From the NCBI RefSeq assembly GCF_014084105.1, contig NZ_CP048289.1, forward strand, positions 2,985,922-3,049,921: a stretch of DNA of 64,000 nucleotides, written 5' to 3'. Position 1 is the stretch's first letter. Each line of letters opens with the position of its first letter. Both the position numbers and the translations under genes were made by a program. Shown piece by piece: positions 1 to 64,000 of the stretch. Below the pieces are notes generated by a model, which saw only the letters and a list, made by a program, of their open reading frames with translations, had not been told where the DNA came from and did not search any database. The DNA comes from Streptacidiphilus sp. P02-A3a. GTDB lineage: Bacteria > Actinomycetota > Actinomycetes > Streptomycetales > Streptomycetaceae.

Positions 1-1100
1 AGCTGCGACCAGGCCCCGTAGACCGCGTCGAACAGGTCGCGGCCGGCCTGCCTGGCCTTGGACTGGTCCACGAGGTAGGACATCCAGGACGGGAGGTAGG
101 AGTACTGCAGCGCGACGGTCGCGGTGTCCCCACCGTTGAGATACTCGAACGAGTCGACGGAGGCCGGGTCCACCCATCCGCTTCCCGTCGTCGTCACGAC
201 GAGCAGGTCCTTGCGCCTGAAGCCGCCCGCCCGCTCCAGTTCCTTGACCGCCAGCGCGGCCCGGGCCTCGGTGTCCTTGGCCGATCCCAGCCCGGCATAG
301 GTGCGGATCGGGTCCTGTGCCGGGTGGTGGGTGAACCCCGCGATGTCGGCGGGCGACGGGCCGCCTCCCGCGAACACCCGTCCCTGCCTCCCCAGCGAGT
401 CCCAGGGCACGAGCGACCCCGGTCCGCCCGACCGCAGGGCACTCGTGGGCTGGTGCACACCCTCCGGGGTCGTGGTGTCCCGGCCCGAGAACGCCTCGTT
501 GGCGACGGAGACGAAGCCCTGCAGCAAGAGGCCGGTGATGACCAGATAGGTCGCGCCGGCAACGAGGATCCAGCCGACGGCCCTGGCCGCCCGGTGGCCG
601 ATCCAGCGCCCCAGCAGGTCGGCCGTCCAACGGAACGCTGCCCTGATCCCGCGTCCGGTCAGCAGGATCAGCCAGAACAGCCCGGCCGCGACCAGGGGCG
701 ACAGAACCACCAGCCACACGTTGTAATCGCTCACCCCCATCATCGCGCGGATCAGGTACTGCCAGTACTGCCCGAGCCCGAAGAACACGGTGACCAGCAC
801 GGACGCGCTGATCAGGAACGCCCGCCAGGCCCAGTTCCGGGGCCTGCGCGCGTCACGGTCGGCGAAAGCACGCCAGACGGACGCGAGGAACACCCCCAGC
901 CCGTAGCCGATGGCCGCGCTGATTCCCCACACCACGCCCTGGACGATGCCGCCACGCGGCAGCAGCGACGGCGTGAACGACAGACACGAGGCGATGAGCG
1001 CACCCCAGCAACCGGGAAGGATGAGGGAACTGAGTTTCCGGTGCTGTTTCGGCTCCACGGACTCCTCGCCCGGGGCCGACCCCTCGTCGAGCTTGCTCAC
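1..1100 (-). CDS. alpha/beta-hydrolase family membrane protein (Abhydrolase_9 type), 3' end outside window
   Basis: The reading frame is open from a GTG at 1098-1100 to the window edge, so the C-terminus is missing. The N-terminal half has hydrophobic segments (for example around SLLPRGGIVQGVVWG and NVWLVVLSPLVAAGLFWL), which fits the Abhydrolase_9_N membrane domain. The second half has the family's conserved stretches: TYAGLGSA, a VVTTTGSGWVDP strand, a YLNGGDTATVALQYSYLPSW segment and LFDAVYGAW. The probable nucleophile is in the TTTGSGW region. The substrate is unknown; the family is usually described as putative membrane-anchored esterases or lipases. The start is uncertain because no strong ribosome binding site precedes the GTG. 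An in-frame stop lies just upstream, at 1113-1115. Confidence 0.8.
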   Translation of the reverse strand, partial: MSKLDEGSAPGEESVEPKQHRKLSSLILPGCWGALIASCLSFTPSLLPRGGIVQGVVWGISAAIGYGLGVFLASVWRAFADRDARRPRNWAWRAFLISASVLVTVFFGLGQYWQYLIRAMMGVSDYNVWLVVLSPLVAAGLFWLILLTGRGIRAAFRWTADLLGRWIGHRAARAVGWILVAGATYLVITGLLLQGFVSVANEAFSGRDTTTPEGVHQPTSALRSGGPGSLVPWDSLGRQGRVFAGGGPSPADIAGFTHHPAQDPIRTYAGLGSAKDTEARAALAVKELERAGGFRRKDLLVVTTTGSGWVDPASVDSFEYLNGGDTATVALQYSYLPSWMSYLVDQSKARQAGRDLFDAVYGAWSQ

Positions 1101-1382
1101 AACGGCGACCGATCAGCTCGGGGACGACTCCAGGCGTGTGTTGCGCGACACCGCAGGCGGCTCCGTCCCGCACGCGTACAGCGCACACCCATGCTCACCC
1201 CGGCCCACCGCCGACGCGAGCCGTAGGGCTCCAGGCGGGTCATCGCCCGACCCGCCGACACAGCCACGGGCATGTCTCCAGTCCACCCGACCGGGTGTCT
1301 ATCGCGGCCAGCCCCTGTCACCGACCGCTCGGCAGGGTAGATGTCTCGACACAGCAGCAACCGATGAGCGGAGGCGGGTCGG

Positions 1383-1784
1383 GTGGCGGTCGGTAGGTGG
1401 CTGACGGTGGCGTCGGGCGCGGCGGCGCTGGCGGTGTGGACAGCTCGGCACCATGGACGCAACCAAGAGGCACGCGCGATCAGCCGGGAACACCGCGCCT
1501 TGGTCCGGGCAGCTGACTGGGTCCTTCGCCGGGCGAGGCCGCGGGCCGTACGCGGCCAGATGGTGCTGGTCACCGTCGATGAGGTCCTGTCCCGGACCGC
1601 AGAGGACTGCGGGCCGGCGCTGACGGCACGCGAGCACGCTGCCGCGGTGCTGCGCGATCGGCTCGCCCTGCTGGGCGGCTGCGCCGACATCGTCACCGAT
1701 GCCGACCTTCACCAACTCCCCTCCCCGCGTGCCGCCTGCGCCGGCCACCGCCCGCTCTGGGAGAACCGCCGCCCCGTCTGGTAA
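1383..1784 (+). CDS. hypothetical protein, 133 aa
   Basis: The frame starts at a GTG behind a purine-rich stretch (gaggcgggtcgg). It has strongly G/C-biased third positions, which favours it over the long overlapping frame on the other strand. The first 20 residues are weakly hydrophobic (VASGAAALAVWTA), so it could be a membrane anchor. The middle is charged and probably helical, with REHRALVRAADWVLRRARP. No family is recognised. It lies about 140 bp upstream of another small gene in the same direction. Confidence 0.5.
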   Translation: MAVGRWLTVASGAAALAVWTARHHGRNQEARAISREHRALVRAADWVLRRARPRAVRGQMVLVTVDEVLSRTAEDCGPALTAREHAAAVLRDRLALLGGCADIVTDADLHQLPSPRAACAGHRPLWENRRPVW

Positions 1785-1925
1785 CCGCGCCACCACATCC
1801 CGCACCCCGTCTCCCCGCTGGTTCCCGCTCCGCCTCACGCGGGCCAAGGACTCCGAGGATGCGCGATCGGCCTGTTCGGCCGCAGGCTGGAGTATGAGCT
1901 GCCTCGCAAAGGAGGACTGCCGGCT

Positions 1926-2312
1926 GTGAGACTTGTCTGTGACAGCGTGTTCGGCGAAGCGGATCTCACGGCGTCGGCGGCGGAGCTGAGCCGTCTGGCA
2001 ACGACGGTCGCCGACGGTGCGGGACTGCTCAGCTCCACCGCGCTGCCCGGTGGCCGGGTCCTGGCCGGGATCGAGGTGAGAACCACGCCCCGCCGTGGAG
2101 TGCTCCTTCGGCTCGACGCGGAACGTCAGGTCATGGTGATCAGCGGCGGCTCGCCTGGCCGCGAGGCATTTGCCGACAACCTGCGCCGCATTGCCTGCGC
2201 CCCGGGAAGAGGCCAGTTGCACGTCAGTCACTTCCCCGGGCACCCGTACCTTGTCGAAGGTTCTCTGTCGTTGGTGGTCTACAGCCCATACGGGGGCCTG
2301 TGCACACCTTGA
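1926..2312 (+). CDS. hypothetical protein, 128 aa
   Basis: GTG start with a good ribosome binding site (aaggagg) about ten bases upstream. The protein is soluble and looks alpha/beta, with a RRGVLLRLDAERQVMVISGG strand pair and a C-terminal HFPGHPYLVEGSLSLVVY segment. The fold recalls small Imm32-like or carbohydrate-associated proteins, but no motif is decisive. It converges on the lactonase gene, with only 28 bp between the two ends. Confidence 0.6.
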   Translation: MRLVCDSVFGEADLTASAAELSRLATTVADGAGLLSSTALPGGRVLAGIEVRTTPRRGVLLRLDAERQVMVISGGSPGREAFADNLRRIACAPGRGQLHVSHFPGHPYLVEGSLSLVVYSPYGGLCTP

Positions 2313-2340
2313 GCGACCCGTCGAACCGGCCGCGAGGCGT

Positions 2341-3411
2341 TCACAGGGTCAGCGTACAAACGACCGAGGGGACGGTGACCACGGTCGTGGCATTCTCCAA
2401 CGCGCCGCCGTCCAGGACGCGCAGCACGGCCACGGTGCCGCTGCGCTCATTGGCGACCAGTAGTCGCCCATCCACCAGTTCGAGTCCGCGCGGCCAGCGG
2501 CCGCCGCTGGGGGTCTCCGCTATCAACTGGAGCGAGGCGTCACAGACCCGGAACGCAGCCACCGTGTCGGCGCCGCGGTTGGACACCCAGACGTAGCGTC
2601 CGCAGGGCGAGGCGATGACGGCCCCTGGCTGGTTGTGGCCCTGCCGCGCCGTCGCCCGGATGCTGGAGGTCTCGGTGAGGGTGGCGGTCCGGGAGTCATA
2701 GCGGAGGCCGGTGACGCGTGAGGAGAGCTCGTCGGTGATCCACACCTGGTTCCCCTCGGGCGAGAAGGCCAGGTGGCGCGGGCCGGAGCCGGTCCGCAGC
2801 TGGTTGGCGACGACCTGGGTCAGCGTGCCGGTCACGCTGTCCAACCGGTAGCCGAACACCGTGTCGGCGCCGAGGTCCACGGCGAGGACGAAGCGCCCGG
2901 ACGGGTCGACGACGACCTGGTGGGCGTGGCTGCCCGCCTGTCGCCCGGCGACTGGGCCGCTTCCCTCGTGCACGACGACGTCGACGAGCTCGACCGGGCG
3001 GCCGTCGTCGTCCAGTCGGTGCACGGCAACGGTGCCGGGCGCGGTGTCCGTGCCGTAGTTGGCGGTCAGCAACCACCGGCCCTCCGGATGAACGGCCAGG
3101 TGGCACGGGTTGGCGCCGCCACTGGCGAGCGGCGGGGACAGTGGTTCCAGGGCGCCGTTCCGTCGCCGGGCGAAGGCGCTGACCGCTCCGGCTTCGGCCT
3201 CGTTCGTGCTGTAGACGACGTTTCCCGAAGGGTGCGCCACCAGGAAGGACGGTCCGCTCACCGGGACATCGGGCAAGCCGGTGTCGTCCGTGAGCACGCC
3301 GCTCGCCGGGTCCAGGCGCAGGGCAGCAAGGCCGATACCCTCGCCGCCGGTGTCGGGAGTGTACGAGCCGGTGTGGACGATCTTTCCGGACGTCGAGGGG
3401 GTGACTGGCAT
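2341..3411 (-). CDS. lactonase family protein (seven-bladed beta-propeller, 6-phosphogluconolactonase-like)
   Basis: The protein is 356 residues when started at the ATG at 3409-3411, which has GGAGG nine bases upstream. An upstream in-frame extension to 3501 is less likely. Repeated propeller blades carry family signatures: HTGSYTPDTGGEGIGLAALRL at the N-terminus, GPSFLVAHPSGNVVYSTNE, NPCHLAVHPEGRWLLTANYG, AHQVVVDPSGRFVLAVDLG, GPRHLAFSPEGNQVWITDE and YVWVSNRGADTVAAF. Members hydrolyse 6-phosphogluconolactone or other sugar lactones. No signal peptide is seen, so it is probably cytosolic. It is 7.6 kb from the gluconokinase, GH15 and glucose dehydrogenase genes, and could supply the lactone hydrolysis step in the same route (inference). 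Confidence 0.88.
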   Translation of the reverse strand: MPVTPSTSGKIVHTGSYTPDTGGEGIGLAALRLDPASGVLTDDTGLPDVPVSGPSFLVAHPSGNVVYSTNEAEAGAVSAFARRRNGALEPLSPPLASGGANPCHLAVHPEGRWLLTANYGTDTAPGTVAVHRLDDDGRPVELVDVVVHEGSGPVAGRQAGSHAHQVVVDPSGRFVLAVDLGADTVFGYRLDSVTGTLTQVVANQLRTGSGPRHLAFSPEGNQVWITDELSSRVTGLRYDSRTATLTETSSIRATARQGHNQPGAVIASPCGRYVWVSNRGADTVAAFRVCDASLQLIAETPSGGRWPRGLELVDGRLLVANERSGTVAVLRVLDGGALENATTVVTVPSVVCTLTL

Positions 3412-3733
3412 GGTTTGAGTCCTCCAACGGATGCGGGAAGGCGCGCGGTCCAGCGGCAACACCGCCGCCTGCAGCGCCGGTTGGGCACGGGCTGTCAGCA
3501 CCGACCTGCCGCGCCCCCGGTGCGTTGCTCCGGCAGACCCCGAACAGCTCCGGGCCGGGCCTTCTCCCCGCAGGGCGGCCCTGGCTCCTTCACGCTACGA
3601 CCAGCCAGCCCCGGGGGCATCCCCGCCATCGACGCTGGGCTTGGCCGTCCTGCCGGGCTGTCGGGCGCGCGGGCTCGGCCATCGCGCACGTAGGGTTGTG
3701 CCAGTGGGAACTGCTGCCCTGGAGGCGGTCATC
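3412..3733. other. gene-free stretch between divergent genes
   Basis: This 322-bp stretch separates the lactonase start from the small gene at 3734. It probably holds both promoters. I see no convincing reading frame, RNA gene or hairpin in it. An open frame runs through it on the + strand, but it has no start signal of its own. Confidence 0.5.
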
Positions 3734-4021
3734 ATGGCTCGGTGCCGTCAGTTCCATGCCCGGTACGGCTCGCACGCGATCACCGTCGCCGTGCAGCGCG
3801 GACGCGCGCGAGACGTCGAACTGCTGGTCGACGGCCGGCAGGTCGGATTCATCCGTGAGCGCGCCGGTGACGTCGTGATGCTCGCCGGCGTGATCGTGGA
3901 TGATCCGCCTCAGTTTTTCCACGTTCGCATCGAACACCTACGGCAACGCTCGCACGGCCCAATCTGCACGGCGCTGTTCGGCCGCACCGAACAGGCCATG
4001 GTCCAGCGCACTACGCCCTGA
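3734..4021 (+). CDS. small hypothetical protein, 95 aa
   Basis: ATG start with GGAGG eight bases upstream. The frame is open further upstream, but only this start has a ribosome binding site. The protein is basic with alternating strands: HAITVAVQRGRARDVELLVDG, VGFIRERAGDVVMLAGVIVDD and FFHVRIEHL. It could be a small beta-rich protein. It lies ahead of the carboxymuconolactone-decarboxylase-like gene on the same strand. No family recognised. Confidence 0.55.
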   Translation: MARCRQFHARYGSHAITVAVQRGRARDVELLVDGRQVGFIRERAGDVVMLAGVIVDDPPQFFHVRIEHLRQRSHGPICTALFGRTEQAMVQRTTP

Positions 4022-4162
4022 GAGCCCTCGCCGAACGGATCACCTTCGAGCCCTCCCCCGCGCGCACGCCCCCGGAGGCACCTAGCGTGAGGGCGAGTCA
4101 CGGTACCCGTCCTTCCGTCAACTCCTCGACGTCAGCGCCGAAGCACAGGAGGCCCTTTTCCA

Positions 4163-4483
4163 ATGTCCACCGCATCGCAGACTCCCGTCCTGGACACCCT
4201 CACGGCCATGACCCTCGAATCGATCACGAGGTGCGGCCTGGCCCCGGACACGCTCGTCCTCACCCGGATCGCCGCACTGGTCGCATGCGACGCGCCCCCT
4301 GCGTCCTACCTTGCCAACCTCGATCCCGCGCTGCAGGCCGGCCTGACCGCCGAACAGCTCCAGGACGTCCTGGTGGCGATCGCTCCCATCGTCGGCACAG
4401 CCCGCATCATGACGGCCGCGAACAACATCGCCGCAGCACTCGGCGTGGCGATCGCCGTCGCGGACGTGGAGGCGCAGGACTGA
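4163..4483 (+). CDS. carboxymuconolactone decarboxylase-like protein, 106 aa
   Basis: ATG start with AGGAGG about 11 bases upstream. The small all-helical protein has the CMD-fold pattern: DTLTAMTLESITRCGLAPDTLVLTRIAALVACDAPPASYL, followed by LTAEQLQDVLVAIAPIVGTARIMTAA and a hydrophobic C-terminal helix. The CXXC pair of AhpD-type peroxidase members is absent, so redox activity is not implied. It sits just upstream of the SulP gene on the same strand and may share its promoter. Function in this setting is unknown. Confidence 0.8.
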   Translation: MSTASQTPVLDTLTAMTLESITRCGLAPDTLVLTRIAALVACDAPPASYLANLDPALQAGLTAEQLQDVLVAIAPIVGTARIMTAANNIAAALGVAIAVADVEAQD

Positions 4484-4831
4484 CACCGGCCGGCGATGCC
4501 AAGCCGACGCGACGGCTGCTCCTCACCCGGTTCGAAGGCCGGAACCGCCTCCCGCCGCACCCGCGGCGCGGAGGGGACGCGGTTGACTCCTGTCGGCGCA
4601 CGTCGTGTCGCTGGATCGGGACGACCGGGCGAGACTGCTGTCAGCGGCGCGCCCCGCCGGGTCGGCACGGCCGCGAGGACGACGGTCGGCGCGAGCCGAT
4701 GTATGTAACCCGCTCCACGACCGCAGAATCGAGAACCGTCGTGAACGCACCCGCGCATCGAGCGTCGACCCGCGTCGACCCGGCGAGTCCCCGTCCGTTC
4801 CCGCCCGGAACCGGAAGCACGAAGATCATCC
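4484..4831. other. gene-free stretch upstream of the SulP gene
   Basis: This 348-bp stretch lies between the CMD-like gene and the SulP gene. Short open frames on both strands lack start signals and read as low-complexity Arg-rich shadows. It may carry the SulP promoter (the AT-richer patch gatgtatgtaacccg near 4698). Nothing else is seen. Confidence 0.45.
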
Positions 4832-6535
4832 GTGGGCGCTGAACGGCTGCTCGGCCCCGCGTTGGCCAGCCTGCGCGGTCGCCCCGCAGGCGCCGCCCGC
4901 ACCGACCTGCTGGCCGGCCTCACTGTCGCGGCGGTGGCGGTGCCCGCCTCCCTGGGTATGGCAGAACTCGCGGGCGTTCCGCCGGTCGTCGGCCTGTACG
5001 CGAGTTCGCTGCCGCTCGTGGCCTACGCCCTGTTCGGCTCCTCACGCCACATGGTCGTCGGTCCCGACGGCGCCCTGTCCGCACTCACCGCGACCACGGT
5101 CGCACCCCTGGCCCTGGGCGACTCCGACCGCTACCTCGCCCTGAGCGCGACGCTCGCCCTGCTGGTCGGCGTCGTGATGATCGCAGCAGGCCTGTTGCGG
5201 CTCGGCTTCATGGCCGACTTCCTCTCCAAGCCGGTCCTCCTGGGATACCTCAACGGCGTCTCGCTGAACATCATCGTGGGACAGCTCGGCAAGGTCCTGG
5301 GGCTGAACGTCAAAGCCAGCGGCTTCTTCCCGGTGCTGTGGGAACTGGTCCACCACGTGGTGGACATCAGTGTGGTCACCTTCCTGGTGAGCCTGGTCCT
5401 CCTGGTCTCGGCCCTGCTCCTGCGCCACTACGTGCCACGCTTCCCCGGCATCCTGCTGCTGGTCGCGGTCGCGGACATCGCGTCCGTGTCACTGCACCTC
5501 AAGGAGCACGGGGTGGCGGTGATCGGCCAGATCACCGGTGGAGCGCCCCACATCGGGCTTCCCTCCGTGTCCCTCCACGACATCACCCTCCTCGTGGTGC
5601 CCGCGGCAGGCATGGCGCTCATGTCCTTCGGGGACGCCACCGCCATCGCACGCGCCACCGCGGCCAGGAACGGCTACGAGATCGACGCCAACCGCGAACT
5701 GGCCGGGCTGGGCGCCGCGAACGCCATGGCCGGGCTCATCCACGGAATTCCGACGTCCTCCTCGGGCTCGCGCACCGCCGCCAGCGAGCAGGCGGGCGGC
5801 AGCTCCCAACTCGTCGGCGTCTGCGCCGGAGCCGCGGTCCTGCTTGTCGCCTGGTTCGCCACCGACCTGATCGAACCGCTGCCCAAAGCGGTGCTGGGGG
5901 TGGTGGTGATCGCGGCGGCAGTCGGCATGCTCAGCGTCAAGGGCGTCCTGCGTCTGCGCAGGGTCCAGGAGAGCGAGGCTGCCCTCGCGGTGCTGGCCAT
6001 GCTCGCCGTACTCACCCTGGGGCTACTGAACGGCCTGCTGGTGGCGGTGGCACTGTCGATCGGTGTCTTCGTCTACCGGTCGGTCCGACCGCACGACGCC
6101 GTGCTCGGGCAGGTGCGCGACCTCGACGGCTACCACGACATCAGCCGCTTCCAGCGTGCGCAGACCGTCCCCGGCCTGGTGGTCTACCGGTTCGACGGTC
6201 CGCTGTTCTTCGCCAACACCCCGTTCTTCATCGATCGTGTGCGCGACATCGTCGAGGAGGCACCGCCGAACGCACGCTGGCTTCTCCTCAACGCGGAAGC
6301 CATCGTCCAGGTCGACACCACCGCTGTGGACGCGTTGCGCGCTCTGCACGGCGAACTCGCGGCCCGCGGCATCACCATGGCCGTCGCGCGGGCGAAGAGC
6401 CCTTTCCGCAAAGCCCTGGAGGCAACCGGGCTCATCGAGCAGATCGGCCGGGAGAACATCTTCCCGACCGTTGGCTCCGGCGTCTCCGCCTACCTCACGC
6501 GCAACCCGGACGCGGCCCCGGACCCGCCGGACTGA
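4832..6535 (+). CDS. SulP family inorganic anion transporter with C-terminal STAS domain
   Basis: 567 residues, the usual length of a SulP permease. A GTG start is used with only a weak ribosome binding site. Residues ~20-430 form the multi-helix membrane domain. It begins DLLAGLTVAAVAVPASLGMAELAGVPPVVGLYAS, which is the SulP signature region, and continues through VVGPDGALSAL and GVSLNIIVGQLGK. From ~450 to 555 there is a STAS domain with VYRFDGPLFFANTPFFIDRV, LLNAEAIVQVDTTAVDAL and an ARAKSPFRKALEATGL ending. Family members move sulfate, bicarbonate or other anions across the cytoplasmic membrane, and the STAS domain controls transport. A strong hairpin follows the stop. Confidence 0.95.
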   Translation: MGAERLLGPALASLRGRPAGAARTDLLAGLTVAAVAVPASLGMAELAGVPPVVGLYASSLPLVAYALFGSSRHMVVGPDGALSALTATTVAPLALGDSDRYLALSATLALLVGVVMIAAGLLRLGFMADFLSKPVLLGYLNGVSLNIIVGQLGKVLGLNVKASGFFPVLWELVHHVVDISVVTFLVSLVLLVSALLLRHYVPRFPGILLLVAVADIASVSLHLKEHGVAVIGQITGGAPHIGLPSVSLHDITLLVVPAAGMALMSFGDATAIARATAARNGYEIDANRELAGLGAANAMAGLIHGIPTSSSGSRTAASEQAGGSSQLVGVCAGAAVLLVAWFATDLIEPLPKAVLGVVVIAAAVGMLSVKGVLRLRRVQESEAALAVLAMLAVLTLGLLNGLLVAVALSIGVFVYRSVRPHDAVLGQVRDLDGYHDISRFQRAQTVPGLVVYRFDGPLFFANTPFFIDRVRDIVEEAPPNARWLLLNAEAIVQVDTTAVDALRALHGELAARGITMAVARAKSPFRKALEATGLIEQIGRENIFPTVGSGVSAYLTRNPDAAPDPPD

Positions 6536-6544
6536 GCGGACACC

Positions 6545-6575
6545 GAAGGCCCCCAGGAAAACCGCGGGGGCCTTC
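6545..6575. terminator. bidirectional terminator between SulP and DUF2252 genes
   Basis: A perfect 10-bp stem (GAAGGCCCCC pairing with GGGGGCCTTC) surrounds an 11-base loop. It is placed between two converging stop codons, so it can serve both genes. Confidence 0.85.
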
Positions 6576-6589
6576 GTGCAACTCCACGT

Positions 6590-8020
6590 TCAGGTCGTCT
6601 CGGCGGGGACTCTTCCTGACCCGACGGCGTCCAGCAGTGCCTGGTGGTCGCGTTCGTTCTGGTCGGCGTAGGCCTCGGCGAACACGGTCACGGCGCGGTC
6701 GAACGCGTCGTTGCGCCCCAGGTAGGCGGCGATGGCGATGCGGTCTCCGGACCTCGCATGGGTGCGGGCGAGGGTGGCACCGCATGCCTCGCCGAACAGG
6801 GACATGCCGGTGGGGACCATCAGTGCGGGTACGGCGATGCCTTTCCAGTCGCGCAGTTGGCGGACGTAGAAGTCGCGCTCGACGCCGTCGAACCCCCGGG
6901 TCTGCTGCCAGCCCAGGAAGATGTCGCTGGCGGACTGCATCAGGCGCTGCCCCGCCACGACCCGTTCGCCTTGCGAGCTGTACTCGCTGGTGCCGGCGAA
7001 GGGGGCGAGCACGGACTCGCCCGCCTCCTTCGCCTGCAGGAGCAGCGGGTCCTCGGCGTCGCGGCCCAGGAGCAGGACGATCCAGCAGCGGGTTCCGACG
7101 CTGCCGACGCCGACCACCTTGCGGGCCATGTCGGCGACGGTGAACTGGTTGAGCAGGTGCTGGCGGTCGCTTGGCAGGGTGACCCGGTAGCGCTCGATCA
7201 GGTCGGTGATCTGGCCTTCGACCAGGTCCCTTTCTTGTTCGGGCAGTAGGTCGGCGATGGGTGTGATCAGGGGCGGGGAAGGGGTGATGCGGGGTTCGCC
7301 GTCGACGGTCCGGGTGAGTTTGGCGAATGCACTGAGGCTGTCCTGGGTGCGCGCCTTGGCCAGGGTCTTGGACAGGCGCAGGCGGCCCTTCTTGTTGAGG
7401 TCGCGCGAAGCGAGGGTGGTGAGGGTGTCGGCGTCGGCCTTGGCGTACCACACGTCCAGGTCGCGCATCGTGGCGTAGCGGCGCATGTCACGGCGGTAGG
7501 AGCGGACGCAGGAGCGCACGATGTCACGGCGTTCGCGGTCCGAGAAGCCGTTCTCGCGGCCGGCGATGACCAGGCTGGTGGCGAGGCGCTTGACGTCCCA
7601 TTCCCAGGGCCCGGGCAGCGTCTCGTCGAAGTCGTTGATGTCGAACAGCAGGTTGCGTTCCGGGGAGGCCAGCAACCTGAAGTTCAGCATGTGTGCGTCA
7701 CCGCACAGTTGGGCGTGCAGGCCGGTGGACGGGGTGGTGGCCAGGTCGCCTGCCATGATCGCGGCGGCGCCGCGGTAGAAGCGGAACGGCGATTCGCTCA
7801 TACGTCCGTAGCGGATGGGCACCAGGTGCTGGAGGCGGGCGGCGGACTGCTTCTCGATCACGTCGACGGGGTCGGGCCGCAGTGCGGACAGGCCGAGGCT
7901 GGCGTGGCTCGAGCGGGGGGTGCCCTTGCGGGCGGCTCGCCCGTAGTGGGCGCGCTCGGTCGGGGACAGCCGCCGGCGGATTCGGGCAGGTGCCGTCGCG
8001 TCGCGTTCTTCTTCGGCCAT
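6590..8020 (-). CDS. DUF2252 family protein (copy 1)
   Basis: 476 residues from an ATG at 8018-8020 preceded by AAGGAGG. The frame is open upstream but overlaps the next gene. Family landmarks are all present: PIRYGRMSESPFRFYRGAAA, LCGDAHMLNFRLLASPERNLLFDINDFDE, GPWEWDVKRLATSL, ARKVVGVGSVGTRCW, LLLQAKEAGESVLAP, GERVVAGQRLMQSASDIFLGW, and an HARSGDRIAIAAYLG ending. The GDAH and FDINDFDE segments resemble catalytic loops of the kinase/APH-like fold to which this family has been linked, but the substrate is unknown. A second copy lies at 23601-24965. It shares most motifs but is on the other strand. Confidence 0.9.
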   Translation of the reverse strand: MAEEERDATAPARIRRRLSPTERAHYGRAARKGTPRSSHASLGLSALRPDPVDVIEKQSAARLQHLVPIRYGRMSESPFRFYRGAAAIMAGDLATTPSTGLHAQLCGDAHMLNFRLLASPERNLLFDINDFDETLPGPWEWDVKRLATSLVIAGRENGFSDRERRDIVRSCVRSYRRDMRRYATMRDLDVWYAKADADTLTTLASRDLNKKGRLRLSKTLAKARTQDSLSAFAKLTRTVDGEPRITPSPPLITPIADLLPEQERDLVEGQITDLIERYRVTLPSDRQHLLNQFTVADMARKVVGVGSVGTRCWIVLLLGRDAEDPLLLQAKEAGESVLAPFAGTSEYSSQGERVVAGQRLMQSASDIFLGWQQTRGFDGVERDFYVRQLRDWKGIAVPALMVPTGMSLFGEACGATLARTHARSGDRIAIAAYLGRNDAFDRAVTVFAEAYADQNERDHQALLDAVGSGRVPAETT

Positions 8021-8174
8021 GGCGGTGCCTCCTTGCTGGGTGCAGCCCTGGCTCCCACCGGGGTGACTGTTGGCGGGAGGACCGACGCGCGGGAGGCGTC
8101 GGTTCAAAGGTGCCGGTTCAATCCTGCGCGCCGTCGCCGGGAACTGCTCGGCGGATCGGGTCGCTGAGCGCGTT

Positions 8175-9449
8175 TCAGCTGGAGGGCCCGGTGTCTGCGG
8201 CTTCGGCTGCCTCAATGGATGCCCAGATGTGCGGGAAACCGGTCGCCAGGGTGCTCTGCACCCAGTCGAGGCGGTCCTCCAGCACGGCACGGCGCGGTGG
8301 CGGGCAGACCTGGCGCAGGTGCCGCAGCAGCTGGCGCAGGCGCTCCAAGGCCAAGGGCGCGTTCAGGGCGCTGGTGATCACGTCGTCCAGGGCAGTGCGC
8401 ACGTACTGGGTCCAGTCAGGGAGGGGCAGCACGACGCGCAGGGTGCCCTCGGCGTCGCGGGACCGGCTCACGTCGAGGTCTTGTCCGGCCAACAGGAGCA
8501 GCAGGTCCTCGATGTGGTCGAGGGCCTGTGCGGCAGTGGCGGGGTCGTTGATGGCTGGGGAGAGGCCGCGCATGGCGATGTCGGCTAGAAGGCGGAGGCC
8601 GAATTCGGGGTCCTGGTCGAAGGTTCGCTCCACGCCGGTGGCCAGGGTGGCGAACAGGGTCCGCGCGGGTAGGTCGCCGCCGTGGATGTGGGCCACCGGG
8701 TGGTTGCGCACCAGGGGCTGGCCGGGCGCGCGGGTCAGGACGACGAGGCAGTCGTGCGCACGTGCCGCCCGGGTCAGTGCGGGCAGATCGATGGCACAGA
8801 GCACGGCCGCGGGTCCGGGCCAGGTCACGGGCCTGCCTTGGGCCGACGGTGGCGCAGCCGGGGTACCGGCGGCGTGCTGGGGCAGCGGGCGGGTGTGGAC
8901 GGCGGCGATGGTGCGGCGGGTGCGGGTGGCGATGGTGTCCAGGCAGGGGCCGAGCTGGATGGAGGCGAAGGCGCGTGTCTGCACGGAGTACATGAACCCC
9001 AGGGCGAGCAGGGCCAGCAGGATGGCGCTGACGGGGAGGGCCAGGGACACCTGGGCGCGGGTGCCGATGGTCAGTGCCGCGGTGACGCAGTAGATGAAGA
9101 CGCCCAGCGAGACGGCGAAGGTGCGCCACACGGCCGGATCCTCACGGAACAGGCCCAGGCGCAGGGTGAAGGTGGTGCCGGCCCACTGGACGACCAGGAA
9201 GAGGAGGGAGTAGACGAGGCTGACCAGGCCGACGACGCCGAAACCGATGGTGAACAGGAGGCTGAGGACGCTCCCGGAGGGGATCATCGGGTGCAGGGTC
9301 GTCCTGGGTGCCAACAGGCCTGCGCCCAGACCGATGGCGGCGCACAGGGCCTGGGATGCGGCGCGACGGCGCCGACGGTTCCGCGGCCCGCGCGAGGACC
9401 GGTGATGTCCCTCGACGGGGTTGGTGGAGGGACCGCTGGGTTTGGCCAC
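8175..9449 (-). CDS. DUF2254 family membrane protein
   Basis: 424 residues from a GTG at 9449. The open frame extends to 9551, but the extra N-terminus is unlike the family. Four hydrophobic segments occupy the first third (LCAAIGLGAGLLAP; SVLSLLFTIGFGVVGLVSLV; FAVSLGVFIYCVTAALTIG; VSAILLALLALGFMYSVQT). The soluble part carries the family block FDQDPEFGLRLLADIAMRGL, then SPAINDPATAAQALD. It was read as an integral membrane protein of unknown function. It is divergent from the PLDc_N/SHOCT gene at 9644 across an AT-rich 190-bp spacer that should contain both promoters. Confidence 0.85.
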   Translation of the reverse strand: MAKPSGPSTNPVEGHHRSSRGPRNRRRRRAASQALCAAIGLGAGLLAPRTTLHPMIPSGSVLSLLFTIGFGVVGLVSLVYSLLFLVVQWAGTTFTLRLGLFREDPAVWRTFAVSLGVFIYCVTAALTIGTRAQVSLALPVSAILLALLALGFMYSVQTRAFASIQLGPCLDTIATRTRRTIAAVHTRPLPQHAAGTPAAPPSAQGRPVTWPGPAAVLCAIDLPALTRAARAHDCLVVLTRAPGQPLVRNHPVAHIHGGDLPARTLFATLATGVERTFDQDPEFGLRLLADIAMRGLSPAINDPATAAQALDHIEDLLLLLAGQDLDVSRSRDAEGTLRVVLPLPDWTQYVRTALDDVITSALNAPLALERLRQLLRHLRQVCPPPRRAVLEDRLDWVQSTLATGFPHIWASIEAAEAADTGPSS

Positions 9450-9643
9450 AGTCGACAGTCTCGGTGGCAGGCGGGTGCCGCGACACGCGGGGCCGCTGTT
9501 CGGGTGATCGCGGCATGCCGAAGCGGACGAAACCTGATAATACGGATACATTCCAGCCTAAATATGGACATTATCTGACCGTTCGGTGAGCAGCTCTCTG
9601 ACTGCCCGCAACCGCCCTCGTGTCACGAACAGGAGTTGGGGTC

Positions 9644-10042
9644 ATGGACCATCCCGTACTTGAAGCCTTCTGGATGATGCTGTGGTTCTTCTTGTGGATC
9701 ATGTGGCTGTTCCTGCTGTTCCGGATCGTCGGCGACCTGTTCCGTGACCACGAGCTGAGCGGCTGGTGGAAGGCGCTGTGGCTGTTCGGCCTGCTGGTAC
9801 TGCCCTTCCTGGGCGTCCTGCTGTACCTGATCGTCCGCGGGCGTTCGATGACCGAACGTTCTGTGCGCTCGGCCCAGGAGAAGGAGCAACAGTTCCAGGC
9901 CTACGTCCGCCAAGCGGCCGCCAGTGAGCAGTCGGCCGGCGGGGATTCGGTGGAGCAGTTGTCCAAGCTCTCCGAGCTCAAGCGCAACGGCGATCTCTCC
10001 CAGGCGGAGTTCGACCAGGCCAAGGCACGTCTCCTGGCCTGA
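9644..10042 (+). CDS. PLDc_N-SHOCT membrane protein, 132 aa
   Basis: ATG start with AGGAG ten bases upstream. Two membrane helices (FWMMLWFFLWIMWLFLLFRIV and ALWLFGLLVLPFLGVLLYLIV) form the PLDc_N-type hairpin. A short charged linker leads to a C-terminal SHOCT motif: EQLSKLSELKRNGDLSQAEF followed by DQAKARLL. SHOCT motifs are short oligomerisation segments common in actinobacterial envelope proteins. A second SHOCT protein, without this membrane hairpin, is at 15735. Confidence 0.88.
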   Translation: MDHPVLEAFWMMLWFFLWIMWLFLLFRIVGDLFRDHELSGWWKALWLFGLLVLPFLGVLLYLIVRGRSMTERSVRSAQEKEQQFQAYVRQAAASEQSAGGDSVEQLSKLSELKRNGDLSQAEFDQAKARLLA

Positions 10043-10250
10043 CGTGCGTCTAGCGCACACAGCAGGATCCGCTGGCTGGGCCTGGGCAACAGGCGGTCTC
10101 CGAGAACGGAAGGACGCGGATGCGCGTGGAGGGCGACGGTCGCAACGACACCAGCCGTCGTGGTGTCCCGGCAGCGGGCCCTCGCGTTCCCCCGGTGCTC
10201 ACCGGTGCGGTGCGCACCGGTGCCCCGGGCCTGGCGGGGAGGACGGCGTC

Positions 10251-10901
10251 ATGGTGCTCGACCTGCTCCTGATCGGCCTGGTCATCACGCTCTATCCGCT
10301 GCCGGTGATGGCCTTCGTGCTGGTGCTGTCCGCTCCCGGCGGGGTGCGCAAGGGGCTGGCCTTCATCCTGGCGTGGCTCGCGTGCCTGGTCGCGGTGATC
10401 GCCGGGGTACTGCTGTTCACCGGCGGCCAGCCGCCGGCGCCGCGTTCCCCGTCCTCGACCGCCGCGCTCCTGGCCAAGCTGGCGCTGGGTCTGGGCCTCG
10501 TGCTGTACGGCGAGCGCAGGCGGCGGCTGCGCTCGACGTCCGGCCCGCCCGGCCCCGTCCCGGCGCCCTCGCGCATGGACCAGGTCACGTGGCGGTCGGC
10601 GGCCGGCTTCGCGGTGCTGCTGCAGCCCTGGGGGATGGTCGCGGCCGCTGCGGCCACCGTGGTGGAGGCGGACCTGTCCCACGGGGCCTCGTATCTGGCG
10701 CTGATGGGCTTCTGCGTCCTGGCCACCGCCAGCCTGCTGGCGATGGAGCTGTACGCGGTCTTCGCCCCGGAGCAGGCGCTGCGGGTGCTGACGGGTCTGC
10801 GCTCCTGGATGAGCGGTCACCAGGACCAGGCCGTCGTCGTGGCCTGCCTCTTCCTGGGCTTCTGGGTGGCCAGCCGCGCCCTGATCGAGCTCACCGGCTG
10901 A
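10251..10901 (+). CDS. GAP family (Sap, sulfolipid-addressing type) membrane protein
   Basis: 216 residues from an ATG with GGGAGG nine bases upstream. Six predicted membrane helices are visible, starting VLDLLLIGLVITLYPLPVMAFVLVLS. The PxPxxAF-like entry and the gap between helices 3 and 4 (RRRRLRSTSGPPGP) match the GAP/Sap family. In mycobacteria, members help move glycolipids to the cell surface. The role in streptomycetes is unknown. It sits between the SHOCT protein and the sugar genes. Confidence 0.8.
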   Translation: MVLDLLLIGLVITLYPLPVMAFVLVLSAPGGVRKGLAFILAWLACLVAVIAGVLLFTGGQPPAPRSPSSTAALLAKLALGLGLVLYGERRRRLRSTSGPPGPVPAPSRMDQVTWRSAAGFAVLLQPWGMVAAAAATVVEADLSHGASYLALMGFCVLATASLLAMELYAVFAPEQALRVLTGLRSWMSGHQDQAVVVACLFLGFWVASRALIELTG

Positions 10902-10991
10902 CCGGGAGACCGCTGCCGCAGCTCCCGGGCGGCGGCGGGCGCCCGGTCCCCGTTCGCCGGGCTGCGGGCCGCGTCCTGGGGCCGTCCTGGG

Positions 10992-11546
10992 TCACTTCTC
11001 GCGCGGCGGCACGGCGAGGTCGCCCAGGACCTCCAGTGCCCGGGCCAGGATCTGGTCCGGGGATCCGCCCAGGGGCACCCGGTAGGGCCGCTCGTCGGCT
11101 GTCGGCTCCTGGAGTTCGGCGAACTGGTCCTCCAGCAGCTGTGGGGGGAAGAAGTGGCCGCTCCGTGCGGCGAGCCGTGCGGCGATGAGCTCACGGCTTC
11201 CCTGCAGGTACAGGAACCGGACCTGTGGGCGGTTTTCGCGCAGGAAGTCCCGGTAGGAGCGCCTGAGGGCCGAGCACGCCACCACCGCTGACCGGCCGTG
11301 TCCGATCTGGTCGTCCATCCAGTGTGCGAGGCTGCCCAGCCAGGGCCACCGCTCGCGGTCGGTGAGCGAGCGGCCTGCCGCCATCGTCTCGCGGTCGGCG
11401 GGTGTGTGGAAGTCGTCCGCGTCGACGAAGGGCAGAGCGAGCCGGTCGGCCAGCGCGGACCCCACGGTGCTCTTCCCCGAGCCGGCGACCCCCAGGACCA
11501 CCAGAACGAACGGGCTGGGCACAGGGGGTCGGGGTGTCACCGCCAT
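10992..11546 (-). CDS. gntK: gluconokinase
   Basis: 184 residues. The ATG at 11546 has GGAGG five bases upstream. A GTG at 11558 is also in frame. The P-loop GVAGSGKST near residue 22 and the following FVDADDFHTPADRETMAAGRSL segment are typical of GntK-type gluconate kinases, as are the ACSALRRSYRDFLR and RLAARSGHFFP motifs. The enzyme phosphorylates gluconate to 6-phosphogluconate in the cytosol. It begins 38 bp downstream of the GH15 gene's end on the same strand and follows glucose dehydrogenase in the same direction. This fits a glucose-to-gluconate route feeding the pentose phosphate pathway. Confidence 0.93.
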   Translation of the reverse strand: MAVTPRPPVPSPFVLVVLGVAGSGKSTVGSALADRLALPFVDADDFHTPADRETMAAGRSLTDRERWPWLGSLAHWMDDQIGHGRSAVVACSALRRSYRDFLRENRPQVRFLYLQGSRELIAARLAARSGHFFPPQLLEDQFAELQEPTADERPYRVPLGGSPDQILARALEVLGDLAVPPREK

Positions 11547-11583
11547 GGGGTCCTCCACTCGTCTGCGCCGGCCCGGTGCCGAC

Positions 11584-13463
11584 TCAGCCCTCGTCGTTCA
11601 GGGCCTGCCAGCGCTTGAGCCACGGAGCGTCGCCCCCGGGCTGCGCGTAGGCCAGGTTCAGGGCGGCGCCGATGACGCCCAGGTGGCTGAAGCCCTGGGG
11701 GAAGTTGCCGAGCTGCTCGCCGGTGTCGGGGTCGATCTCCTCGGCCAGGAGCCCCAGGTCGTTGGCGCACTCCAGAATCCGGTTCAGGTAGGCCTCGCCC
11801 GCCTCGGTGCGTCCGGCGCGGGCCTGCGCGGAGGCCATCCACAGCGTGCAGAACACGAACGAGCCCTCGCTGCCCACCAGGCCGTCTTCGGAGAGGTACC
11901 GGTAGACGTGGCCCTTGCGGGTGATCTCGGCCTCGATGCGGTCGATGGTCGCCAGGATGCGGGGGTCGTCGGAGGGCAGGAAGCCCCGCAGCCCCACCTG
12001 GAGGGATGAGGCGTCCATCGCACTGTGGTCGAACGCCTGCAGGAAGGCGCCGGTGTCCGCGTCCACGCCACGGGTCTCCAGGGCCGTGCGGATTTCGCCG
12101 CGGGCGGCCTCCCAGCGCTCGCGCAGACCCGGCACCTGGGCGAGTTCGGGGGTCAGGTCCATGATGCGCACCCCGCAGTCGACCGCCAGCCACGCCATCA
12201 GCTTGGAGAACACGTAGTGCCGACGCGCGTCGCGGATCTCCCAGATGCCCTCGTCCATCTCCTGCCAGCGCGCGATGTTCAGTTCCACCACGTCTCGCAG
12301 GAACCCGGCGGCGCGGCCGACCGGGGGTGTTCCGCGCAGTTGGAAGATCATCAGGGTGGCAGCCAGCAGTTCGCCGTAGGTGTCCAGCTGGAACTGGTTC
12401 CAGGCGCCGTTGCCCACATGCACCGGGCTCGAGTCGCGGTAGCCGTCCAGGTGGCTGAGTTCTACTTCGTGCAGCAACCGCTCGCCGCCGAGTCCGTACA
12501 TGATCTGCAGGTCCTCGGCCCGGCCGGCGGTGGTGCGCAGCAGCCACTCGCCGAAGCGCTGCGCCTCGTCGAGGTAGCCGATGCCGCCTAGGGCGGCCAG
12601 CATCGCGGACGAGTCCCGCAGCCAGCTGTAGCGGTAGTCCCAGTTGCGCTGGCCGCCGATCTCCTCCGGCAGGGAGGTGGTGGGGGCGGCCGCCAGGGCA
12701 CCGGTGTCGTCGTAGATCAGGCCTTTGAGCACCAGGGCGCTGCGGACGACGGCGTCGCGGTAGGGGCCCTGGTAGGTGCATCGGGCGGCCCAGTGGGTCC
12801 AGAAGTCGACGGTCTCCTTCAGGCGGCCGCCCAGGTCGTCCGCTTCCAGGCGGCGCACGGTCAGCGAGCCGGCCTGGGCGTAGGTCAGGGCGACCTGCGC
12901 CACCTGGCCCTCGGTCACGGTCGCGCGTGCGGTGCAGCCGCCATGGTCGTCCAGCTCCAACGGCGCCAGGGCGCTCTGCAGTAGCAGGGAGTCCGGGCCG
13001 CCGGTGACCACCAGCAGGTCCGGCTCGGCCAGTTCGAGGTAGGGGTGGTGAGCCCGTACTCGAAGCGCGGGTAGAACTCCAGGAGCAGGTCGACGGTGCC
13101 GCTCGTGCCCTGGACCGTGCGCAGCAGCAGGCCGTCCAGTTCGTGGTGGCCGACACGGCCGGTCAGGCCCTCCTGCACGGGCAGGCAGTCGGTGACGGTC
13201 GCGGTCCCGGTGGAGGTCACGAAGGTGGTCTCCAGGACGTTGGTCTCGGGCAGGTAGCGCCGGGTGGTGGTGTAGTCCCCCGCCGGTGCGATGCGGAAGA
13301 AGCCGCCTCGTTCGCGGTCCAGCATCCGGGCGAAGACCGAGCGCTGGTCGAAGCGGTGGAAGCACGCCCACTCCACCGAGGCGTCGCGGCCCACCAGCGC
13401 CACGGAGTGGCAGTCACTGAGGAATCCATAGTCCGAGATCAGCGGGAAGTCCTTGTCGGCCAT
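11584..13463 (-). pseudogene. GH15 family glycoside hydrolase (glucoamylase/trehalase type), frameshifted
   Basis: Two frames together encode one GH15 protein of about 625 residues. The first (from an ATG at 13463) reads DFPLISDYGFLSDCHSVALV to LLEFYPRFEYG. The second continues HHPYLELAEPDLLVVTGGPD to the end. The join is near 13050, at a GGG run on the coding strand, and one added base restores the frame. The C-terminal (alpha/alpha)6 domain has NWDYRYSWLRDSSAML, EEIDPDTGEQLGNFPQGFSH and other GH15 motifs, including the catalytic-acid region. Family members hydrolyse trehalose, maltose or starch ends. Everything apart from the join looks intact, so this may be a sequencing error or a recent mutation. 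Confidence 0.88.
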
Positions 13464-13528
13464 GTCGTTCAACTCTCTTGTCCGTGGGGTCTTTACGAAG
13501 GGATGCCCTTGGGGAGGCGCGTGGCCCG

Positions 13529-14569
13529 TCAGGTTGCGAACTCCACGACGACCTTGATGTCGTCGGCGTCGCGGTCCAGCGCGAGGCCGATGTCATCGGG
13601 GGTGAAGCGGCGGGTGAGCAGTGCGGCGAGCCAGTCGCGGTCGGCTCGGCCCAGCGCCCTGGCGGCCAGGTAGTAGTGCCGCCGGTTGGCGTTGACCGAT
13701 CCGAAGACGGCAAGGTTGCGGAGGACGGCCGCAGTGGCCAGTCCGCTCTCGATGCCGCCAGCGGACTGGTTCTGCGGCCCGACACCGGTCAGACACACGA
13801 TGCCGCCCGGTGCGACCGACTCGGCGGACTGCCGGATCAGTGCGGGTACTCCGGTGCACTCGATGACGATGTCCGGGCTCAGGTCCAGATCCGGTATCGC
13901 CCCGGTGTGGTAATGGGCGCCAAGTGCCTCCACCAGTTGCGGCTTGGGGCCTGAGGTCACCCGGTCCAGGACGTGTACGTCCAGGCCCCGCTGGGTGCCG
14001 AGCAGTGCTGCCAGCAGGCCGATCGGTCCGGCGCCGACTACCAGGACGTGGCGCGGGTCCCAGAAGGTGCGCTGCCCGATGGCGTAGACGTGCTCCCATG
14101 CCTTGGTCACGATCGACGCCGGTTCGAGCAGGACGGCCGACGCCCCAAGGTCCGGATCCACCTTGACCAGGTAGTCCGGGTCGCTGCGCCAGCGCTCGGC
14201 CATGAAGCCGTCGCGTTCCTTGATGCCGTGCTCGGTGTACCGGCCGTTGGAGCACATGTCCCACTCCCCGACCGCGCAGTTGGCGCACGGCACGGGGTCG
14301 GGGCGTCGCACGATGCCCACCACGTGGTCGCCCACCGTCAGGCCCCCGCCGGCCTGCACCACCCGGCCGAGCGACTCGTGCCCCAGGACCAGCCGGTCCT
14401 TGCCGGGCGGCGCCCAGCCGTACTGGCCGGCGGCTATCTCGGCGTCGGTGCCGCACACGCCGACGGCCAGGGCCTGCACCACGACCGAGCCCAGCTCCGC
14501 CGACGGCTCGGGCACGTGCGTCCATGCCGCCGAGCCCGCCTGCCCGGGCACCACTGTCACCGCATGCAT
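13529..14569 (-). CDS. glucose 1-dehydrogenase, zinc-dependent MDR family
   Basis: 346 residues. The ATG at 14569 has GAGG five bases upstream. An in-frame extension to 14638 lacks support. Zinc-dependent medium-chain dehydrogenase motifs are clear: CGTDAEI with the catalytic Cys, LVLGHESLGRV, and a structural-zinc lobe with CANCAVGEWDMC. The Rossmann segment is VLVVGAGPIGLLAALLG. The C-terminal half resembles the glucose-dehydrogenase C domain (IESGLATAAVLRNLAVFGSVNANRRH), as in the archaeal/actinobacterial GDH group. It oxidises glucose to gluconolactone with NAD(P). It is upstream of the GH15 and gluconokinase genes on the same strand, likely an operon. Confidence 0.85.
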   Translation of the reverse strand: MHAVTVVPGQAGSAAWTHVPEPSAELGSVVVQALAVGVCGTDAEIAAGQYGWAPPGKDRLVLGHESLGRVVQAGGGLTVGDHVVGIVRRPDPVPCANCAVGEWDMCSNGRYTEHGIKERDGFMAERWRSDPDYLVKVDPDLGASAVLLEPASIVTKAWEHVYAIGQRTFWDPRHVLVVGAGPIGLLAALLGTQRGLDVHVLDRVTSGPKPQLVEALGAHYHTGAIPDLDLSPDIVIECTGVPALIRQSAESVAPGGIVCLTGVGPQNQSAGGIESGLATAAVLRNLAVFGSVNANRRHYYLAARALGRADRDWLAALLTRRFTPDDIGLALDRDADDIKVVVEFAT

Positions 14570-14702
14570 GAGGGCCTCGTCTCCTGAGGGGTACTGCGGA
14601 CGGTTCGCCGGCGGCCGTCCGCCGACCGGTGGTCCCATGGGTACGGGCGCCCGCTGTTGCGCAGTGCCGATCAGCGGGCGCCGACTCGTTTTTCCGGATT
14701 CC

Positions 14703-15134
14703 TCAGACGGTCTGGGGCCTGCGGTCGTCGAACACGCACAGGCCGTAGATCGCGACGATGTCGACCGCGATGATGATCAGCGACCACAACGGGTAGGACG
14801 ACAGCGCGAACATCTGGGCCAGCGCGTTCAGTCCCAGAATGGCCACACCGGCCCACCGGGCCCAGCTGATGGCATTCGCGATCGCGATCGCCACCAGGAG
14901 CTGCGCGATCCCCAGGATCAGGAAGACCCAGCCCCAGGCGCGCAGATCGCCCACGACGAAGTGGGCGTTCGCGACGAACACGTGCGAATGGGCGATGGCC
15001 GCTATCCCGTCCAGCCCGTTGAAGAAGGCCAGCAACAGCAACAGGACCACCGCGAACCACTGCAAGCCGCCCAACCGGGCGTCGCCCGGACGGTCCGCTT
15101 GCATCCCTTGCGTGCCCAAAGTCGAAGAAGTCAT
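14703..15134 (-). CDS. DUF7144-type four-helix membrane protein
   Basis: 143 residues from an ATG at 15134 with GGTGAGG upstream. Four hydrophobic helices are visible: WFAVVLLLLLAFFNGLDGI; WGWVFLILGIAQLLVAIAIA; WAGVAILGLNALAQMFALSS; LWSLIIIAVDIVAIYGLCVF. FNGLDGIAAI followed by a WGW turn matches a common actinobacterial small-membrane-protein family. Function unknown. It lies 134 bp upstream of glucose dehydrogenase on the same strand. Confidence 0.8.
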   Translation of the reverse strand: MTSSTLGTQGMQADRPGDARLGGLQWFAVVLLLLLAFFNGLDGIAAIAHSHVFVANAHFVVGDLRAWGWVFLILGIAQLLVAIAIANAISWARWAGVAILGLNALAQMFALSSYPLWSLIIIAVDIVAIYGLCVFDDRRPQTV

Positions 15135-15734
15135 CGCAACCTCACCAGGAGTGTCACTCGAAACACCTGCTGTTCCCACGCCGCGCGACAGCCGACGGGG
15201 CAGTGGCCGGAATAATATGGCCTGTAAGCATCTCTTCCCATAAGAGACGGTACGCCCCTCGATCACGTCCGGCACGGCAGGGAACAGGTGCCAGCATCCA
15301 AGCCAACCCGGGAGTTTGGCCGCACGGGCGTCGGCAGACCGGACGTCTTGCCAGCCGATCGCGAGGGCGGATCCAAGGCGCTGGCGGCCAGTGCGCGCGA
15401 GACGGTCGGCTCCAGCTCCCCGGCACCGAGGCCCCCGCGGGAGCTGCCACCCTCTGCGAGCTACTGACGATGGGTCAACTCGTAGCGGTCGACTCGCCCA
15501 GGAGGCGTTCTGGATCGCCGGCGGCCTACCCGACCCCCTACGGCCGGCACTGCCCGCCCGACCGACTTTCACCCGATCCCATGCCGACCGACCCTGCCAT
15601 GCACTACGGCCTGAATTGGGGGAATATAGGTGCGTACAGGTCTGTCCAGCCCGGCCCGGAATCAGCACAGCAGGGGGCGTTGGAACTACCCGGTAAGCAA
15701 CGGAAACGCACTCGCGAACCAGAGGAGAGAGCAC
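15135..15734. other. 600-bp gene-free stretch
   Basis: It separates the divergent DUF7144 and SHOCT genes. The open frames crossing it are Arg/Pro-rich and lack start signals. Locally AT-rich patches (aataatatgg near 15211 and gggggaatatagg near 15618) could be promoters. No RNA gene, repeat or gene remnant was recognised. Confidence 0.45.
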
Positions 15735-16013
15735 ATGCCTGGTCTACTTCGTGGAATCGCGCGCACGGCCGCCGTGGCCGGAACCGCCACCGCCGTATCG
15801 AACCGCGTCTCGCGGCGGCAGTCCGGCCGGTGGGCCTCCCAGCAGGCATCCCCCGAGCCCAGCGCACACCAGGCCGCGCCCGCGGCCCCCGCCGCACCCG
15901 CGAGCATGGACAACAAGATCGACCAGCTCCGGCAGCTCGGCGAACTGCGGGACCAGGGCGTCCTGAGCGAGAGCGAATTCGCCGCGCAGAAGGCCGCCGT
16001 GCTCGGCGCCTGA
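15735..16013 (+). CDS. SHOCT domain protein, 92 aa
   Basis: ATG start with GAGGAGAG seven bases upstream. The N-terminus is basic with an Ala-rich stretch (GIARTAAVAGTATAV), then a Pro/Ala linker. The C-terminus is a SHOCT motif, KIDQLRQLGELRDQGVLSES with EFAAQKAAVLG. The next gene (DUF6325) starts 41 bp downstream on the same strand, a pairing common in streptomycetes. Function is unknown; SHOCT segments usually mediate oligomerisation. Confidence 0.85.
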   Translation: MPGLLRGIARTAAVAGTATAVSNRVSRRQSGRWASQQASPEPSAHQAAPAAPAAPASMDNKIDQLRQLGELRDQGVLSESEFAAQKAAVLGA

Positions 16014-16054
16014 GCCAGCGAACACCTCTGTCCGGCAAACACACAGGAGCAGCC

Positions 16055-16498
16055 ATGAGTGAGGACACCAGTATCACCGGCCCCGTCGACTACCTGGTGG
16101 TCGAGTTCCCCGGGTCCGGCATGCACGGCGAGGGCCTGCCCATGCTCATCGACTTGGTCGACCGGGGCATCATCCGCATCCTCGACCTGACCTTCATCCA
16201 GAAGAAGGAGGACGGCTCCGTCGTCGGTATCTCCATCGCCGACCTCGACCAGGACTGGGATCCCGAACTGACTGCCTTCGAAGGGGTCTCCTCGGGCCTG
16301 CTCGGCGATGACGACGTCACCGAAGCCGGTGCCGTCCTGGCACCCGGCTCCTCGGCGGGTATCCTCGTCTACGAGAACCTCTGGGCTGCCCCCTTCGCCG
16401 CCGCCCTGCTGCGCAGCGGCGCCCAACTGGTAGCCGGCGGCCGCATCCCCGTCACCGCCCTCGCCAGTGCGCTGGACGCCGCCGAAGCCGCCGCGTGA
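16055..16498 (+). CDS. DUF6325 family protein, 147 aa
   Basis: ATG start with CAGGAG eight bases upstream. The sequence begins with GPVDYLVVEFPG and continues with a Gly-rich loop, MLIDLVDRGIIRILDLTFIQK, then VYENLWAAPFAAALLRSGAQ near the C-terminus. This is the pattern of the actinobacterial DUF6325 (earlier DUF1269-like) group. It is probably cytosolic and co-transcribed with the SHOCT gene. No biochemical role is established. Confidence 0.82.
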   Translation: MSEDTSITGPVDYLVVEFPGSGMHGEGLPMLIDLVDRGIIRILDLTFIQKKEDGSVVGISIADLDQDWDPELTAFEGVSSGLLGDDDVTEAGAVLAPGSSAGILVYENLWAAPFAAALLRSGAQLVAGGRIPVTALASALDAAEAAA

Positions 16499-16765
16499 GC
16501 GCATGGCCTCGAACCTCGGGGCAGGACGGCGCCGAGGTCAGGCAGCCGAGACTCGCGACGCCGACAGCACGGGCCTCGGGGCCGCTCATCGACGCGCGGC
16601 CACTCCCCCGTCGAGGGCTCTCGCGACGCCCGCACACAGGTCGTGAGCGTATTCAAGTCGACTCGGCATGACACCCCTGGGCCGACACAACGGGGCACCG
16701 CCGAACAGGTGACCTCGGGGCGGGGCACAGGATCGCGCCCCATCGTCGCTGGGAGCATGGCGCCC

Positions 16766-18382
16766 ATGGCATCCAGGGCGAGAAAGTCCACGAGCACGGC
16801 GGCACCTAGGCTCATCCTGCTCACACTGGCGTCCGGGCAGTTCCTGATGGCGCTCGACAGTTCGGTGATGAACGTGTCGATCGCCACCGTGGCCGAGGAC
16901 GTCGGCACGTCCATCACCGGGATCCAGGGGGCCATCACCGCCTACACCCTGGTGATGGCGATGCTCATGATCCCCGGCGGCAAGGTCGGGGGGCTGATCG
17001 GCCGCAAGCGCGCCTTCGCCATCGGCTGCGTCATCTACGGCTGCGGCTCCCTGACGACGGCACTCGCCCCGAACCTCCCCGTGCTCCTGTTCGGCTGGTC
17101 GTTCCTCGAAGGCGTCGGCGCCGCGCTGATCCTGCCGGCGATCGTGGCCCTGGTAGCGGGGAACTTCACCATCGAGCGCCGCCCGGGCGCCTACGGACTC
17201 GTGGCGGCGGCAGGCGCCGTGGCCATCGCCCTGGGGCCGCTCATCGGCGGCATCGCGACGACCTACTTCTCCTGGCGCTGGGTGTTCGCGGGTGAGGTCG
17301 CGATCGTCATCGGCATCCTGATCCTCGGCCGGGGCATCGCCGACACCCCGGTCGACAACCGGTCTCGCATCGACCTCGGCGGCGCAGTGCTCTCCGCACT
17401 GGGACTGGGAACCTTCGTCTTCGGCGTCCTGCGCTCGAGCGAATGGGGCTGGTTCGTGCCCAAGCCCGAAGCGCCCGCCTGGTTCGGCGTCTCGCTGGTG
17501 GTGTGGCTGATGCTGACCGGCCTGATCCTGATCTGGCTCTTCCTGCGCTGGGAGGCCCGTGTCGCGGACCGGGGTCAGGAGCCCCTCGTCGATCCCGCCC
17601 TGCTGCGTAACCGGCAGCTCACCGGCGGCCTGATCATGTTCTTCTTCCAGTACCTCGTACAGATGGGCGTGTTCTTCGTCGTACCGCTCTACCTCTCGGT
17701 CGCTCTGGGCCTCTCAGCGCTCAAGACCGGCGTACACCTCCTGCCCCTGTCGCTCACCCTGCTCGCCGCCGCCGTGCTGATCCCGCGCCTGCTGCCCGAC
17801 GTCTCCCCGCGGCGGGTGGTGCGGACCGGGGTCGTGGCTCTGTTCGCGGGCGCGGTAGCCCTGATGGCCGCGCTCGACACCAGCGCAGGACCGGAAGTCG
17901 TCACCGTCCCGCTCCTGCTGATCGGACTCGGCATGGGCGCGCTGGCGTCCCAACTCGGTGCTGTGACCGTCTCCGCGGTCCCCGACGAGAAGAGCGCGGA
18001 GGTCGGCGGGATCCAGAACGCCGGCAACAACCTCGGCTCCTCCATCGGGACAGCGCTCGCCGGGTCTCTCATGATCGCCGTGCTGACTACGTCCTTCCTG
18101 AGCAGCATCGAGCAGAACCCGGGCATCCCCGCCGCAGCCAAGAGTCAGGTCGCCGAACAACTCACGGGCAGTGTGCCATTCCTGTCCGACAGTCAGATCA
18201 GGACGGCGCTGCAGAAGTCCGGCACGAGCAGCGAGCTGACGTCCGCCGCCGTCGACGCCAACGCCGAGGCGAGACTCGACGGCCTGCGTGCCGCGCTCGG
18301 TATCCTGGCCGCCGCGTCCGTCCTGGCGCTGTTCTTCACCCAGCGGATCCCGACGACCCAGCCCCGGTCACCCGAGGCCTAG
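16766..18382 (+). CDS. MFS transporter, DHA2 (EmrB/QacA) family
   Basis: 538 residues from an ATG at 16766 with GGGAG ten bases upstream. The frame is open to 16643, but those residues are not membrane-like. About 14 helices are visible. DHA2 signatures include LASGQFLMALDSSVMNVSIA (motif D1), GGLIGRKRAFAIGC (motif A), and LGPLIGGIATTYFSWRWVF (motif C). It is likely a proton-driven drug or metabolite exporter. The substrate cannot be read from sequence. No TetR or MarR gene is adjacent. The small gene at 18379 converges on it, with the stops overlapping. Confidence 0.92.
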   Translation: MASRARKSTSTAAPRLILLTLASGQFLMALDSSVMNVSIATVAEDVGTSITGIQGAITAYTLVMAMLMIPGGKVGGLIGRKRAFAIGCVIYGCGSLTTALAPNLPVLLFGWSFLEGVGAALILPAIVALVAGNFTIERRPGAYGLVAAAGAVAIALGPLIGGIATTYFSWRWVFAGEVAIVIGILILGRGIADTPVDNRSRIDLGGAVLSALGLGTFVFGVLRSSEWGWFVPKPEAPAWFGVSLVVWLMLTGLILIWLFLRWEARVADRGQEPLVDPALLRNRQLTGGLIMFFFQYLVQMGVFFVVPLYLSVALGLSALKTGVHLLPLSLTLLAAAVLIPRLLPDVSPRRVVRTGVVALFAGAVALMAALDTSAGPEVVTVPLLLIGLGMGALASQLGAVTVSAVPDEKSAEVGGIQNAGNNLGSSIGTALAGSLMIAVLTTSFLSSIEQNPGIPAAAKSQVAEQLTGSVPFLSDSQIRTALQKSGTSSELTSAAVDANAEARLDGLRAALGILAAASVLALFFTQRIPTTQPRSPEA

Positions 18383-18690
18383 ACCCGCACGGCAAGGCGT
18401 GGAGGCAGAAGCCTGACAGTGACCCAGAGGCCATCCTGTGCATGCAGTTCCGTGAAGTCCAGCAACCGGGCATCGGCCAGTTGACCCAGCGCCGTGAGCA
18501 TCGTCTCGGCGGTCACACCCAGGGCTCTGGCGGCCGGCGCGAGGGGGAAGGCCACCTCGGGCTCCAGCTGGACCTCGCGGGGATCGGCGGCCAGGTCCAC
18601 CAGCAGCCCAGCCACGGGCCTGCACGCGCAGGTCTCCCCTGCCTGCTGAGCCCACCGAAGGGCCCAGGTCTCAAAGTGGGGCGTCTGCAC
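18379..18690 (-). CDS. hypothetical protein, 103 aa
   Basis: GTG start at 18690 with AGGAG about 11 bases upstream. The frame has good third-position bias. The middle resembles a winged-helix fragment: ALGVTAETMLTALGQLADARLL followed by a strand pair (LWVTVRLLPPRLAV). It could be a small DNA-binding or effector protein, but no family is firmly recognised. Its stop overlaps the MFS stop codon on the opposite strand. Confidence 0.55.
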   Translation of the reverse strand: MQTPHFETWALRWAQQAGETCACRPVAGLLVDLAADPREVQLEPEVAFPLAPAARALGVTAETMLTALGQLADARLLDFTELHAQDGLWVTVRLLPPRLAVRV

Positions 18691-18877
18691 CGAGCACCAC
18701 TCTCCTGTTATGACGCGAGCAGATGCCGGGCCGGGGTCCGGGCCCAGAGCGGGCGTCGGTCGGCGCGATCCCTGCCCGGGGGCAGGCTCTGCGACAGCGC
18801 CGCAGGGTCCTCACACTACGCAGCCGTGCGCCGAAGCCATGTCGGGCACGCTGAGCGTTCGGCGGCGTACGAGGCAT

Positions 18878-19144
18878 TCAGCCCTGCGGCCCGGTGCCTG
18901 CCGACGTCACGGCGGGCGGCGCAAGGGACCACTTGAGTTCGAACTCCAACTCGACTTCCCCGTCGCCCACTTCCACCTCAAGTTCGCTGCGGAGTTCGTC
19001 GGGGATCCGCAGGGACAGCTTTCCCGGGCCGAGTTCGAGTTCGGCGCTGCCCCCGTGCCTCATCGCCTCCGCGAGCGCGGCAAGCTGGTCAGCGGCCTCG
19101 AGCCGGGACAGCGAGCGCTTGTGCTCGAATTCGAGATCCTTCAT
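18878..19144 (-). CDS. amphi-Trp domain protein, 88 aa
   Basis: ATG at 19144 with GGAGG eight bases upstream. A longer frame to 19345 is less likely. The small acidic protein has the amphi-Trp pattern: MKDLEFEHKRSLSRLEAADQ, then LGPGKLSLRIPDELRSELEV, ending ELEFELKWS with the conserved Trp. Such proteins occur in bacteria and archaea; their function is unknown. Confidence 0.82.
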   Translation of the reverse strand: MKDLEFEHKRSLSRLEAADQLAALAEAMRHGGSAELELGPGKLSLRIPDELRSELEVEVGDGEVELEFELKWSLAPPAVTSAGTGPQG

Positions 19145-19326
19145 GGGTGCCTCCACCGTAGTAGGAACAGCCTGCCCACTCCATTGTCGCGGCGCCCCGC
19201 ACGCAGGGCATCCCCAGAAGCCCCCGCGACGGAGCGGACTCGAACGGGTTCGCTCTCGCAACAGCTGAGGTTCCCGGATGGCTGTCCCGCCAGGCGGGAC
19301 AGCTGCCCTGGCCCCAAGGTGATGCC

Positions 19327-19590
19327 ATGGCAACGAACCAGACAACCACGTTCCGGCTCAACAGGCGGCTCCTCACGGCCGGTGCCTTTCTGACCGGCAC
19401 CGGGGCGCTGCTCGCGCTGGCCGGCACTGCCATGGCGTGCACCGCGCTGGCCACGGCAGGACGCGGCTGGGTGCAGAGCATGGAGACCGGGCCCGCCGAA
19501 CGAGCCACCCGCGCGCTGCAGCAGGCGCGGTCCGCTTCCCTGGCAGCGTCGCACGCCGGTGCTCAGGCCTGGCGTACGTCAGCCGTGTAA
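19327..19590 (+). CDS. small single-helix membrane protein, 87 aa
   Basis: ATG start with AAGGTG upstream. A basic N-terminus (LNRRLLTAG) leads into one hydrophobic helix (AFLTGTGALLALAGTAMACTAL), then an amphipathic Ala-rich tail. This is typical of short actinobacterial membrane proteins of unknown role. It is divergent from the amphi-Trp gene across 180 bp. Confidence 0.6.
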   Translation: MATNQTTTFRLNRRLLTAGAFLTGTGALLALAGTAMACTALATAGRGWVQSMETGPAERATRALQQARSASLAASHAGAQAWRTSAV

Positions 19591-19751
19591 CTGTCATACG
19601 CACGCCCAGAGCCCAGCACGGGCCTGCACGCCGGGCCTCATCGCCCTGCTGTGTCGCGAGCGCGCCTGCCTCCATCCCGCGAGCCGGCCGGGCTCGGGTC
19701 GGATTTGGTCAGAGCGAAGTGGCCGACGTGTGTGCAGGGCCCCCGCAACGT

Positions 19752-20264
19752 TCAACCGAGCGGCGCCGCGCCCCGCTGTCGGTGCCCAGTTACCGCTGAG
19801 ACGACGGTGCCGCCCGCAAGGCCCAGGGCCGCCGCAGCAGCTACCCCGGCTGGTTCGCCCGGGCGGCTGCCCGCGTAGCCCACCAGGCACACGAGCACCT
19901 CGGTCGCAGGACCTCCCCCGGGCAGCGCTGCGGCCGCCGCAGCGGCTAGGGCAACCGCTACGGCGGTGTCCGTCGGACCCGGACCCGTCGCTCTCAGGTC
20001 CCGGTACGGGCACCGGAGCAGCCGGTTGACCTTAGTTCCTGCGGCAGCCGCCAGGGCGGCCACCGTGAGGCTGAGCAGGGCCGCGCGCCGTTCACGCCTG
20101 CTGCGCAGGAGCAGCAGCGCGGCCCCGGTCAGCTCGGCCTTGGGACGATCGGCCGCCACGTAGCTGTACGCGCCTGGTGGGCGCGGCACGGCCATCGCCA
20201 CGCCCACCATGCGGACTGCGGTGGCGACCGCCGAACCGCGCAACGCCATCTCGGTACCTGGCAT
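19752..20264 (-). CDS. PAP2-like membrane protein lacking catalytic residues
   Basis: 170 residues from an ATG at 20264, four bases after the diacylglycerol kinase stop, with AGGGGTG upstream, so probably translated with it. The layout follows the membrane phosphatase at 22496: an Ala-rich helix ending TKVNRLLRCPYR, where a PAP2 has KxxxxxxRP. A helix follows where SGH should be (GPTDTAVAVALAAAAAA), and then LVCLVGYAGSRPGEPAGVAA where SRxxxxxHxxxD should be. None of the catalytic His or paired Arg residues is present. It may be a pseudo-enzyme partner of the kinase, or simply a decayed copy. The relation to PAP2 is my inference from pattern. Confidence 0.5.
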   Translation of the reverse strand: MPGTEMALRGSAVATAVRMVGVAMAVPRPPGAYSYVAADRPKAELTGAALLLLRSRRERRAALLSLTVAALAAAAGTKVNRLLRCPYRDLRATGPGPTDTAVAVALAAAAAAALPGGGPATEVLVCLVGYAGSRPGEPAGVAAAAALGLAGGTVVSAVTGHRQRGAAPLG

Positions 20265-20268
20265 GGGT

Positions 20269-21618
20269 TCACCCCTGAAGAATCTCGGTTTGCCGGCGCC
20301 GGCCGAAGGCCAGCGAGAAAATGGTCCGCCAGGACAGGGCCTGCCCAGACCCGCCGGACCCGGGCCGTTTCCTCGGCACCCGGACCCGCAGGGCTCTGGG
20401 GCTGATAGTGCAGGTCACCGGAGTGGGCAGGGACAAGGCCTCGCCGTCGACGCCGACCGCGATGCTCGGGGCCTGCGCGGTGACAGTCACCTGCCCAGCA
20501 TCCATGACCTTCAGGCCCACGGAGGCGGGCCCGCGCAGGGCCACCCCGGCCGCCTGGGCGGCGCTGGTCACCCGGACCCCGACCACGCCCAGCCTCCCCC
20601 CGTCCAGACGCGGCCGGCGGCCTCCGGTCCCCGCGGCCAGGCCGGGAACGGAGTACGGGTTGTTGCTGACCAAAAGCGCCTGCTGAGCGTCCAACCGCAC
20701 ATCCCCCACCCGGGCCTCCAACGGCTCGCCCGCATAGGCAAGCAACAACCCCGGCAGCGCGTCCAAGGCCGTCCCGGCCTTGGAGTCCCGGTACTCAGGG
20801 CGCTGCACGACATCCGCGTAGACGCCGAACGAGACCGTGTTGACGAACGGACGCCCGTCCACGGCGCCCAGATCGACGTTCAGTTCCTCACCGTCGGTCA
20901 ACCCGTCCAGGCATGCTGCCGGGTCCTCGCGGTCCAGGCCGAGGTCCATGGCGAAGTGGTTCCGCGTTCCCGCACTGATGACCAGGAACGGCAGGCTGTT
21001 CTCGGCGGCCACCTGCGCCACCAGTGCCTGCGTGCCGTCGCCGCCCGCCACGCCCAGAAGGTCGGCCCCCTGCGCGACTGCGGCGCGGGCGATCTGTGTC
21101 ACATCGGAGTGACCCGAGGTGTCCAGCAGGACAACCTCTGCGCCCATCTCACGGGCCTTCTCAGCCAGCCTGAACCGGGCCACCTTCCCTCCCCCGGACT
21201 TCGGATTCATGATGAGCACCGCGTGCCGGGGCGCGGCGCACGCCACCGCCTGCATACCTGCGGGCCGGTCCAGGGAGCGTGCTGCCGCGCGAGCGCTAGC
21301 CGCCGCCGCCGCCAGCAGGACCAGTGCCCCCAGTGCGGCCGGCAACAGATCGGCACGTGCGTACAACACTATGACGGCCGCAGGCCCACCCAGGGCCAGC
21401 AGCCCCCCCACCACGCGCACAGCCCCGTGGTGCGCGATCACCCACCACGTCCCAGCCGCCATCACGGCCACACCGGCCACACCGACGAACAGAACCAGCA
21501 GACCGCCCGAGCCGCCCACGGTCAAGAGCACCACAACGGCACCCAGCAGGCAGAACAGCGCCAGCCGAGCCTGCGGACGGGCACGACTCAGTGCAGCATC
21601 GGGGCTGAAGAACGCCAT
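20269..21618 (-). CDS. diacylglycerol kinase family (DAGK catalytic domain) protein with N-terminal membrane region
   Basis: 449 residues from an ATG at 21618 with GGAGGG seven bases upstream. An in-frame extension to 21996 is not supported. The first ~130 residues contain about four hydrophobic helices. From ~150 there is the DAGK/sphingosine-kinase-like domain: AVLIMNPKSGGGK, the glycine-rich GVAGGDGTQALVAQVAA, ISAGTRNHFAMDLGLD, and a C-terminal domain with VGVDGEALSLPTPVTCTI. Members phosphorylate diacylglycerol or related lipids at the membrane. Its neighbour at 22496 is a PAP2 phosphatase, which fits lipid phosphate turnover. Confidence 0.88.
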   Translation of the reverse strand: MAFFSPDAALSRARPQARLALFCLLGAVVVLLTVGGSGGLLVLFVGVAGVAVMAAGTWWVIAHHGAVRVVGGLLALGGPAAVIVLYARADLLPAALGALVLLAAAAASARAAARSLDRPAGMQAVACAAPRHAVLIMNPKSGGGKVARFRLAEKAREMGAEVVLLDTSGHSDVTQIARAAVAQGADLLGVAGGDGTQALVAQVAAENSLPFLVISAGTRNHFAMDLGLDREDPAACLDGLTDGEELNVDLGAVDGRPFVNTVSFGVYADVVQRPEYRDSKAGTALDALPGLLLAYAGEPLEARVGDVRLDAQQALLVSNNPYSVPGLAAGTGGRRPRLDGGRLGVVGVRVTSAAQAAGVALRGPASVGLKVMDAGQVTVTAQAPSIAVGVDGEALSLPTPVTCTISPRALRVRVPRKRPGSGGSGQALSWRTIFSLAFGRRRQTEILQG

Positions 21619-21883
21619 CAGCGAGCCCTCCGTGGTCAGTCCGCCACTCGGAATACCCACATGGCCCGGTGGTCGACATGGTGGCGCGGGGCACCGCGCT
21701 CTGGGCTGCGCACACGGGCCCCCGCCCCGATGGTGGGCCAGGAAACAGCCGGGACCGGCGGTAGCCTCCCTTGCAACTCCCTGTCCCCACATTGTCCCAC
21801 TGCCGCAATACCCGCGCCCGCGCTGGCTGGCAGCCGAGCCCCGCACGCCTGGCCCGACGACAGACGCCCGCTCGCGCAGGTGC

Positions 21884-22402
21884 TCAGTGCCCCAGCGCCG
21901 CCTTTGCTGCCACGATGACCAGACCAAGCACCAGGTTGATCGCCGCCTCGACGGTGGCGACACGACGCGAGGACGTGGCATGCAAAGCGCCGACATAGGC
22001 CCAGCCGACCTGCTGGGCCACCGCGACGCCCAGGGCGAGCCACCCCGTAGCGGTCAGTCCCAGTCCCAGCAGCGGGCTGATGGCCACCATGACCGCCGGA
22101 AGCACAGCGGCCTCCACGAGCGGCCACTCACGCAGGCCAACTGCGCGCGCTTGGCCCCAATTGAGTCGCTGACCGGCAGAGCGCTCGCCGACCAGGCGCG
22201 CGTAGCTATGGGCGACCCAGAACACCAGCCCGGTGACCAGCAGCAGCACGACAGTCTCGACGCGGGGGAACGTGCCGGCCGTACTCGATGCGGCGATCAC
22301 CGAGGCGGCCAGCAATGATCCATAGACAGCGGCCGCATAGTCAGTACGAGAAGGAGCGCGAGCGTCCCGGCGCAGTCTGCGCCACGGGATGACATGGTTC
22401 AC
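21884..22402 (-). CDS. hypothetical integral membrane protein
   Basis: 172 residues from a GTG at 22402. An upstream start at 22459 is possible. A charged N-terminus is followed by about four hydrophobic helices (YGSLLAASVIAASS, VVLLLVTGLVFWVAHSY, AVLPAVMVAISPLLGLGL, INLVLGLVIVAAKAAL). It sits between the kinase and phosphatase genes on the same strand. No family is recognised. A linked role in lipid turnover is only suggested by position. Confidence 0.65.
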   Translation of the reverse strand: MNHVIPWRRLRRDARAPSRTDYAAAVYGSLLAASVIAASSTAGTFPRVETVVLLLVTGLVFWVAHSYARLVGERSAGQRLNWGQARAVGLREWPLVEAAVLPAVMVAISPLLGLGLTATGWLALGVAVAQQVGWAYVGALHATSSRRVATVEAAINLVLGLVIVAAKAALGH

Positions 22403-22495
22403 CGGCTCACCGTACAGGCGCGCGGACCCCTTTCCCGGGCCGCCACGCGCACGACACACACGACCCCGAACCGGACCGATGTCGACTAGTGGCAG

Positions 22496-23110
22496 TCACG
22501 GGCAGCGGGTGACACCACCGCAGCGGTTCACCGCGGCCGCTACGGCGGCAGCACTGCCAATGCCGATCAGTGCGCCAGCGGCCACATCACCGGCGTAGTG
22601 AACTCCAGTGTGCACACGCGAGTAACCCACGGCCATCGCCAGCACACCCAGCGGCACAGCGGTCACTGGCAGCACCGAGCCCACGGCGAACGCGAACGCG
22701 AACGCCGACGCGGTATGCCCGGAAGGAAACGAGGCCGAATCCGGCATCGGAACATGGCGCTGCGGATTGACCCGCGCGTCGCGTTCCGGGCGCGGACGCC
22801 GAATCAACTGCTTACCCAGCAGGTTGGCCGCGGCCGACGCGACAGCGACAGCGACGACGCCATGCAGCGCCGCGTACCGCGTCGGCCCACGGCGAAGCGC
22901 CAGGAGCGCGCCCGCACTCAGGGAAATCTTGGAATGGTCCGCCGCACCGGAAAGGCACCGCAGCCCCCGGTCCAGGGCCGGAGTCCGCGTAGCGGCCACC
23001 GCGAGGTAGACGGCCCTGTCGACCTCCGCCAAGTCGCGCAGTGCGCCGTGGACGCCGGGCAGCAGCCGCGCCACACTGCTTCGGCCGGTCCCCTTGAACG
23101 ACATGTGCAT
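22496..23110 (-). CDS. PAP2 family membrane phosphatase
   Basis: 204 residues from an ATG at 23110 with AAGGGG upstream. All three PAP2 signatures are present: KQLIRRPRP (C1), SASFPSGHTAS (C2 with catalytic His) and SRVHTGVHYAGD (C3 with catalytic His). Hydrophobic helices lie around them. Members remove phosphate from phosphatidic acid, undecaprenyl diphosphate or similar lipids at the membrane. With the kinase at 20269 it could form a phosphorylation/dephosphorylation pair. Confidence 0.9.
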   Translation of the reverse strand: MHMSFKGTGRSSVARLLPGVHGALRDLAEVDRAVYLAVAATRTPALDRGLRCLSGAADHSKISLSAGALLALRRGPTRYAALHGVVAVAVASAAANLLGKQLIRRPRPERDARVNPQRHVPMPDSASFPSGHTASAFAFAFAVGSVLPVTAVPLGVLAMAVGYSRVHTGVHYAGDVAAGALIGIGSAAAVAAAVNRCGGVTRCP

Positions 23111-23600
23111 TGGCCCCCTTCCCGCGCAGACCGCCAGGTACATCACCGAGACCCAAGCAACAGGCCCTTCATCCTCACAGCAAGCCCGAAACCCCGCCCG
23201 CCCACGACCCCGGGGACCCAGACGGGTGGGATAGCGACCCGGACGAGTGATCCCGGGACCGAGGCACGCTGACAGGTGACGCGTCTGCCTTCGCAGCATT
23301 TTCCTCGAATGGCGGGCACCACGGGGAGAAGGCTATCGTCGACAGCACAGCCCAAGATGGTGACGTGGATGTTCGACAACCGCAGGCAATCCTTCCGAGA
23401 ACCCGTCGCGTCCCCTTGCCCGACGCAACGGTTCAGTCCCATCTTCGCCGCCCGGTGCCGACCGCACACAAACCACATTGGGTGACGTGCGGATTCCCGG
23501 CCGCGACCCGGGGCCGTTCGACCACACTGGAAATCCGGTCCCTTCGCCCGGCTCGTACGGTGGCCGGGCCACTGTCCCTGCCCGGCTTTGGGAGCCGTCC
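23111..23600. other. 490-bp gene-free stretch between divergent genes
   Basis: It lies between the PAP2 and DUF2252 starts. Frames crossing it read as shadows or lack start signals. Both promoters should be here; no single element stands out. Confidence 0.4.
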
Positions 23601-24965
23601 ATGAGCCATCCCCCGATCGATGAGCATGGCCTCGGCGGCGACCCGCAGACTGCGGACTCGGGCAGGGCCATACGCAAGCGTGTCCCCCGCTCGGTACACG
23701 GAAGCTGGACCCCGCCGCGGCACCGGCGCAATCCTGTGGACATCCTGGAGCAGGAGGCCGAACCGCGGACCCCCGAGCTGATGCCGATCCGCTACGCCCG
23801 GATGGCCGACTCGCTTTCCACCTTCTACCGCGGCACTCCCGCAGTGATGGCCGCGGACCTGGCCGAGCTGCCGAACACCGGCCTGACCGTGCAGCTCTCC
23901 GGTGACGCCCACCTGTCCAACTTCGGGCTCTTCGCCTCCCCGGAGCGCCGTCTGGTCTTCGACCTCGACGACTTCGACGAGACCCTGCCCGGCCCCTTCG
24001 AGTGGGACGTCAAGCGGCTGGCCACCAGCTTCGCGGTGGCCGCCTACGACAACGACGCCCCGCCGAGCGCGGCCGGAGCCATAGCGGCGGAGGCCGCCCG
24101 CAGCTACCGCACCCATTTGCGCGAACTCGCCACCTCCCCCGAACTCACGGTCTGGTACGAGCACATAGCGGCCGACGACTTGCTCCAGGAGATCGACAGC
24201 TCGCTGCAACGCGCCCAGCTCCGCCGCACCCTGGACCGGGCGCGGAGCACCGACAGCGGCAAGGCCATCGCGAAACTCACCGGTCCCGGGCCCGACGACA
24301 CGCCCCGCTTCATTCACGACCCCCCGCTGATCGAGCCGGTCGACGACGAGGAACGCGCGCTCGTCGAGCACGTGTTCGCGGACTACCGGGCCAGCCTGCC
24401 GCCCGCCCAGGCCCAACTGCTGGACCGGTACCGGATCGTGGACGCCGCCCGCAAGGTCGTCGGCGTCGGCAGCGTCGGCACCCGGTGCTTCCTCCTGCTG
24501 CTCCAGGGGCGCGCGGCCGGGGAGCTCTTCCTGTTGCAGGCCAAGGAGGCCGAACCATCGGTCCTCGCCCCGTACACGAACGTGCCCGTAGCCCACGAGG
24601 GGCAACGCGTGGTCGAGGGGCAGCGGCTGCTCCAGTCCTTCGGCGACATCTTCCTCGGCTGGTCCACCGGACCCACCGGACGGCACTTCTACTGGCGCCA
24701 GCTCCTCGATATGAAGGGCTCCGCCTCCGTCCAGGGCATGTCGGACAGCCTGATGCACAGGTACGCCGGGCTCTGCGGCCGGGCACTGGCCCGCGGCCAC
24801 GCCCGCTCCGGAAACCGCGTCGCCATCGCCGCCTACCTGGGCCGCGGTACCTCCTTCGACACCGGAATGGCCGTCTTCGCCCTCGCCTACGCCCGCCAGA
24901 CCCGCGACGACTACGCCGCCTTCACCCAGGCGATCGCCGACGGCCGTCTGCCCGTCGCCTCCTGA
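23601..24965 (+). CDS. DUF2252 family protein (copy 2)
   Basis: 454 residues from an ATG with GGGAG six bases upstream. The frame is open to 23478. It carries the family motifs seen in copy 1: PIRYARMADSLSTFYRGTPA, LSGDAHLSNFGLFASPERRL, VFDLDDFDETLPGPFEWDVK, ARKVVGVGSVGTRCF, LLQAKEAEPSVLAP and HARSGNRVAIAAYLG. The N- and C-terminal ends differ from copy 1, so the two are diverged paralogues rather than a recent duplication. The substrate is unknown. A 7-bp tandem repeat follows the stop. Confidence 0.9.
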   Translation: MSHPPIDEHGLGGDPQTADSGRAIRKRVPRSVHGSWTPPRHRRNPVDILEQEAEPRTPELMPIRYARMADSLSTFYRGTPAVMAADLAELPNTGLTVQLSGDAHLSNFGLFASPERRLVFDLDDFDETLPGPFEWDVKRLATSFAVAAYDNDAPPSAAGAIAAEAARSYRTHLRELATSPELTVWYEHIAADDLLQEIDSSLQRAQLRRTLDRARSTDSGKAIAKLTGPGPDDTPRFIHDPPLIEPVDDEERALVEHVFADYRASLPPAQAQLLDRYRIVDAARKVVGVGSVGTRCFLLLLQGRAAGELFLLQAKEAEPSVLAPYTNVPVAHEGQRVVEGQRLLQSFGDIFLGWSTGPTGRHFYWRQLLDMKGSASVQGMSDSLMHRYAGLCGRALARGHARSGNRVAIAAYLGRGTSFDTGMAVFALAYARQTRDDYAAFTQAIADGRLPVAS

Positions 24966-24970
24966 CGCCG

Positions 24971-25012
24971 ACACCCGGCACCCGACACCCGACGCCCGAC
25001 GCCCGACGCCCG
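24971..25012. repeat. six tandem 7-bp units
   Basis: Units of the form ACRCCCG (ACACCCG, GCACCCG, ACACCCG, then ACGCCCG three times) follow the DUF2252 stop codon. The tract is non-coding and probably arose by slippage. Confidence 0.8.
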
Positions 25013-25356
25013 ACCGAGAATGGGGGATGGTGTAGGGCTCATCTATTCATCCGTCCGCGTCGCGCGCGCGAACGCCACGTCGGCGATCCCGGTCGCGATC
25101 AGGAGGCGCCGCCAGAGACTTCCCCGATCAAGCCTCTGGCCTTCAGGAATGCGACTGATGCGGCGCCTGAACTGCGAAAATCACTCTCAGCGGTTCTCGC
25201 CGTTCCGACGATTTCTCAGCCTCATGTGTGCTGTATACGTGCTTCGGATCTGACCGCCCCCGCCGGCGTGGGCCCAGTGGGCAACCCTGGTGACACCCGA
25301 TCTCGAGTTGTTCCCTCCCCCCAGAAGCCCTTCGATCAACTCCAAAGCACCCGACG
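25013..25356. other. gene-free junction before a truncated gene
   Basis: No start signals or recognised coding sequence. The LamG frame becomes recognisable at about 25357 without a start codon, so a deletion or rearrangement endpoint probably lies in this stretch. Confidence 0.4.
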
Positions 25357-27257
25357 GACCTGTGGGAGAACCTGGCCCAGGAGACCGACACCACCACCGG
25401 CGCCCCCGACCTCACCTACACCGCCTACCAGCTCGCGGGCGGCCCGACCACGGCCCAGAAGATCACCACCCTGCAGGCCGCCGACATCAACGGCGACGGC
25501 ACCCCCGACCTGTGGGGCGTCAGCAGCACGGGCACCAGCACCGCCTACCTGTTCACCAGCCTCACCACCACCGGCACCAACACCGCCAGCACCACCAGCG
25601 ACGCACTGGTCGCGGACACCCACAACTGGCCGCTGAACGACGGCGCCAGCGGCGACACCAGCAGCACCGGCCCCCCGGCCGGCGACGACAGCGGCACCCT
25701 GCCACTGACCGGAAACGCCGGAGCGACCTGGACCACCGGTGACCTGTTCAGCCCCGACGTCAACCTGAACGGCACCAGCGGGAAGCTCACCACCACCGCC
25801 CCCACGCTGAACCTCAGCAGCGACTTCAGCGCAACCCTGTGGGCCGAACCCGACGCCTACGGCGGCACCGTCCTGTCTCAGGCCGGCACCAACACCCCCG
25901 GCATCACCCTGTACCCCAACGCCGCCGACGGCCAGTGGTACCTGTGCATGGCCACCGCCGACAACAGCACCACACCCGGCCTGAACTGCGCCCATGGCGG
26001 AGAGGTCGAACTCGGGGCCTGGACCAAGCTCACGCTCACCTACAACCAGACCGACCAGCGCATAGCGCTGTACGTCGATGGCGTTCCCGTCGACAGCAAC
26101 CCCCACACACCGGTGGCCACCAGCCTGTTCCGCGGCGACTTCGTCCTCGGCGCCTCCCTGGCCGGCACCACCGCCTCCAAGTACTTCAACGGCTCCCTGT
26201 CACAGGTCGAAACCTGGGGCAAGACCCTGACGCCCACCCAGGTCGACGCCGACGCACCGCCGAACGGGCCCCTGGTCATCCCCTCCGACTCCGTTCCCTA
26301 CCCCAGCGGCAGCCGCTGGAGCACCGGCGCCACCACCGTCACCTTCAACGCCGGCCAACTCGTCGTCACCAGCGCCGGCACCCCCCTGTTCACCAAGGGA
26401 ACCACCGGCTCACCCAACGCCGTCCTGACCATGCAGAGCAACGGCGACCTCGCCGCCTACAAGGACGCCGCCACAGCCAAGGCCGCAGCACCGAACACCT
26501 ACCTGTGGGACACCGGCACCAGCGGCAACCCCGGCGACGTCCTGCTTCTGCACCCCTCGGGCAACCTGGTCATGCACAGCAGTGACGGCGTGGCCATGTG
26601 GCTCACCAACACCGGCTTCCCCGACGCACCCGGCTGCGACCAATGGCTGCTCACCCAGGCCGCGGCGGGATCCGATACAGCCCTCGACAACCTGACCACC
26701 CCCTCCGGCAGCATCACCTACACCGCCAACCACGCCAGAACCGCCAACGCCGCCACCGTCTTCGACGGCAGCACCAGCATCGAACGCGCGAGCGGACCCG
26801 CCTTCGACACCACCGGCAGCTTCACCGTCTCCGCTTGGGCCAAGATCAACAACCTCGACAGCACCCAGACAGTCCTGGGTCAGGGAACCGTCAACCACCA
26901 GTCCTTCTATCTCGGCTACACCACAGGCAGCAACGGCTGGGTCTTCCAGAGCACCACCACGGACACCCCCACCGCCACGACCACCGCAACCGCCGGGAAG
27001 TGGACCCACCTGACCGGCGTCTACGACGCAACGACCGGCGCCCTGACCCTCTACGTCAACGGCGTCGCCGCCACCACGACCGGCATCAACACCACCCCCA
27101 GTACAACCCCGCCGGACCACTCACTATCGGCGCCATCACCCTCGTCGGATCCACCACCCCCTACCAAAACTTCAACGGAGACATCAGCGACGTCCGCACC
27201 TACCCCGGCGTCGCCCTGACCGCCGCCCAGGTCCAAGCCCTCTACACCAATTCCTGA
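25357..27257 (+). pseudogene. 5'-truncated, frameshifted LamG/lectin-domain secreted protein
   Basis: The frame begins without a start codon (an in-frame stop is at 25291) at DLWENLAQETDTTTG. It runs through an FG-GAP-like repeat (ADINGDGTPDLWGV), a LamG-like domain (25,720-26,240; LTLTYNQTDQRIALYVDGVP), and a bulb-lectin-like stretch with LLLHPSGNLVMHSSDGVAMW. A second LamG domain follows. Near 27,100, in a poly-C tract, the reading shifts by one base. The last ~50 residues (PLTIGAITLVGSTTPYQNFN to LYTNS) lie in another frame. Such proteins are large, secreted and carbohydrate-binding. The signal peptide and N-terminal part are missing. Confidence 0.85.
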
Positions 27258-27277
27258 CCCACCAATAGCCACCATCT

Positions 27278-27306
27278 GGGCCCCGCAGCCATCCGCTGCG
27301 GGGCCC
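27278..27306. terminator. strong bidirectional terminator hairpin
   Basis: A perfect 11-bp stem (GGGCCCCGCAG with CTGCGGGGCCC) and 7-base loop lies between the converging LamG remnant and the ImuB-like gene. Confidence 0.88.
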
Positions 27307-27356
27307 TCCCATCTACGCACCAACGCCGACCCGCCCCCAGGGTCGGTGAAGCCGCG

Positions 27357-28397
27357 TCAGGGCAGGTCAGATGCCGTGCTGGCTTTGCCGGTCGTTGCTG
27401 AGCGGACTGCGGGACCCTCATTGGCCAGGGCTGCGGGATATACAGCTGCTGGACCGAAACGGCGCCGGGCCCGATCGGCGGCCGCTTCGGCGGCACGGGC
27501 ACGGTCATCACCGGAGTCCAGGGACAGTTGACGGTGAGCGCGGTCGGCCGACAGCAGGCCGTCGGCACGGACCAGGAAGGTGCGGACTCTTGCCCGCTGC
27601 AGCCCGAGTGTGGTCAGCAAGCCCAGGGCGGCCACGACGAGGGCGGCTGAGTGGTTGGTGGGCTCCGGCAACGAACACATGCGCGTGCTGGAACTACGGT
27701 CGGCGTAGTACACCGTGAGAGTGAGTCGACCGGTGACCTGGCCTTGACCGCGCAGGCGTTGACCGATCTGGTCGGCAAGCCCCAGGACCGCTCGATGATG
27801 CTGTATGGGGTCGAGGCAGTCCCGGTCACATACGAGGTCCGCAACCATGTACGGCACCGGTTCCTGTGGGGTGACCGGGCGGGGATCACGGCCTTGGGCG
27901 CGTTCGGCCAGCAGTCGGGCGGAGGTGGCTCCGAGGAGTCGCTGGAGGGTCGCGGCAGGTACGTCGGCGATCTGGCCGATGGTGTGCAGGCCGTATTTGC
28001 CGAGCGTGGTCGCGGTAGCGCGGCCGATCCCGGGCAGCGCGGTGACCGGCCGGGGGCGCAGCCACGCGGCGGCTTGTTCGGCGGGGACCCATGTGGTGTG
28101 TCCCGGTGCGGATGCGTCGGCGGCCATGGTTGCCAGCATGCGGTTGGCCGCGAGTCCCGCGCTGCCTTCGACGCCGTACAGGCCCATCAGTCTGAGTTGT
28201 GCCAGTTGGAGCACGTCGTACGGGGGCAGGTCGAAGTATCGGAGCGCGGAGGCCAGGTCGAGCTGGACGGCGTTGGGTGGCAGGGCCTGGACGTGGGGCG
28301 TGATGCCGGACATCAGTGTGACGATGTCGTCGTAGCGGTCCTCGTCCGGTGCGGTGTGCAGGTGGAGGTGGGCGATGTGGCGCCGGCGCGTGGTCAT
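27357..28397 (-). CDS. ImuB-like (Y-family polymerase related) protein without catalytic residues
   Basis: 346 residues. The ATG at 28397 overlaps the dnaE2 stop (ATGA), so the two are translationally coupled. The HhH module LPGIGRATATTLGKYGLHTI, then GQIADVPAATLQRLLGA, and a little-finger-like C-terminus are those of Y-family DNA polymerases. The first ~90 residues of a normal palm, including the D-x-D metal site, are absent. The usual SIDE motif reads VQLDLAS, so the acidic pair is broken. It therefore cannot be an active polymerase. By analogy to ImuB it would be an adaptor linking DnaE2 and the sliding clamp in damage-induced mutagenesis. No ImuA is next to it. Confidence 0.8.
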   Translation of the reverse strand: MTTRRRHIAHLHLHTAPDEDRYDDIVTLMSGITPHVQALPPNAVQLDLASALRYFDLPPYDVLQLAQLRLMGLYGVEGSAGLAANRMLATMAADASAPGHTTWVPAEQAAAWLRPRPVTALPGIGRATATTLGKYGLHTIGQIADVPAATLQRLLGATSARLLAERAQGRDPRPVTPQEPVPYMVADLVCDRDCLDPIQHHRAVLGLADQIGQRLRGQGQVTGRLTLTVYYADRSSSTRMCSLPEPTNHSAALVVAALGLLTTLGLQRARVRTFLVRADGLLSADRAHRQLSLDSGDDRARAAEAAADRARRRFGPAAVYPAALANEGPAVRSATTGKASTASDLP

Positions 28398-31300
28398 CCT
28401 GCGCTGCCGGGGCTGCGGTGGCCGAGTTTCCGTAGGTCAGCGACGCGGCTGCCGGCGGGCTGGAGGTCGGCGTACGGGTGCAGCCGGGCTCCTGTCGTGC
28501 CGTTGGGCAGGGTGCGCTGCGGCTGCGCGGGGGTCCGTTGCGGATGGTCGGCGCCGAGCAGGGCGAGAGCGGCTTCGGGGCCGTCGTCGCGGCGGCCGGC
28601 AGCGAGCAGGTCCAGGTCCCAGGCCATGGTGCCGACGACGGTGCGGCGGGTGCCGCGGACCTGGACCGTGCCGCGGACCAGCAGCAGACCGCTGTGGAAG
28701 ACCGTGTACGCGCAGGCCGGGTGGGAGTCCTCGAAGAAGGCCAGGTCGACCAGGCCTGATCCGTCCTCCAAAGTGACGAAGATGATGCGCTTGCCGCTGG
28801 CGATCGGCGGGGTCTGGGTGGAGGCCCGTACCCCGGCGACCAGGACCTGCTGGCCTGCGTCGATTCCGGCCAGATGGTCCGCGTCGGTCGCGCCGATCTC
28901 CCGGAGCAGCCGGTGATGATGCTCCATCAGGTGCTTGGAGACGTCGATGCCCAGGGTGTTCAGCTCCGCGCTCAGGGCTTCGCGTCCGGTCATGTCCGGC
29001 AGGCCGCTCGGCTCAGCTCCTCCGATGGCGCCCGCGTCGATGGGCAACTGGCCCTTGCCTGCGGACCGCGTACGCGACTGCCGGTGGAGTTCGGTTATCT
29101 GCAGCAGCAGATCGCGTCGCGTGAGGCGTCCGTCATGGAGTGGGCCCAGGGCGCCGATCTCCGCGAGACGTTCGGCGACCGGTCTGCTGGGACGGGCCCG
29201 CTGCCAGAAGTCCGACAGCGATCCGTACGGCTGCCCGGCTTCGATGCGCGCGCACTCCTCCTCGCTGATGCCACGCACCGCGGACAGCGCGAGCCGTACG
29301 CTCCACTGTTCTCCATCGGACTGCTCCACGGTGTGCGTGGCTTTGGAGCGGTTCACGTCGACGGACAGGACCGGGACACCGCGTCGGCGTGCGTCGGCGA
29401 CCAGGACGCGCTTGGGCCACATGCCGGGGTCGTGCTCGAGCAGGCCGGCGAGCAGGAACGCCGGGTAGTGCGCTTTGAGCCAGGCGCTCTGCAGGGCTGG
29501 TACGGCGAAGGCGACCGCGTGTGCTCGGCAAAATCCGTACGCTCCGAAAGCCTCGACGGTCCTCCACACGTCGTCCCTGACCGCGGGGCTGTAGCCGCGA
29601 GCGGTCGCCTGGTGGTGGAACCAGTCCTTGATCCTTGGCAGCCGGTTCTTGTCGCCGAGTGCCCGCCGGGCGATCTCGGCCAGCGAGCGGTCGCAACCGG
29701 TCAGTACCGTCAGTGTCTCGATGATCTGCTCGTGCCAGATGGTCACTCCGTAGGTATCGGCGAGCACCGGTTCGAGGTCGGGGTGGGCGTATGCCGGGGT
29801 GCCGCCGTGGCGGGCGGCGATGTATCGCTCGGGCATCCCTCCGGCGACCGGGCCGGGCCGGAAGAGGCTGATGTCGGCGATGACGTCTTGCGGGTCGCGG
29901 GGCTGGAGCCGCGACAGGAGGTCCTGTTGGCCCGGTGATTCGAGCTGGAACAGACCCAGAGTCTGGCTCTCCTGGATGAGCTTGAACGCGAAGACGTCGT
30001 CGAGCGGCACCTGTCGCTGGTCGTCCAGGTCGATGCGGTTGCTGGTCACCCGTTCGATCTCGGTTACCGCGTGGGCCATCGCGGACTGCATCCGCACGCC
30101 CAGGACGTCCAGTTTGATGTTGCCGAGGGCCTCGATCTCCTCCTTGGCCGCCATGGCCATCGGGTAGCGGCCTTGGGGGGTGGGCTGCACGGGCAGCCGG
30201 TCCAGGAGTGTCGCGTCGCTGATGACCACCCCGCAGGGGTGCATGGCCATGCCATGGACCAGGGAGTCGAGGCCCTCGGCGAGTTCCCACAACGGCCCGT
30301 ACCGTTCCGCCTCGGAGGCCAGCTGACGCAGCTCGGGCAGTTCGGCAAGTGCGCTGGTGATGTCCGATGCCCGTAGGTGCGGGAAGCTCTTGGCGATCCG
30401 GTCGACGTCGGCCGGTGCAATCCCCAGCGCGAGGCCGGTGTCCCGCAGGGCCCGGCGGGCACGGTAGGTCTCGGGCATGGCAGTGACCGCGACCCGCTCG
30501 GTCCCGAACCGGTTGAAGATCGCGTCGTAGCACTCCAGCCTGCGGGCGGATTCCACGTCGATGTCGATGTCGGGCAGTGATGCCCGGCGCACGCTCAGGA
30601 AGCGTTCGAAGAGCAGGCGGTGGTCGAGCGGGTTGGCGGTGGCGATGCCCAGCGCATGGCAGACCATCGATCCCGCGCTTGAGCCACGGGCCGCGACCCG
30701 GATGCCGAGCTCCCGGATGTCGGCCACGACCTGGCCGACGGCGAGGAAGTACGAGTCGTAGTTCAGCGTGGAGATCACATCGAGTTCCTCTTCCAGCCGG
30801 GCGAGCGCGGCCCGGTCCCGGTCCAGGCCCCGCCGGGCCAGGCCGGCCTCGCTCTGCCGGCGCAGCAACTGTGCCGCACCGCGCGCTCCGGGCTCGGCGC
30901 CGAACAGGTCCGGTTCCGGGAAGTGCGGCGCGCCGAGCCCGAGATCCGCCGCAGGGTCGACGGTGGACGCAGCCGCTGTGGCGGCGGTGTCCGCCAGTAG
31001 ACGGCGAGCCCGCTGGTCGTCCGCTCCGGCGCATTCGGCGATCATCTGCGCGATGTCCGCCATCGCCCGCTCGTCCTTGAGCCAGCGCTGCCCGCTGTCC
31101 AGGCGGCGCCGGTCGATGGGCCGCAGCAGCCGGGCCGCGTCCAGGACGTCGGCGAGGCGGTGCTGGTCGGGGTCGGCGTAGCGGACGGCGTTGGAGAGCA
31201 CGGCAGTGGTACGGGTGCGGTCAGCCAGCGCCAGCGTACGGGCGGCCAGGCGAAGCGATGCCGGCCCCGTGCCGGAGCGCTGATGCACGACGGTCTCCAG

Positions 31301-31849
31301 CCGGACCTCGTCACCGAAGATCTCCTGCCACGGCGCCAGCAGCTTCACCGCGACGTCCTCCCGGCCGACAGCCAGCGCCCGCACCGGCTCCGATAGCGGT
31401 CCGAGCAACACAGTCAGACCAGGGCCGCCGTGCTCTCGCAGTGCTTCCCAGGGCACGACCACCGGTGCCGCGCCGCTTGCCGTACCCGCGTGCGCGGCCG
31501 ACGTGATTCGGCACAGCCGGGCCCATCCGACCCGGTCCTGCGCGAGCAGCACGAAACGCAGCGGCGGCTCGACGACATGGGCGCCGCCGCGCGCCGGGGC
31601 GCGGCGGCGCTGCACCGCGGGAGGCGGCGCAAGGGCCTCCACCGCCAGATCGATACCGAAGATCGGCCGGACTCCGGCTTTCGCGCAGGCCTGCGCGAAC
31701 CGCACGGTACCGGTGACCGTGTCACGGTCAGTGAGTGCGAGTGCCGCCATGCCGTACTCGGCCGCTCGCCGGACGAGGTGCTCGGGTTGGGCGGCGCCGT
31801 AGCGCACGGAGTAACCGGACGCGACGTGCAGGTGGGAGTAGCCCGTCAT
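28394..31849 (-). CDS. dnaE2: error-prone DNA polymerase III alpha subunit, full length (copy 1)
   Basis: 1151 residues from an ATG with GGAGG six bases upstream. The N-terminus is a PHP domain (YSHLHVASGYSVRYGAAQPE, then LALTDRDTVTGTVRFA). The catalytic aspartates are in PDIDIDVESARRLECY and in IKLDVLGVRMQSAMAHAV. Fingers (TIWHEQIIETLTVLTGCDRS), an HhH region and a C-terminal OB fold (VTLEDGSGLVDLAFFEDSHP) follow. The length and shortened tail match DnaE2, the translesion polymerase, rather than the replicative DnaE1. A LexA box lies 51 bp upstream and an ImuB-like gene follows, so this is an SOS mutasome operon. Confidence 0.93.
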   Translation of the reverse strand: MTGYSHLHVASGYSVRYGAAQPEHLVRRAAEYGMAALALTDRDTVTGTVRFAQACAKAGVRPIFGIDLAVEALAPPPAVQRRRAPARGGAHVVEPPLRFVLLAQDRVGWARLCRITSAAHAGTASGAAPVVVPWEALREHGGPGLTVLLGPLSEPVRALAVGREDVAVKLLAPWQEIFGDEVRLETVVHQRSGTGPASLRLAARTLALADRTRTTAVLSNAVRYADPDQHRLADVLDAARLLRPIDRRRLDSGQRWLKDERAMADIAQMIAECAGADDQRARRLLADTAATAAASTVDPAADLGLGAPHFPEPDLFGAEPGARGAAQLLRRQSEAGLARRGLDRDRAALARLEEELDVISTLNYDSYFLAVGQVVADIRELGIRVAARGSSAGSMVCHALGIATANPLDHRLLFERFLSVRRASLPDIDIDVESARRLECYDAIFNRFGTERVAVTAMPETYRARRALRDTGLALGIAPADVDRIAKSFPHLRASDITSALAELPELRQLASEAERYGPLWELAEGLDSLVHGMAMHPCGVVISDATLLDRLPVQPTPQGRYPMAMAAKEEIEALGNIKLDVLGVRMQSAMAHAVTEIERVTSNRIDLDDQRQVPLDDVFAFKLIQESQTLGLFQLESPGQQDLLSRLQPRDPQDVIADISLFRPGPVAGGMPERYIAARHGGTPAYAHPDLEPVLADTYGVTIWHEQIIETLTVLTGCDRSLAEIARRALGDKNRLPRIKDWFHHQATARGYSPAVRDDVWRTVEAFGAYGFCRAHAVAFAVPALQSAWLKAHYPAFLLAGLLEHDPGMWPKRVLVADARRRGVPVLSVDVNRSKATHTVEQSDGEQWSVRLALSAVRGISEEECARIEAGQPYGSLSDFWQRARPSRPVAERLAEIGALGPLHDGRLTRRDLLLQITELHRQSRTRSAGKGQLPIDAGAIGGAEPSGLPDMTGREALSAELNTLGIDVSKHLMEHHHRLLREIGATDADHLAGIDAGQQVLVAGVRASTQTPPIASGKRIIFVTLEDGSGLVDLAFFEDSHPACAYTVFHSGLLLVRGTVQVRGTRRTVVGTMAWDLDLLAAGRRDDGPEAALALLGADHPQRTPAQPQRTLPNGTTGARLHPYADLQPAGSRVADLRKLGHRSPGSAG

Positions 31850-31899
31850 GCCGCACCTCCGTCACTCCGTCCCGGTTCAACCAGATACCGATCCATTTA

Positions 31900-31915
31900 T
31901 CGTACACGCGTTCGA
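31900..31915 (-). promoter_or_regulatory. LexA (SOS) box upstream of dnaE2 copy 1
   Basis: TCGTACACGCGTTCGA matches the actinobacterial LexA consensus TCGAAC-N4-GTTCGA at 11 of 12 defined positions. It is 51 bp upstream of the dnaE2 start, where repression would be expected. Confidence 0.82.
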
Positions 31916-31919
31916 TTAT

Positions 31920-32258
31920 TCTAGCCCCATCACTCCTGGTCAGCGACCAGATTCGAACGCGTGAGCCACATCGTGCCCGCCCGAAGCGATGCCCGGAACA
32001 GGCACCCGCCCGTCACTTACGTGACCTGGTCAAGGAGTTGGGACAACTACCCCGCTGCGATCTGCGTCTACCGTGATGATGGCTTTCATTGCCTCGGGAA
32101 GAGCAGCGCGGCTACTGTTCGAGGTAGCCGTCGCCCCGCCGGGCAACGAGAGACTGAGGTAACTCTTAGTAACGACCGAAGGCATCGTTCGCGACGGCTC
32201 GTGCTCACGACGGTGCAGGAGTCGAGTCCGAGAGTTCGGTGGATGGGCCGTTTCGGGC
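31920..32258. other. gene-free stretch holding the left end of the mobile element
   Basis: No supported gene. It is less GC-rich than its surroundings. It contains GATCTGC at 32059-32065, which also occurs at 38521-38527 and is my candidate for a shared junction sequence of the recombinase element. Confidence 0.4.
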
Positions 32259-32657
32259 TCAGGTCGGCAGGGCTGCGATGTGGTTGCTTCCGCGGCGGGC
32301 CCGGTCGGGCTTGAGTGCCTGGTTCTCGTGGTACAGGTTGGCGGTCACGGTGGCGACGGCGTCGAGCTTGTTCTGGAGCGCCGTGACGTCTTGCTTGGCC
32401 TCTCGCAGCTGTCGTCGGAGTCTGGCGATCTCCTCGTCCCGTTGGACCTCGCCGGGAGTCCGCAGCACAGGCTTGGCCACGTGGGCGTCCCACTCGGCGA
32501 GGACGCCCTGGGCCCGGTGGACGGTGGCGTGGCTCACGCCGGCTTCGCGGGCGAGGTTCTCCTTGGTGAGGGCACCGTCGGTGCGTATCGGCGCCCCGGC
32601 GAGGAGCCGGGCCATGGCCTCGCGCAGTTTGGCCTCGGTGACGGCAGATACTGGCAT
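32259..32657 (-). CDS. TnpC-like HTH/coiled-coil accessory protein of the recombinase element (DUF6262 type)
   Basis: 132 residues. The ATG at 32657 overlaps the stop of the upstream recombinase (TGATG). An N-terminal helix-turn-helix (TKENLAREAGVSHATVHRAQ) is followed by a coiled coil (RDEEIARLRRQLREAKQDVT). Size and position match the small third protein of Tn554-type elements, which influences insertion frequency and orientation. An upstream extension of the frame lies inside the recombinase gene and is not used. Confidence 0.78.
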   Translation of the reverse strand: MPVSAVTEAKLREAMARLLAGAPIRTDGALTKENLAREAGVSHATVHRAQGVLAEWDAHVAKPVLRTPGEVQRDEEIARLRRQLREAKQDVTALQNKLDAVATVTANLYHENQALKPDRARRGSNHIAALPT

Positions 32658-35014
32658 CAGGCGGTGCCTTCCTGAGTGAGCTCGTTGAGTCGGGTGGTGA
32701 CCGTGCGGACCTCCGCGAGACGGGCCTCGACCAGTTGCCGGCGGACGGCGGGCAGCTTCGACTTGAGGCGCTCGGTGAGGTCCTTCTCCTCCAGTTGCCA
32801 GATCGGCGCGTGGCCGATCGTCAGGACGGAGTTGCGGCAGCGGGCCGGCTCGCAGGCACCGAGCAGGGGCGCGTTGCCGCGCTGGGCCGCGGGCAGAGCG
32901 TTCTGGCACTCGGCGGTTGACCGGTTCCACAGGCAGTGGTTGATCGTGCCGAGGTGGAGGTCCGCGAACTCGTCCCGCAGCAGGCTCACCTCCAAGCGGT
33001 GGTCGGCGGTGTTCGCCCTCAACGCGCGCGCCTCCAGCCGGGTATTGACCTTGTCGAGGCCTGCGTGCAGGCGGGCGGCACCGGGACCGAGCGCCACCGC
33101 CTGCCCGCCGCGACGGGCCGCCAGCATGTGGACGAGGCGCTCAGCGGCAGCGGTCTCAAGTTCGTGGTTGAACTCCTTCGCCCACTGCTTGTCGACCTGA
33201 CCGTAGGCGGCGGTCACCGCGTTGGCCAGAGAGCGGCGGGCCGCATGCTTGAGCTGCAGACCGTTGGCGATCTCTCCATCGGGTTCCATCCTGGTGATGA
33301 TCGACATGGTCTTTCGGAACATATGCGGTCGCACCGGGCCCTCCGGGATGGGCTCCAGGCCAAGTGCGGGATGATTTTGGTTGACCGTGTCAATGAAATG
33401 TTCGATATCGATGGCAGGTACGAAGCCCTTGCCGGTGTCGGCATCGTCGTGCTCACGGGGAGTAAGGGTGGAGAAGACGTGGGTCTCGTGCCAGGACAAT
33501 CGCTCGATGAGGGCAATGGCCTGGGCGACGGGTTCGATGATCCACCAGTGTTTGCGCGGTCGGCCCGGTTCGTTCTTGATCTGGGTTGAGACGACCGCCG
33601 GGGCGCCGTAGTGCTCGGTAAGGGCACCGCGGCGGATCTCCTGGACCTCGCTGTCGCGCATCGCGGACAGGGCGGCGATGAAGATGTAGCAGGCCGCTCG
33701 GATCATCCGAAGCTCGCTGCCACGGACGTAGAGAATGCGCCGGGCGGGGTCGTCGGCCACGGCCCGGACCAGTTCGCGCCGTCGCAGGGTATCGGTGGTC
33801 TTGTTCGGCCCGAACGCGGGATCGACGCGCTGGTGTCCCAGGACGTAGGTGTCCAGGACGTTCCACACCGGCTCGCCGGCGGGCTGCTTCTTGAAGGGGA
33901 CGGGGTGGACCGGGATCAGGTTGGCGGGATCGGCAAGCCACGCCCGTACCCGGTCGTCGAGAGCCTGCTGGAGCCCATCGCGTGCCCTCCCTCGGGCGGC
34001 TCGGGAACTCGCCTTGTTCACGCCGAGGAACTGGCTGGCTGTCCCGGGGGCGACGGTGACCGTGCGGCCTTGTTCGATGGCGGCCTGGACCTTGGCCCTG
34101 CGGGCGGCCGCGACCTGCTTGCCTGAGCCATTCGCGGAGAAGATGCAGGCGTTGCTGCCGGTGACCGCCAGGCTGATGACCGTCCAGGGCGGGCTCGGCG
34201 CCGACTGGCCCGCCCGGGAACGATCGCTCAGGGGGACCGCGTTCTCGGCGAGCCATTCCTCCAGCATCGTGTCGACGTTGGATCGGGGGGCACCGGTGAC
34301 CGGCGGCATCTGTGCTTCCTGCTCACGTCGCTCCAGGGTCTGCGGACCGATCCGGTCCACGTAGGCCCAGGCGGCCCGAAGCAGCGGCCACCAGGTGGCG
34401 GGGTCTATAGCAGGGGTGGTCAGGCCCTGCGCCTTGGTGAAGTCGGCTACCTGACTGGAGGTCAGGCCGGGCCACGGGTCCTCGAGATGGCCGGTCACCG
34501 CGCTCAGCACGGGTGCGAGGTCGACCAGGTACATCACCATGTCGACGTATATCCGCACGCTGCTCGGTTGAGCGGTTAGGGCCCGTGCGTCGATGAATGC
34601 CTGCCAATCCTCCTGTCGCCAGCGACTGAGGTCGGCAGGCAGGCCCTCGCGCCGTGCCCAGCGGGCGAGCAGGGCCAGTTGGCGGCAGACGGAGATGACG
34701 GTGGTCGGGGACCACCGCTGGATCTGGACGAACAGTCCGGCCTCTCGCAGGGCCCGGTGGGTGGGGTTGAGCATGGCGAAGGCCAGCTCGCGGATAGTGA
34801 GATTCCACTGGGGATCGGCGGGAAAGACGCACTTCCAGTTGGCGCGGGCGCGGTTGGCGGGACGGTGCAGGCAGTCCGCCGGCCAGGCGTCGGTTCTGCC
34901 GAACACCTCGTCGGCGACACCGGGCAGACGGCCCGGCGCCGAGGCATACACTTCCTCGTCATCGCGGAAATGCAGTGAGGACGGCTGGTCGGAGGTCTTG
35001 GCGCGGGCATTCAT
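32657..35014 (-). CDS. tyrosine recombinase 3 of the trio (785 aa)
   Basis: The ATG at 35014 overlaps the previous stop (ATGA). The C-terminal catalytic domain keeps the tyrosine recombinase set: first Arg in AALSAMRDSEVQE, His-x-x-Arg in RPHMFRKTMSI, a later His in LQLKHAARRS, and the nucleophile Tyr in NAVTAAYGQVD. The N-terminal ~350 residues form a long core-binding region. After the catalytic domain there is a Cys-containing tail (CLWNRSTAECQNA, CEPARCRNS) that could bind zinc. It is much longer than simple phage integrases, as usual for the largest trio member. Confidence 0.85.
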   Translation of the reverse strand: MNARAKTSDQPSSLHFRDDEEVYASAPGRLPGVADEVFGRTDAWPADCLHRPANRARANWKCVFPADPQWNLTIRELAFAMLNPTHRALREAGLFVQIQRWSPTTVISVCRQLALLARWARREGLPADLSRWRQEDWQAFIDARALTAQPSSVRIYVDMVMYLVDLAPVLSAVTGHLEDPWPGLTSSQVADFTKAQGLTTPAIDPATWWPLLRAAWAYVDRIGPQTLERREQEAQMPPVTGAPRSNVDTMLEEWLAENAVPLSDRSRAGQSAPSPPWTVISLAVTGSNACIFSANGSGKQVAAARRAKVQAAIEQGRTVTVAPGTASQFLGVNKASSRAARGRARDGLQQALDDRVRAWLADPANLIPVHPVPFKKQPAGEPVWNVLDTYVLGHQRVDPAFGPNKTTDTLRRRELVRAVADDPARRILYVRGSELRMIRAACYIFIAALSAMRDSEVQEIRRGALTEHYGAPAVVSTQIKNEPGRPRKHWWIIEPVAQAIALIERLSWHETHVFSTLTPREHDDADTGKGFVPAIDIEHFIDTVNQNHPALGLEPIPEGPVRPHMFRKTMSIITRMEPDGEIANGLQLKHAARRSLANAVTAAYGQVDKQWAKEFNHELETAAAERLVHMLAARRGGQAVALGPGAARLHAGLDKVNTRLEARALRANTADHRLEVSLLRDEFADLHLGTINHCLWNRSTAECQNALPAAQRGNAPLLGACEPARCRNSVLTIGHAPIWQLEEKDLTERLKSKLPAVRRQLVEARLAEVRTVTTRLNELTQEGTA

Positions 35015-36948
35015 CGGTCGTACTCCGTTCGCATGCCCAACGGCAGGTCGAGGTCAACGGCTCCGGCGGCGATCTGCTCGCGGGCGGCGGGGATGTGCTC
35101 GGCGCACTCTTCGAACAACTCGGCCAGAGCCTGGGCCTTCTGACCCCAGTGGAGCTGCCACACCGGGGGCGTCAAGCGCTCCCGCATCCGCTCGACATGG
35201 TCGGCGAACAGCAGCAGTCTGGGGAGCTGGGAGGTGAAGATCACCGCGTTGGGGCAGACCATGCACATCGCCGGCGCCACATGGCAGGGCTTGCCGGGTC
35301 CGGTGAACGGCGAGTCTGTCGGCTCACGACAGTTGGTCAGACCCATGTCGAGTTCCCCGTCCATCAAGGCCCGCCCCTGCTGGACGGTAATGCCCAGCGC
35401 GTCGGCGGTCTCCGGATCACTCAGATGCGCCTCCGCGTCAGGGTCCACCAGGATGGGCTTTGTGGTGATCCTGTCGAAGACCTTGCGCTGTGCCGAGTTG
35501 ACCGCGCGAGCGGCCAAGGTGTGGGCGGTCGTGCCGTGTGCGTAGTGGCCGGCGAACACCTGGATGTGGTGGTCGTCGCCCGCCAGATCGGACAGCGTCC
35601 CGCCCAGGGCAGCGACACGGGTGGTCTTGGCGGTTTTGCGTAGCCGCCTGGCGTCGTGCGGTTGGCTGATGTCCATCTCGCCGTGGGCGGCTATCCAGTC
35701 GGTGAAGCGGCGTCCGGAGACGTTGAGGTACCCGAGCTCGGCCTGTGGCACTCCTTTCCCGGTGAGTTCGACGGCTGTGAACAGCCACGGCTTGCAGTCG
35801 AACACTTGGCGGGTCAGCTCGTTGGCTGCCACCAGACGCCGCAGCAGCCCGGGAACGTCCCACTGACCGCCGCCCTCGAAGAACGCCTTCTCCCCCGCTC
35901 CCTCATCTCCTTGGGGATCAGCCTCGGGTTCGGTGAGGTGGAAGTCGGCGCGGACGCGGCTGGCCCGATTCTTGGTCTGGACGATGCGCGCGCCCTGGGC
36001 ACTGAACTCGATCTCCGGAACACGCAGGCCGTGCAGTTCCTCGGAGGTGCAGTCGGTCATCGACAGCAGCAGCAGGACCCTGAAGGGGTGCAGGTCGATC
36101 TCGCTGGGGAACAGCATCCGGCAGACACCCACGGCCAGACCCCGGCGCCCGGCGAAGGGACCCCTCTCCGCGGGCCGCAACTCCCGCAGTTCGGCCGGCC
36201 AATGCTGGGCGTGTTCTGGCAGGTACTCGTACAGGCTCGCAGTGGTGAGGGTTCCATTGCGGGCCGCCCACAGCAGTTGCGGAACGGTCAGCCACCCCTT
36301 CTCTCGCGGATCCCGACCGGCCTCCAGCAGCAGCCGGCCAGCCGCCAGACGCTTCTCCATCGCCCGGATGTCCTCCATCGCGGCCTCGCGCAGGGCCAGC
36401 CGCTCAGAGTTGGAGTACTCGTCAAGCACCTGCGCGGTGCGCTTGCGCAGAACGGTGCGGTCCCGCGCCCGCTCGCGCAGCCGTTCGGGGATCCTTGCAT
36501 CGCGCTGAGCGGCGTGGTCCAAGATGTTGAGCAGCGTATTCGCCAGTCGGTAGGGCTCGTTGGACTGAGGGGCGTACCCGGCGGAGAGCTGCTGTTCCCA
36601 CGCATAGACGACCTCTGCCAGGTCCAAGTCCGCACTGTCCAGCCGCGCATCGGCCGGGTCGTGGCCCAACGAGGCCAGATGCGGACCAGCGAACGTGCAC
36701 AGACTCACCACGGCCGCGCGCTGGTGGACACTGCTCTTGACGGCGTTCTTGTCGGCGTAGTCGAGCCAGGCATCCGCGAGCTGTCCCGCCAAGGCCGGGC
36801 ACTGGTAGTCGGCCGGGTCGATCCGCAGCACCTTCTGGCGCTCGCGCGAGAACTCCGTCCTGGCGCGGATTCCGATTGCCCCTGGCGACGGCGCCGGGGG
36901 CGTGGAGCGCACCACGGGGCGCGGCTGGCGCTGTCCTCGGCGCGGCAT
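35011..36948 (-). CDS. tyrosine recombinase 2 of the trio (645 aa), catalytic residues partly missing
   Basis: The ATG at 36948 overlaps the stop of recombinase 1 (TGATG). The fold is recognisable by FRVLLLLSMTDCTSEELHGL, DARRLRKTAKTTRVAALGG and FAGHYAHGTTAHTLAARAV. The first catalytic Arg position reads Thr (TDCTSEEL), His of the HxxR box is replaced (RRLRKT), and the usual Tyr after the GH box is not evident. A CxxC pair (APAMCMVCPNA) near the C-terminus suggests a zinc site. It may have a structural or targeting role beside active partners. Assignment of the missing residues was done by eye. Confidence 0.78.
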   Translation of the reverse strand: MPRRGQRQPRPVVRSTPPAPSPGAIGIRARTEFSRERQKVLRIDPADYQCPALAGQLADAWLDYADKNAVKSSVHQRAAVVSLCTFAGPHLASLGHDPADARLDSADLDLAEVVYAWEQQLSAGYAPQSNEPYRLANTLLNILDHAAQRDARIPERLRERARDRTVLRKRTAQVLDEYSNSERLALREAAMEDIRAMEKRLAAGRLLLEAGRDPREKGWLTVPQLLWAARNGTLTTASLYEYLPEHAQHWPAELRELRPAERGPFAGRRGLAVGVCRMLFPSEIDLHPFRVLLLLSMTDCTSEELHGLRVPEIEFSAQGARIVQTKNRASRVRADFHLTEPEADPQGDEGAGEKAFFEGGGQWDVPGLLRRLVAANELTRQVFDCKPWLFTAVELTGKGVPQAELGYLNVSGRRFTDWIAAHGEMDISQPHDARRLRKTAKTTRVAALGGTLSDLAGDDHHIQVFAGHYAHGTTAHTLAARAVNSAQRKVFDRITTKPILVDPDAEAHLSDPETADALGITVQQGRALMDGELDMGLTNCREPTDSPFTGPGKPCHVAPAMCMVCPNAVIFTSQLPRLLLFADHVERMRERLTPPVWQLHWGQKAQALAELFEECAEHIPAAREQIAAGAVDLDLPLGMRTEYDR

Positions 36949-38489
36949 CAGGCCACCGCCCTTCCGGCCTCACGGGCCGCATAGTCGGCGAACGTGGTGT
37001 CCTGGTCGTTCCACGCCTTGATCGCCTGGGCGACCAGGAGATTCGTCCTGCGGATGTAACGCAGGTAACGCATTGTCGACTCCGGGCGTCGGTGCCCAAG
37101 GAGTTGCTGCACGCGCAGGAACGCGTTGCGGGCCAGGTGCTCCCCCAAGTGGGCCGGGCTCCCACCCCCGTCGCGTATCTCCTTCGCAGCCTGCTCCAGG
37201 ACAAGCTGGGTGAGCAGTTCGAGCATAAAGATCGCGAAAGTGTGCCTCAGGTCGTGGATCCGGATGGTGCGCGGCATTTCCAGCTTCAGATCGTGAGCCG
37301 CGATCAAGGCAGCGCAGCGGTCCTGAGCGGCACCGAAGACCTGTTCCCAGCGTTGGCGCCCGAGCATCTGGCCGTGCCGACCCACGAACAGGGCCATCGA
37401 CTCCAAGCCGTCATCACCCTCGAACACCGTGATCCGCCGCAGCGGCGCGTCCATCAGCCTGACCTTGAAGGTGCGGCGGCGGCCATGAAGGACGCCGCTC
37501 AGTTTCATCCGGGCAGTGTCGATATCGGTGACGACGAATAGGTCCTCCCTGCGCCGGGACAGTCCCCTGGCAGCCCGCCGCACGGCGCTCGCACGCTCAC
37601 TGCGGCGGTAGAGGTCGATTTCACGCAGCGTGGCGTCCTGGATCTCGACCGTCCGCGGCTGCTTGTACTTAGCAATCGACTCCAGGTCTACCAGCTGAGC
37701 GGAGCCGTCCCGGCGCGGAACGCCGACCTCGATATCCAACAGGCAGCTGAACTCCCGCAGCCGCATACCCGTGCTGATGGCCAACTCGGCCGCGCAACTG
37801 TTCCGCAGCGGGTCCTTCCCCAGAAAAGCGGGATCCACCCCGCCGTCGGGAAGCAGACCGCGCAGGCCGATGTCCTTGAGGCATCGCCACTGGTCGAACG
37901 TCAGGTGCCGGACGTCGAGTTGGGACACCGAGCCCCATGCCAGCACGTCCCGGCCGTTCTTGCGTCGGTGGTAGGGCCGGCGCTCGACCTCCCCCGTCTC
38001 GAGGGCCCAGGTGTAGAAATTGTTGATCGCCACACGCCGCCGCCTCCAGGTAGCCGGGCTGAGCGGCTCTTCCTGGTGCAGGGTGCGATCGTCACGATAG
38101 GCCACCAGATCGTCCTCGCCGGCCGAGAGCAGATCCTCCGCAGGATCCAGACCCATCAGGAAGTCGACCACGTCCAGCAGGTCGTACGTGTAGTCCCGCA
38201 GCGACGAGATCTCCAGGGTCTTCGCCTCCTCGCGGAAGAACGACGACAACGGCTCAGAGGGCCGCATCCCCCCGTCCAGGAAGAACGGCGTGCCCTCCGG
38301 TACAGCGCCGGGTCTGGTGACGTACGCCCAGGCATCAAGATCGACGCCCGGTATCGGCTCGAAGTACCGACGGACCTTGTCCGGCGATGCGAAGAAGTAG
38401 TCCACTGTGCTGCCGTTCCCTTGAGACACCTGGAGCCCGTACACGCTAACGGCCCGCCGGGGAGGCCAGGGACCCCAGCCCCAAGCCAT
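36948..38489 (-). CDS. tyrosine recombinase 1 of the trio (513 aa)
   Basis: I chose the ATG at 38489 because GGTGGA precedes it at six bases. An in-frame ATG at 38513 is closer to the element's end. A SAM-like N-terminal core-binding domain (TYDLLDVVDFLMGLDPAEDL, ATWRRRRVAINNFYTWALE) leads to a full catalytic set: Arg in ISTGMRLREFSCL, His-x-x-Arg in IRIHDLRHTFAIF, and His plus Tyr in LLGHRRPESTMRYLRYI. Its 5' end overlaps, in another frame, the last codons of the disrupted dnaE2. It is the first gene of the coupled recombinase operon. Confidence 0.87.
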   Translation of the reverse strand: MAWGWGPWPPRRAVSVYGLQVSQGNGSTVDYFFASPDKVRRYFEPIPGVDLDAWAYVTRPGAVPEGTPFFLDGGMRPSEPLSSFFREEAKTLEISSLRDYTYDLLDVVDFLMGLDPAEDLLSAGEDDLVAYRDDRTLHQEEPLSPATWRRRRVAINNFYTWALETGEVERRPYHRRKNGRDVLAWGSVSQLDVRHLTFDQWRCLKDIGLRGLLPDGGVDPAFLGKDPLRNSCAAELAISTGMRLREFSCLLDIEVGVPRRDGSAQLVDLESIAKYKQPRTVEIQDATLREIDLYRRSERASAVRRAARGLSRRREDLFVVTDIDTARMKLSGVLHGRRRTFKVRLMDAPLRRITVFEGDDGLESMALFVGRHGQMLGRQRWEQVFGAAQDRCAALIAAHDLKLEMPRTIRIHDLRHTFAIFMLELLTQLVLEQAAKEIRDGGGSPAHLGEHLARNAFLRVQQLLGHRRPESTMRYLRYIRRTNLLVAQAIKAWNDQDTTFADYAAREAGRAVA

Positions 38490-40743
38490 GAGACATCCAC
38501 CCGACATGGGCATAACCGTAGATCTGCATGACCTGCTCGTTGAAGACCACCACGCCCAGGGTCTCCCGCAGGGCCGGGACCAGCTTGTCGTGCGGGTAGC
38601 GGGGACGCTGCCTGCCGTGCCGGGCGGCGATGAAGGGGCTGATCATGTCGGCCGCGACCGGCCCCGGGCGGAACAGGCTGATGTCCACGACCAGGTCGTG
38701 GAAGGTCTCCGGTTGCAGCCGCCCGATCAGCTCGCGCTGGCCCGGTGACTCGATCTGGAAGCAGCCCAGCGTCTGCGAGCTGCGGATCAGTTCGAAGGTG
38801 GCCGGGTCCCCGGGCGGGAGCTGGGCGGGGTCGTCCAGGTCGATCCGGTCGCCGGTGGTGCGGGCGATCTCGGTGACCGCGTACGCCATCGCGGACTGCA
38901 TCCGCACACCCAGGATGTCCAGTTTGAGCAGGCCCAGGTCCTCCACGTCCTCCTTGTCGAAGAAGCTCATCGGCAGGTTCTCGCCCGGGGTGGGCATGAC
39001 CGGGGTGCGGTCCAGCAGGGTGGCGTCGGACAGGATGACCCCGCAGGGGTGCATCGCGATGCCGCGCGGCAGCGCGTCCAGGCCCTCGACCAGCTCCCAC
39101 AGCCGTCCGTAGCGGTCGGCGTCGGCGGCCACCGCGCGCAGTTCGGGGAGTTCGGCCATGGCCGAGCGCACGTCGCGGGCGCGGATGTGCGGGAACGCCT
39201 TCGCCAGTCGCCCGGTCTCGTCCGGGTCGATGCCCAGCGCTGCCCCGGCGTCGCGGATCGCGTGCCGGACCCGGTAGGTCTCCGGCATCGCCACCGCCGC
39301 TGTCCGCTCGGCGCCGAAACGGGTGAACGCGGCCTGGTAGACCTCCAGCCGACGGGCGGACTCCACGTCGATGTCGATGTCCGGCAGCGCCCGGCGGTGG
39401 CGGGAGAGGAAACGTTCCATCAGCAGGCCGTGCTCGATCGGGTTGGCGGTGGCGATCCCCAGCAGGTGCACCACCAGCGACCCGGCCGAGGACCCCCGGG
39501 CGGCGGTCCTGATGCCCAGCCGCCGGGCGTCGTCGACCACCGCCGCCACGGTGAGGAAGTACGTCTCGAAGCCCCGGTCCCGGATGATCTCCAGCTCGTT
39601 CTCCAGCCGCTCCCAGGTGCCGCGGTCCTGCTGGTAGCCGCGCTGGAGCATGGCCGCGACCATGCGCGAGCGCAGCACCCGGTGCGGCGGCCGGTGCTTC
39701 GCGCCCACCTGCTCCGGCTCGGGCAGGTGGGTCTCGCCCAGGCCCAGGTCGGCCCGGGGGTCGAGGCGGCACTCCAGCGCGGTGCGCTCGGTCGCCGCGA
39801 GCAGCCGGGCGGCGCCCCCGCGCTCCTGTCCGGCGGCCGCGGCGATCCGCTCCGCGATCCGCGCCATGGCGGCCTCGGGCTTGAGCCAGCGCTCGCCCCG
39901 GTCGCGGTGCCGCTCGTCGATCGGCACCAGGCGGCGGGCGGCGTCCAGTACGTCGGCGACCGGGGCCTGGGCGCGGTCGGCGTAGCGGACGGCGTTGCCC
40001 AGCACCGCCTCGATCCCCAGCTCCGCCGCGAGGCCGACGGTACGGGCGGCCAGGCGCAGCGAGCCGGGACCGGCGTCGCCCTGGTGGTGGGCGACGGCGG
40101 CCAGCCGCAGCCGGTCCCCGAACAGCTCCCGCCACGGCGCGAGCAGGGCGGTGGCGCGGTCCGGGCGTCCGGCGGCCAGGGCCCGCAGCGGCTCGGAGTC
40201 GGGGCCGAGCAGCACGGTCAGGCCGCCGGACGCGAGCCCGTCCTGTTCGAACGCGGCCTCCAGGGCCGTCCAGGTGAGCAGCGGCCTGCGGGAGCGCGGG
40301 TCGGCGTGGGCGGCGGTGAGCAGGCGGCACAACGCCGCCCAGCCGGTGCGGTCCCGCGCCAGCAGGGTGACCCGGGGCGCGGACTCGTCCACGAACGCCC
40401 CGCCGCGCACCGGCGAGCGGCGCGGGGCGGTGTCACGGTTCCGGTCGGAGTCCTGACCGGGGTGCTGGCTGTGGTGCTGGCGGGGGTTCTGTTCGATGCT
40501 CCGTCCGATGTTCTGTTCGGGGTTGTGTTCGAAGGCGGCGACGGCCAGGTCCGCGCCGAAGACCGGCCGCACCCCGTCCCGCAGGCAGGCCTTCGCGAAC
40601 CGCACCACGCCCGACACGGTGTCGCGGTCGGTCAGCGCCAGCGCCTCCATCCCGGACTCGGCCGCCCGGCGTACCAGGGCGTCCGGGTGGGAGGCGCCGA
40701 AGCGCATGGAGTAGCCGGAGGCGACCTGCAGATGCGTAAACAC
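38446..40743 (-). pseudogene. dnaE2: error-prone DNA polymerase III alpha subunit, 3'-truncated (copy 2)
   Basis: GTG start at 40743 with GAGAGG upstream. The remaining 765 residues include the PHP domain (THLQVASGYSMRFGASHPDA) and the catalytic palm (PDIDIDVESARRLEVY; LLKLDILGVRMQSAMAYAV). Homology stops at NEQVMQI in the fingers domain. The last ~25 residues, YGYAHVGWMSHGLGLGSL onward, come from the recombinase element. The rest of the fingers, the HhH module and the OB fold are missing, so no working polymerase is expected. It is clearly related to copy 1 but diverged, and has its own LexA box. The 3' part does not occur elsewhere in this window. Confidence 0.88.
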
Positions 40744-40817
40744 ACCAGCACCTCTCTCCTCCCTTCCGATCGGATGCCCGACATATCCCTTTAAGTCCCT
40801 CCAGCCTACGTCATTGT

Positions 40818-40833
40818 TCGAACATATATTCGA
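40818..40833 (-). promoter_or_regulatory. LexA (SOS) box upstream of the truncated dnaE2
   Basis: TCGAACATATATTCGA matches TCGAAC-N4-GTTCGA at 11 of 12 positions. It lies 75 bp upstream of the GTG start, and upstream of the divergent small gene at 40919. Confidence 0.82.
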
Positions 40834-40918
40834 TGGTGAGGGTAGTAGTGAACCATCCGCGCGGGCGGTGGTCCACGCCCGGGAGGCGGGGCGGGGCTCC
40901 AGGTCGCAGGCTGGAGAC

Positions 40919-41134
40919 ATGGACAGCACCGCACCCGTGGTGGTCGGCCCGCTGGTGGCCGACGAGCGGCCCTACCGCCGGGTGATGATCCTCGGCCGCG
41001 AGGTCGGCCGCGCCTACGAACCGGCGGACGTCGACGAGTTCTGCCGCCGTGCCGGGCTGGTCGACGCCGACCTGGACGACCCGGCGACGGTCTCCTGGAC
41101 CGGCGGCGGCCCGGAGGAGTGGAGCCTCAGCTGA
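40919..41134 (+). CDS. small hypothetical protein, 71 aa
   Basis: ATG with TGGAG upstream. The protein contains VVVGPLVADERPYRRVMILG and AYEPADVDEFCRRAGL and ends in an acidic WTGGGPEEWSLS tail. It is divergent from the truncated dnaE2 across the LexA box, so damage control is possible. Family not recognised. Confidence 0.6.
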   Translation: MDSTAPVVVGPLVADERPYRRVMILGREVGRAYEPADVDEFCRRAGLVDADLDDPATVSWTGGGPEEWSLS

Positions 41135-41146
41135 GCCCCCGGACCG

Positions 41147-41206
41147 GCCGCTGAATCCGCTGCCGAACCGGCTGCTGAATCCGCTGCCGAATCCGCTGCC
41201 GAACCC
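41147..41206. repeat. five tandem 12-bp units
   Basis: Units close to GCTGCCGAATCC (variants GCCGCTGAATCC, GCTGCCGAACCG, GCTGCTGAATCC, GCTGCCGAACCC) follow the small gene and precede TetR. The tract is non-coding and its length is a multiple of three. Confidence 0.8.
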
Positions 41207-41259
41207 GCGCTGATCTGCGGCCCTTGCCCTTCCGGTCGGGCGCCCGGGAGAATTTACTC

Positions 41260-41868
41260 ATGGGAGTAACCGAGGAGCGCGGGGAGCGGCTGTCCTTCAC
41301 CGCCGCCGCGCGGCGCGCGCAGATCATCGACGCCGCGATCGAGACCATCGCCGAGCACGGCTTCGGCGCGGCCACCTTCGCCCGGATCGCCGAGCACGCG
41401 AAGCTGTCCAGCACCCGGCTGATCTCCTACCACTTCAAGGACAAGCAGGAGTTGATCGACGAGGTGGTCGGCGCGATCCTGGCCGAGCTCGGCGGCTTCG
41501 TCGGCGAGCGGATGGCCGGGGAGGCCACCGCCCGGGGCGCGCTGCGGGCGTACCTGCGGGCCAGCGCCGAGTTCACCGGCACCCGCCGCAGCCGGATGAA
41601 GGCGCTGCTGGCGGTGTTCACCAGCGGCGCGCTGCCGTTCGACCCGACCGACCAGGAGCCGGTGCTGTCGCCGATCGAGAAGCTGCTGCGGGAGGGGCAG
41701 GCGGCCGGGGAGTTCCGCGACTTCGACCCGCTGGTGATGGCCTCGGTGGTGCAGCGCAGCGTGGAGGGCCTGCCGATGCTCCTGGAGACCCGCCCCGGCC
41801 TGGACGTCGACGCCTACGCGGACGAGATCTGGACGCTGTTCGACCTCGCGACACGCCGGACGCCCTGA
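41260..41868 (+). CDS. TetR family transcriptional regulator
   Basis: 202 residues from an ATG with GGGAG about ten bases upstream. The N-terminal HTH reads RRAQIIDAAIETIAEHGFGA, ATFARIAEHAKLSSTRLISY, HFKDKQELIDEVV, which is typical of TetR. The C-terminal ligand domain is helical. The target is not evident; the adjacent genes are small and of unknown role. A perfect hairpin follows at 41881. Confidence 0.9.
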   Translation: MGVTEERGERLSFTAAARRAQIIDAAIETIAEHGFGAATFARIAEHAKLSSTRLISYHFKDKQELIDEVVGAILAELGGFVGERMAGEATARGALRAYLRASAEFTGTRRSRMKALLAVFTSGALPFDPTDQEPVLSPIEKLLREGQAAGEFRDFDPLVMASVVQRSVEGLPMLLETRPGLDVDAYADEIWTLFDLATRRTP

Positions 41869-41880
41869 CATCGCCGCGCG

Positions 41881-41902
41881 TGTGCGGCCCGGTGGCCGCA
41901 CA
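41881..41902. terminator. hairpin after the TetR gene
   Basis: A perfect 9-bp stem TGTGCGGCC / GGCCGCACA with a CGGT loop lies 12 bp after the TetR stop. Confidence 0.7.
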
Positions 41903-41935
41903 CTTGGTAGGTCCCACCGGAGCGGGGGTGAACCG

Positions 41936-42340
41936 ATGGCCGCACCCGAGCGCGGCACCTGGACGGTGTACCGGGCGACCGTCCTGATGGCGCTCGGCCT
42001 GGCCGCGTGCGCCCTGCTGACCTCGGCCGCCGAGTACGCGGGCGCCCGCCGCGCCGCCGTCCCGCCCGTCGCGTCCACCCTGGCGGTGACCGGCGCCTGC
42101 GCCGCCCACAGCCACCACTCCGCCCGCCACCTCGGCCCGAGGACCCTGCGGATGGTGGACTGCCGCGACCACGCCGCCCGCTTCGAGGTCCTGCGGGTCC
42201 TCCTGGGCAGCGACCCGGCCCGCTGCGACGGCGTCCCCGGCGCCGAACTGGCCTTCCCCCAGCCCGCCACCCGACACCACCCCGCCTCAACCCTCTGCGT
42301 CACCCTCCTCGACGTCCAAGCCCGAGGCCCCCTGGAGTGA
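41936..42340 (+). CDS. small membrane-anchored protein with LppU-like Cys pattern, 134 aa
   Basis: ATG preceded by GCGGGGGTG. One N-terminal hydrophobic segment (ATVLMALGLAACALLTSAAE) acts as signal or anchor. The outside part has the spacing GAC..., MVDCRDHAARFEVL, ARCDGVPG and STLCVTLLD, which resembles the LppU/SCO3897 group of small extracytoplasmic proteins. Four Cys could make two disulfides. Role unknown. Confidence 0.6.
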   Translation: MAAPERGTWTVYRATVLMALGLAACALLTSAAEYAGARRAAVPPVASTLAVTGACAAHSHHSARHLGPRTLRMVDCRDHAARFEVLRVLLGSDPARCDGVPGAELAFPQPATRHHPASTLCVTLLDVQARGPLE

Positions 42341-42485
42341 CCTTGCCGGGCTCTGCGGGGGCCGGCGCTGGGTCTGTCGGCGGAATGACCCCCGATCACG
42401 CGGCCTTGCAAAAGGTCTGGCTCACGTCACCGGCGTACGGTTGCCTGCTGTAGCGGTTTGGATACGGGCGGCAGAGGCGGAGGCC

Positions 42486-43793
42486 GTGGCGGGGGACGAG
42501 GGCATCACGTTCGGCGAGTTCATCGCCAAGTTGCGGGGGCGCAAGGGCTGGTACCAGCGCGATCTGGCCGCAGAGGTCGACCGCAGCGAGGAGTGGGTCT
42601 CCGGGGTCGAGCGGGACGTGATCCCGGTTCGGAAGATCGAGATGTTGAGCCTGCTCACGAAGGTCCTCGGGACGACGCTCGACGAGTTACTCGCGCACGC
42701 ACAGCCCGCCGCTGTGTCCGCTTCGCCTCGACGGAAGGTCAGCTCCGCTAGGCTGACGGGCAATCACGCCGTCGAGGAGGATGACGAGGAAGTGCGTCGC
42801 CGCGAACTCCTGGCCGCCGCGGCCGCCACTGTCTTCGCCCCGCGGTCCGTCGGTGCTCAGTCCGCGCAGGCGGGTACGACGCCGCTGGCCCCGTTGGAAG
42901 ACCTCGTCCTGTACGGCACTGCCCGCCTCCCGACTCAGCGGGAGCCGAGCATCGAGGCCGTCCGTGCCTCGATCGCAGCGGCCCGACGGGACTTCCGTGC
43001 TGCCCGGTACGATGCCCTCGCCCAGGCCCTGCCCGGCTGGATCGTGGCAGCCCAGAGCGTCGGCAGCACCGAGCAGGCGGCGAACTCGGCAGCGGAGCTC
43101 TACGACATCGCGGCCCGGCTCTGCATCAAGGTCGGTGACAACGGCCTGGTCGCCATCACCTCCGACCGCGCGCTGACCGCCGCCCGCACGGGCGGCGACG
43201 CGCTGGTCATCGCCGAGGCCCAGCGGATGGTCTCCAGCGCCTGGCGGCGTCAAGGCCATCTGGGCCGCGCCACCGATATCTCGGTCCGTGCCGCCCACGA
43301 GCTCCAGCACGACGACAGCGCTCCGGAGCCCTCCCGCCTGGCCGCCCAGGGAGACCTGTACGCGACGGCTGCCTATACGGCCGCGAAGTTGGGTGACCGC
43401 GCCTACGCCCACGCACTGATCCGCGAGGCCGCTGGCACCGCCCACGCATCGGGGGAGACCGACAGCGTCCAGGGGGTCGACCTGCACCTGCTGTCGGTGC
43501 ACTACGAGCTGGGCGATGCCGGGCAGGCGATCGACCTGGCTCGCAGCATCGACCCGGCTTCCCTGCCGACCGCCGAGCGTCAGGCCCGCTTCTTCATCGA
43601 CGTGGCCCGCGCGTTCGAGCAGTGGGGCAAGCCCGAGCCGTGCTTCCGCGCGCTGTTGGCCGCCGAGCAGGCCGCCCCGCAGGAGATCCGACGCTCAGCC
43701 GCCCGCCAGATCGCTACCGGGCTCCTGCGCCACGACCGGACCCTGCCGGGTATCCGAGACTTCGCCACCCGCTCCGGCGTCCGGCTCGCCTGA
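42486..43793 (+). CDS. XRE-family HTH regulator with TPR-like helical repeats
   Basis: 435 residues from a GTG. A TTG at 42441 is in frame. An N-terminal XRE helix-turn-helix (GEFIAKLRGRKGWYQRDLAA, then EVDRSEEWVSGVERDVIPV) precedes an Arg-rich linker and an Ala-rich helix (RRRELLAAAAATVFAP). The remaining ~300 residues are TPR-like helical pairs (for example AYTAAKLGDRAYAHALIREA, HYELGDAGQAIDLARSID). This architecture is common in streptomycete regulators that sit beside small biosynthetic sets. It lies just upstream of, and on the same strand as, the MurA/MurB group, so it probably controls it. No ligand domain is seen. Confidence 0.85.
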   Translation: MAGDEGITFGEFIAKLRGRKGWYQRDLAAEVDRSEEWVSGVERDVIPVRKIEMLSLLTKVLGTTLDELLAHAQPAAVSASPRRKVSSARLTGNHAVEEDDEEVRRRELLAAAAATVFAPRSVGAQSAQAGTTPLAPLEDLVLYGTARLPTQREPSIEAVRASIAAARRDFRAARYDALAQALPGWIVAAQSVGSTEQAANSAAELYDIAARLCIKVGDNGLVAITSDRALTAARTGGDALVIAEAQRMVSSAWRRQGHLGRATDISVRAAHELQHDDSAPEPSRLAAQGDLYATAAYTAAKLGDRAYAHALIREAAGTAHASGETDSVQGVDLHLLSVHYELGDAGQAIDLARSIDPASLPTAERQARFFIDVARAFEQWGKPEPCFRALLAAEQAAPQEIRRSAARQIATGLLRHDRTLPGIRDFATRSGVRLA

Positions 43794-44018
43794 CCCGTAA
43801 CGCGCTTGCGGGCCCGTAACCGGCATACGGATCTGATCTTCGCTACAGCCTTTCACTTGGGACAGAGCCCCCGCTCCTGCTGCCGGAGGCCCTTCCAGGC
43901 CGACGCACAGCACCTCCTGCCTGCGTGCCTTTCGCCCGCCCGCCCGGCGTCACGCCGTACCGGCCTCGCACACAGTCCCGGCACCACCTCTTCTTCGCCG
44001 CTCGAAGGGAGAACCGCC

Positions 44019-44759
44019 ATGCACCATCTGACCGAAGTGCCGACCCTCAGCACCGGGTTGGCGCGTATCGACCACCGCACCGCGCCCGAGTACTTCTTCG
44101 ACATCGAGCAGGTCCACGACCCGCTTCTGCTGTGCTTGCTGAGCCGCTGCCCGACCGTCTTCGGCATCAAGAAGGCCATGTCCGACCTGCTGTTCGGCCG
44201 CCTCGACACCACCCTGCCCGCGACCGAGGGACTCATCGAGCCGGGCGCGAGCGTCCGCGGCGACGTCATCGTCGCTGCCGGAGCCGTCATCGCCGAGGGC
44301 GCCCACGTCACCGGCCCCGTCCTGGTCTGCCCCGGCGCACGTATCGAGGCTGGTGCCCGGGTTCGGGACACCTGCGTCATCGGCCCGGGCTGCCGGATCG
44401 GTTTCGGCGCCGAGGTCACCCGGAGCCTGCTGCTGGGCGACGTCTTCATGAAGCACACCTCCTTCGTCGGGGACTCCGTCCTGGGACTGGGCGTCAACAT
44501 CGGCGCGTTCGTGTCCACCACCGGGCTGCGGGTCACTTCCGGACCCGTCACCGAACCCGCCACCGACGAGGTCAGTGCCCACCTCGACGGCCACCGGATC
44601 GGTACCGGCCAGACCAAGTTCGGCGCCGTGATCGGGGACGGCGTGATCATCCCGGCCGGCACTGTCCTGCAGCCCGCCACGCTCATCGGCGCGCACACGG
44701 TGCTCTACCCGAAGACCCAGATCGGGGGCTTCTTCCCGGCCGGAAGCCAGGGAAGGTGA
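44019..44759 (+). CDS. left-handed beta-helix (hexapeptide) transferase, GlmU C-domain/sugar-nucleotide type
   Basis: 246 residues from an ATG with AAGGGAG eight bases upstream. After ~70 residues (EYFFDIEQVHDPLLLCLLSR) comes a hexapeptide beta-helix: GLIEPGASVRGDVIVAAGAV, IAEGAHVTGPVLVCPGARIE, LGLGVNIGAFVSTTGL, and late GAVIGDGVIIPAGTVLQPAT. The FMKHTSFVGDSVLG loop and GVNIGA element resemble the acetyltransferase half of GlmU and related sugar-1-phosphate enzymes. The nucleotidyltransferase domain is missing. It is two bases from the MurA-like gene, so likely the first step of a nucleotide amino-sugar route. The acyl donor and acceptor are unknown. Confidence 0.8.
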   Translation: MHHLTEVPTLSTGLARIDHRTAPEYFFDIEQVHDPLLLCLLSRCPTVFGIKKAMSDLLFGRLDTTLPATEGLIEPGASVRGDVIVAAGAVIAEGAHVTGPVLVCPGARIEAGARVRDTCVIGPGCRIGFGAEVTRSLLLGDVFMKHTSFVGDSVLGLGVNIGAFVSTTGLRVTSGPVTEPATDEVSAHLDGHRIGTGQTKFGAVIGDGVIIPAGTVLQPATLIGAHTVLYPKTQIGGFFPAGSQGR

Positions 44760-44761
44760 CC

Positions 44762-46075
44762 ATGAGCGACACCACCACGCCGCACACCGACAACCGTGCC
44801 GTGCGCATCACCGGCGGCACAGCGCTGATCGGCACCGTACAGGTGCAGGGCAGCAAGAACATCGCCCTGCACCTGTACGCCGCAGCCCAGCTCGCCGACG
44901 AGCCGCTGACCCTCACCGGGGCGCCGGAGATCGTGGACACCGGGGTCTGCGCGGAGATCCTGAACCGCACCGGTACCCCGGCCAAGGTCACCGGCGACCT
45001 GTTCGAGACCGCCCCCGGCGACATCCGCCGCCCGGTCATCCCTGACACCCTGGGCCGCCGTATCCGCACCACCGCGGTCATGGCCGCCGCCCTGCTGACC
45101 CGCGCCGGGGAGGTGACCTTCCCGACCCCGGGCGGGGACGCCTTCTGCCACCGCCTCATCGACCGGCACCTGGCCGCGATGGAAGCCGCCGGAGCGGACG
45201 TCGAGATCACCCCGGGTCGGATCCGTGCCCATCTGTCCAGCGGGAACCGGCGGCCGTTCAGCACCGATGCCGCCACCGCGAAGTGGGGACCGAGCCTGGG
45301 GGCAACGGTGACCGGGATGCTGCTGGCCGCCCGCCTCAGGGGCACCTCCAGCATCCTGAACCCCAGCGTCGAGCCCGAGGTGAGGGTCACCGCCGAGCTG
45401 CTGGCGGCCGGCGGGGTCGGCATCGAGTGGGAGGGCACCGCCGCGCTGTGGGTCACCGGCACCGACCGCGTCACCGGCGGCACCTTCCCGGTGCCGCCGG
45501 ACCGCCTGGAGGCAGCCACTCTGGGCCTGGCCGGCGCGATCACCGGTGGCCTCGTCCACCTCGGCCGCTTCCCACTGGGAAGTTTTCCGGACGGCTTGCT
45601 CGCGGTCTTCGCCGACGCCGGGATCGAAGTCACCTCCGTGGGAGGTGGGACCACCATCCGCTGCCCGGCTGGCCCGAGGCCGGTCCAGGTGGCGACCGGC
45701 CCGCACCCGGGATTCCCGACCGACGTCCAGCCGCAGCTCACGGCCTTCCTCACCCAGGCTTCCGGGACTTCACGGGTCGAGGAGCGGATCTACACCGAGC
45801 GCGGGACCCACCTCGGTCCGCTGCGGGCCTTCGGCGCCGTCGTCAACGCCGACGGTCCGGTCATCACCGTCCGGGGCCCGTCCCCGCTCGCCGCCACCGA
45901 CGTGGCAGGCGAGGACATCCGGGCCGTCACCGCCCTCCTGATCGCCGCCTTGGCGGCCGAGGGCACCTCTACGATCCGAGGGATGTACCACCTGAGGCGC
46001 GGATACAGCAGCCTGCTGCGCAAACTCGCCTCGCTCGGTGCCGAACTGACGATCAGTGACCTGGAGACGCCGTGA
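44762..46075 (+). CDS. murA: MurA-like enolpyruvyl transferase with Asp at the Cys115 position
   Basis: 437 residues from an ATG with GGAAGG. MurA landmarks: VQVQGSKNIALHLYAAAQLA (Lys22/Asn23 equivalents), EVTFPTPGGDAFCHRLIDRH (active-site loop), GFPTDVQPQLTAFLTQASG (Asp305 equivalent) and MYHLRRGYSSLLRKLASLGA. In E. coli MurA the loop reads PGGC; here it is PGGD. That change makes MurA insensitive to fosfomycin, as in Mycobacterium. The rest of the loop (AFCHRLIDRH) also departs from the usual AIGxRPxDLH, so the acceptor may not be UDP-GlcNAc. The housekeeping murA is probably elsewhere; this one is linked to MurB and a hydrolase. The symbol is used in the family sense. Confidence 0.85.
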   Translation: MSDTTTPHTDNRAVRITGGTALIGTVQVQGSKNIALHLYAAAQLADEPLTLTGAPEIVDTGVCAEILNRTGTPAKVTGDLFETAPGDIRRPVIPDTLGRRIRTTAVMAAALLTRAGEVTFPTPGGDAFCHRLIDRHLAAMEAAGADVEITPGRIRAHLSSGNRRPFSTDAATAKWGPSLGATVTGMLLAARLRGTSSILNPSVEPEVRVTAELLAAGGVGIEWEGTAALWVTGTDRVTGGTFPVPPDRLEAATLGLAGAITGGLVHLGRFPLGSFPDGLLAVFADAGIEVTSVGGGTTIRCPAGPRPVQVATGPHPGFPTDVQPQLTAFLTQASGTSRVEERIYTERGTHLGPLRAFGAVVNADGPVITVRGPSPLAATDVAGEDIRAVTALLIAALAAEGTSTIRGMYHLRRGYSSLLRKLASLGAELTISDLETP

Positions 46076-47109
46076 TCACCACCCTGCCGTGGACCCAGCC
46101 CGCACTCACCGAACTGCAGGACTGCCTCGACCTGATGACCGCCGACAGCACGGTGCCCGGCGGTGTCGTCGCCCACGGCACCTACGACAGCGCCCCCGGC
46201 TTCCTGACGTCCGGTGTCGTCGCCCCCGAATGCGGCGAGGCCCGTCCCGGCCCCGGCACCGTCTACGACGTCGCCTCACTGACCAAAGTGCTGGCCACCT
46301 GGCCGCTGATCGGCAGCCTGCAGTCGCTCGACCTGGACGCCCCCGTCCGGGAACTCCTGCACCGCCTTCCGGACGACGCCCCGGGCGGGCAGGTGACAGT
46401 ACGGCAGATCCTTGCCCACACGTCCGGGCTGCGCGCCGACACCCGCCTCGACCAGTACCGTGGCACGGGCACCGACCTGGCGGAACTCATCTGCCGAGAG
46501 GGCCTGATCGCCACACCCGGCGCCGGGCACCGCTACATCAACCGCGGCTTCATCCTCGCCGGGCTCCTCCTCGCCCAGGTCACCGGCCGGCGCCTGGACG
46601 AGCTCGCCGCCGACCTGTGGCACGGCCTGGGCATGCCCGCCACGCAGTACGGCCCGGTAGCCCGCGCTGTCCACGTCGCACCCACCGAACAGCGCTTCCC
46701 CGGTGCCCCAAGGCTGTGGGGTCTGCCGCACGACGACAACGCCGCTCTGCTGGGAGGCGTTGCCGGACACGCCGGGGTCTTCTCCACACCGGCCGACCTC
46801 GCCACTTACGCGTCCGCCCTCCTGCGCGGGCACCGCGAAGGCTCGCCGCTCGGCCGTTGGCTGACCCAGAGCATGGTGTCCCACGCCGTGATCGAGCCCG
46901 GCCTGGAACGGGGGCTGGCTTGGATCCTCGCCGACGAGGCCCACGTCGCCTACCACCACGGTTTCACCGGAACCAGCCTCTACCTCCACCCCGGCACCGG
47001 CCGCTACCTGGCCATCTGCACCAACGCCGTCTACCACCACCAGGACAACCGGACTCGGCTCGCCCCACTGCGGGCCCTCGCACTCAAAGCGATCACCGAC
47101 GAACCCTAG
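46072..47109 (+). CDS. serine hydrolase of the beta-lactamase class C / DD-peptidase fold
   Basis: 345 residues. The GTG start overlaps the MurA-like stop (GTGA), so the two are coupled. No signal peptide is seen, so a cytosolic enzyme is likely, unlike cell-wall DD-peptidases. The catalytic SxxK is SLTK in TVYDVASLTKVLATWPLI. The Tyr-x-Asn equivalent is YIN in HRYINRGFILAGLLLAQ. HTSG (ILAHTSGLRADTRL) follows the usual spacing, and the late motif reads HHGFTGTSLYLHPGTG. Members include esterases and amidases. In this operon it could cleave an acyl or lactyl ester from an amino-sugar intermediate (inference). Confidence 0.88.
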   Translation: MITTLPWTQPALTELQDCLDLMTADSTVPGGVVAHGTYDSAPGFLTSGVVAPECGEARPGPGTVYDVASLTKVLATWPLIGSLQSLDLDAPVRELLHRLPDDAPGGQVTVRQILAHTSGLRADTRLDQYRGTGTDLAELICREGLIATPGAGHRYINRGFILAGLLLAQVTGRRLDELAADLWHGLGMPATQYGPVARAVHVAPTEQRFPGAPRLWGLPHDDNAALLGGVAGHAGVFSTPADLATYASALLRGHREGSPLGRWLTQSMVSHAVIEPGLERGLAWILADEAHVAYHHGFTGTSLYLHPGTGRYLAICTNAVYHHQDNRTRLAPLRALALKAITDEP

Positions 47110-47121
47110 GGAGGACCTGCC

Positions 47122-48174
47122 GTGGCCCACTGCACGCTCGCGTCCCTGACCACGCTCCGGCTCGGAGGCCCCGCCGGGCACATCATCACCGTCTCCGACC
47201 CCGCCGACTGGACCGACGCCATCCGGACCATCGACCTCAGGGGCGAGGAGGCACCCGTGGTGCTGGGCCACGGAAGCAATGTCATCGCCTCCGACGCAGG
47301 ACACCTCGGCACCGTCGTCGTGATGAACACCCGGGGCATCACCGCGACCCGGGTCGACCGGAGCACCGTCGAGGTCACCGTGCAGGCCGGCCATCCTCTC
47401 AGTGACCTGGTCCGGTGGGCAGCCGCCGAGGACCTGGCCGGAATGGAGTGCCTGGCCGGGATACCCGGCACGGTCGGCGCCGCCCCGGTCCAGAACGCCG
47501 GAGCATACGGTCAGCAGATCTCCGACGCCCTCGACCGCCTCACCGTCTGGGACTGGAAGACGGGCCGCCTGCGGACCCTGCCCGCCGAGGCATGCCGCCT
47601 GCGGCATCGCGGCAGCCGCTTCAAGGGCAGCCCTGGGTACTGGACCATCCTCAACGTCACCTTCCACCTCATCCGAGCCAAACGCGCCGCCCCGGTCACC
47701 TACCGGCCTTTGGCGGACGAACTCGGTGTCCCGATCGGCACTCGGCCACCGGTACCCGAGGTGGCGGGTGCGGTCCTGGCCAACCGGTACCGCCGCGGCC
47801 TCCTCCTGGACCGCAACGGCCCGGATGCCCGACAGGTCGGCTCCGTGTTCCTCAACCCACCCGTAACCGCCGATCAGGCCGCCCGCTGGTCGGCCGCCGG
47901 ATGCCCCGTCCACCACGACAGCGACGGACAACTGCGGGCCAGTGCGGGCTGGCTGCTGGAACACGTCGGCTGCCATCCGGGCGAGGAGGTCACCGACGGC
48001 GTCCGGTGCTCGAACCAGCGGGCCCTGACCCTCACCGCCCACAGTCGGGTCACGGCCACTGGCTTCACCCGGGCGCTCACCCTGCTCTCCGACCGTGTGA
48101 AGACCGCGACCGGGGTGAACCTTCGCCCCGAGCCCGTCGCCATCGGTATCTGGCCGGACACAACAGACGGCTGA
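47122..48174 (+). CDS. murB: MurB-like UDP-N-acetylenolpyruvoylglucosamine reductase
   Basis: 350 residues from a GTG with GGGAGGA upstream. The FAD domain is clear: TTLRLGGPAGHIITVSDP, VVLGHGSNVIASDAGHLG, AGIPGTVGAAPVQNAGAYGQ. The catalytic region has LRHRGSRFKGS (Arg159 equivalent) and GSVFLNP (Ser229 equivalent; the following Lys of KNP is Leu). It reduces an enolpyruvyl ether to a lactyl ether with NADPH, completing the step begun by MurA. It is the last gene of the four-gene set. Whether it duplicates the housekeeping murB cannot be told from this window. A specialised substrate is possible. Confidence 0.87.
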   Translation: MAHCTLASLTTLRLGGPAGHIITVSDPADWTDAIRTIDLRGEEAPVVLGHGSNVIASDAGHLGTVVVMNTRGITATRVDRSTVEVTVQAGHPLSDLVRWAAAEDLAGMECLAGIPGTVGAAPVQNAGAYGQQISDALDRLTVWDWKTGRLRTLPAEACRLRHRGSRFKGSPGYWTILNVTFHLIRAKRAAPVTYRPLADELGVPIGTRPPVPEVAGAVLANRYRRGLLLDRNGPDARQVGSVFLNPPVTADQAARWSAAGCPVHHDSDGQLRASAGWLLEHVGCHPGEEVTDGVRCSNQRALTLTAHSRVTATGFTRALTLLSDRVKTATGVNLRPEPVAIGIWPDTTDG

Positions 48175-48394
48175 TCATCGCGGTTGCCCCATCGGCTCAG
48201 GCCCGGACTGCCCCTGCCTGGGCGCGGCCATTGTCGACATCGAGACCGGTACCGGCTCCTGTCACCTCGCCGCCACTGGCGTACGAGCCGAACGGTAGCC
48301 GGGTGGCTGAACCGCCGCGGAGTCTCGGCATGGCACTGACTCTCATCCGCCAGCGAGTTCCCCGGGCCGTCCGTCGTGTTGTCGGCGGGGTGAG

Positions 48395-49354
48395 TCAGCG
48401 GAGGCGCTGGGCCAGTTGGACCCAGAGGGGGAGGAGGACGAGGGTGGTCACCGAGGTTTTGACCACCAGTGAGGCGGACATTTCCAGGCTTTCCGCGTCG
48501 ACGTCGTAGCGCTGCGCGAAAATGAAAAGGTTCTGTGGCGCGGGCATTGCCGCGATCAGGACCAGGTAGTCGAGCCAGATTCCGCTGACGCCGAAAATCA
48601 GGAAGCACACGGCCCAGGTGAGCAGCGGGAACAGGACGCATTTGAAGGCGATCAGCCAGATTTCCTCGAACGGGGTTCCGCGCACCCGCAGGCCGCTGCC
48701 GCCGAGGTGCAGGCCGAGGGCGAAGAGGGCGACCGGGGAGGCGCTGACGCCGACGAAGGAGAAGCCCTCCAGGAGCGTCGCGGGGACGCGTACCGACAGC
48801 AGGTTCAGCGCGAGCCCGGCCACGCAGGAGAGGACCAGGGGGGTGGTCAGTGAGGACCACAGCGCTCGCCGGACCCGGATGGCCGCTCTGGCGGTCGGGT
48901 CCGCCACGCCCAGTTCCATGATCAGGATGACCACCGAGGACAGCACGCACACCTGGAACAGCAGCACCGAGAAGATCGGCGTCGCGGTCCCGAAGAGCAT
49001 GATGAACACCGGCACCGCGAAGTAGGCGGTGTTCACCTGTATCCCGGCCATGATGCGCAGCGCTATGCCCTGCGGCCGACGGGTGCCGAACAGGTACGCG
49101 GCCAGCCCGACCAGGGCCGTGCTCGCAGCCGCGCTGACGATGTAGCCGGACAGCGCCCGCCAGACGAACAGCGTGCGCAGGTCGCTGCCGTAGACGTTGC
49201 CGAACAGGTAGCAGGGGATGCCGAAGAGGAAGGTGAAGTCCGAGAACGCCTTGGACGTCTCGGGGGCGATCACCTTGCGCCGGGCGAAGACGACCCCGGC
49301 CCCGAAGGCCAGTCCCACTGGAAAGAGTTTGGGGAGTGTGCTCAGCGCGTCCAC
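48395..49354 (-). CDS. AEC (auxin efflux carrier) family transporter
   Basis: 319 residues from a GTG at 49354. About ten helices are visible, beginning VGLAFGAGVVFARRKVIAPE. Family landmarks include FLFGIPCYLFGNVYGSDLRT, IMAGIQVNTAYFAVPVFIML and LIAAMPAPQNLFIFAQRYDV with the conserved PAPQN turn. Such carriers move organic acids, malonate or similar compounds across the membrane. It converges on murB across a 220-bp gap, so a link to the Mur-like pathway is only positional. Confidence 0.88.
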   Translation of the reverse strand: MDALSTLPKLFPVGLAFGAGVVFARRKVIAPETSKAFSDFTFLFGIPCYLFGNVYGSDLRTLFVWRALSGYIVSAAASTALVGLAAYLFGTRRPQGIALRIMAGIQVNTAYFAVPVFIMLFGTATPIFSVLLFQVCVLSSVVILIMELGVADPTARAAIRVRRALWSSLTTPLVLSCVAGLALNLLSVRVPATLLEGFSFVGVSASPVALFALGLHLGGSGLRVRGTPFEEIWLIAFKCVLFPLLTWAVCFLIFGVSGIWLDYLVLIAAMPAPQNLFIFAQRYDVDAESLEMSASLVVKTSVTTLVLLPLWVQLAQRLR

Positions 49355-49719
49355 GACTCAGACGACGCCGAGGCGCGGTTGCCGGAATTTCAGAACGTCC
49401 GCTCGCCCGCGCATGAAACGCCTTTTCGTTGCCCCTGGAAAAGGGAATTGACAGGACGTCGGCGCAATACGATCCTGCGTCAGGTCCTCATTGACCGACG
49501 AAGCGAGACGCTAACAGGGGCTTTGTTCGAGTGTCAACGCCGCCTGCATGTACCCGGTGGTGAATCGACGGATTCAGTCGGAGTGTGAGTGCGTCCGCCA
49601 TCGGCGGTCGTTCATCGCCTAGTACTCCTGTAGTTCGTGATGTGTCATGGTCTCGGGGGCTGCCTGCCGCTGATGGAAGCTCAGGTGGCCTCGGCGCGCC
49701 GTCTGAGTAGAGTCGCGCC
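49355..49719. other. gene-free stretch between divergent transporter and acetyltransferase genes
   Basis: It is less GC-rich than its flanks and should hold the AEC and GNAT promoters. No RNA gene, IS end or small gene was recognised. One TTGACA-like box near 49449 has a poor match at its -10 position. Confidence 0.4.
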
Positions 49720-50217
49720 GTGCCCGAGTTGGAGCAGTTGGATGCTGGCCATGCCCCGGCGGTCCTGGCTTTCGAGCTGGCGAACCGTGCCTACTTCGCT
49801 GCCTCGGTTTCCGACCGGGGCGACGAGTTCTACGACCAGTTCGCCGACCGGCACAGCGCCATGCTTGCCGAGCAAGAGGCTGGCAGCTGCGCCTTCTACG
49901 TGCTGGTCGCCGAGGATGGATCGGTTCTGGGCCGGTTCAACCTGTACGACGTCGAGGACGGAACTGCCAACCTCGGCTACCGGGTCGCGCAGCACGTTGC
50001 CGACTGCGGTGTAGCGACCTCGACTGTCCGGGAGTTGTGTCGGCTGGCGGCGGCGCGGCACGGGCTGCACACACTGAGGGCAGCCACATCCCACGCCAAT
50101 GCCGCGTCCCGGAAGGTGCTGACCAAGACCGGGTTCGTCCCCGTCGGCCCGGCAGACCCGGCCGACCTCGGCGGTAAGCCAGGCACCTGGTATCAGCGCG
50201 ACCTGGCACTCCGTTGA
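49720..50217 (+). CDS. GNAT family N-acetyltransferase (RimJ/RimL-like)
   Basis: 165 residues from a GTG with a weak GAGTAGAG upstream. The GNAT core is seen in FYVLVAEDGSVLGRFNLYDV, NLGYRVAQHVADCGVATSTV (acetyl-CoA loop region) and a late helix-strand pair, HANAASRKVLTKTGFVPVGP. The RKVLTKTGF segment is typical of ribosomal-protein or antibiotic N-acetyltransferases. Substrate unknown. Confidence 0.87.
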   Translation: MPELEQLDAGHAPAVLAFELANRAYFAASVSDRGDEFYDQFADRHSAMLAEQEAGSCAFYVLVAEDGSVLGRFNLYDVEDGTANLGYRVAQHVADCGVATSTVRELCRLAAARHGLHTLRAATSHANAASRKVLTKTGFVPVGPADPADLGGKPGTWYQRDLALR

Positions 50218-50277
50218 TCATCGGTGTGTGAGGACTGAAGATCGTGCGGTGGCCGCAGGTCGTAGCGCAGACCTGCT

Positions 50278-50500
50278 CGATGGCAAGAGACGTTCGAGGG
50301 CCTGATGGGCCGGATAGCGGGCCGGTTCAAGCGGGTCGAGCCCCGACGCCGGGGCCGGCGATCGGTGCTCGGGCTGCTGTCGGATCTGCCGCGCAGGAAC
50401 TGCTGGACCATCGGACGAGCACCAGGTCCGCCGCTACGCGTCCTGGTCGCGCTGGGTCCCGCTCGCCATGCTCGCGCACGCCTTCCTTGTGTGGTCTCGT
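50278..50500 (+). pseudogene. IS701-family transposase remnant with internal deletion
   Basis: The start of an IS701-type transposase is readable as LMGRIAGRFKRVEPRRRGRR and SVLGLLSDLPRRNCWTI. At about 50412 it jumps, in another frame, to DEHQVRRYASWSRWVPLAML and AHAFLVWSRRG, which belongs near the C-terminus. The middle of the protein, including the DDE catalytic residues, is gone. Terminal inverted repeats were not found. Confidence 0.72.
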
Positions 50501-50786
50501 CGAGGGCGGCGACGACGAAGGCGGCGTGGACGTCGCCGGGGGCGTGGGTGGTCGGGGACGGTGCTCTGGCGTGATGATCGGTACAGGTGGGCCCGGTGTA
50601 TACGCGCATATGTGAGTGCGGTGGTGTAACTTATAAGCATCACGATACCGATGCCTGCTGCCTCGATGTGCAGCGGTGAGGAACACTAGTACAGGTCGGC
50701 CATCGGGCGGCGGTGTACTTGGAGTTGGGTCACCCCCGGCCTGCAAGCATGAGGCGACCCAACCCGTTCAATCGCGTAGCGGCGAA

Positions 50787-50805
50787 GCCCGGCATCCAGC
50801 CGGGC
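50787..50805 (-). terminator. hairpin after the 62-residue gene
   Basis: A perfect 7-bp stem GCCCGGC / GCCGGGC with a 5-base loop lies 15 bp beyond the end of the minus-strand gene at 50821. Confidence 0.6.
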
Positions 50806-50820
50806 CTCTCGCTCGGTCCG

Positions 50821-51009
50821 CTACCGGGGAATGATCGCGAGCAACACGCCAAAGCTGGTGACCGCTGCCAACGCGGCAGTGCACAGCCATAGGCGCCGGG
50901 TCTCCCGGATCAACACCCTGGTAGCCGTGACGAGCGAGTCGTCGCGGCGCTCCACCACCTGTCCCTCAACGGCCTTGAGGTCCTGGAATTTCTCGGGCTC
51001 GACGCCCAT
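50821..51009 (-). CDS. small single-pass membrane protein, 62 aa
   Basis: ATG at 51009 with a GGGAGGG ribosome binding site. A charged N-terminus (EPEKFQDLKAVEGQVVERRD) leads to a C-terminal helix (LWLCTAALAAVTSFGVLLAI), so it is probably tail-anchored. Such short proteins are common in mobile regions of actinomycetes. Function unknown. Confidence 0.65.
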   Translation of the reverse strand: MGVEPEKFQDLKAVEGQVVERRDDSLVTATRVLIRETRRLWLCTAALAAVTSFGVLLAIIPR

Positions 51010-51186
51010 GGTGAAGCTCCCTCCCCTTGTCAGTAGCAGGCCCACTCGGCCCTGCTGGGTCCCGTGGTTCCGGGCACCTGTCCGACGCCCGGCCGGGGGA
51101 GGTGTACCTGGACAGATTACCTGCAACGAGGGCGTTGCTGTTGTCATTGAGTGGCGAATCCCTGGCGCGGCATGGCGATTCGCAGC

Positions 51187-51456
51187 TCAGGCCTCCGGCT
51201 CGTCGGACGGGGGAAGGGTATTGAACTCGTTCGACGGCATGGCCTCCTCGATCCAGTCGTCCTGCCAGTCATATAGCCACTCGGTACGTATCCGTACCGT
51301 CTCCGCCCACGGGAAGACCCCCGGGGTGAGTTCCAAGACCCGGTTCTTGATCATGCCGACGGCCCGCTCGACCTTCGAGTAGGCGATGTTGCGGCCCAGC
51401 TTCCGGTTGACATGGAACTGGAAGGTGATCCGCAGAACCCGTGGTGTGTCCGCCAT
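51187..51456 (-). CDS. hypothetical protein, 89 aa
   Basis: ATG at 51456 with GGGGGAG five bases upstream. It opens LRITFQFHVNRKLGRNIAYS and continues VERAVGMIKNRVLELTPGVF with an acidic tail. It is probably a small cytosolic alpha/beta protein. It is in the same direction as the 62-residue gene downstream and may be co-transcribed. Family not recognised. Confidence 0.6.
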   Translation of the reverse strand: MADTPRVLRITFQFHVNRKLGRNIAYSKVERAVGMIKNRVLELTPGVFPWAETVRIRTEWLYDWQDDWIEEAMPSNEFNTLPPSDEPEA

Positions 51457-51574
51457 GTTGGCTCCCCCTGTCCCTGTCTGTCTCACGAGACCAGCTCAAC
51501 TCTCGTGAAATATAAGGGACTTTGACGAGACAGGCTCGATCCGGTCGAGTGCTCCCATCGGTCCTCGGGCTTCG

Positions 51575-51841
51575 GTGGCGCTGTCTGGCTTCGTGCGCGC
51601 AGGGGCATCCGCAGGAGGATCGCGAAGATGGACGTCCCGGGCTGCGGGGACGAGCGTCCGGCGGTTGCAGCGCGCCGAGCAGCAGGTCGCTGAGCTGGTG
51701 GCGTCCATCGCGGCGATGGGGGACCCGCCGTACCCGGAGAGCACGCTGGCGGAGCTGCGGGACGTGTTCGACGCCCGGGAGCGGGCGAAGCTGAGGTACC
51801 TGCGGGTCGCCCTCGAATGGGACGATCCCGAAGAGCCGTGA
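51575..51841 (+). CDS. hypothetical protein, up to 88 aa
   Basis: The frame is open from a GTG at 51575, but the start may be further in. The second half (QRAEQQVAELVASIAAMGDP, then a Leu/Arg-rich helix LAELRDVFDARERAKLRYLR) looks like a real helical protein. The first 30 residues do not. Nothing else is recognised. It converges with the membrane gene at 51889. Confidence 0.45.
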   Translation: MALSGFVRAGASAGGSRRWTSRAAGTSVRRLQRAEQQVAELVASIAAMGDPPYPESTLAELRDVFDARERAKLRYLRVALEWDDPEEP

Positions 51842-51888
51842 GGGGGCGGGCCGTGCCACCGCCGAGTGGCGGCCCGGCCCGCCCCGGC

Positions 51889-52260
51889 CTACGCCAGCTT
51901 GCTCGCGGCCGCCGGTCGCGGAAGCGCGGTCGACGGAACGGGTGCCGTCACCTGGGTCCGCACGAACGCGGACACCACCGCCGACGCCAGCGACATCACC
52001 ATGGCCTGCTGGTCGGCCGACCAGTGCAGGCCGAAGCCCACACCCAACGCCATGACCGCCTGCACCAGGCCCAGAATCGCCCCTGACACGCCGTCATGTG
52101 TCGACACCGCCACCAGCAGCCCGGCGGCCGCGACCACCACGGCGTTCACCACGGACTGCTGATCCGGCGACAGGTGGAACACCAGCGCACACAGGGACTT
52201 CACGGCGATCTCCGCCAGCGCCAACCACAGCACCGGCTCCCTGCCCAGGATCTTGCCCAC
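51889..52260 (-). CDS. small multi-helix membrane protein, holin-like, 123 aa
   Basis: Probable GTG start at 52260 with GGAGGG seven bases upstream. Two to three hydrophobic helices (PVLWLALAEIAVKSLCALVF, SVVNAVVVAAAGLLVAVSTH, AILGLVQAVMALGVGFGLHW) alternate with SPDQQ/SADQQ turns that look like an internal duplication. Holins have this general shape, but no motif proves it. It lies in a region of mobile-element character. Confidence 0.6.
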   Translation of the reverse strand: MGKILGREPVLWLALAEIAVKSLCALVFHLSPDQQSVVNAVVVAAAGLLVAVSTHDGVSGAILGLVQAVMALGVGFGLHWSADQQAMVMSLASAVVSAFVRTQVTAPVPSTALPRPAAASKLA

Positions 52261-52372
52261 GACCACTCCCTCCACCAGGCCAACACCGTGACCTACGATC
52301 TGCCCCCAAGTGGCACGAGCATGCCGGCCAACACCCGGCGGCGGGGTGCAGCGTGCTGCCTGTGTGCCTTGG

Positions 52373-52786
52373 TCAGCGCGCAAGCGAGGCGGTCAGAAAC
52401 TCCTGCACCGGTTCGAAGAGCCCGTACGGGACGTACTCGGGGATGTCGGCCAGGGCTACCCACGCGAACGCGTCCAACTCTTCCGTGTCGACCACCTCGG
52501 CGACGCCGCTGACGACTTCGCACGCCGTGTACGACATCAGCCGACCGGTCTTCGGGTGCACCCGTTCGCCGAGCAGCTTGATTGCCTTCACGGTCAGCCC
52601 GGTCTCCTCCTGGGTCTCCCGTACGGCAGCCTGCTCAGACGACTCGCCTCCCTCGATCTCACCGGCTGGGAACTGCCAGGAAAGCTGCCCCTCACTGACC
52701 CGGCGGCGGACCATCAGCACTCGCCCGGCGTCCGTCACGATGGCTGCGGCAATCCCCGGCCGCTCTTCAGCAGCCTGCTCAGTCAT
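52373..52786 (-). CDS. NUDIX hydrolase (Pif-like)
   Basis: 137 residues. The ATG at 52786 has GGAGGAG upstream. The open frame to 52918 is not used. The complete Nudix box reads GEIEGGESSEQAAVRETQEE followed by TGL, so the metal-binding glutamates are present. WQFPAGEIEGGE and RLMSYTACEVVSG resemble the Nudix proteins found in actinomycete integrative elements. In pSAM2, a Nudix-motif protein (Pif) causes immunity to transfer. The upstream gene at 52922 and the GntR repressor at 53384 complete that comparison. The real substrate is unknown. Confidence 0.88.
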   Translation of the reverse strand: MTEQAAEERPGIAAAIVTDAGRVLMVRRRVSEGQLSWQFPAGEIEGGESSEQAAVRETQEETGLTVKAIKLLGERVHPKTGRLMSYTACEVVSGVAEVVDTEELDAFAWVALADIPEYVPYGLFEPVQEFLTASLAR

Positions 52787-52921
52787 GTGTGCTCTCCTCC
52801 AGGGCTGTCCATGGGGATGAAGCGGGTCAGGGCTTTTCGGAACCGACATGACGTCCATGTTCTCCACCGCGCCACTGTTGATCGCCTCTCCGGTCGGGTA
52901 CGCAGAGGAAGTGCTCACACA

Positions 52922-53164
52922 TCACGCTACGTCGCCGGGCATGAGGTACGGCCGCTTCCGGCGCGGCAGGTCGGTCCGGTCCATGTAGGTCTCGATGCGG
53001 ATGGTGGTCTGGTCGTTGAGGGGGATGACGACGTCGGCGAGGCGTCGGATGATCTCGGTTTCGACGCTTTCACTGTGCCGGTCGAGGTCGAACGGCGGCC
53101 CGTCGAGGTGCACGACCTCCAGCGTCAGGGTCCAGGGGAATCGGGGTTCAGGGGCAGTCGCCAT
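52922..53164 (-). CDS. hypothetical protein, 80 aa
   Basis: ATG at 53164 with GGAGA upstream. Segments: RFPWTLTLEVVHLDGPPFDL, VETEIIRRLADVVIPLNDQT and a basic LPRRKRPYLMPG tail. It is likely a small alpha/beta protein. It is the first gene downstream of the palindromic operator promoter at 53298-53325 and ends 136 bp before the NUDIX start, so both may be one transcript. Confidence 0.65.
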   Translation of the reverse strand: MATAPEPRFPWTLTLEVVHLDGPPFDLDRHSESVETEIIRRLADVVIPLNDQTTIRIETYMDRTDLPRRKRPYLMPGDVA

Positions 53165-53297
53165 GGGCGGATCTCCAGGATGGCTGGTCGATTGTGGAGC
53201 GGGAGTGATCCGTCATGCGGGGTATGCCGTCGGCTACGTGCGAGTGAACCGGCTTTCCCCGCGTACAGTCGGTGACGAAGCATCACCAATACAGAAC

Positions 53298-53325
53298 AGC
53301 CTACCCAGTTACCTAGGTAAGTCAA
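53298..53325 (-). promoter_or_regulatory. promoter with palindromic operator in its spacer
   Basis: On the minus strand TTGACT is followed, 16 bases later, by TAGGCT, a sigma-70-type pair. The spacer is filled by the perfect palindrome TTACCTAGGTAA (53309-53320). It faces the 80-residue gene and NUDIX. The operator recurs, with one mismatch, before the GntR gene, so GntR is the likely repressor. Confidence 0.72.
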
Positions 53326-53335
53326 GGGTAAAGGT

Positions 53336-53365
53336 GAACCCCTGCCGAGCGACGGGCAGGGGTTC
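53336..53365 (-). terminator. terminator of the GntR gene
   Basis: A perfect 11-bp stem GAACCCCTGCC / GGCAGGGGTTC with an 8-base loop lies about 20 bp past the GntR stop and before the next promoter. Confidence 0.82.
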
Positions 53366-53383
53366 GGTCGGCAGGGGTGCGGT

Positions 53384-54109
53384 CTACAGCGCGTACTCCT
53401 CCACTCGCGCCCATCGGCCGCTCGGCGTGATGCCCACCTCGTAAGCCAATGGCTCGCCATTTGCGTCGAAGACCGTGTGCCGGGTCTCCGATACCGCCTC
53501 GGGGGCCTCCAGTTGGAGCAGTTGCAGTTCCTCGTGCGTCGCCAGTCGGGCGGTCCACACATCCTGACCGGACGACGGGCGACGTCCCGTCTGTACCTCC
53601 AGGTAGCGGGTCGTACCTTCGCGGATTCGCTCGCGCAGCAACAGGCGCGGGCAGCGGTCGGCCAACTCGGCGCTGAACCACGAGACCGAGGTCGCGGTCG
53701 GCAGCTGTCCCTCCAGGGTGACGCGCTGGCGTCGGATCACCGCAGCTCCTGGTTCGATGCCGAGGGCCGAGGCCACTTCCTCCGGTGCCTCGACCCTTTC
53801 TGCGGCCACGATCACGGCGTGTTCTCCCGCCGTGTAGACGTTTCCGGTCTTCTGGGCGATCTGATACCGCTCGCCTGCGGTGCGGGCGAGCAGTGCGCGC
53901 TCCCGGACGAACGTTCCGGCACCTTGGCGGCTCTCGACCAGCCCTTCCTGGCGTAGCAGGGCGATGGCGCGCTCGGCTGTCGCCTTGGCCACCTGCCAGG
54001 TCTGGGAAAGCTCCGGGACGGACGGGACGGTGTCGCCGGGTGCGAGTTCGCCCCGGACGATCTGGCCACGTAGATGCTGTGCGATCTGCTCGTATTTGGG
54101 CAGTGCCAT
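53384..54109 (-). CDS. GntR family (HutC/UTRA-type) transcriptional repressor
   Basis: 241 residues from an ATG at 54109 with GAGGGG upstream. The N-terminal winged helix reads PKYEQIAQHLRGQIVRGELA, PGDTVPSVPELSQTWQVAKA, TAERAIALLRQEGLVESRQG. A UTRA effector-binding domain follows (VSWFSAELADRCPRLLLRER, TARLATHEELQLLQLEAPEA). This class includes KorSA, which controls transfer genes in integrative elements such as pSAM2. Its probable operator (TTACCTAGGTAA and a near copy) sits before itself and before the 80-residue/NUDIX pair, so it likely represses both. Confidence 0.9.
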   Translation of the reverse strand: MALPKYEQIAQHLRGQIVRGELAPGDTVPSVPELSQTWQVAKATAERAIALLRQEGLVESRQGAGTFVRERALLARTAGERYQIAQKTGNVYTAGEHAVIVAAERVEAPEEVASALGIEPGAAVIRRQRVTLEGQLPTATSVSWFSAELADRCPRLLLRERIREGTTRYLEVQTGRRPSSGQDVWTARLATHEELQLLQLEAPEAVSETRHTVFDANGEPLAYEVGITPSGRWARVEEYAL

Positions 54110-54127
54110 GAGAACCCCTCGATCAAC

Positions 54128-54139
54128 TTTCCTAGGTAA
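54128..54139 (-). promoter_or_regulatory. near-copy of the GntR operator (autoregulation)
   Basis: TTTCCTAGGTAA differs from the palindrome TTACCTAGGTAA at 53309 in one base. It lies 18 bp upstream of the GntR start codon. Confidence 0.7.
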
Positions 54140-54498
54140 CTGTTCCAGGTTCGCACTGGCGCAGGACACGGTCAAGGTTGGTGCCTCGGCCGTGGTCGTG
54201 TCCCGAGCGGCGCTCTTCGCTCGCTTAACCCCCCTCCCTGGCAAGGGAGATAGCGAGACGGGATCGATTGTGCCCAGGGCTGCTCCAGAGCCTGCTCGCG
54301 GTTCCGTTCGAACCCCCGGCTACGTGCATTTCGATCGTGGACACTCGGAGATATTCACGAGGAGGGAAGTTCGAGTTGCTTGACTCCATGGGACGCATGG
54401 ACACGGCTGCTGCCCCTGATTCACGGACTCTTGACGGACTGTCATGATGGCGTAAGAGTGTGCAAGTCCGCGAAAGTGCCTTGCACCTGGAGGGGATC
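54140..54498. other. gene-free stretch between divergent genes
   Basis: It lies between the GntR operator and the 86-residue gene, is less GC-rich than average, and should hold both promoters. No gene or RNA was recognised. Confidence 0.4.
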
Positions 54499-54759
54499 AT
54501 GACGCTACGTTTCATCGGGATCGACCCGGAGACCAACGGGAACGGCTCGTCGACGTTCTGGATCGACGAGGACTCCAGGGAGATCATCGCGCAGGGATAC
54601 ATCGCCGGGGAGGCACTGAGGCAGAAGGTCGCACAGACCCCTGCCCCGGGCCACGAGGCGGGTATCCCCGAGGGCGAGGACATCATCCGTATCCCGGTCC
54701 GCTTGGTGCCGGTGCTCCGAAAGGTATGCGATGCCGCAGAACGAATGGGCTTGGGCTGA
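54499..54759 (+). CDS. hypothetical protein, 86 aa, partner of DUF6879
   Basis: ATG with GGAGGGG upstream. Its sequence (LRFIGIDPETNGNGSSTFWI, DEDSREIIAQGYIAGEAL, IRIPVRLVPVLRKVCDAAER) is a compact acidic protein. It overlaps the start of the DUF6879 gene by 29 bp, and this pair recurs beside XRE regulators in streptomycetes. Function unknown; a role in a toxin/antitoxin-like or phage-defence set is conceivable. Confidence 0.75.
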   Translation: MTLRFIGIDPETNGNGSSTFWIDEDSREIIAQGYIAGEALRQKVAQTPAPGHEAGIPEGEDIIRIPVRLVPVLRKVCDAAERMGLG

Positions 54760-55264
54760 ACCGTTCCGCGCGGCCCGCGCCTCCGCTGTGCACCTGGAGA
54801 TGAGGGACCTGTACGCGGTCGGTGACGAGTCCGGTCCGTACGATCGGTGGCGCGAGACCGGGGAGGCCGACACCGACCCCGACTCGGACATGTGGCGTCC
54901 CTGGACGACCGTCGCCAGGGAGATGAACGCCGGCGGCGTCCTGATGCGTCGGGCCCGCATCGTCTCCGAGCCGGTCACCGACTACATCAGGTACGAACAC
55001 GCCGGTACCGGCGTGAACCTCGCAGTCGGCGAACTGGTTCGCTGGCTCCCCAGGCGACTGGCCTCGGACCTCGCGCTGCCCGGAAACGACTTCTGGCTGT
55101 TCGACGACGCCACTGTCGTGTTCAACTACTTCACCGGGAAAGGCGACTGGGCCGAGTCCGGTACCGAGACCACCACCGACCCGGCTGTGGTGCGGCTGTG
55201 CCGCGACGCCTTCGAGTCCGTGTGGGCGCGGGCGACCCCGCACGAGGAATACAGGATCCGCTGA
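54731..55264 (+). CDS. DUF6879 family protein, 177 aa
   Basis: ATG with AAAGG upstream, overlapping the previous gene. Typical family pieces: FRAARASAVHLEMRDLYAVG, WRPWTTVAREMNAGGVLMRR, ARIVSEPVTDYIRYEHAGTG, WLPRRLASDLALPGNDFWLF, and VVFNYFTGKGDW. The family is widespread next to XRE-DUF5753 regulators in Streptomyces, as here with a 17-bp gap. No enzymatic residues are evident. Inference: effector of the small regulatory module. Confidence 0.88.
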   Translation: MPQNEWAWAEPFRAARASAVHLEMRDLYAVGDESGPYDRWRETGEADTDPDSDMWRPWTTVAREMNAGGVLMRRARIVSEPVTDYIRYEHAGTGVNLAVGELVRWLPRRLASDLALPGNDFWLFDDATVVFNYFTGKGDWAESGTETTTDPAVVRLCRDAFESVWARATPHEEYRIR

Positions 55265-55281
55265 GCTGAGCACCAGGAACC

Positions 55282-56133
55282 ATGGCCGAATCACCTTCCC
55301 CCAGTGCCCAGGCGGCTCGCGAACGCCTCGTGGCGCAACTGCGCGACCTCCGCCTGGATGCTGGCATCAGCGCACACGAGCTGTCCGCTCGCTGCGGCTG
55401 GAGCCCGGCGAAGACCTCCAGGCTGGAGCACGCCAAGGCCGCGCCCTCGGATGCCGATGTCCGCACCTGGTGCGAGGCTTGCGGCTACCCCGAGCAGGCC
55501 CCCGACCTGGTCGCCGCGAACCGCCAGGCCGACCGGCTGTACGCCGAGTGGCGCAGGCTGAACCGGTCGGGCCTGCTGCGGACGCAAGAGGACGTGCTAC
55601 TGCTGATCGAGCACACCCAGGTTCAGCGCGTCTACGTCTCCAACGTCGTACCGGGTTTCCTGCAGACGATCGACTACGCGACGGCCCTGCTGCGAGCGAT
55701 CACCCAGTTCCAGGGCACCCCGGACGACGTTGAGGCAGCGGCACGGTCGCGTACCCAGCGCGAGCGTGCCCTGCGAGGCGGTGAGCGGCGCTTCGTGGTG
55801 CTGATGGAGGAGTCCGTGTTGCGGTACCGGATCGGCGGCCGGGACGTGATGGCCGGGCAGTTGGCGCACCTGCTGGACGCGATCGGGCTGCCGTCGGTGG
55901 CACTCGGCGTGATCCCGTTCACCGCCGACCGGATCACGATGTGGCCACTGGAGGCCATGTACATCTTCGACGACGCACGGGTCGTCGTGGAGTCACTGAC
56001 CGCCGAGGTGAATGTCACGGCCCCCAGCCAGGTCCGCCTCTACCAGCGGGCGTTCCAGGAGATGGGCAGCATGGCGCTCTACGGTCCTGCCGCGAAAGTC
56101 CTGATCGAACGGGCCGTCGACGCTCTTTCCTGA
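55282..56133 (+). CDS. XRE-family regulator with DUF5753 (Scr1-type antitoxin-like)
   Basis: 283 residues. The ATG is preceded by CAGGAAC. The N-terminal HTH reads RLVAQLRDLRLDAGISAHEL, SARCGWSPAKTSRLEHAKAA. From ~110 a DUF5753 domain follows with VQRVYVSNVVPGFLQTIDYA, RRFVVLMEESVLRYRIGG, GVIPFTADRITMWPLEAMYI and VRLYQRAFQEMGSMALYGPA. DUF5753 regulators usually pair with a small DUF397 protein; here the partners are DUF6879 and the 86-residue protein, in the same direction and closely spaced. Confidence 0.9.
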   Translation: MAESPSPSAQAARERLVAQLRDLRLDAGISAHELSARCGWSPAKTSRLEHAKAAPSDADVRTWCEACGYPEQAPDLVAANRQADRLYAEWRRLNRSGLLRTQEDVLLLIEHTQVQRVYVSNVVPGFLQTIDYATALLRAITQFQGTPDDVEAAARSRTQRERALRGGERRFVVLMEESVLRYRIGGRDVMAGQLAHLLDAIGLPSVALGVIPFTADRITMWPLEAMYIFDDARVVVESLTAEVNVTAPSQVRLYQRAFQEMGSMALYGPAAKVLIERAVDALS

Positions 56134-56303
56134 TTGGTGTGCAAGAAAAGGGAAGGTGGTGGAAGAGCGGAACCGGCCGTCTCTACTGTCGGATCCATGG
56201 CAGATTCTGTGGACTCTTCGATCCTGCTGCTGGCTCGCAGTGACCTGCGGGGCAGGTCGAGGAACGGGCCGGGCATTGTCGACAACCTCACCGGGGAGTG
56301 GTC

Positions 56304-56666
56304 ATGAGCCGTGCGAGGGAACACATCTGCGACTACTGCATGAATCCGGCGGGCAGCCCGATCGCCCGCCTTGAACCCGGCAATGTGGCCTCACCGCTGG
56401 TCGGGGTCACCCACCCGGACTGCTGGAAGCGGTTCATGGACGAGGCGGAGGCGCTGGCCGCGTCGAGTGGGGGCTCGGCGAGCGGTGCCGCGCCGGAGCG
56501 GGCCTTCGGGCACTGCCGTCACTGCGGGGACGAGACCGTGGGGCGCCTGGTCGAGCACGTCGACCAGGGCAGCGGGCCCGGGTGGACCGTCGTGGTGTGT
56601 CCCCGCTGCGCGAGGAGGCCGCCCGTGGTCCCCGGGGCGGAGCAGCCACGGACGTACTCGCTGTGA
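56304..56666 (+). CDS. small Cys-rich, probably zinc-binding protein, 120 aa
   Basis: ATG with GGGGAG upstream. Two Cys clusters (HICDYCMNPAGSP with a later DCWKRF, then FGHCRHCGDETVG with VVVCPRCARRPPV) suggest zinc ribbons. In between lies a flexible Ala/Ser/Gly stretch. Family not recognised. It follows the XRE regulator and may belong to the same group. Confidence 0.65.
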   Translation: MSRAREHICDYCMNPAGSPIARLEPGNVASPLVGVTHPDCWKRFMDEAEALAASSGGSASGAAPERAFGHCRHCGDETVGRLVEHVDQGSGPGWTVVVCPRCARRPPVVPGAEQPRTYSL

Positions 56667-56752
56667 TCGGCGCAGCCGACGGTGTACCAGTGACCGGAGC
56701 TGTCCACCGGGACCGCTGACAGCTCCCGGGTGGGCTCGTCCAGCGGATTGCG

Positions 56753-57001
56753 GTGGCACCGTCCAGATCAGCCCGGGAGGGCTCGGCCGGGAGACCCTCG
56801 TCAACTCACTGGGAGGCACTGGTCGGGGCGATCCTCGGTGAGGCCATCGCCGAGTTCAGCGGTTCGATGGAGCGGGCGAACTCACTGGGCGGCGACGCCG
56901 CCGAGGCCATCGCCCTGCTGATCCGCTCACTGGCGGAGACCGGCGCCAGCTCCCGGGTCGCCGCCATCCTGGTGGAGGGGCTGCGCCCGCAGAAGCCGTG
57001 A
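56753..57001 (+). CDS. hypothetical protein, 82 aa
   Basis: GTG start of moderate quality. The second half is a helical region (EALVGAILGEAIAEFSGSME, then AEAIALLIRSLAETGASSRV). No family recognised. Its start is uncertain; the first 20 residues may not be translated. Confidence 0.45.
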   Translation: MAPSRSAREGSAGRPSSTHWEALVGAILGEAIAEFSGSMERANSLGGDAAEAIALLIRSLAETGASSRVAAILVEGLRPQKP

Positions 57002-57112
57002 GCGGGGTGCAGCGGAAGCCCGGGCGTGGGCTCGCCCGGGCCGGAGCGCCCCGCCGCACGCGCCGGGAAAACCGCTGTCGGGCAACTGGATCAAGGTGGT
57101 AGAAGTACCGCT

Positions 57113-57901
57113 GTGCATAGGACTCTGGAGTTTCCCGATCTGCTGCGGCTGATCGACGAACGTGCGACCGCCTTCCGCGCCGTGATCGCCTCGGCGCCCA
57201 GCCTCGACGTGCAGGTGCCGACCTGCCCCGAGTGGACGCTGTTCGATCTGGCGCAGCACCTGGGCCAGGGGCGCCGTTTCCGGGCCGCCACCATCGCCGC
57301 GGGACCTGCCGACGCTCCCCCGGCCGAGGCCGTCGCCGAGCGCACCGTGCCGGCCCCCCGGGAGCGCGAGGAGCTGCTGGCCTGGTCGGCCGCAACGACG
57401 CGGCAGTTGCTGGACGCGCTGCTGGTGGCCGATCCGGACGGGAGTTGCTGGACCGGGTGGGGTCCCACGCAGGTGACGGACACCTGCGGTTCCGTCGCCC
57501 GGCACCAGATCCTTGAGATCGCGGTGCACACCTACGACGCCCAGGTCGCCGTGGGTGCCCCGCAGCCGCTGCCGGCCGAGGTGGCACTCGACGGTGTCGA
57601 GGAGGACCTGTTCATTTCCTGCTTCACGACGAGCGCCTGGCCGCACAAGCCCACCGCCTTCGACTTCCACGCCACCGAGGGCCGTTCCTGGCGCCTCACG
57701 GTCGACGGCGACGGCGCGCGGACCACCCGGCTGCCCGCTACCGGCGAGGACCCGGACGCGGCCGGCGTGTCTCTTCGCGGCACGGCCAGTGATCTGGTCC
57801 TCTACCTGTACCAACGCATTTCGGTGGACGCCCTGCAACTCGACGGGGACGCACAGCTGCTCGACCTGCTCCACGCCTGGGAGCCGGAGGACTGGGCGTG
57901 A
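57113..57901 (+). CDS. maleylpyruvate isomerase family mycothiol-dependent enzyme
   Basis: 262 residues from a GTG. The N-terminal DinB/MDMPI-type four-helix bundle has PTCPEWTLFDLAQHLGQGRR with a metal-ligand His, and VARHQILEIAVHTYDAQVAV with the Glu and His ligands. A C-terminal domain (FHATEGRSWRLTVDGDGART, GTASDLVLYLYQRISVDALQ) completes the family. Such enzymes use mycothiol, the actinobacterial thiol, for isomerisation or detoxification. The substrate is unknown. Converges on a fatty-acid-type dehydrogenase across a strong hairpin. Confidence 0.85.
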   Translation: MHRTLEFPDLLRLIDERATAFRAVIASAPSLDVQVPTCPEWTLFDLAQHLGQGRRFRAATIAAGPADAPPAEAVAERTVPAPREREELLAWSAATTRQLLDALLVADPDGSCWTGWGPTQVTDTCGSVARHQILEIAVHTYDAQVAVGAPQPLPAEVALDGVEEDLFISCFTTSAWPHKPTAFDFHATEGRSWRLTVDGDGARTTRLPATGEDPDAAGVSLRGTASDLVLYLYQRISVDALQLDGDAQLLDLLHAWEPEDWA

Positions 57902-58010
57902 CGGCACGCCACCGCGGACAGACCGGCCGCCCCGGCAAGCAGCCCGGCAACGGCGCGCGCTGACCGCCCGTGACCGCGGCCCCCCTGGGAACCGGTCGTC
58001 CGGCTGCGGC

Positions 58011-58047
58011 GCGTGGTCCCCGGCGTGAGCGTTGCCGGGGACCACGC
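58011..58047. terminator. bidirectional terminator hairpin
   Basis: A 14-bp perfect stem (GCGTGGTCCCCGGC / GCCGGGGACCACGC) with a 9-base loop lies between two converging genes. Confidence 0.9.
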
Positions 58048-58058
58048 GGGGGCCGGGG

Positions 58059-58916
58059 TCAGTACTGGTAGAAGCCGCGGCCGGACTTGCGGCCGAGGAG
58101 GCCGGCGTCGACCATGCGCTGGAGCAGCGGGGGAGCGGCGTAGAGGGGTTCCTTGTACTCGTGGTACATCGACTCGGCGATGGAGACGATGGTGTCCAGG
58201 CCGATCAGGTCGCAGAGCCGGAGCGGACCCATCGGGTGGGCGCAACCCGCCTCCATGCCCTTGTCGATGTCCTCGGCGGTGGCCACGCCGGTCTCGAACA
58301 TCCGCACGGCCGACAGCAGGTAGGGCACCAGTAGCGCGTTGACGACGAATCCGGCCCGGTCGCGGGCGCGGATCGGGTCCTTGCCGAGGACGGTGCGGGT
58401 GAACTCCTCGGCGCGGGTGACCGTCTCGGCGGAGGTGGTCAGCGTCGGGATGATCTCCACCAGCTTCTGCACCGGGGCCGGGTTGAAGAAGTGGACGCCG
58501 AGCACCTGCTCCGGGCGGGAGGTCGCCGAGGCGAGCTTCACGATCGGGATGGACGAGGTGTTGGACGCCAGGATCGCGTCGCGCCGCTCGACCACCTTGT
58601 CCAGGGTCTGGAAGATCGCGGTCTTGATGTCCTCGCGCTCCGCGACGGCCTCGATGACCAGGTCGCGGTCGGCGAAGTCGGCCAGCTCGGTGGTGAAGGA
58701 GATGCGGGAGAGGGCCGCGTCGCGGTCCTCCTGGCTGAGCTTGCCGCGCCGCGCGGCGGTGTCCAGCGAGCCGGTCAGCCGGGTGCGGCCGATCTCCAGG
58801 GCCTCGCCGTTCGCCTCGGAGACCTTGACGTCCAGCCCGGCCCGGGCGAACACCTCCGCGATGCCCGACCCCATGAGGCCGCAGCCGACGACCCCTACAC
58901 GCGTGATGTCGCTCAC
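58059..58916 (-). CDS. 3-hydroxybutyryl/3-hydroxyacyl-CoA dehydrogenase
   Basis: 285 residues from a GTG with AAGGA upstream, a typical single-domain HBD length. The Rossmann fold starts GVVGCGLMGSGIAEVFARAG. The catalytic His is in VLGVHFFNPAPVQKLVEIIP, and ILASNTSSIPI and GFVVNALLVPYLLSAVRMFE are family motifs. It ends in the C-terminal 3HCDH domain (GMEAGCAHPMGPLRLCDLIG, LGRKSGRGFYQY). It oxidises (S)-3-hydroxyacyl-CoA in beta-oxidation or butyrate/PHB metabolism. A TetR-style palindrome lies 82 bp upstream. Confidence 0.93.
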   Translation of the reverse strand: MSDITRVGVVGCGLMGSGIAEVFARAGLDVKVSEANGEALEIGRTRLTGSLDTAARRGKLSQEDRDAALSRISFTTELADFADRDLVIEAVAEREDIKTAIFQTLDKVVERRDAILASNTSSIPIVKLASATSRPEQVLGVHFFNPAPVQKLVEIIPTLTTSAETVTRAEEFTRTVLGKDPIRARDRAGFVVNALLVPYLLSAVRMFETGVATAEDIDKGMEAGCAHPMGPLRLCDLIGLDTIVSIAESMYHEYKEPLYAAPPLLQRMVDAGLLGRKSGRGFYQY

Positions 58917-58998
58917 TACTTCGTCCTTCGTTTCAATGGCTGCGGACCTCCGCAGCTGCCGCCCCGACGTTACTCCCCGGTTCTGCGTGTCCATAAGA

Positions 58999-59014
58999 CT
59001 GAACGCCCGTTCAG
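58999..59014. promoter_or_regulatory. palindromic operator between divergent dehydrogenase and SDR genes
   Basis: CTGAACGCCCGTTCAG is a perfect 7-bp inverted repeat (CTGAACG / CGTTCAG) with a 2-base centre. It is typical of TetR-family operators (GAACG-N2-CGTTC) in fatty-acid regulation. It sits in the 115-bp spacer, 18 bp before the SDR start. No regulator gene is adjacent. Confidence 0.68.
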
Positions 59015-59031
59015 GGACCAACAATGGCCGG

Positions 59032-62154
<3,123 letters not shown>

Positions 62155-62167
62155 GGGGTCCACCGTC

Positions 62168-63106
62168 GTGCAGATCGCACCCAAGGGCGAGCAGGCCCGC
62201 AACAACACCGCGCTGCCCAAGGCGCTCACCCTGGTCGAGGCACTGCCCTGGCTGGAGCGCTTCCACGGCAAGACCGTGGTCATCAAGTTCGGCGGCAACG
62301 CCATGGTCGACCAGGAGCTGAAGGCCGCGTTCGCGCAGGACGTGGTGTTCCTGCGCTACGCCGGGCTGCGCCCGGTCATCGTCCACGGCGGGGGCCCGCA
62401 GATCAGCGCCCACCTGGACAAGCTCGGCCTGGAGTCCTCGTTCACCGCCGGGCTGCGGGTGACCACCCCGGAGACCATGGACGTGGTCCGGATGGTCCTC
62501 GCCGGGCAGGTGCAGCGCGAACTCGTCGGCCTGCTCAACGAGCACGGCCCGTTCGCGGTCGGGATGACCGGCGAGGACGCGCACACCATGACCGCGGTCA
62601 AGCGCTACGCCGAGGTCGACGGCGAACAGGTCGACATCGGCCTGGTCGGCGACATCGCGCACGTCGAGCCGGGCGCGGTGAACGCGCTGCTGGCGGACGG
62701 CCGGATCCCGGTCATCTCCTCGGTCGCGCGCGGCCTGGACGGCCACGTCTACAACATCAACGCGGACACCGCCGCCTCCGCCATGGCGGTGGCCCTGGGC
62801 GCGGAGATGCTGGTCGTGCTCACCGACGTCGAGGGCCTGTACGCCGACTGGCCGGCCAGCGACGACGTGATCAGCCAGCTCGGCGCGTCCGAGCTGGAGA
62901 AAATACTGCCCACGCTGGCCAGCGGCATGCTCCCGAAGATGGAGGGCTGCCTGCGGGCGGTACGCGAGGGGGTGGGCACCGCGCGCGTCCTGGACGGGCG
63001 CGTCCAGCACAGCCTGCTGCTGGAGATCTTCACCGACGAGGGCATCGGCACCATGGTCGTGCCGGACAACGACAACGAGCCGATCATCACAGGGGGTCTG
63101 GCATGA
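62168..63106 (+). CDS. argB: acetylglutamate kinase
   Basis: 312 residues from a GTG. Amino-acid-kinase motifs: [49 protein letters not shown] and [20 protein letters not shown]. The arginine-sensitive class is suggested by an extended N-terminus ([18 protein letters not shown]). It phosphorylates N-acetylglutamate. It is 13 bp after argJ and overlaps argD by ATGA. Confidence 0.97.
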
Positions 63107-64000
63107 GCAGCACCGAGGCGCCGACGGGCAACGAGCAACTGACCGCTCGCTGGCAGGGCGCGCTGATGGACAACTTCGGCACCCCGCGGGTCCCCTTCGT
63201 CCGCGGCGAGGGCGTGCACCTGTGGGACGCCGACGGCAAGCGCTACACCGACCTGCTGGCCGGGATCGCGGTCAACTCCCTCGGCCACGCCCACCCGGCG
63301 GTGGTCGCCGCCGTCACCGAGCAGATCGGCACCCTGGGCCACGTCTCGAACCTGTTCATGGCCGAGCCCACGATCCGCCTCGCCGAGCGGCTGATCGAGC
63401 TGTCCGGGCGGCCGGACGGCCGGGTCTACTTCTCCAACTCCGGCGCCGAGGCGGTCGAGGCCGCCTTCAAGATCGGACGGCTGACCGGCCGCACCCACAT
63501 GGTCTCCGCCACCGGCGGCTTCCACGGCCGGACGATGGGGGCGCTCGCGCTCACCGCCCAGCCCGGCAAGCAGGAGCCCTTCCTGCCCCTGCCCGGCGAG
63601 GTCAGCAACGTCCCCTACGGCGACACCGAGGCGCTGCGGGCCGCCGTCACCACCGAGACCGCGTTGGTGATCCTGGAGCCGATCCAGGGCGAGAACGGCG
63701 TCGTCGTCCCGCCCGCCGACTACCTGCGCGCCGCCCGCGAGATCACCCGGGCCACCGGCACGCTGCTGGTCCTGGACGAGATCCAGACCGGCATCGGCCG
63801 CACCGGGCACTGGTTCGCGCACCAGGCCCTGGAGGGCGTCGACCCGGACGTGGTCACCCTGGCCAAGGGCCTCGGCGGCGGCCTGCCGATCGGCGCCACC
63901 CTCGCCTTCGGCGACGCCGCCGCGCTGCTCCACCCCGGCCAGCACGGCAGCACCTTCTCCGGCAACCCGGTGGTCTGCGCGGCCGCGCTGGCGGTGCTGC
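63103..64000 (+). CDS. argD: acetylornithine aminotransferase (3' end outside window)
   Basis: The ATG overlaps the argB stop. The PLP fold is read up to the window end: [54 protein letters not shown] and the PLP-lysine segment [19 protein letters not shown]. Around 300 of ~400 residues are present. It converts N-acetylglutamate semialdehyde to N-acetylornithine. An argR gene often follows in this order; it would lie outside the window. Confidence 0.95.

Follow-up and report, generated by a model that had tools for sequence, protein, structure and literature searches.

Muramic acid chemistry is usually regarded as private to peptidoglycan. Why, then, does Streptacidiphilus sp. P02-A3a carry a MurA-type and a MurB-type gene packed together with a transferase and a hydrolase behind a regulator, and what might such a set make? 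The genes lie in a window of 64,000 nucleotides, the whole stretch of DNA analysed here, where REG, HEX, MURA, HYD and MURB occupy positions 42486–48174 in that order with their catalytic residues intact. The packing of the four genes behind the regulator, given in the initial annotation as joints of 2 bp, a GTGA overlap and 12 bp, was confirmed on the window sequence, and no Rfam element matched at gathering scores in 40000–50000. We propose with moderate confidence that the locus is an accessory mini-operon that spreads horizontally and produces a muramic-acid-type amino-sugar compound of its own under a dedicated switch.

Searching for the four-gene order across actinomycetes recovered a conserved accessory operon. 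HEX is present in 24 of the 394 sampled genomes of the family, and HEX, MURA and HYD follow one another in the same order and on the same strand in the window and likewise in the remaining 23 genomes of this sample that carry HEX. MURB comes next after HYD in 20 of the 22 HEX-bearing genomes not cut by a contig end; among 33 HEX cassettes selected through MURA it is present in 18, with 2 of the 33 cut by a contig end. Pairwise distances are correlated between the four genes (r = 0.90–0.94), a level that none of 999 Mantel permutations reached (n = 24–42 loci, with at least one genome entered twice, as L035 and L102). This is not the usual cell-wall locus of the genus: HEX occurs in 3 of 14 genus genomes, this one included. 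To the extent covered by titles and abstract starts, which is no proof of absence, the HEX-MURA-HYD-MURB set is unnamed in the literature searched.

The flanking genes are not widely common to the cassette loci, and neither a transporter nor a glycosyltransferase is found in the part that the cassettes have in common. Relatives occur on plasmids and in other families, with 18 actinomycete plasmid records holding them (9 at 55–68% and 9 at 45–46% identity). The window MURA is 79% identical to a Kitasatospora copy versus 57% to both same-genus copies. From these signs of transfer the cassette appears to move horizontally, as a unit, among soil bacteria. Members that are broken or shortened turn up often (L086, L092, L097, L098, L101 and L107 of 23), so the gene set is dispensable.

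MURA (44762..46075, plus strand, 437 aa) is a MurA-type enolpyruvyltransferase with a full-length EPSP-synthase domain (PF00275, 159.1 bits, positions 2–417 of 417). It scores below the murA equivalog cut-offs (TIGR01072, 304.3 vs 392.7; NF009470, 245 vs 552) and above that of the broader subfamily model NF006873 (317.8 vs 297). Catalytic Lys22, Arg120, Asp305 and Arg397 are all intact in the window, and K22, N23, R91, R120, D305 and R397 are conserved in 118–120 of the 120 relatives among the matches listed, where the exceptions are 2 gaps at K22/N23, a G at D305 in P0052 and an L at R397 in one. The genome has six further EPSP-synthase-family places, three of them MurA-like, as well as another murB. 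The set stands apart from these, as had been supposed, and the window pair is not the only murA and murB of the genome. In the MURA tree, one clade (support 0.86) takes in all 25 cassette-type MURAs, and the genome's three other MurA-like copies fall outside it.

The initial annotation also called this MurA fosfomycin-insensitive. The residue is as expected, with Asp126 at the Cys115 position and Asp there in 120 of 120 relatives among the matches listed, but it does not distinguish the enzyme, as Asp also occupies this position in the murA that lies near the genome's atp genes. Fosfomycin self-protection would be redundant because that murA already carries Asp, and we rejected it as the main role.

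MURB (47122..48174, plus strand, 350 aa) is a MurB-type flavin reductase of type I, with FAD_binding_4 and MurB_C domains and the catalytic residues S229, R159 and E325 kept in 16 of 16 sequences. It scores above the MurB equivalog NF010478 (279.2 vs 231) and below TIGR00179 (119.7 vs 144.5) and NF000755 (183.1 vs 277). The pair resembles the MurA and MurB that serve peptidoglycan synthesis (E. coli b3189 and b3972) in folds, catalytic residues and the likely two-step chemistry, whereas the cassette MURA has a clade of its own, falls short of the TIGR01072 cut-off, is tied to HEX and HYD and is accessory.

HEX (44019..44759, plus strand, 246 aa, ATG at 44019) is a left-handed beta-helix transferase with LbetaH repeats. 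Its best AF2 model has a pLDDT of 84.4 (66–72 for the other four) and gives ST0452 of Sulfolobus tokodaii (2ggo, 5z09) as top Foldseek match. By Pfam and NCBIfam content and a PDB profile hit at E 6.5e-31, HEX corresponds to the C-terminal half of ST0452, with which it shares the beta-helix and an aligned His; unlike ST0452, it has no nucleotidyltransferase half, and 8 extra residues are inserted behind the VNFGA region. Since only the His aligns among the residues that we take to be those of the ST0452 acetyltransferase, acetylation of a sugar-1-phosphate may not be the reaction of HEX. GlmU/ST0452-type acetyltransferase cut-offs are not reached (best TIGR03992, 112.6 vs 292.1, over profile positions 228–391 only), and a plain GlmU or mannose-1-phosphate enzyme was rejected on this ground. 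By length and Pfam content, no fusion of HEX to a nucleotidyltransferase is seen among the best 120 of 406 matches of a search that admits proteins up to 1.75 times the query length.

HYD (46072..47109, plus strand, 345 aa) is an S12-type serine hydrolase with a Beta-lactamase/S12 domain. The SxxK, YxN and H/KxG motifs are present as SLTK, Y-x-N and HHG and are invariant in a 30-row alignment, and Foldseek returns S12 folds for the AF2 prediction (best model pLDDT 91.6, other four 78–85). Fold and motifs are those of FmtA-like proteins, EstG, R61, ClbP and SurE, although identity is 14–22% among the 50 Foldseek matches listed. Inspection of HYD by eye showed neither a signal peptide nor a membrane segment.

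REG (42486..43793, plus strand, 435 aa; the frame is also open from a TTG further upstream, at 42441) is 62–79% identical across 8 aligned relatives. It had been described as an XRE/TPR regulator; the XRE part stands, with HTH_31 above cut-off, and for the TPR part the window REG gives no Pfam match at E ≤ 10. A TPR trace was found in one of four REG proteins scanned (L013, TPR_5, E 0.013, below cut-off), and the NsdA-family (‘TPR-like’) match of REG is below cut-off (25.3 vs 75). New relative to the initial annotation is a tandem 17-bp palindrome directly 3′ of the REG stop, as in relatives: CCGTA-N7-TGCGG at 43795..43811, with one arm position altered, and CCGTA-N7-TACGG at 43814..43830, with perfect arms. 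The tandem has 1 mismatch in 20, was equalled by 0 of 500 shuffles and is unique in the genome (up to 3 mismatches, spacing 18 or 19). By its sequence and position it is probably the operator of REG.

The palindrome (up to 1 mismatch, within 3.5 kb of MURA) occurs in 10 of 41 loci from genome contigs, which rules out an operator common to all cassettes. It forms a tandem in the 9 loci with a same-direction REG (L013, L014, L015, L017, L018, L021, L025, L029 and L045). L037 has one imperfect copy, and L098, a broken cassette with REG that is excluded from the 17-locus operator-region alignment, has three scattered copies that form no neat tandem. Downstream, a TTCACT block (TTCACTTGGG in the window, 43852..43861, plus strand) is kept in 17 of 17 aligned loci and may be an operon promoter element. 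A REG regulon in the genome was rejected, with 4 perfect single sites vs 12 for the reversed pattern and no second tandem. In other genomes, different enzyme sets stand behind the same regulator and operator (L172/L175, L174), which agrees with the payload being an independent pathway. A PADLOC scan matched REG residues 8–101 to capH (E 6e-06); phage defence was discarded, HEX, MURA, HYD and MURB having no match at E ≤ 0.001.

Gene order, co-inheritance, catalytic residues, operator pattern and signs of transfer are established by sequence, and a pathway can be proposed on this basis. REG would bind the tandem palindrome behind its own stop codon and control the operon. Judging by its fold, HEX would N-acylate an amino sugar or an activated form thereof. 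MURA, with its complete active site, would use PEP to place an enolpyruvyl group on the 3-OH of a nucleotide sugar, most probably UDP-GlcNAc or something closely related, and MURB would reduce the product to the lactyl ether. In cassettes without MURB, the housekeeping MurB might carry out the reduction, or the enol ether might be the end product. HYD may hydrolyse or transfer an acyl or peptide group on the product, the weakest step, suggested by the fold. What the gene set yields is probably a sugar compound and not the usual cell wall. Counting against this pathway are the lack of a transporter or glycosyltransferase in the common part, the cassettes without MURB, the single aligned His of HEX, the MURA and MURB scores that fall below equivalog cut-offs and the many broken members.

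That HEX and HYD are constant partners counts for a pathway of its own, since a mere back-up for MurA and MurB could do without them. Such a spare would be inducible and supply peptidoglycan precursors, with MURA and MURB producing normal UDP-MurNAc whenever the housekeeping enzymes are inhibited, as they might be by an actinomycete antibiotic directed at this step. Both active sites are complete and MURB reaches the NF010478 equivalog cut-off, as this reading would have it. E. coli MurA with Asp115 is an active, fosfomycin-insensitive enzyme (PMC4790336), and feglymycin is said to act on the MurA/MurB step (PMC8698665). However, Asp is already present in the murA by the atp genes, MURB is the partner often absent, and no other neighbouring gene cluster is found in more than 5 of 44 sequences; we consider the spare supply unlikely. 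Distinctly unlikely, too, is a use in which MURA would take another nucleotide or nucleoside as its substrate and the gene set would lead to a nucleoside-type product. The positions that we take to be uridine/diphosphate sites are changed in MURA (L124→R in 115 of the 120 relatives among the matches listed) and in MURB (K217→R in 15/16, Y254→H in 14/16 and Q288→R in 16/16), as this would predict, and an NDP-sugar epimerase-type gene replaces HEX upstream of MURA in L020, L022, L024 and L027, the assignment in L027 resting on sequence clustering. Yet D123, H125, R120 and S162 of MURA are kept in 119–120 of the 120 relatives among the matches listed, and the genome's own housekeeping MurA likewise varies at 121 and 124.

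The precedent for the nucleoside-type product is NikO, for which we know of no MurB-type partner. NikO (PDB 4fqd) of nikkomycin biosynthesis is a MurA-type enzyme in specialised chemistry whose Cys130 is alkylated by fosfomycin (PMC6801904), whereas MURA has Asp and is far closer to true MurA (E 2.8e-60) than to the much more distant NikO (E 2.6e-24). A plain duplicate of MurA/MurB, retained by chance and without a function of its own, would agree with the frequency of broken copies but is very improbable given a median pN/pS of 0.33–0.43 for HEX, MURA and HYD in 6 loci, an order fixed at 50–80% identity and a private operator. On the favoured reading of a muramic-acid-type pathway, a second MurA and MurB on a mobile operon, joined by two further enzymes and a dedicated operator, would open a way to new lactyl-ether sugars in antibiotic-rich families. 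The REG operator, the only such tandem found in the genome, would offer a means of turning on the pathway, and payload exchange behind one regulator could be used to search for further small pathways.

In close relatives, REG is often followed by a small membrane-peptide ORF, intact in 9 of 17 aligned loci and decayed in the window. The window remnant (43897..44010, plus strand, borders approximate) has no start codon at the place and is ~130 bp shorter than the relatives' ORF, and the genome itself holds no match to it. A tie to HEX alone was ruled out, the ORF also standing after REG in L172 and, shortened, in L173, both without HEX. We did not retain it as a firmly coding gene, the evidence being moderate: its pN/pS is 0.66 (6 loci) and 0.70 (9 loci) vs 0.33–0.46 for HEX, MURA, HYD and REG, and the two other frames contain stops in just 4 of 6 sequences each. 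RRNPP receptor-propeptide pairs are recognized by a receptor of 250–500 aa with an HTH and an adjacent ORF of 10–100 aa (PMC10075063); this size and adjacency are seen in relatives only, at 9 of the 17 aligned loci, and not in the window. A ~435 aa HTH protein and then a small ORF, as in these relatives, recalls RRNPP peptide quorum sensing of Bacillota, but the TPR match in REG is weak, the host is an actinomycete and the window has only the decayed ORF; no RRNPP receptor is among the PDB matches up to E 1. More speculatively, and rather improbably, REG, the tandem operator and the small ORF might form an RRNPP-like actinomycete peptide-signalling module that moves between unrelated mini-pathways. 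HEX-MURA-HYD-MURB would then be one exchangeable payload making a new lactyl-ether sugar compound in a cell-density-dependent manner, and the copy in the window would no longer have a signal peptide of its own. The relatives' ORF, at 66–68 aa, has basic, hydrophobic and conserved C-terminal parts.

All five genes described in the initial annotation are found on the plus strand of the window at 42486-48174. They encode an XRE regulator (REG), a beta-helix transferase (HEX), a MurA-type enzyme (MURA), an S12-type serine hydrolase (HYD) and a MurB-type enzyme (MURB), with the joints as noted (2 bp, a GTGA overlap and 12 bp) and an ATG start codon for HEX at 44019. The proposed check for further murA and murB copies in the single-contig, 9.33-Mb genome identified seven EPSP-synthase-family places and two MurB_C places. 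Three of the six other EPSP-synthase-family places (L002, L005 and L007) match MURA across its length, while L001 (E 0.024), L003 (4e-4) and L004 (0.001) align with it in a short piece only and are probably AroA-like. L002 was taken as the standard murA because it lies a few genes below an apparent atp operon, recognised by eye; mycobacterial murA has a similar place. L007, also recorded as L058 (G000:C1:458643-459890), is a MurA-like frame with an HTH-like stretch ahead and Cys at the Cys115 position, and its neighbours resemble, by eye, nonribosomal peptide assembly genes.

The Cys115 position is occupied by Asp (PGGD) in both L002 and the window MURA, and by Cys in L005 and L007. According to PMC4790336, the E. 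coli enzyme stays active and becomes insensitive to fosfomycin when Asp stands at this site, and several bacteria have Asp there naturally. Insensitivity of MURA, as originally suggested, is thus predicted from the Asp, yet it would be nothing special here since the standard murA carries the same residue.

HEX (E <= 1e-40) was found in 24 of 394 family genomes, our own counted, across 6 of 17 genera; in a phylum sample of 396 genomes, the only match was our own. The suggested search for the gene order took in all 23 other HEX-bearing family genomes and bore the order out, with HEX, MURA and HYD following one another on one strand in 23/23 (the L087 contig ends within HYD) and MURB next in 20; L096 and L103 have none and L087 is cut by the contig end. 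In tblastn pieces, MURB looks broken or shortened in L086, L092, L097 and L101, as do MURA and HYD in L098 and HEX and MURA in L107. A genome_contigs scan with the MURA alignment gave 41 loci, from genomes partly overlapping the 23, including Streptosporangium, Microtetraspora and Marinitenerispora records. HEX lies upstream in 33/41 and HYD downstream in 34/41; MURB (E <= 1e-8) is present in 18, all with HEX, two of the 33 HEX loci (L016 and L042) being cut before its place. Matches on plasmid records numbered 20, 18 actinomycete and two proteobacterial (~36%). No non-cassette gene occurred in more than 5 of 44 sequences by ORF clustering, under a simple ORF-calling rule that missed cassette genes too. 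The constant core is HEX-MURA-HYD, with MURB frequent, and by sequence comparison the cassette is a conserved accessory operon.

When pairwise distances are compared between the four genes, the correlations are r 0.90-0.94 (as high in 0/999 permutations), with values of 0.61-0.92 inside the close clade and 0.72-0.85 among other loci. The window copy is nearer to a Kitasatospora copy, L013 (MURA 79%, HEX 83% identity), than to the same-genus copies L011 and L012 (MURA 57% for both, HEX 58 and 56%), which points to its horizontal transfer. A FastTree phylogeny of 29 sequences places all 25 cassette-type MURAs in a single clade (support 0.86; just 0.15 for the whole close clade). Within the close clade, the MURAs of L020, L022, L024, L026, L027 and L028, which have an epimerase-type gene upstream or stand alone, form a clade (support 0.999), and no HEX or HYD was found in the DNA covered around them. 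Because this clade sits beside the window and L013, MURA seems, on the tree, to change partners. In L020, L022, L024 and L027 the NDP-sugar epimerase-type gene (called by Pfam for three loci, by sequence clustering for L027) lies directly 5' of MURA, in place of HEX; a Nudix-type ORF is common to L020, L024, L026 and L027 (Pfam for two).

Since HEX-MURA-HYD is constant and MURB merely frequent, the core fits a pathway of its own and would be odd for a spare peptidoglycan supply. MURA residues were tabulated against E. coli MurA for the 120 matches listed of 318 relatives. Of these, 118 retain K22 and N23 (the other two have gaps), all 120 retain R91, R120, H125 and R371, and D305 and R397 are each conserved in 119; Asp at position 115 and W95 to V are found in all 120, and L124 to R in 115. 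Site roles beyond Cys115, Lys22, Arg120 and Arg397 are our assumption. MURB keeps S229, R159 and E325 in 16/16, with K217 to R in 15, Y254 to H in 14 and Q288 to R in all 16; the housekeeping MurB of the genome has H at the Q288 position. HEX, aligned from 29 of the 33 HEX loci, is nearest to the C-terminal half of the Sulfolobus tokodaii enzyme ST0452 in profile and fold searches; HYD has an S12 fold, with no nearer functional match in the fold search.

A probable operator follows REG. In 17 aligned close-clade loci, two 17-bp palindromes (CCGTA-N7-TACGG), with starts 18-19 bp apart, lie immediately 3' of the REG stop. Both are present with at most one arm change in 16 loci, and L085 has one plus an altered second copy; TTCACT lies downstream in 17/17. 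Palindrome position 6 is complementary (A..T or G..C) in 23/33 copies and non-complementary in 10, including the window's second copy. REG orthologues (E <= 1e-100) occur in 30/394 family genomes at 32 places, 17 outside HEX cassettes; 14 of these were examined, leaving out two of genome G037 and one of G273. Six of the 14 share 72% identity or more with the REG queries; of these six, L172, L173, L174 and L175 keep the tandem (0-2 mismatches of 20; 0/500 shuffles as good) and L181 and L182 do not (355 and 28 of 500), the L181 REG match being without its first 91 residues. No tandem was found beside REG in L177, L183, L190 and L191. L176, L178, L179 and L180, with a more distant REG (61-63%), carry a weaker tandem of CCGCA type in place of CCGTA (6-31/500 shuffles as good), noticed by eye after the fact, which suggests that REG and operator sequence change together.

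The regulator module looks exchangeable. REG and operator precede radical-SAM, dTMP-kinase-like and STM4013-type hydrolase genes in L172 (4721-8001), and radical-SAM and sulfatase-type genes in L175 (4988-7986; middle genes outside the scan). In L174 (3122-6485) they stand before one gene each of the thymidylate-synthase and exonuclease types, together with an NDK-like ORF that scores below cut-off. L173 has no clear payload behind them, and in L183 MURA lies directly 3' of REG.

Between operator and HEX, a small ORF of 66-68 codons would encode a peptide with a basic, then a hydrophobic part and an (A/T)PDLP-like end. It is intact in 9/17 loci, open into HEX without a stop in L015, L018, L085 and L107, disturbed in frame in L092 and cut short in L090; in the 17-locus alignment it was not found in L025 or the window. 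Behind non-cassette REGs it is kept in L172, shortened in L173 and L175 and missing from L174. Its profile matches 39/394 family genomes, and the peptide family is wider than the REG module, because the ORFs of L184 and L189 adjoin HAD genes (in L184 also a methyltransferase). L184-L189 show a wider small membrane ORF family (RHAAPDRDRLG...W..L...LG....APD), in L185 and L188 as the tail of a longer ORF. The RRNPP peptide quorum-sensing systems of Bacillota, with criteria taken from PMC10075063, are the nearest known plan for such a regulator and peptide. We regard an RRNPP-like signalling pair as a hypothesis by analogy, because there is little evidence for a TPR domain or for coding of the ORF, and the peptide is absent from the window.

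Elsewhere in the window, the minus-strand stretches 32657-38513 and 38446-40929 hold three large genes that overlap by 1-4 bp and abut a DNA polymerase III alpha-type gene of reduced length. The rightmost of the three is a tyrosine recombinase and the middle one has no Pfam match; a 1151-aa gene at 28394-31849 is, by eye, a seemingly intact relative. The arrangement is perhaps a three-recombinase element, presumably of the kind named RIT, inside a second polymerase copy.
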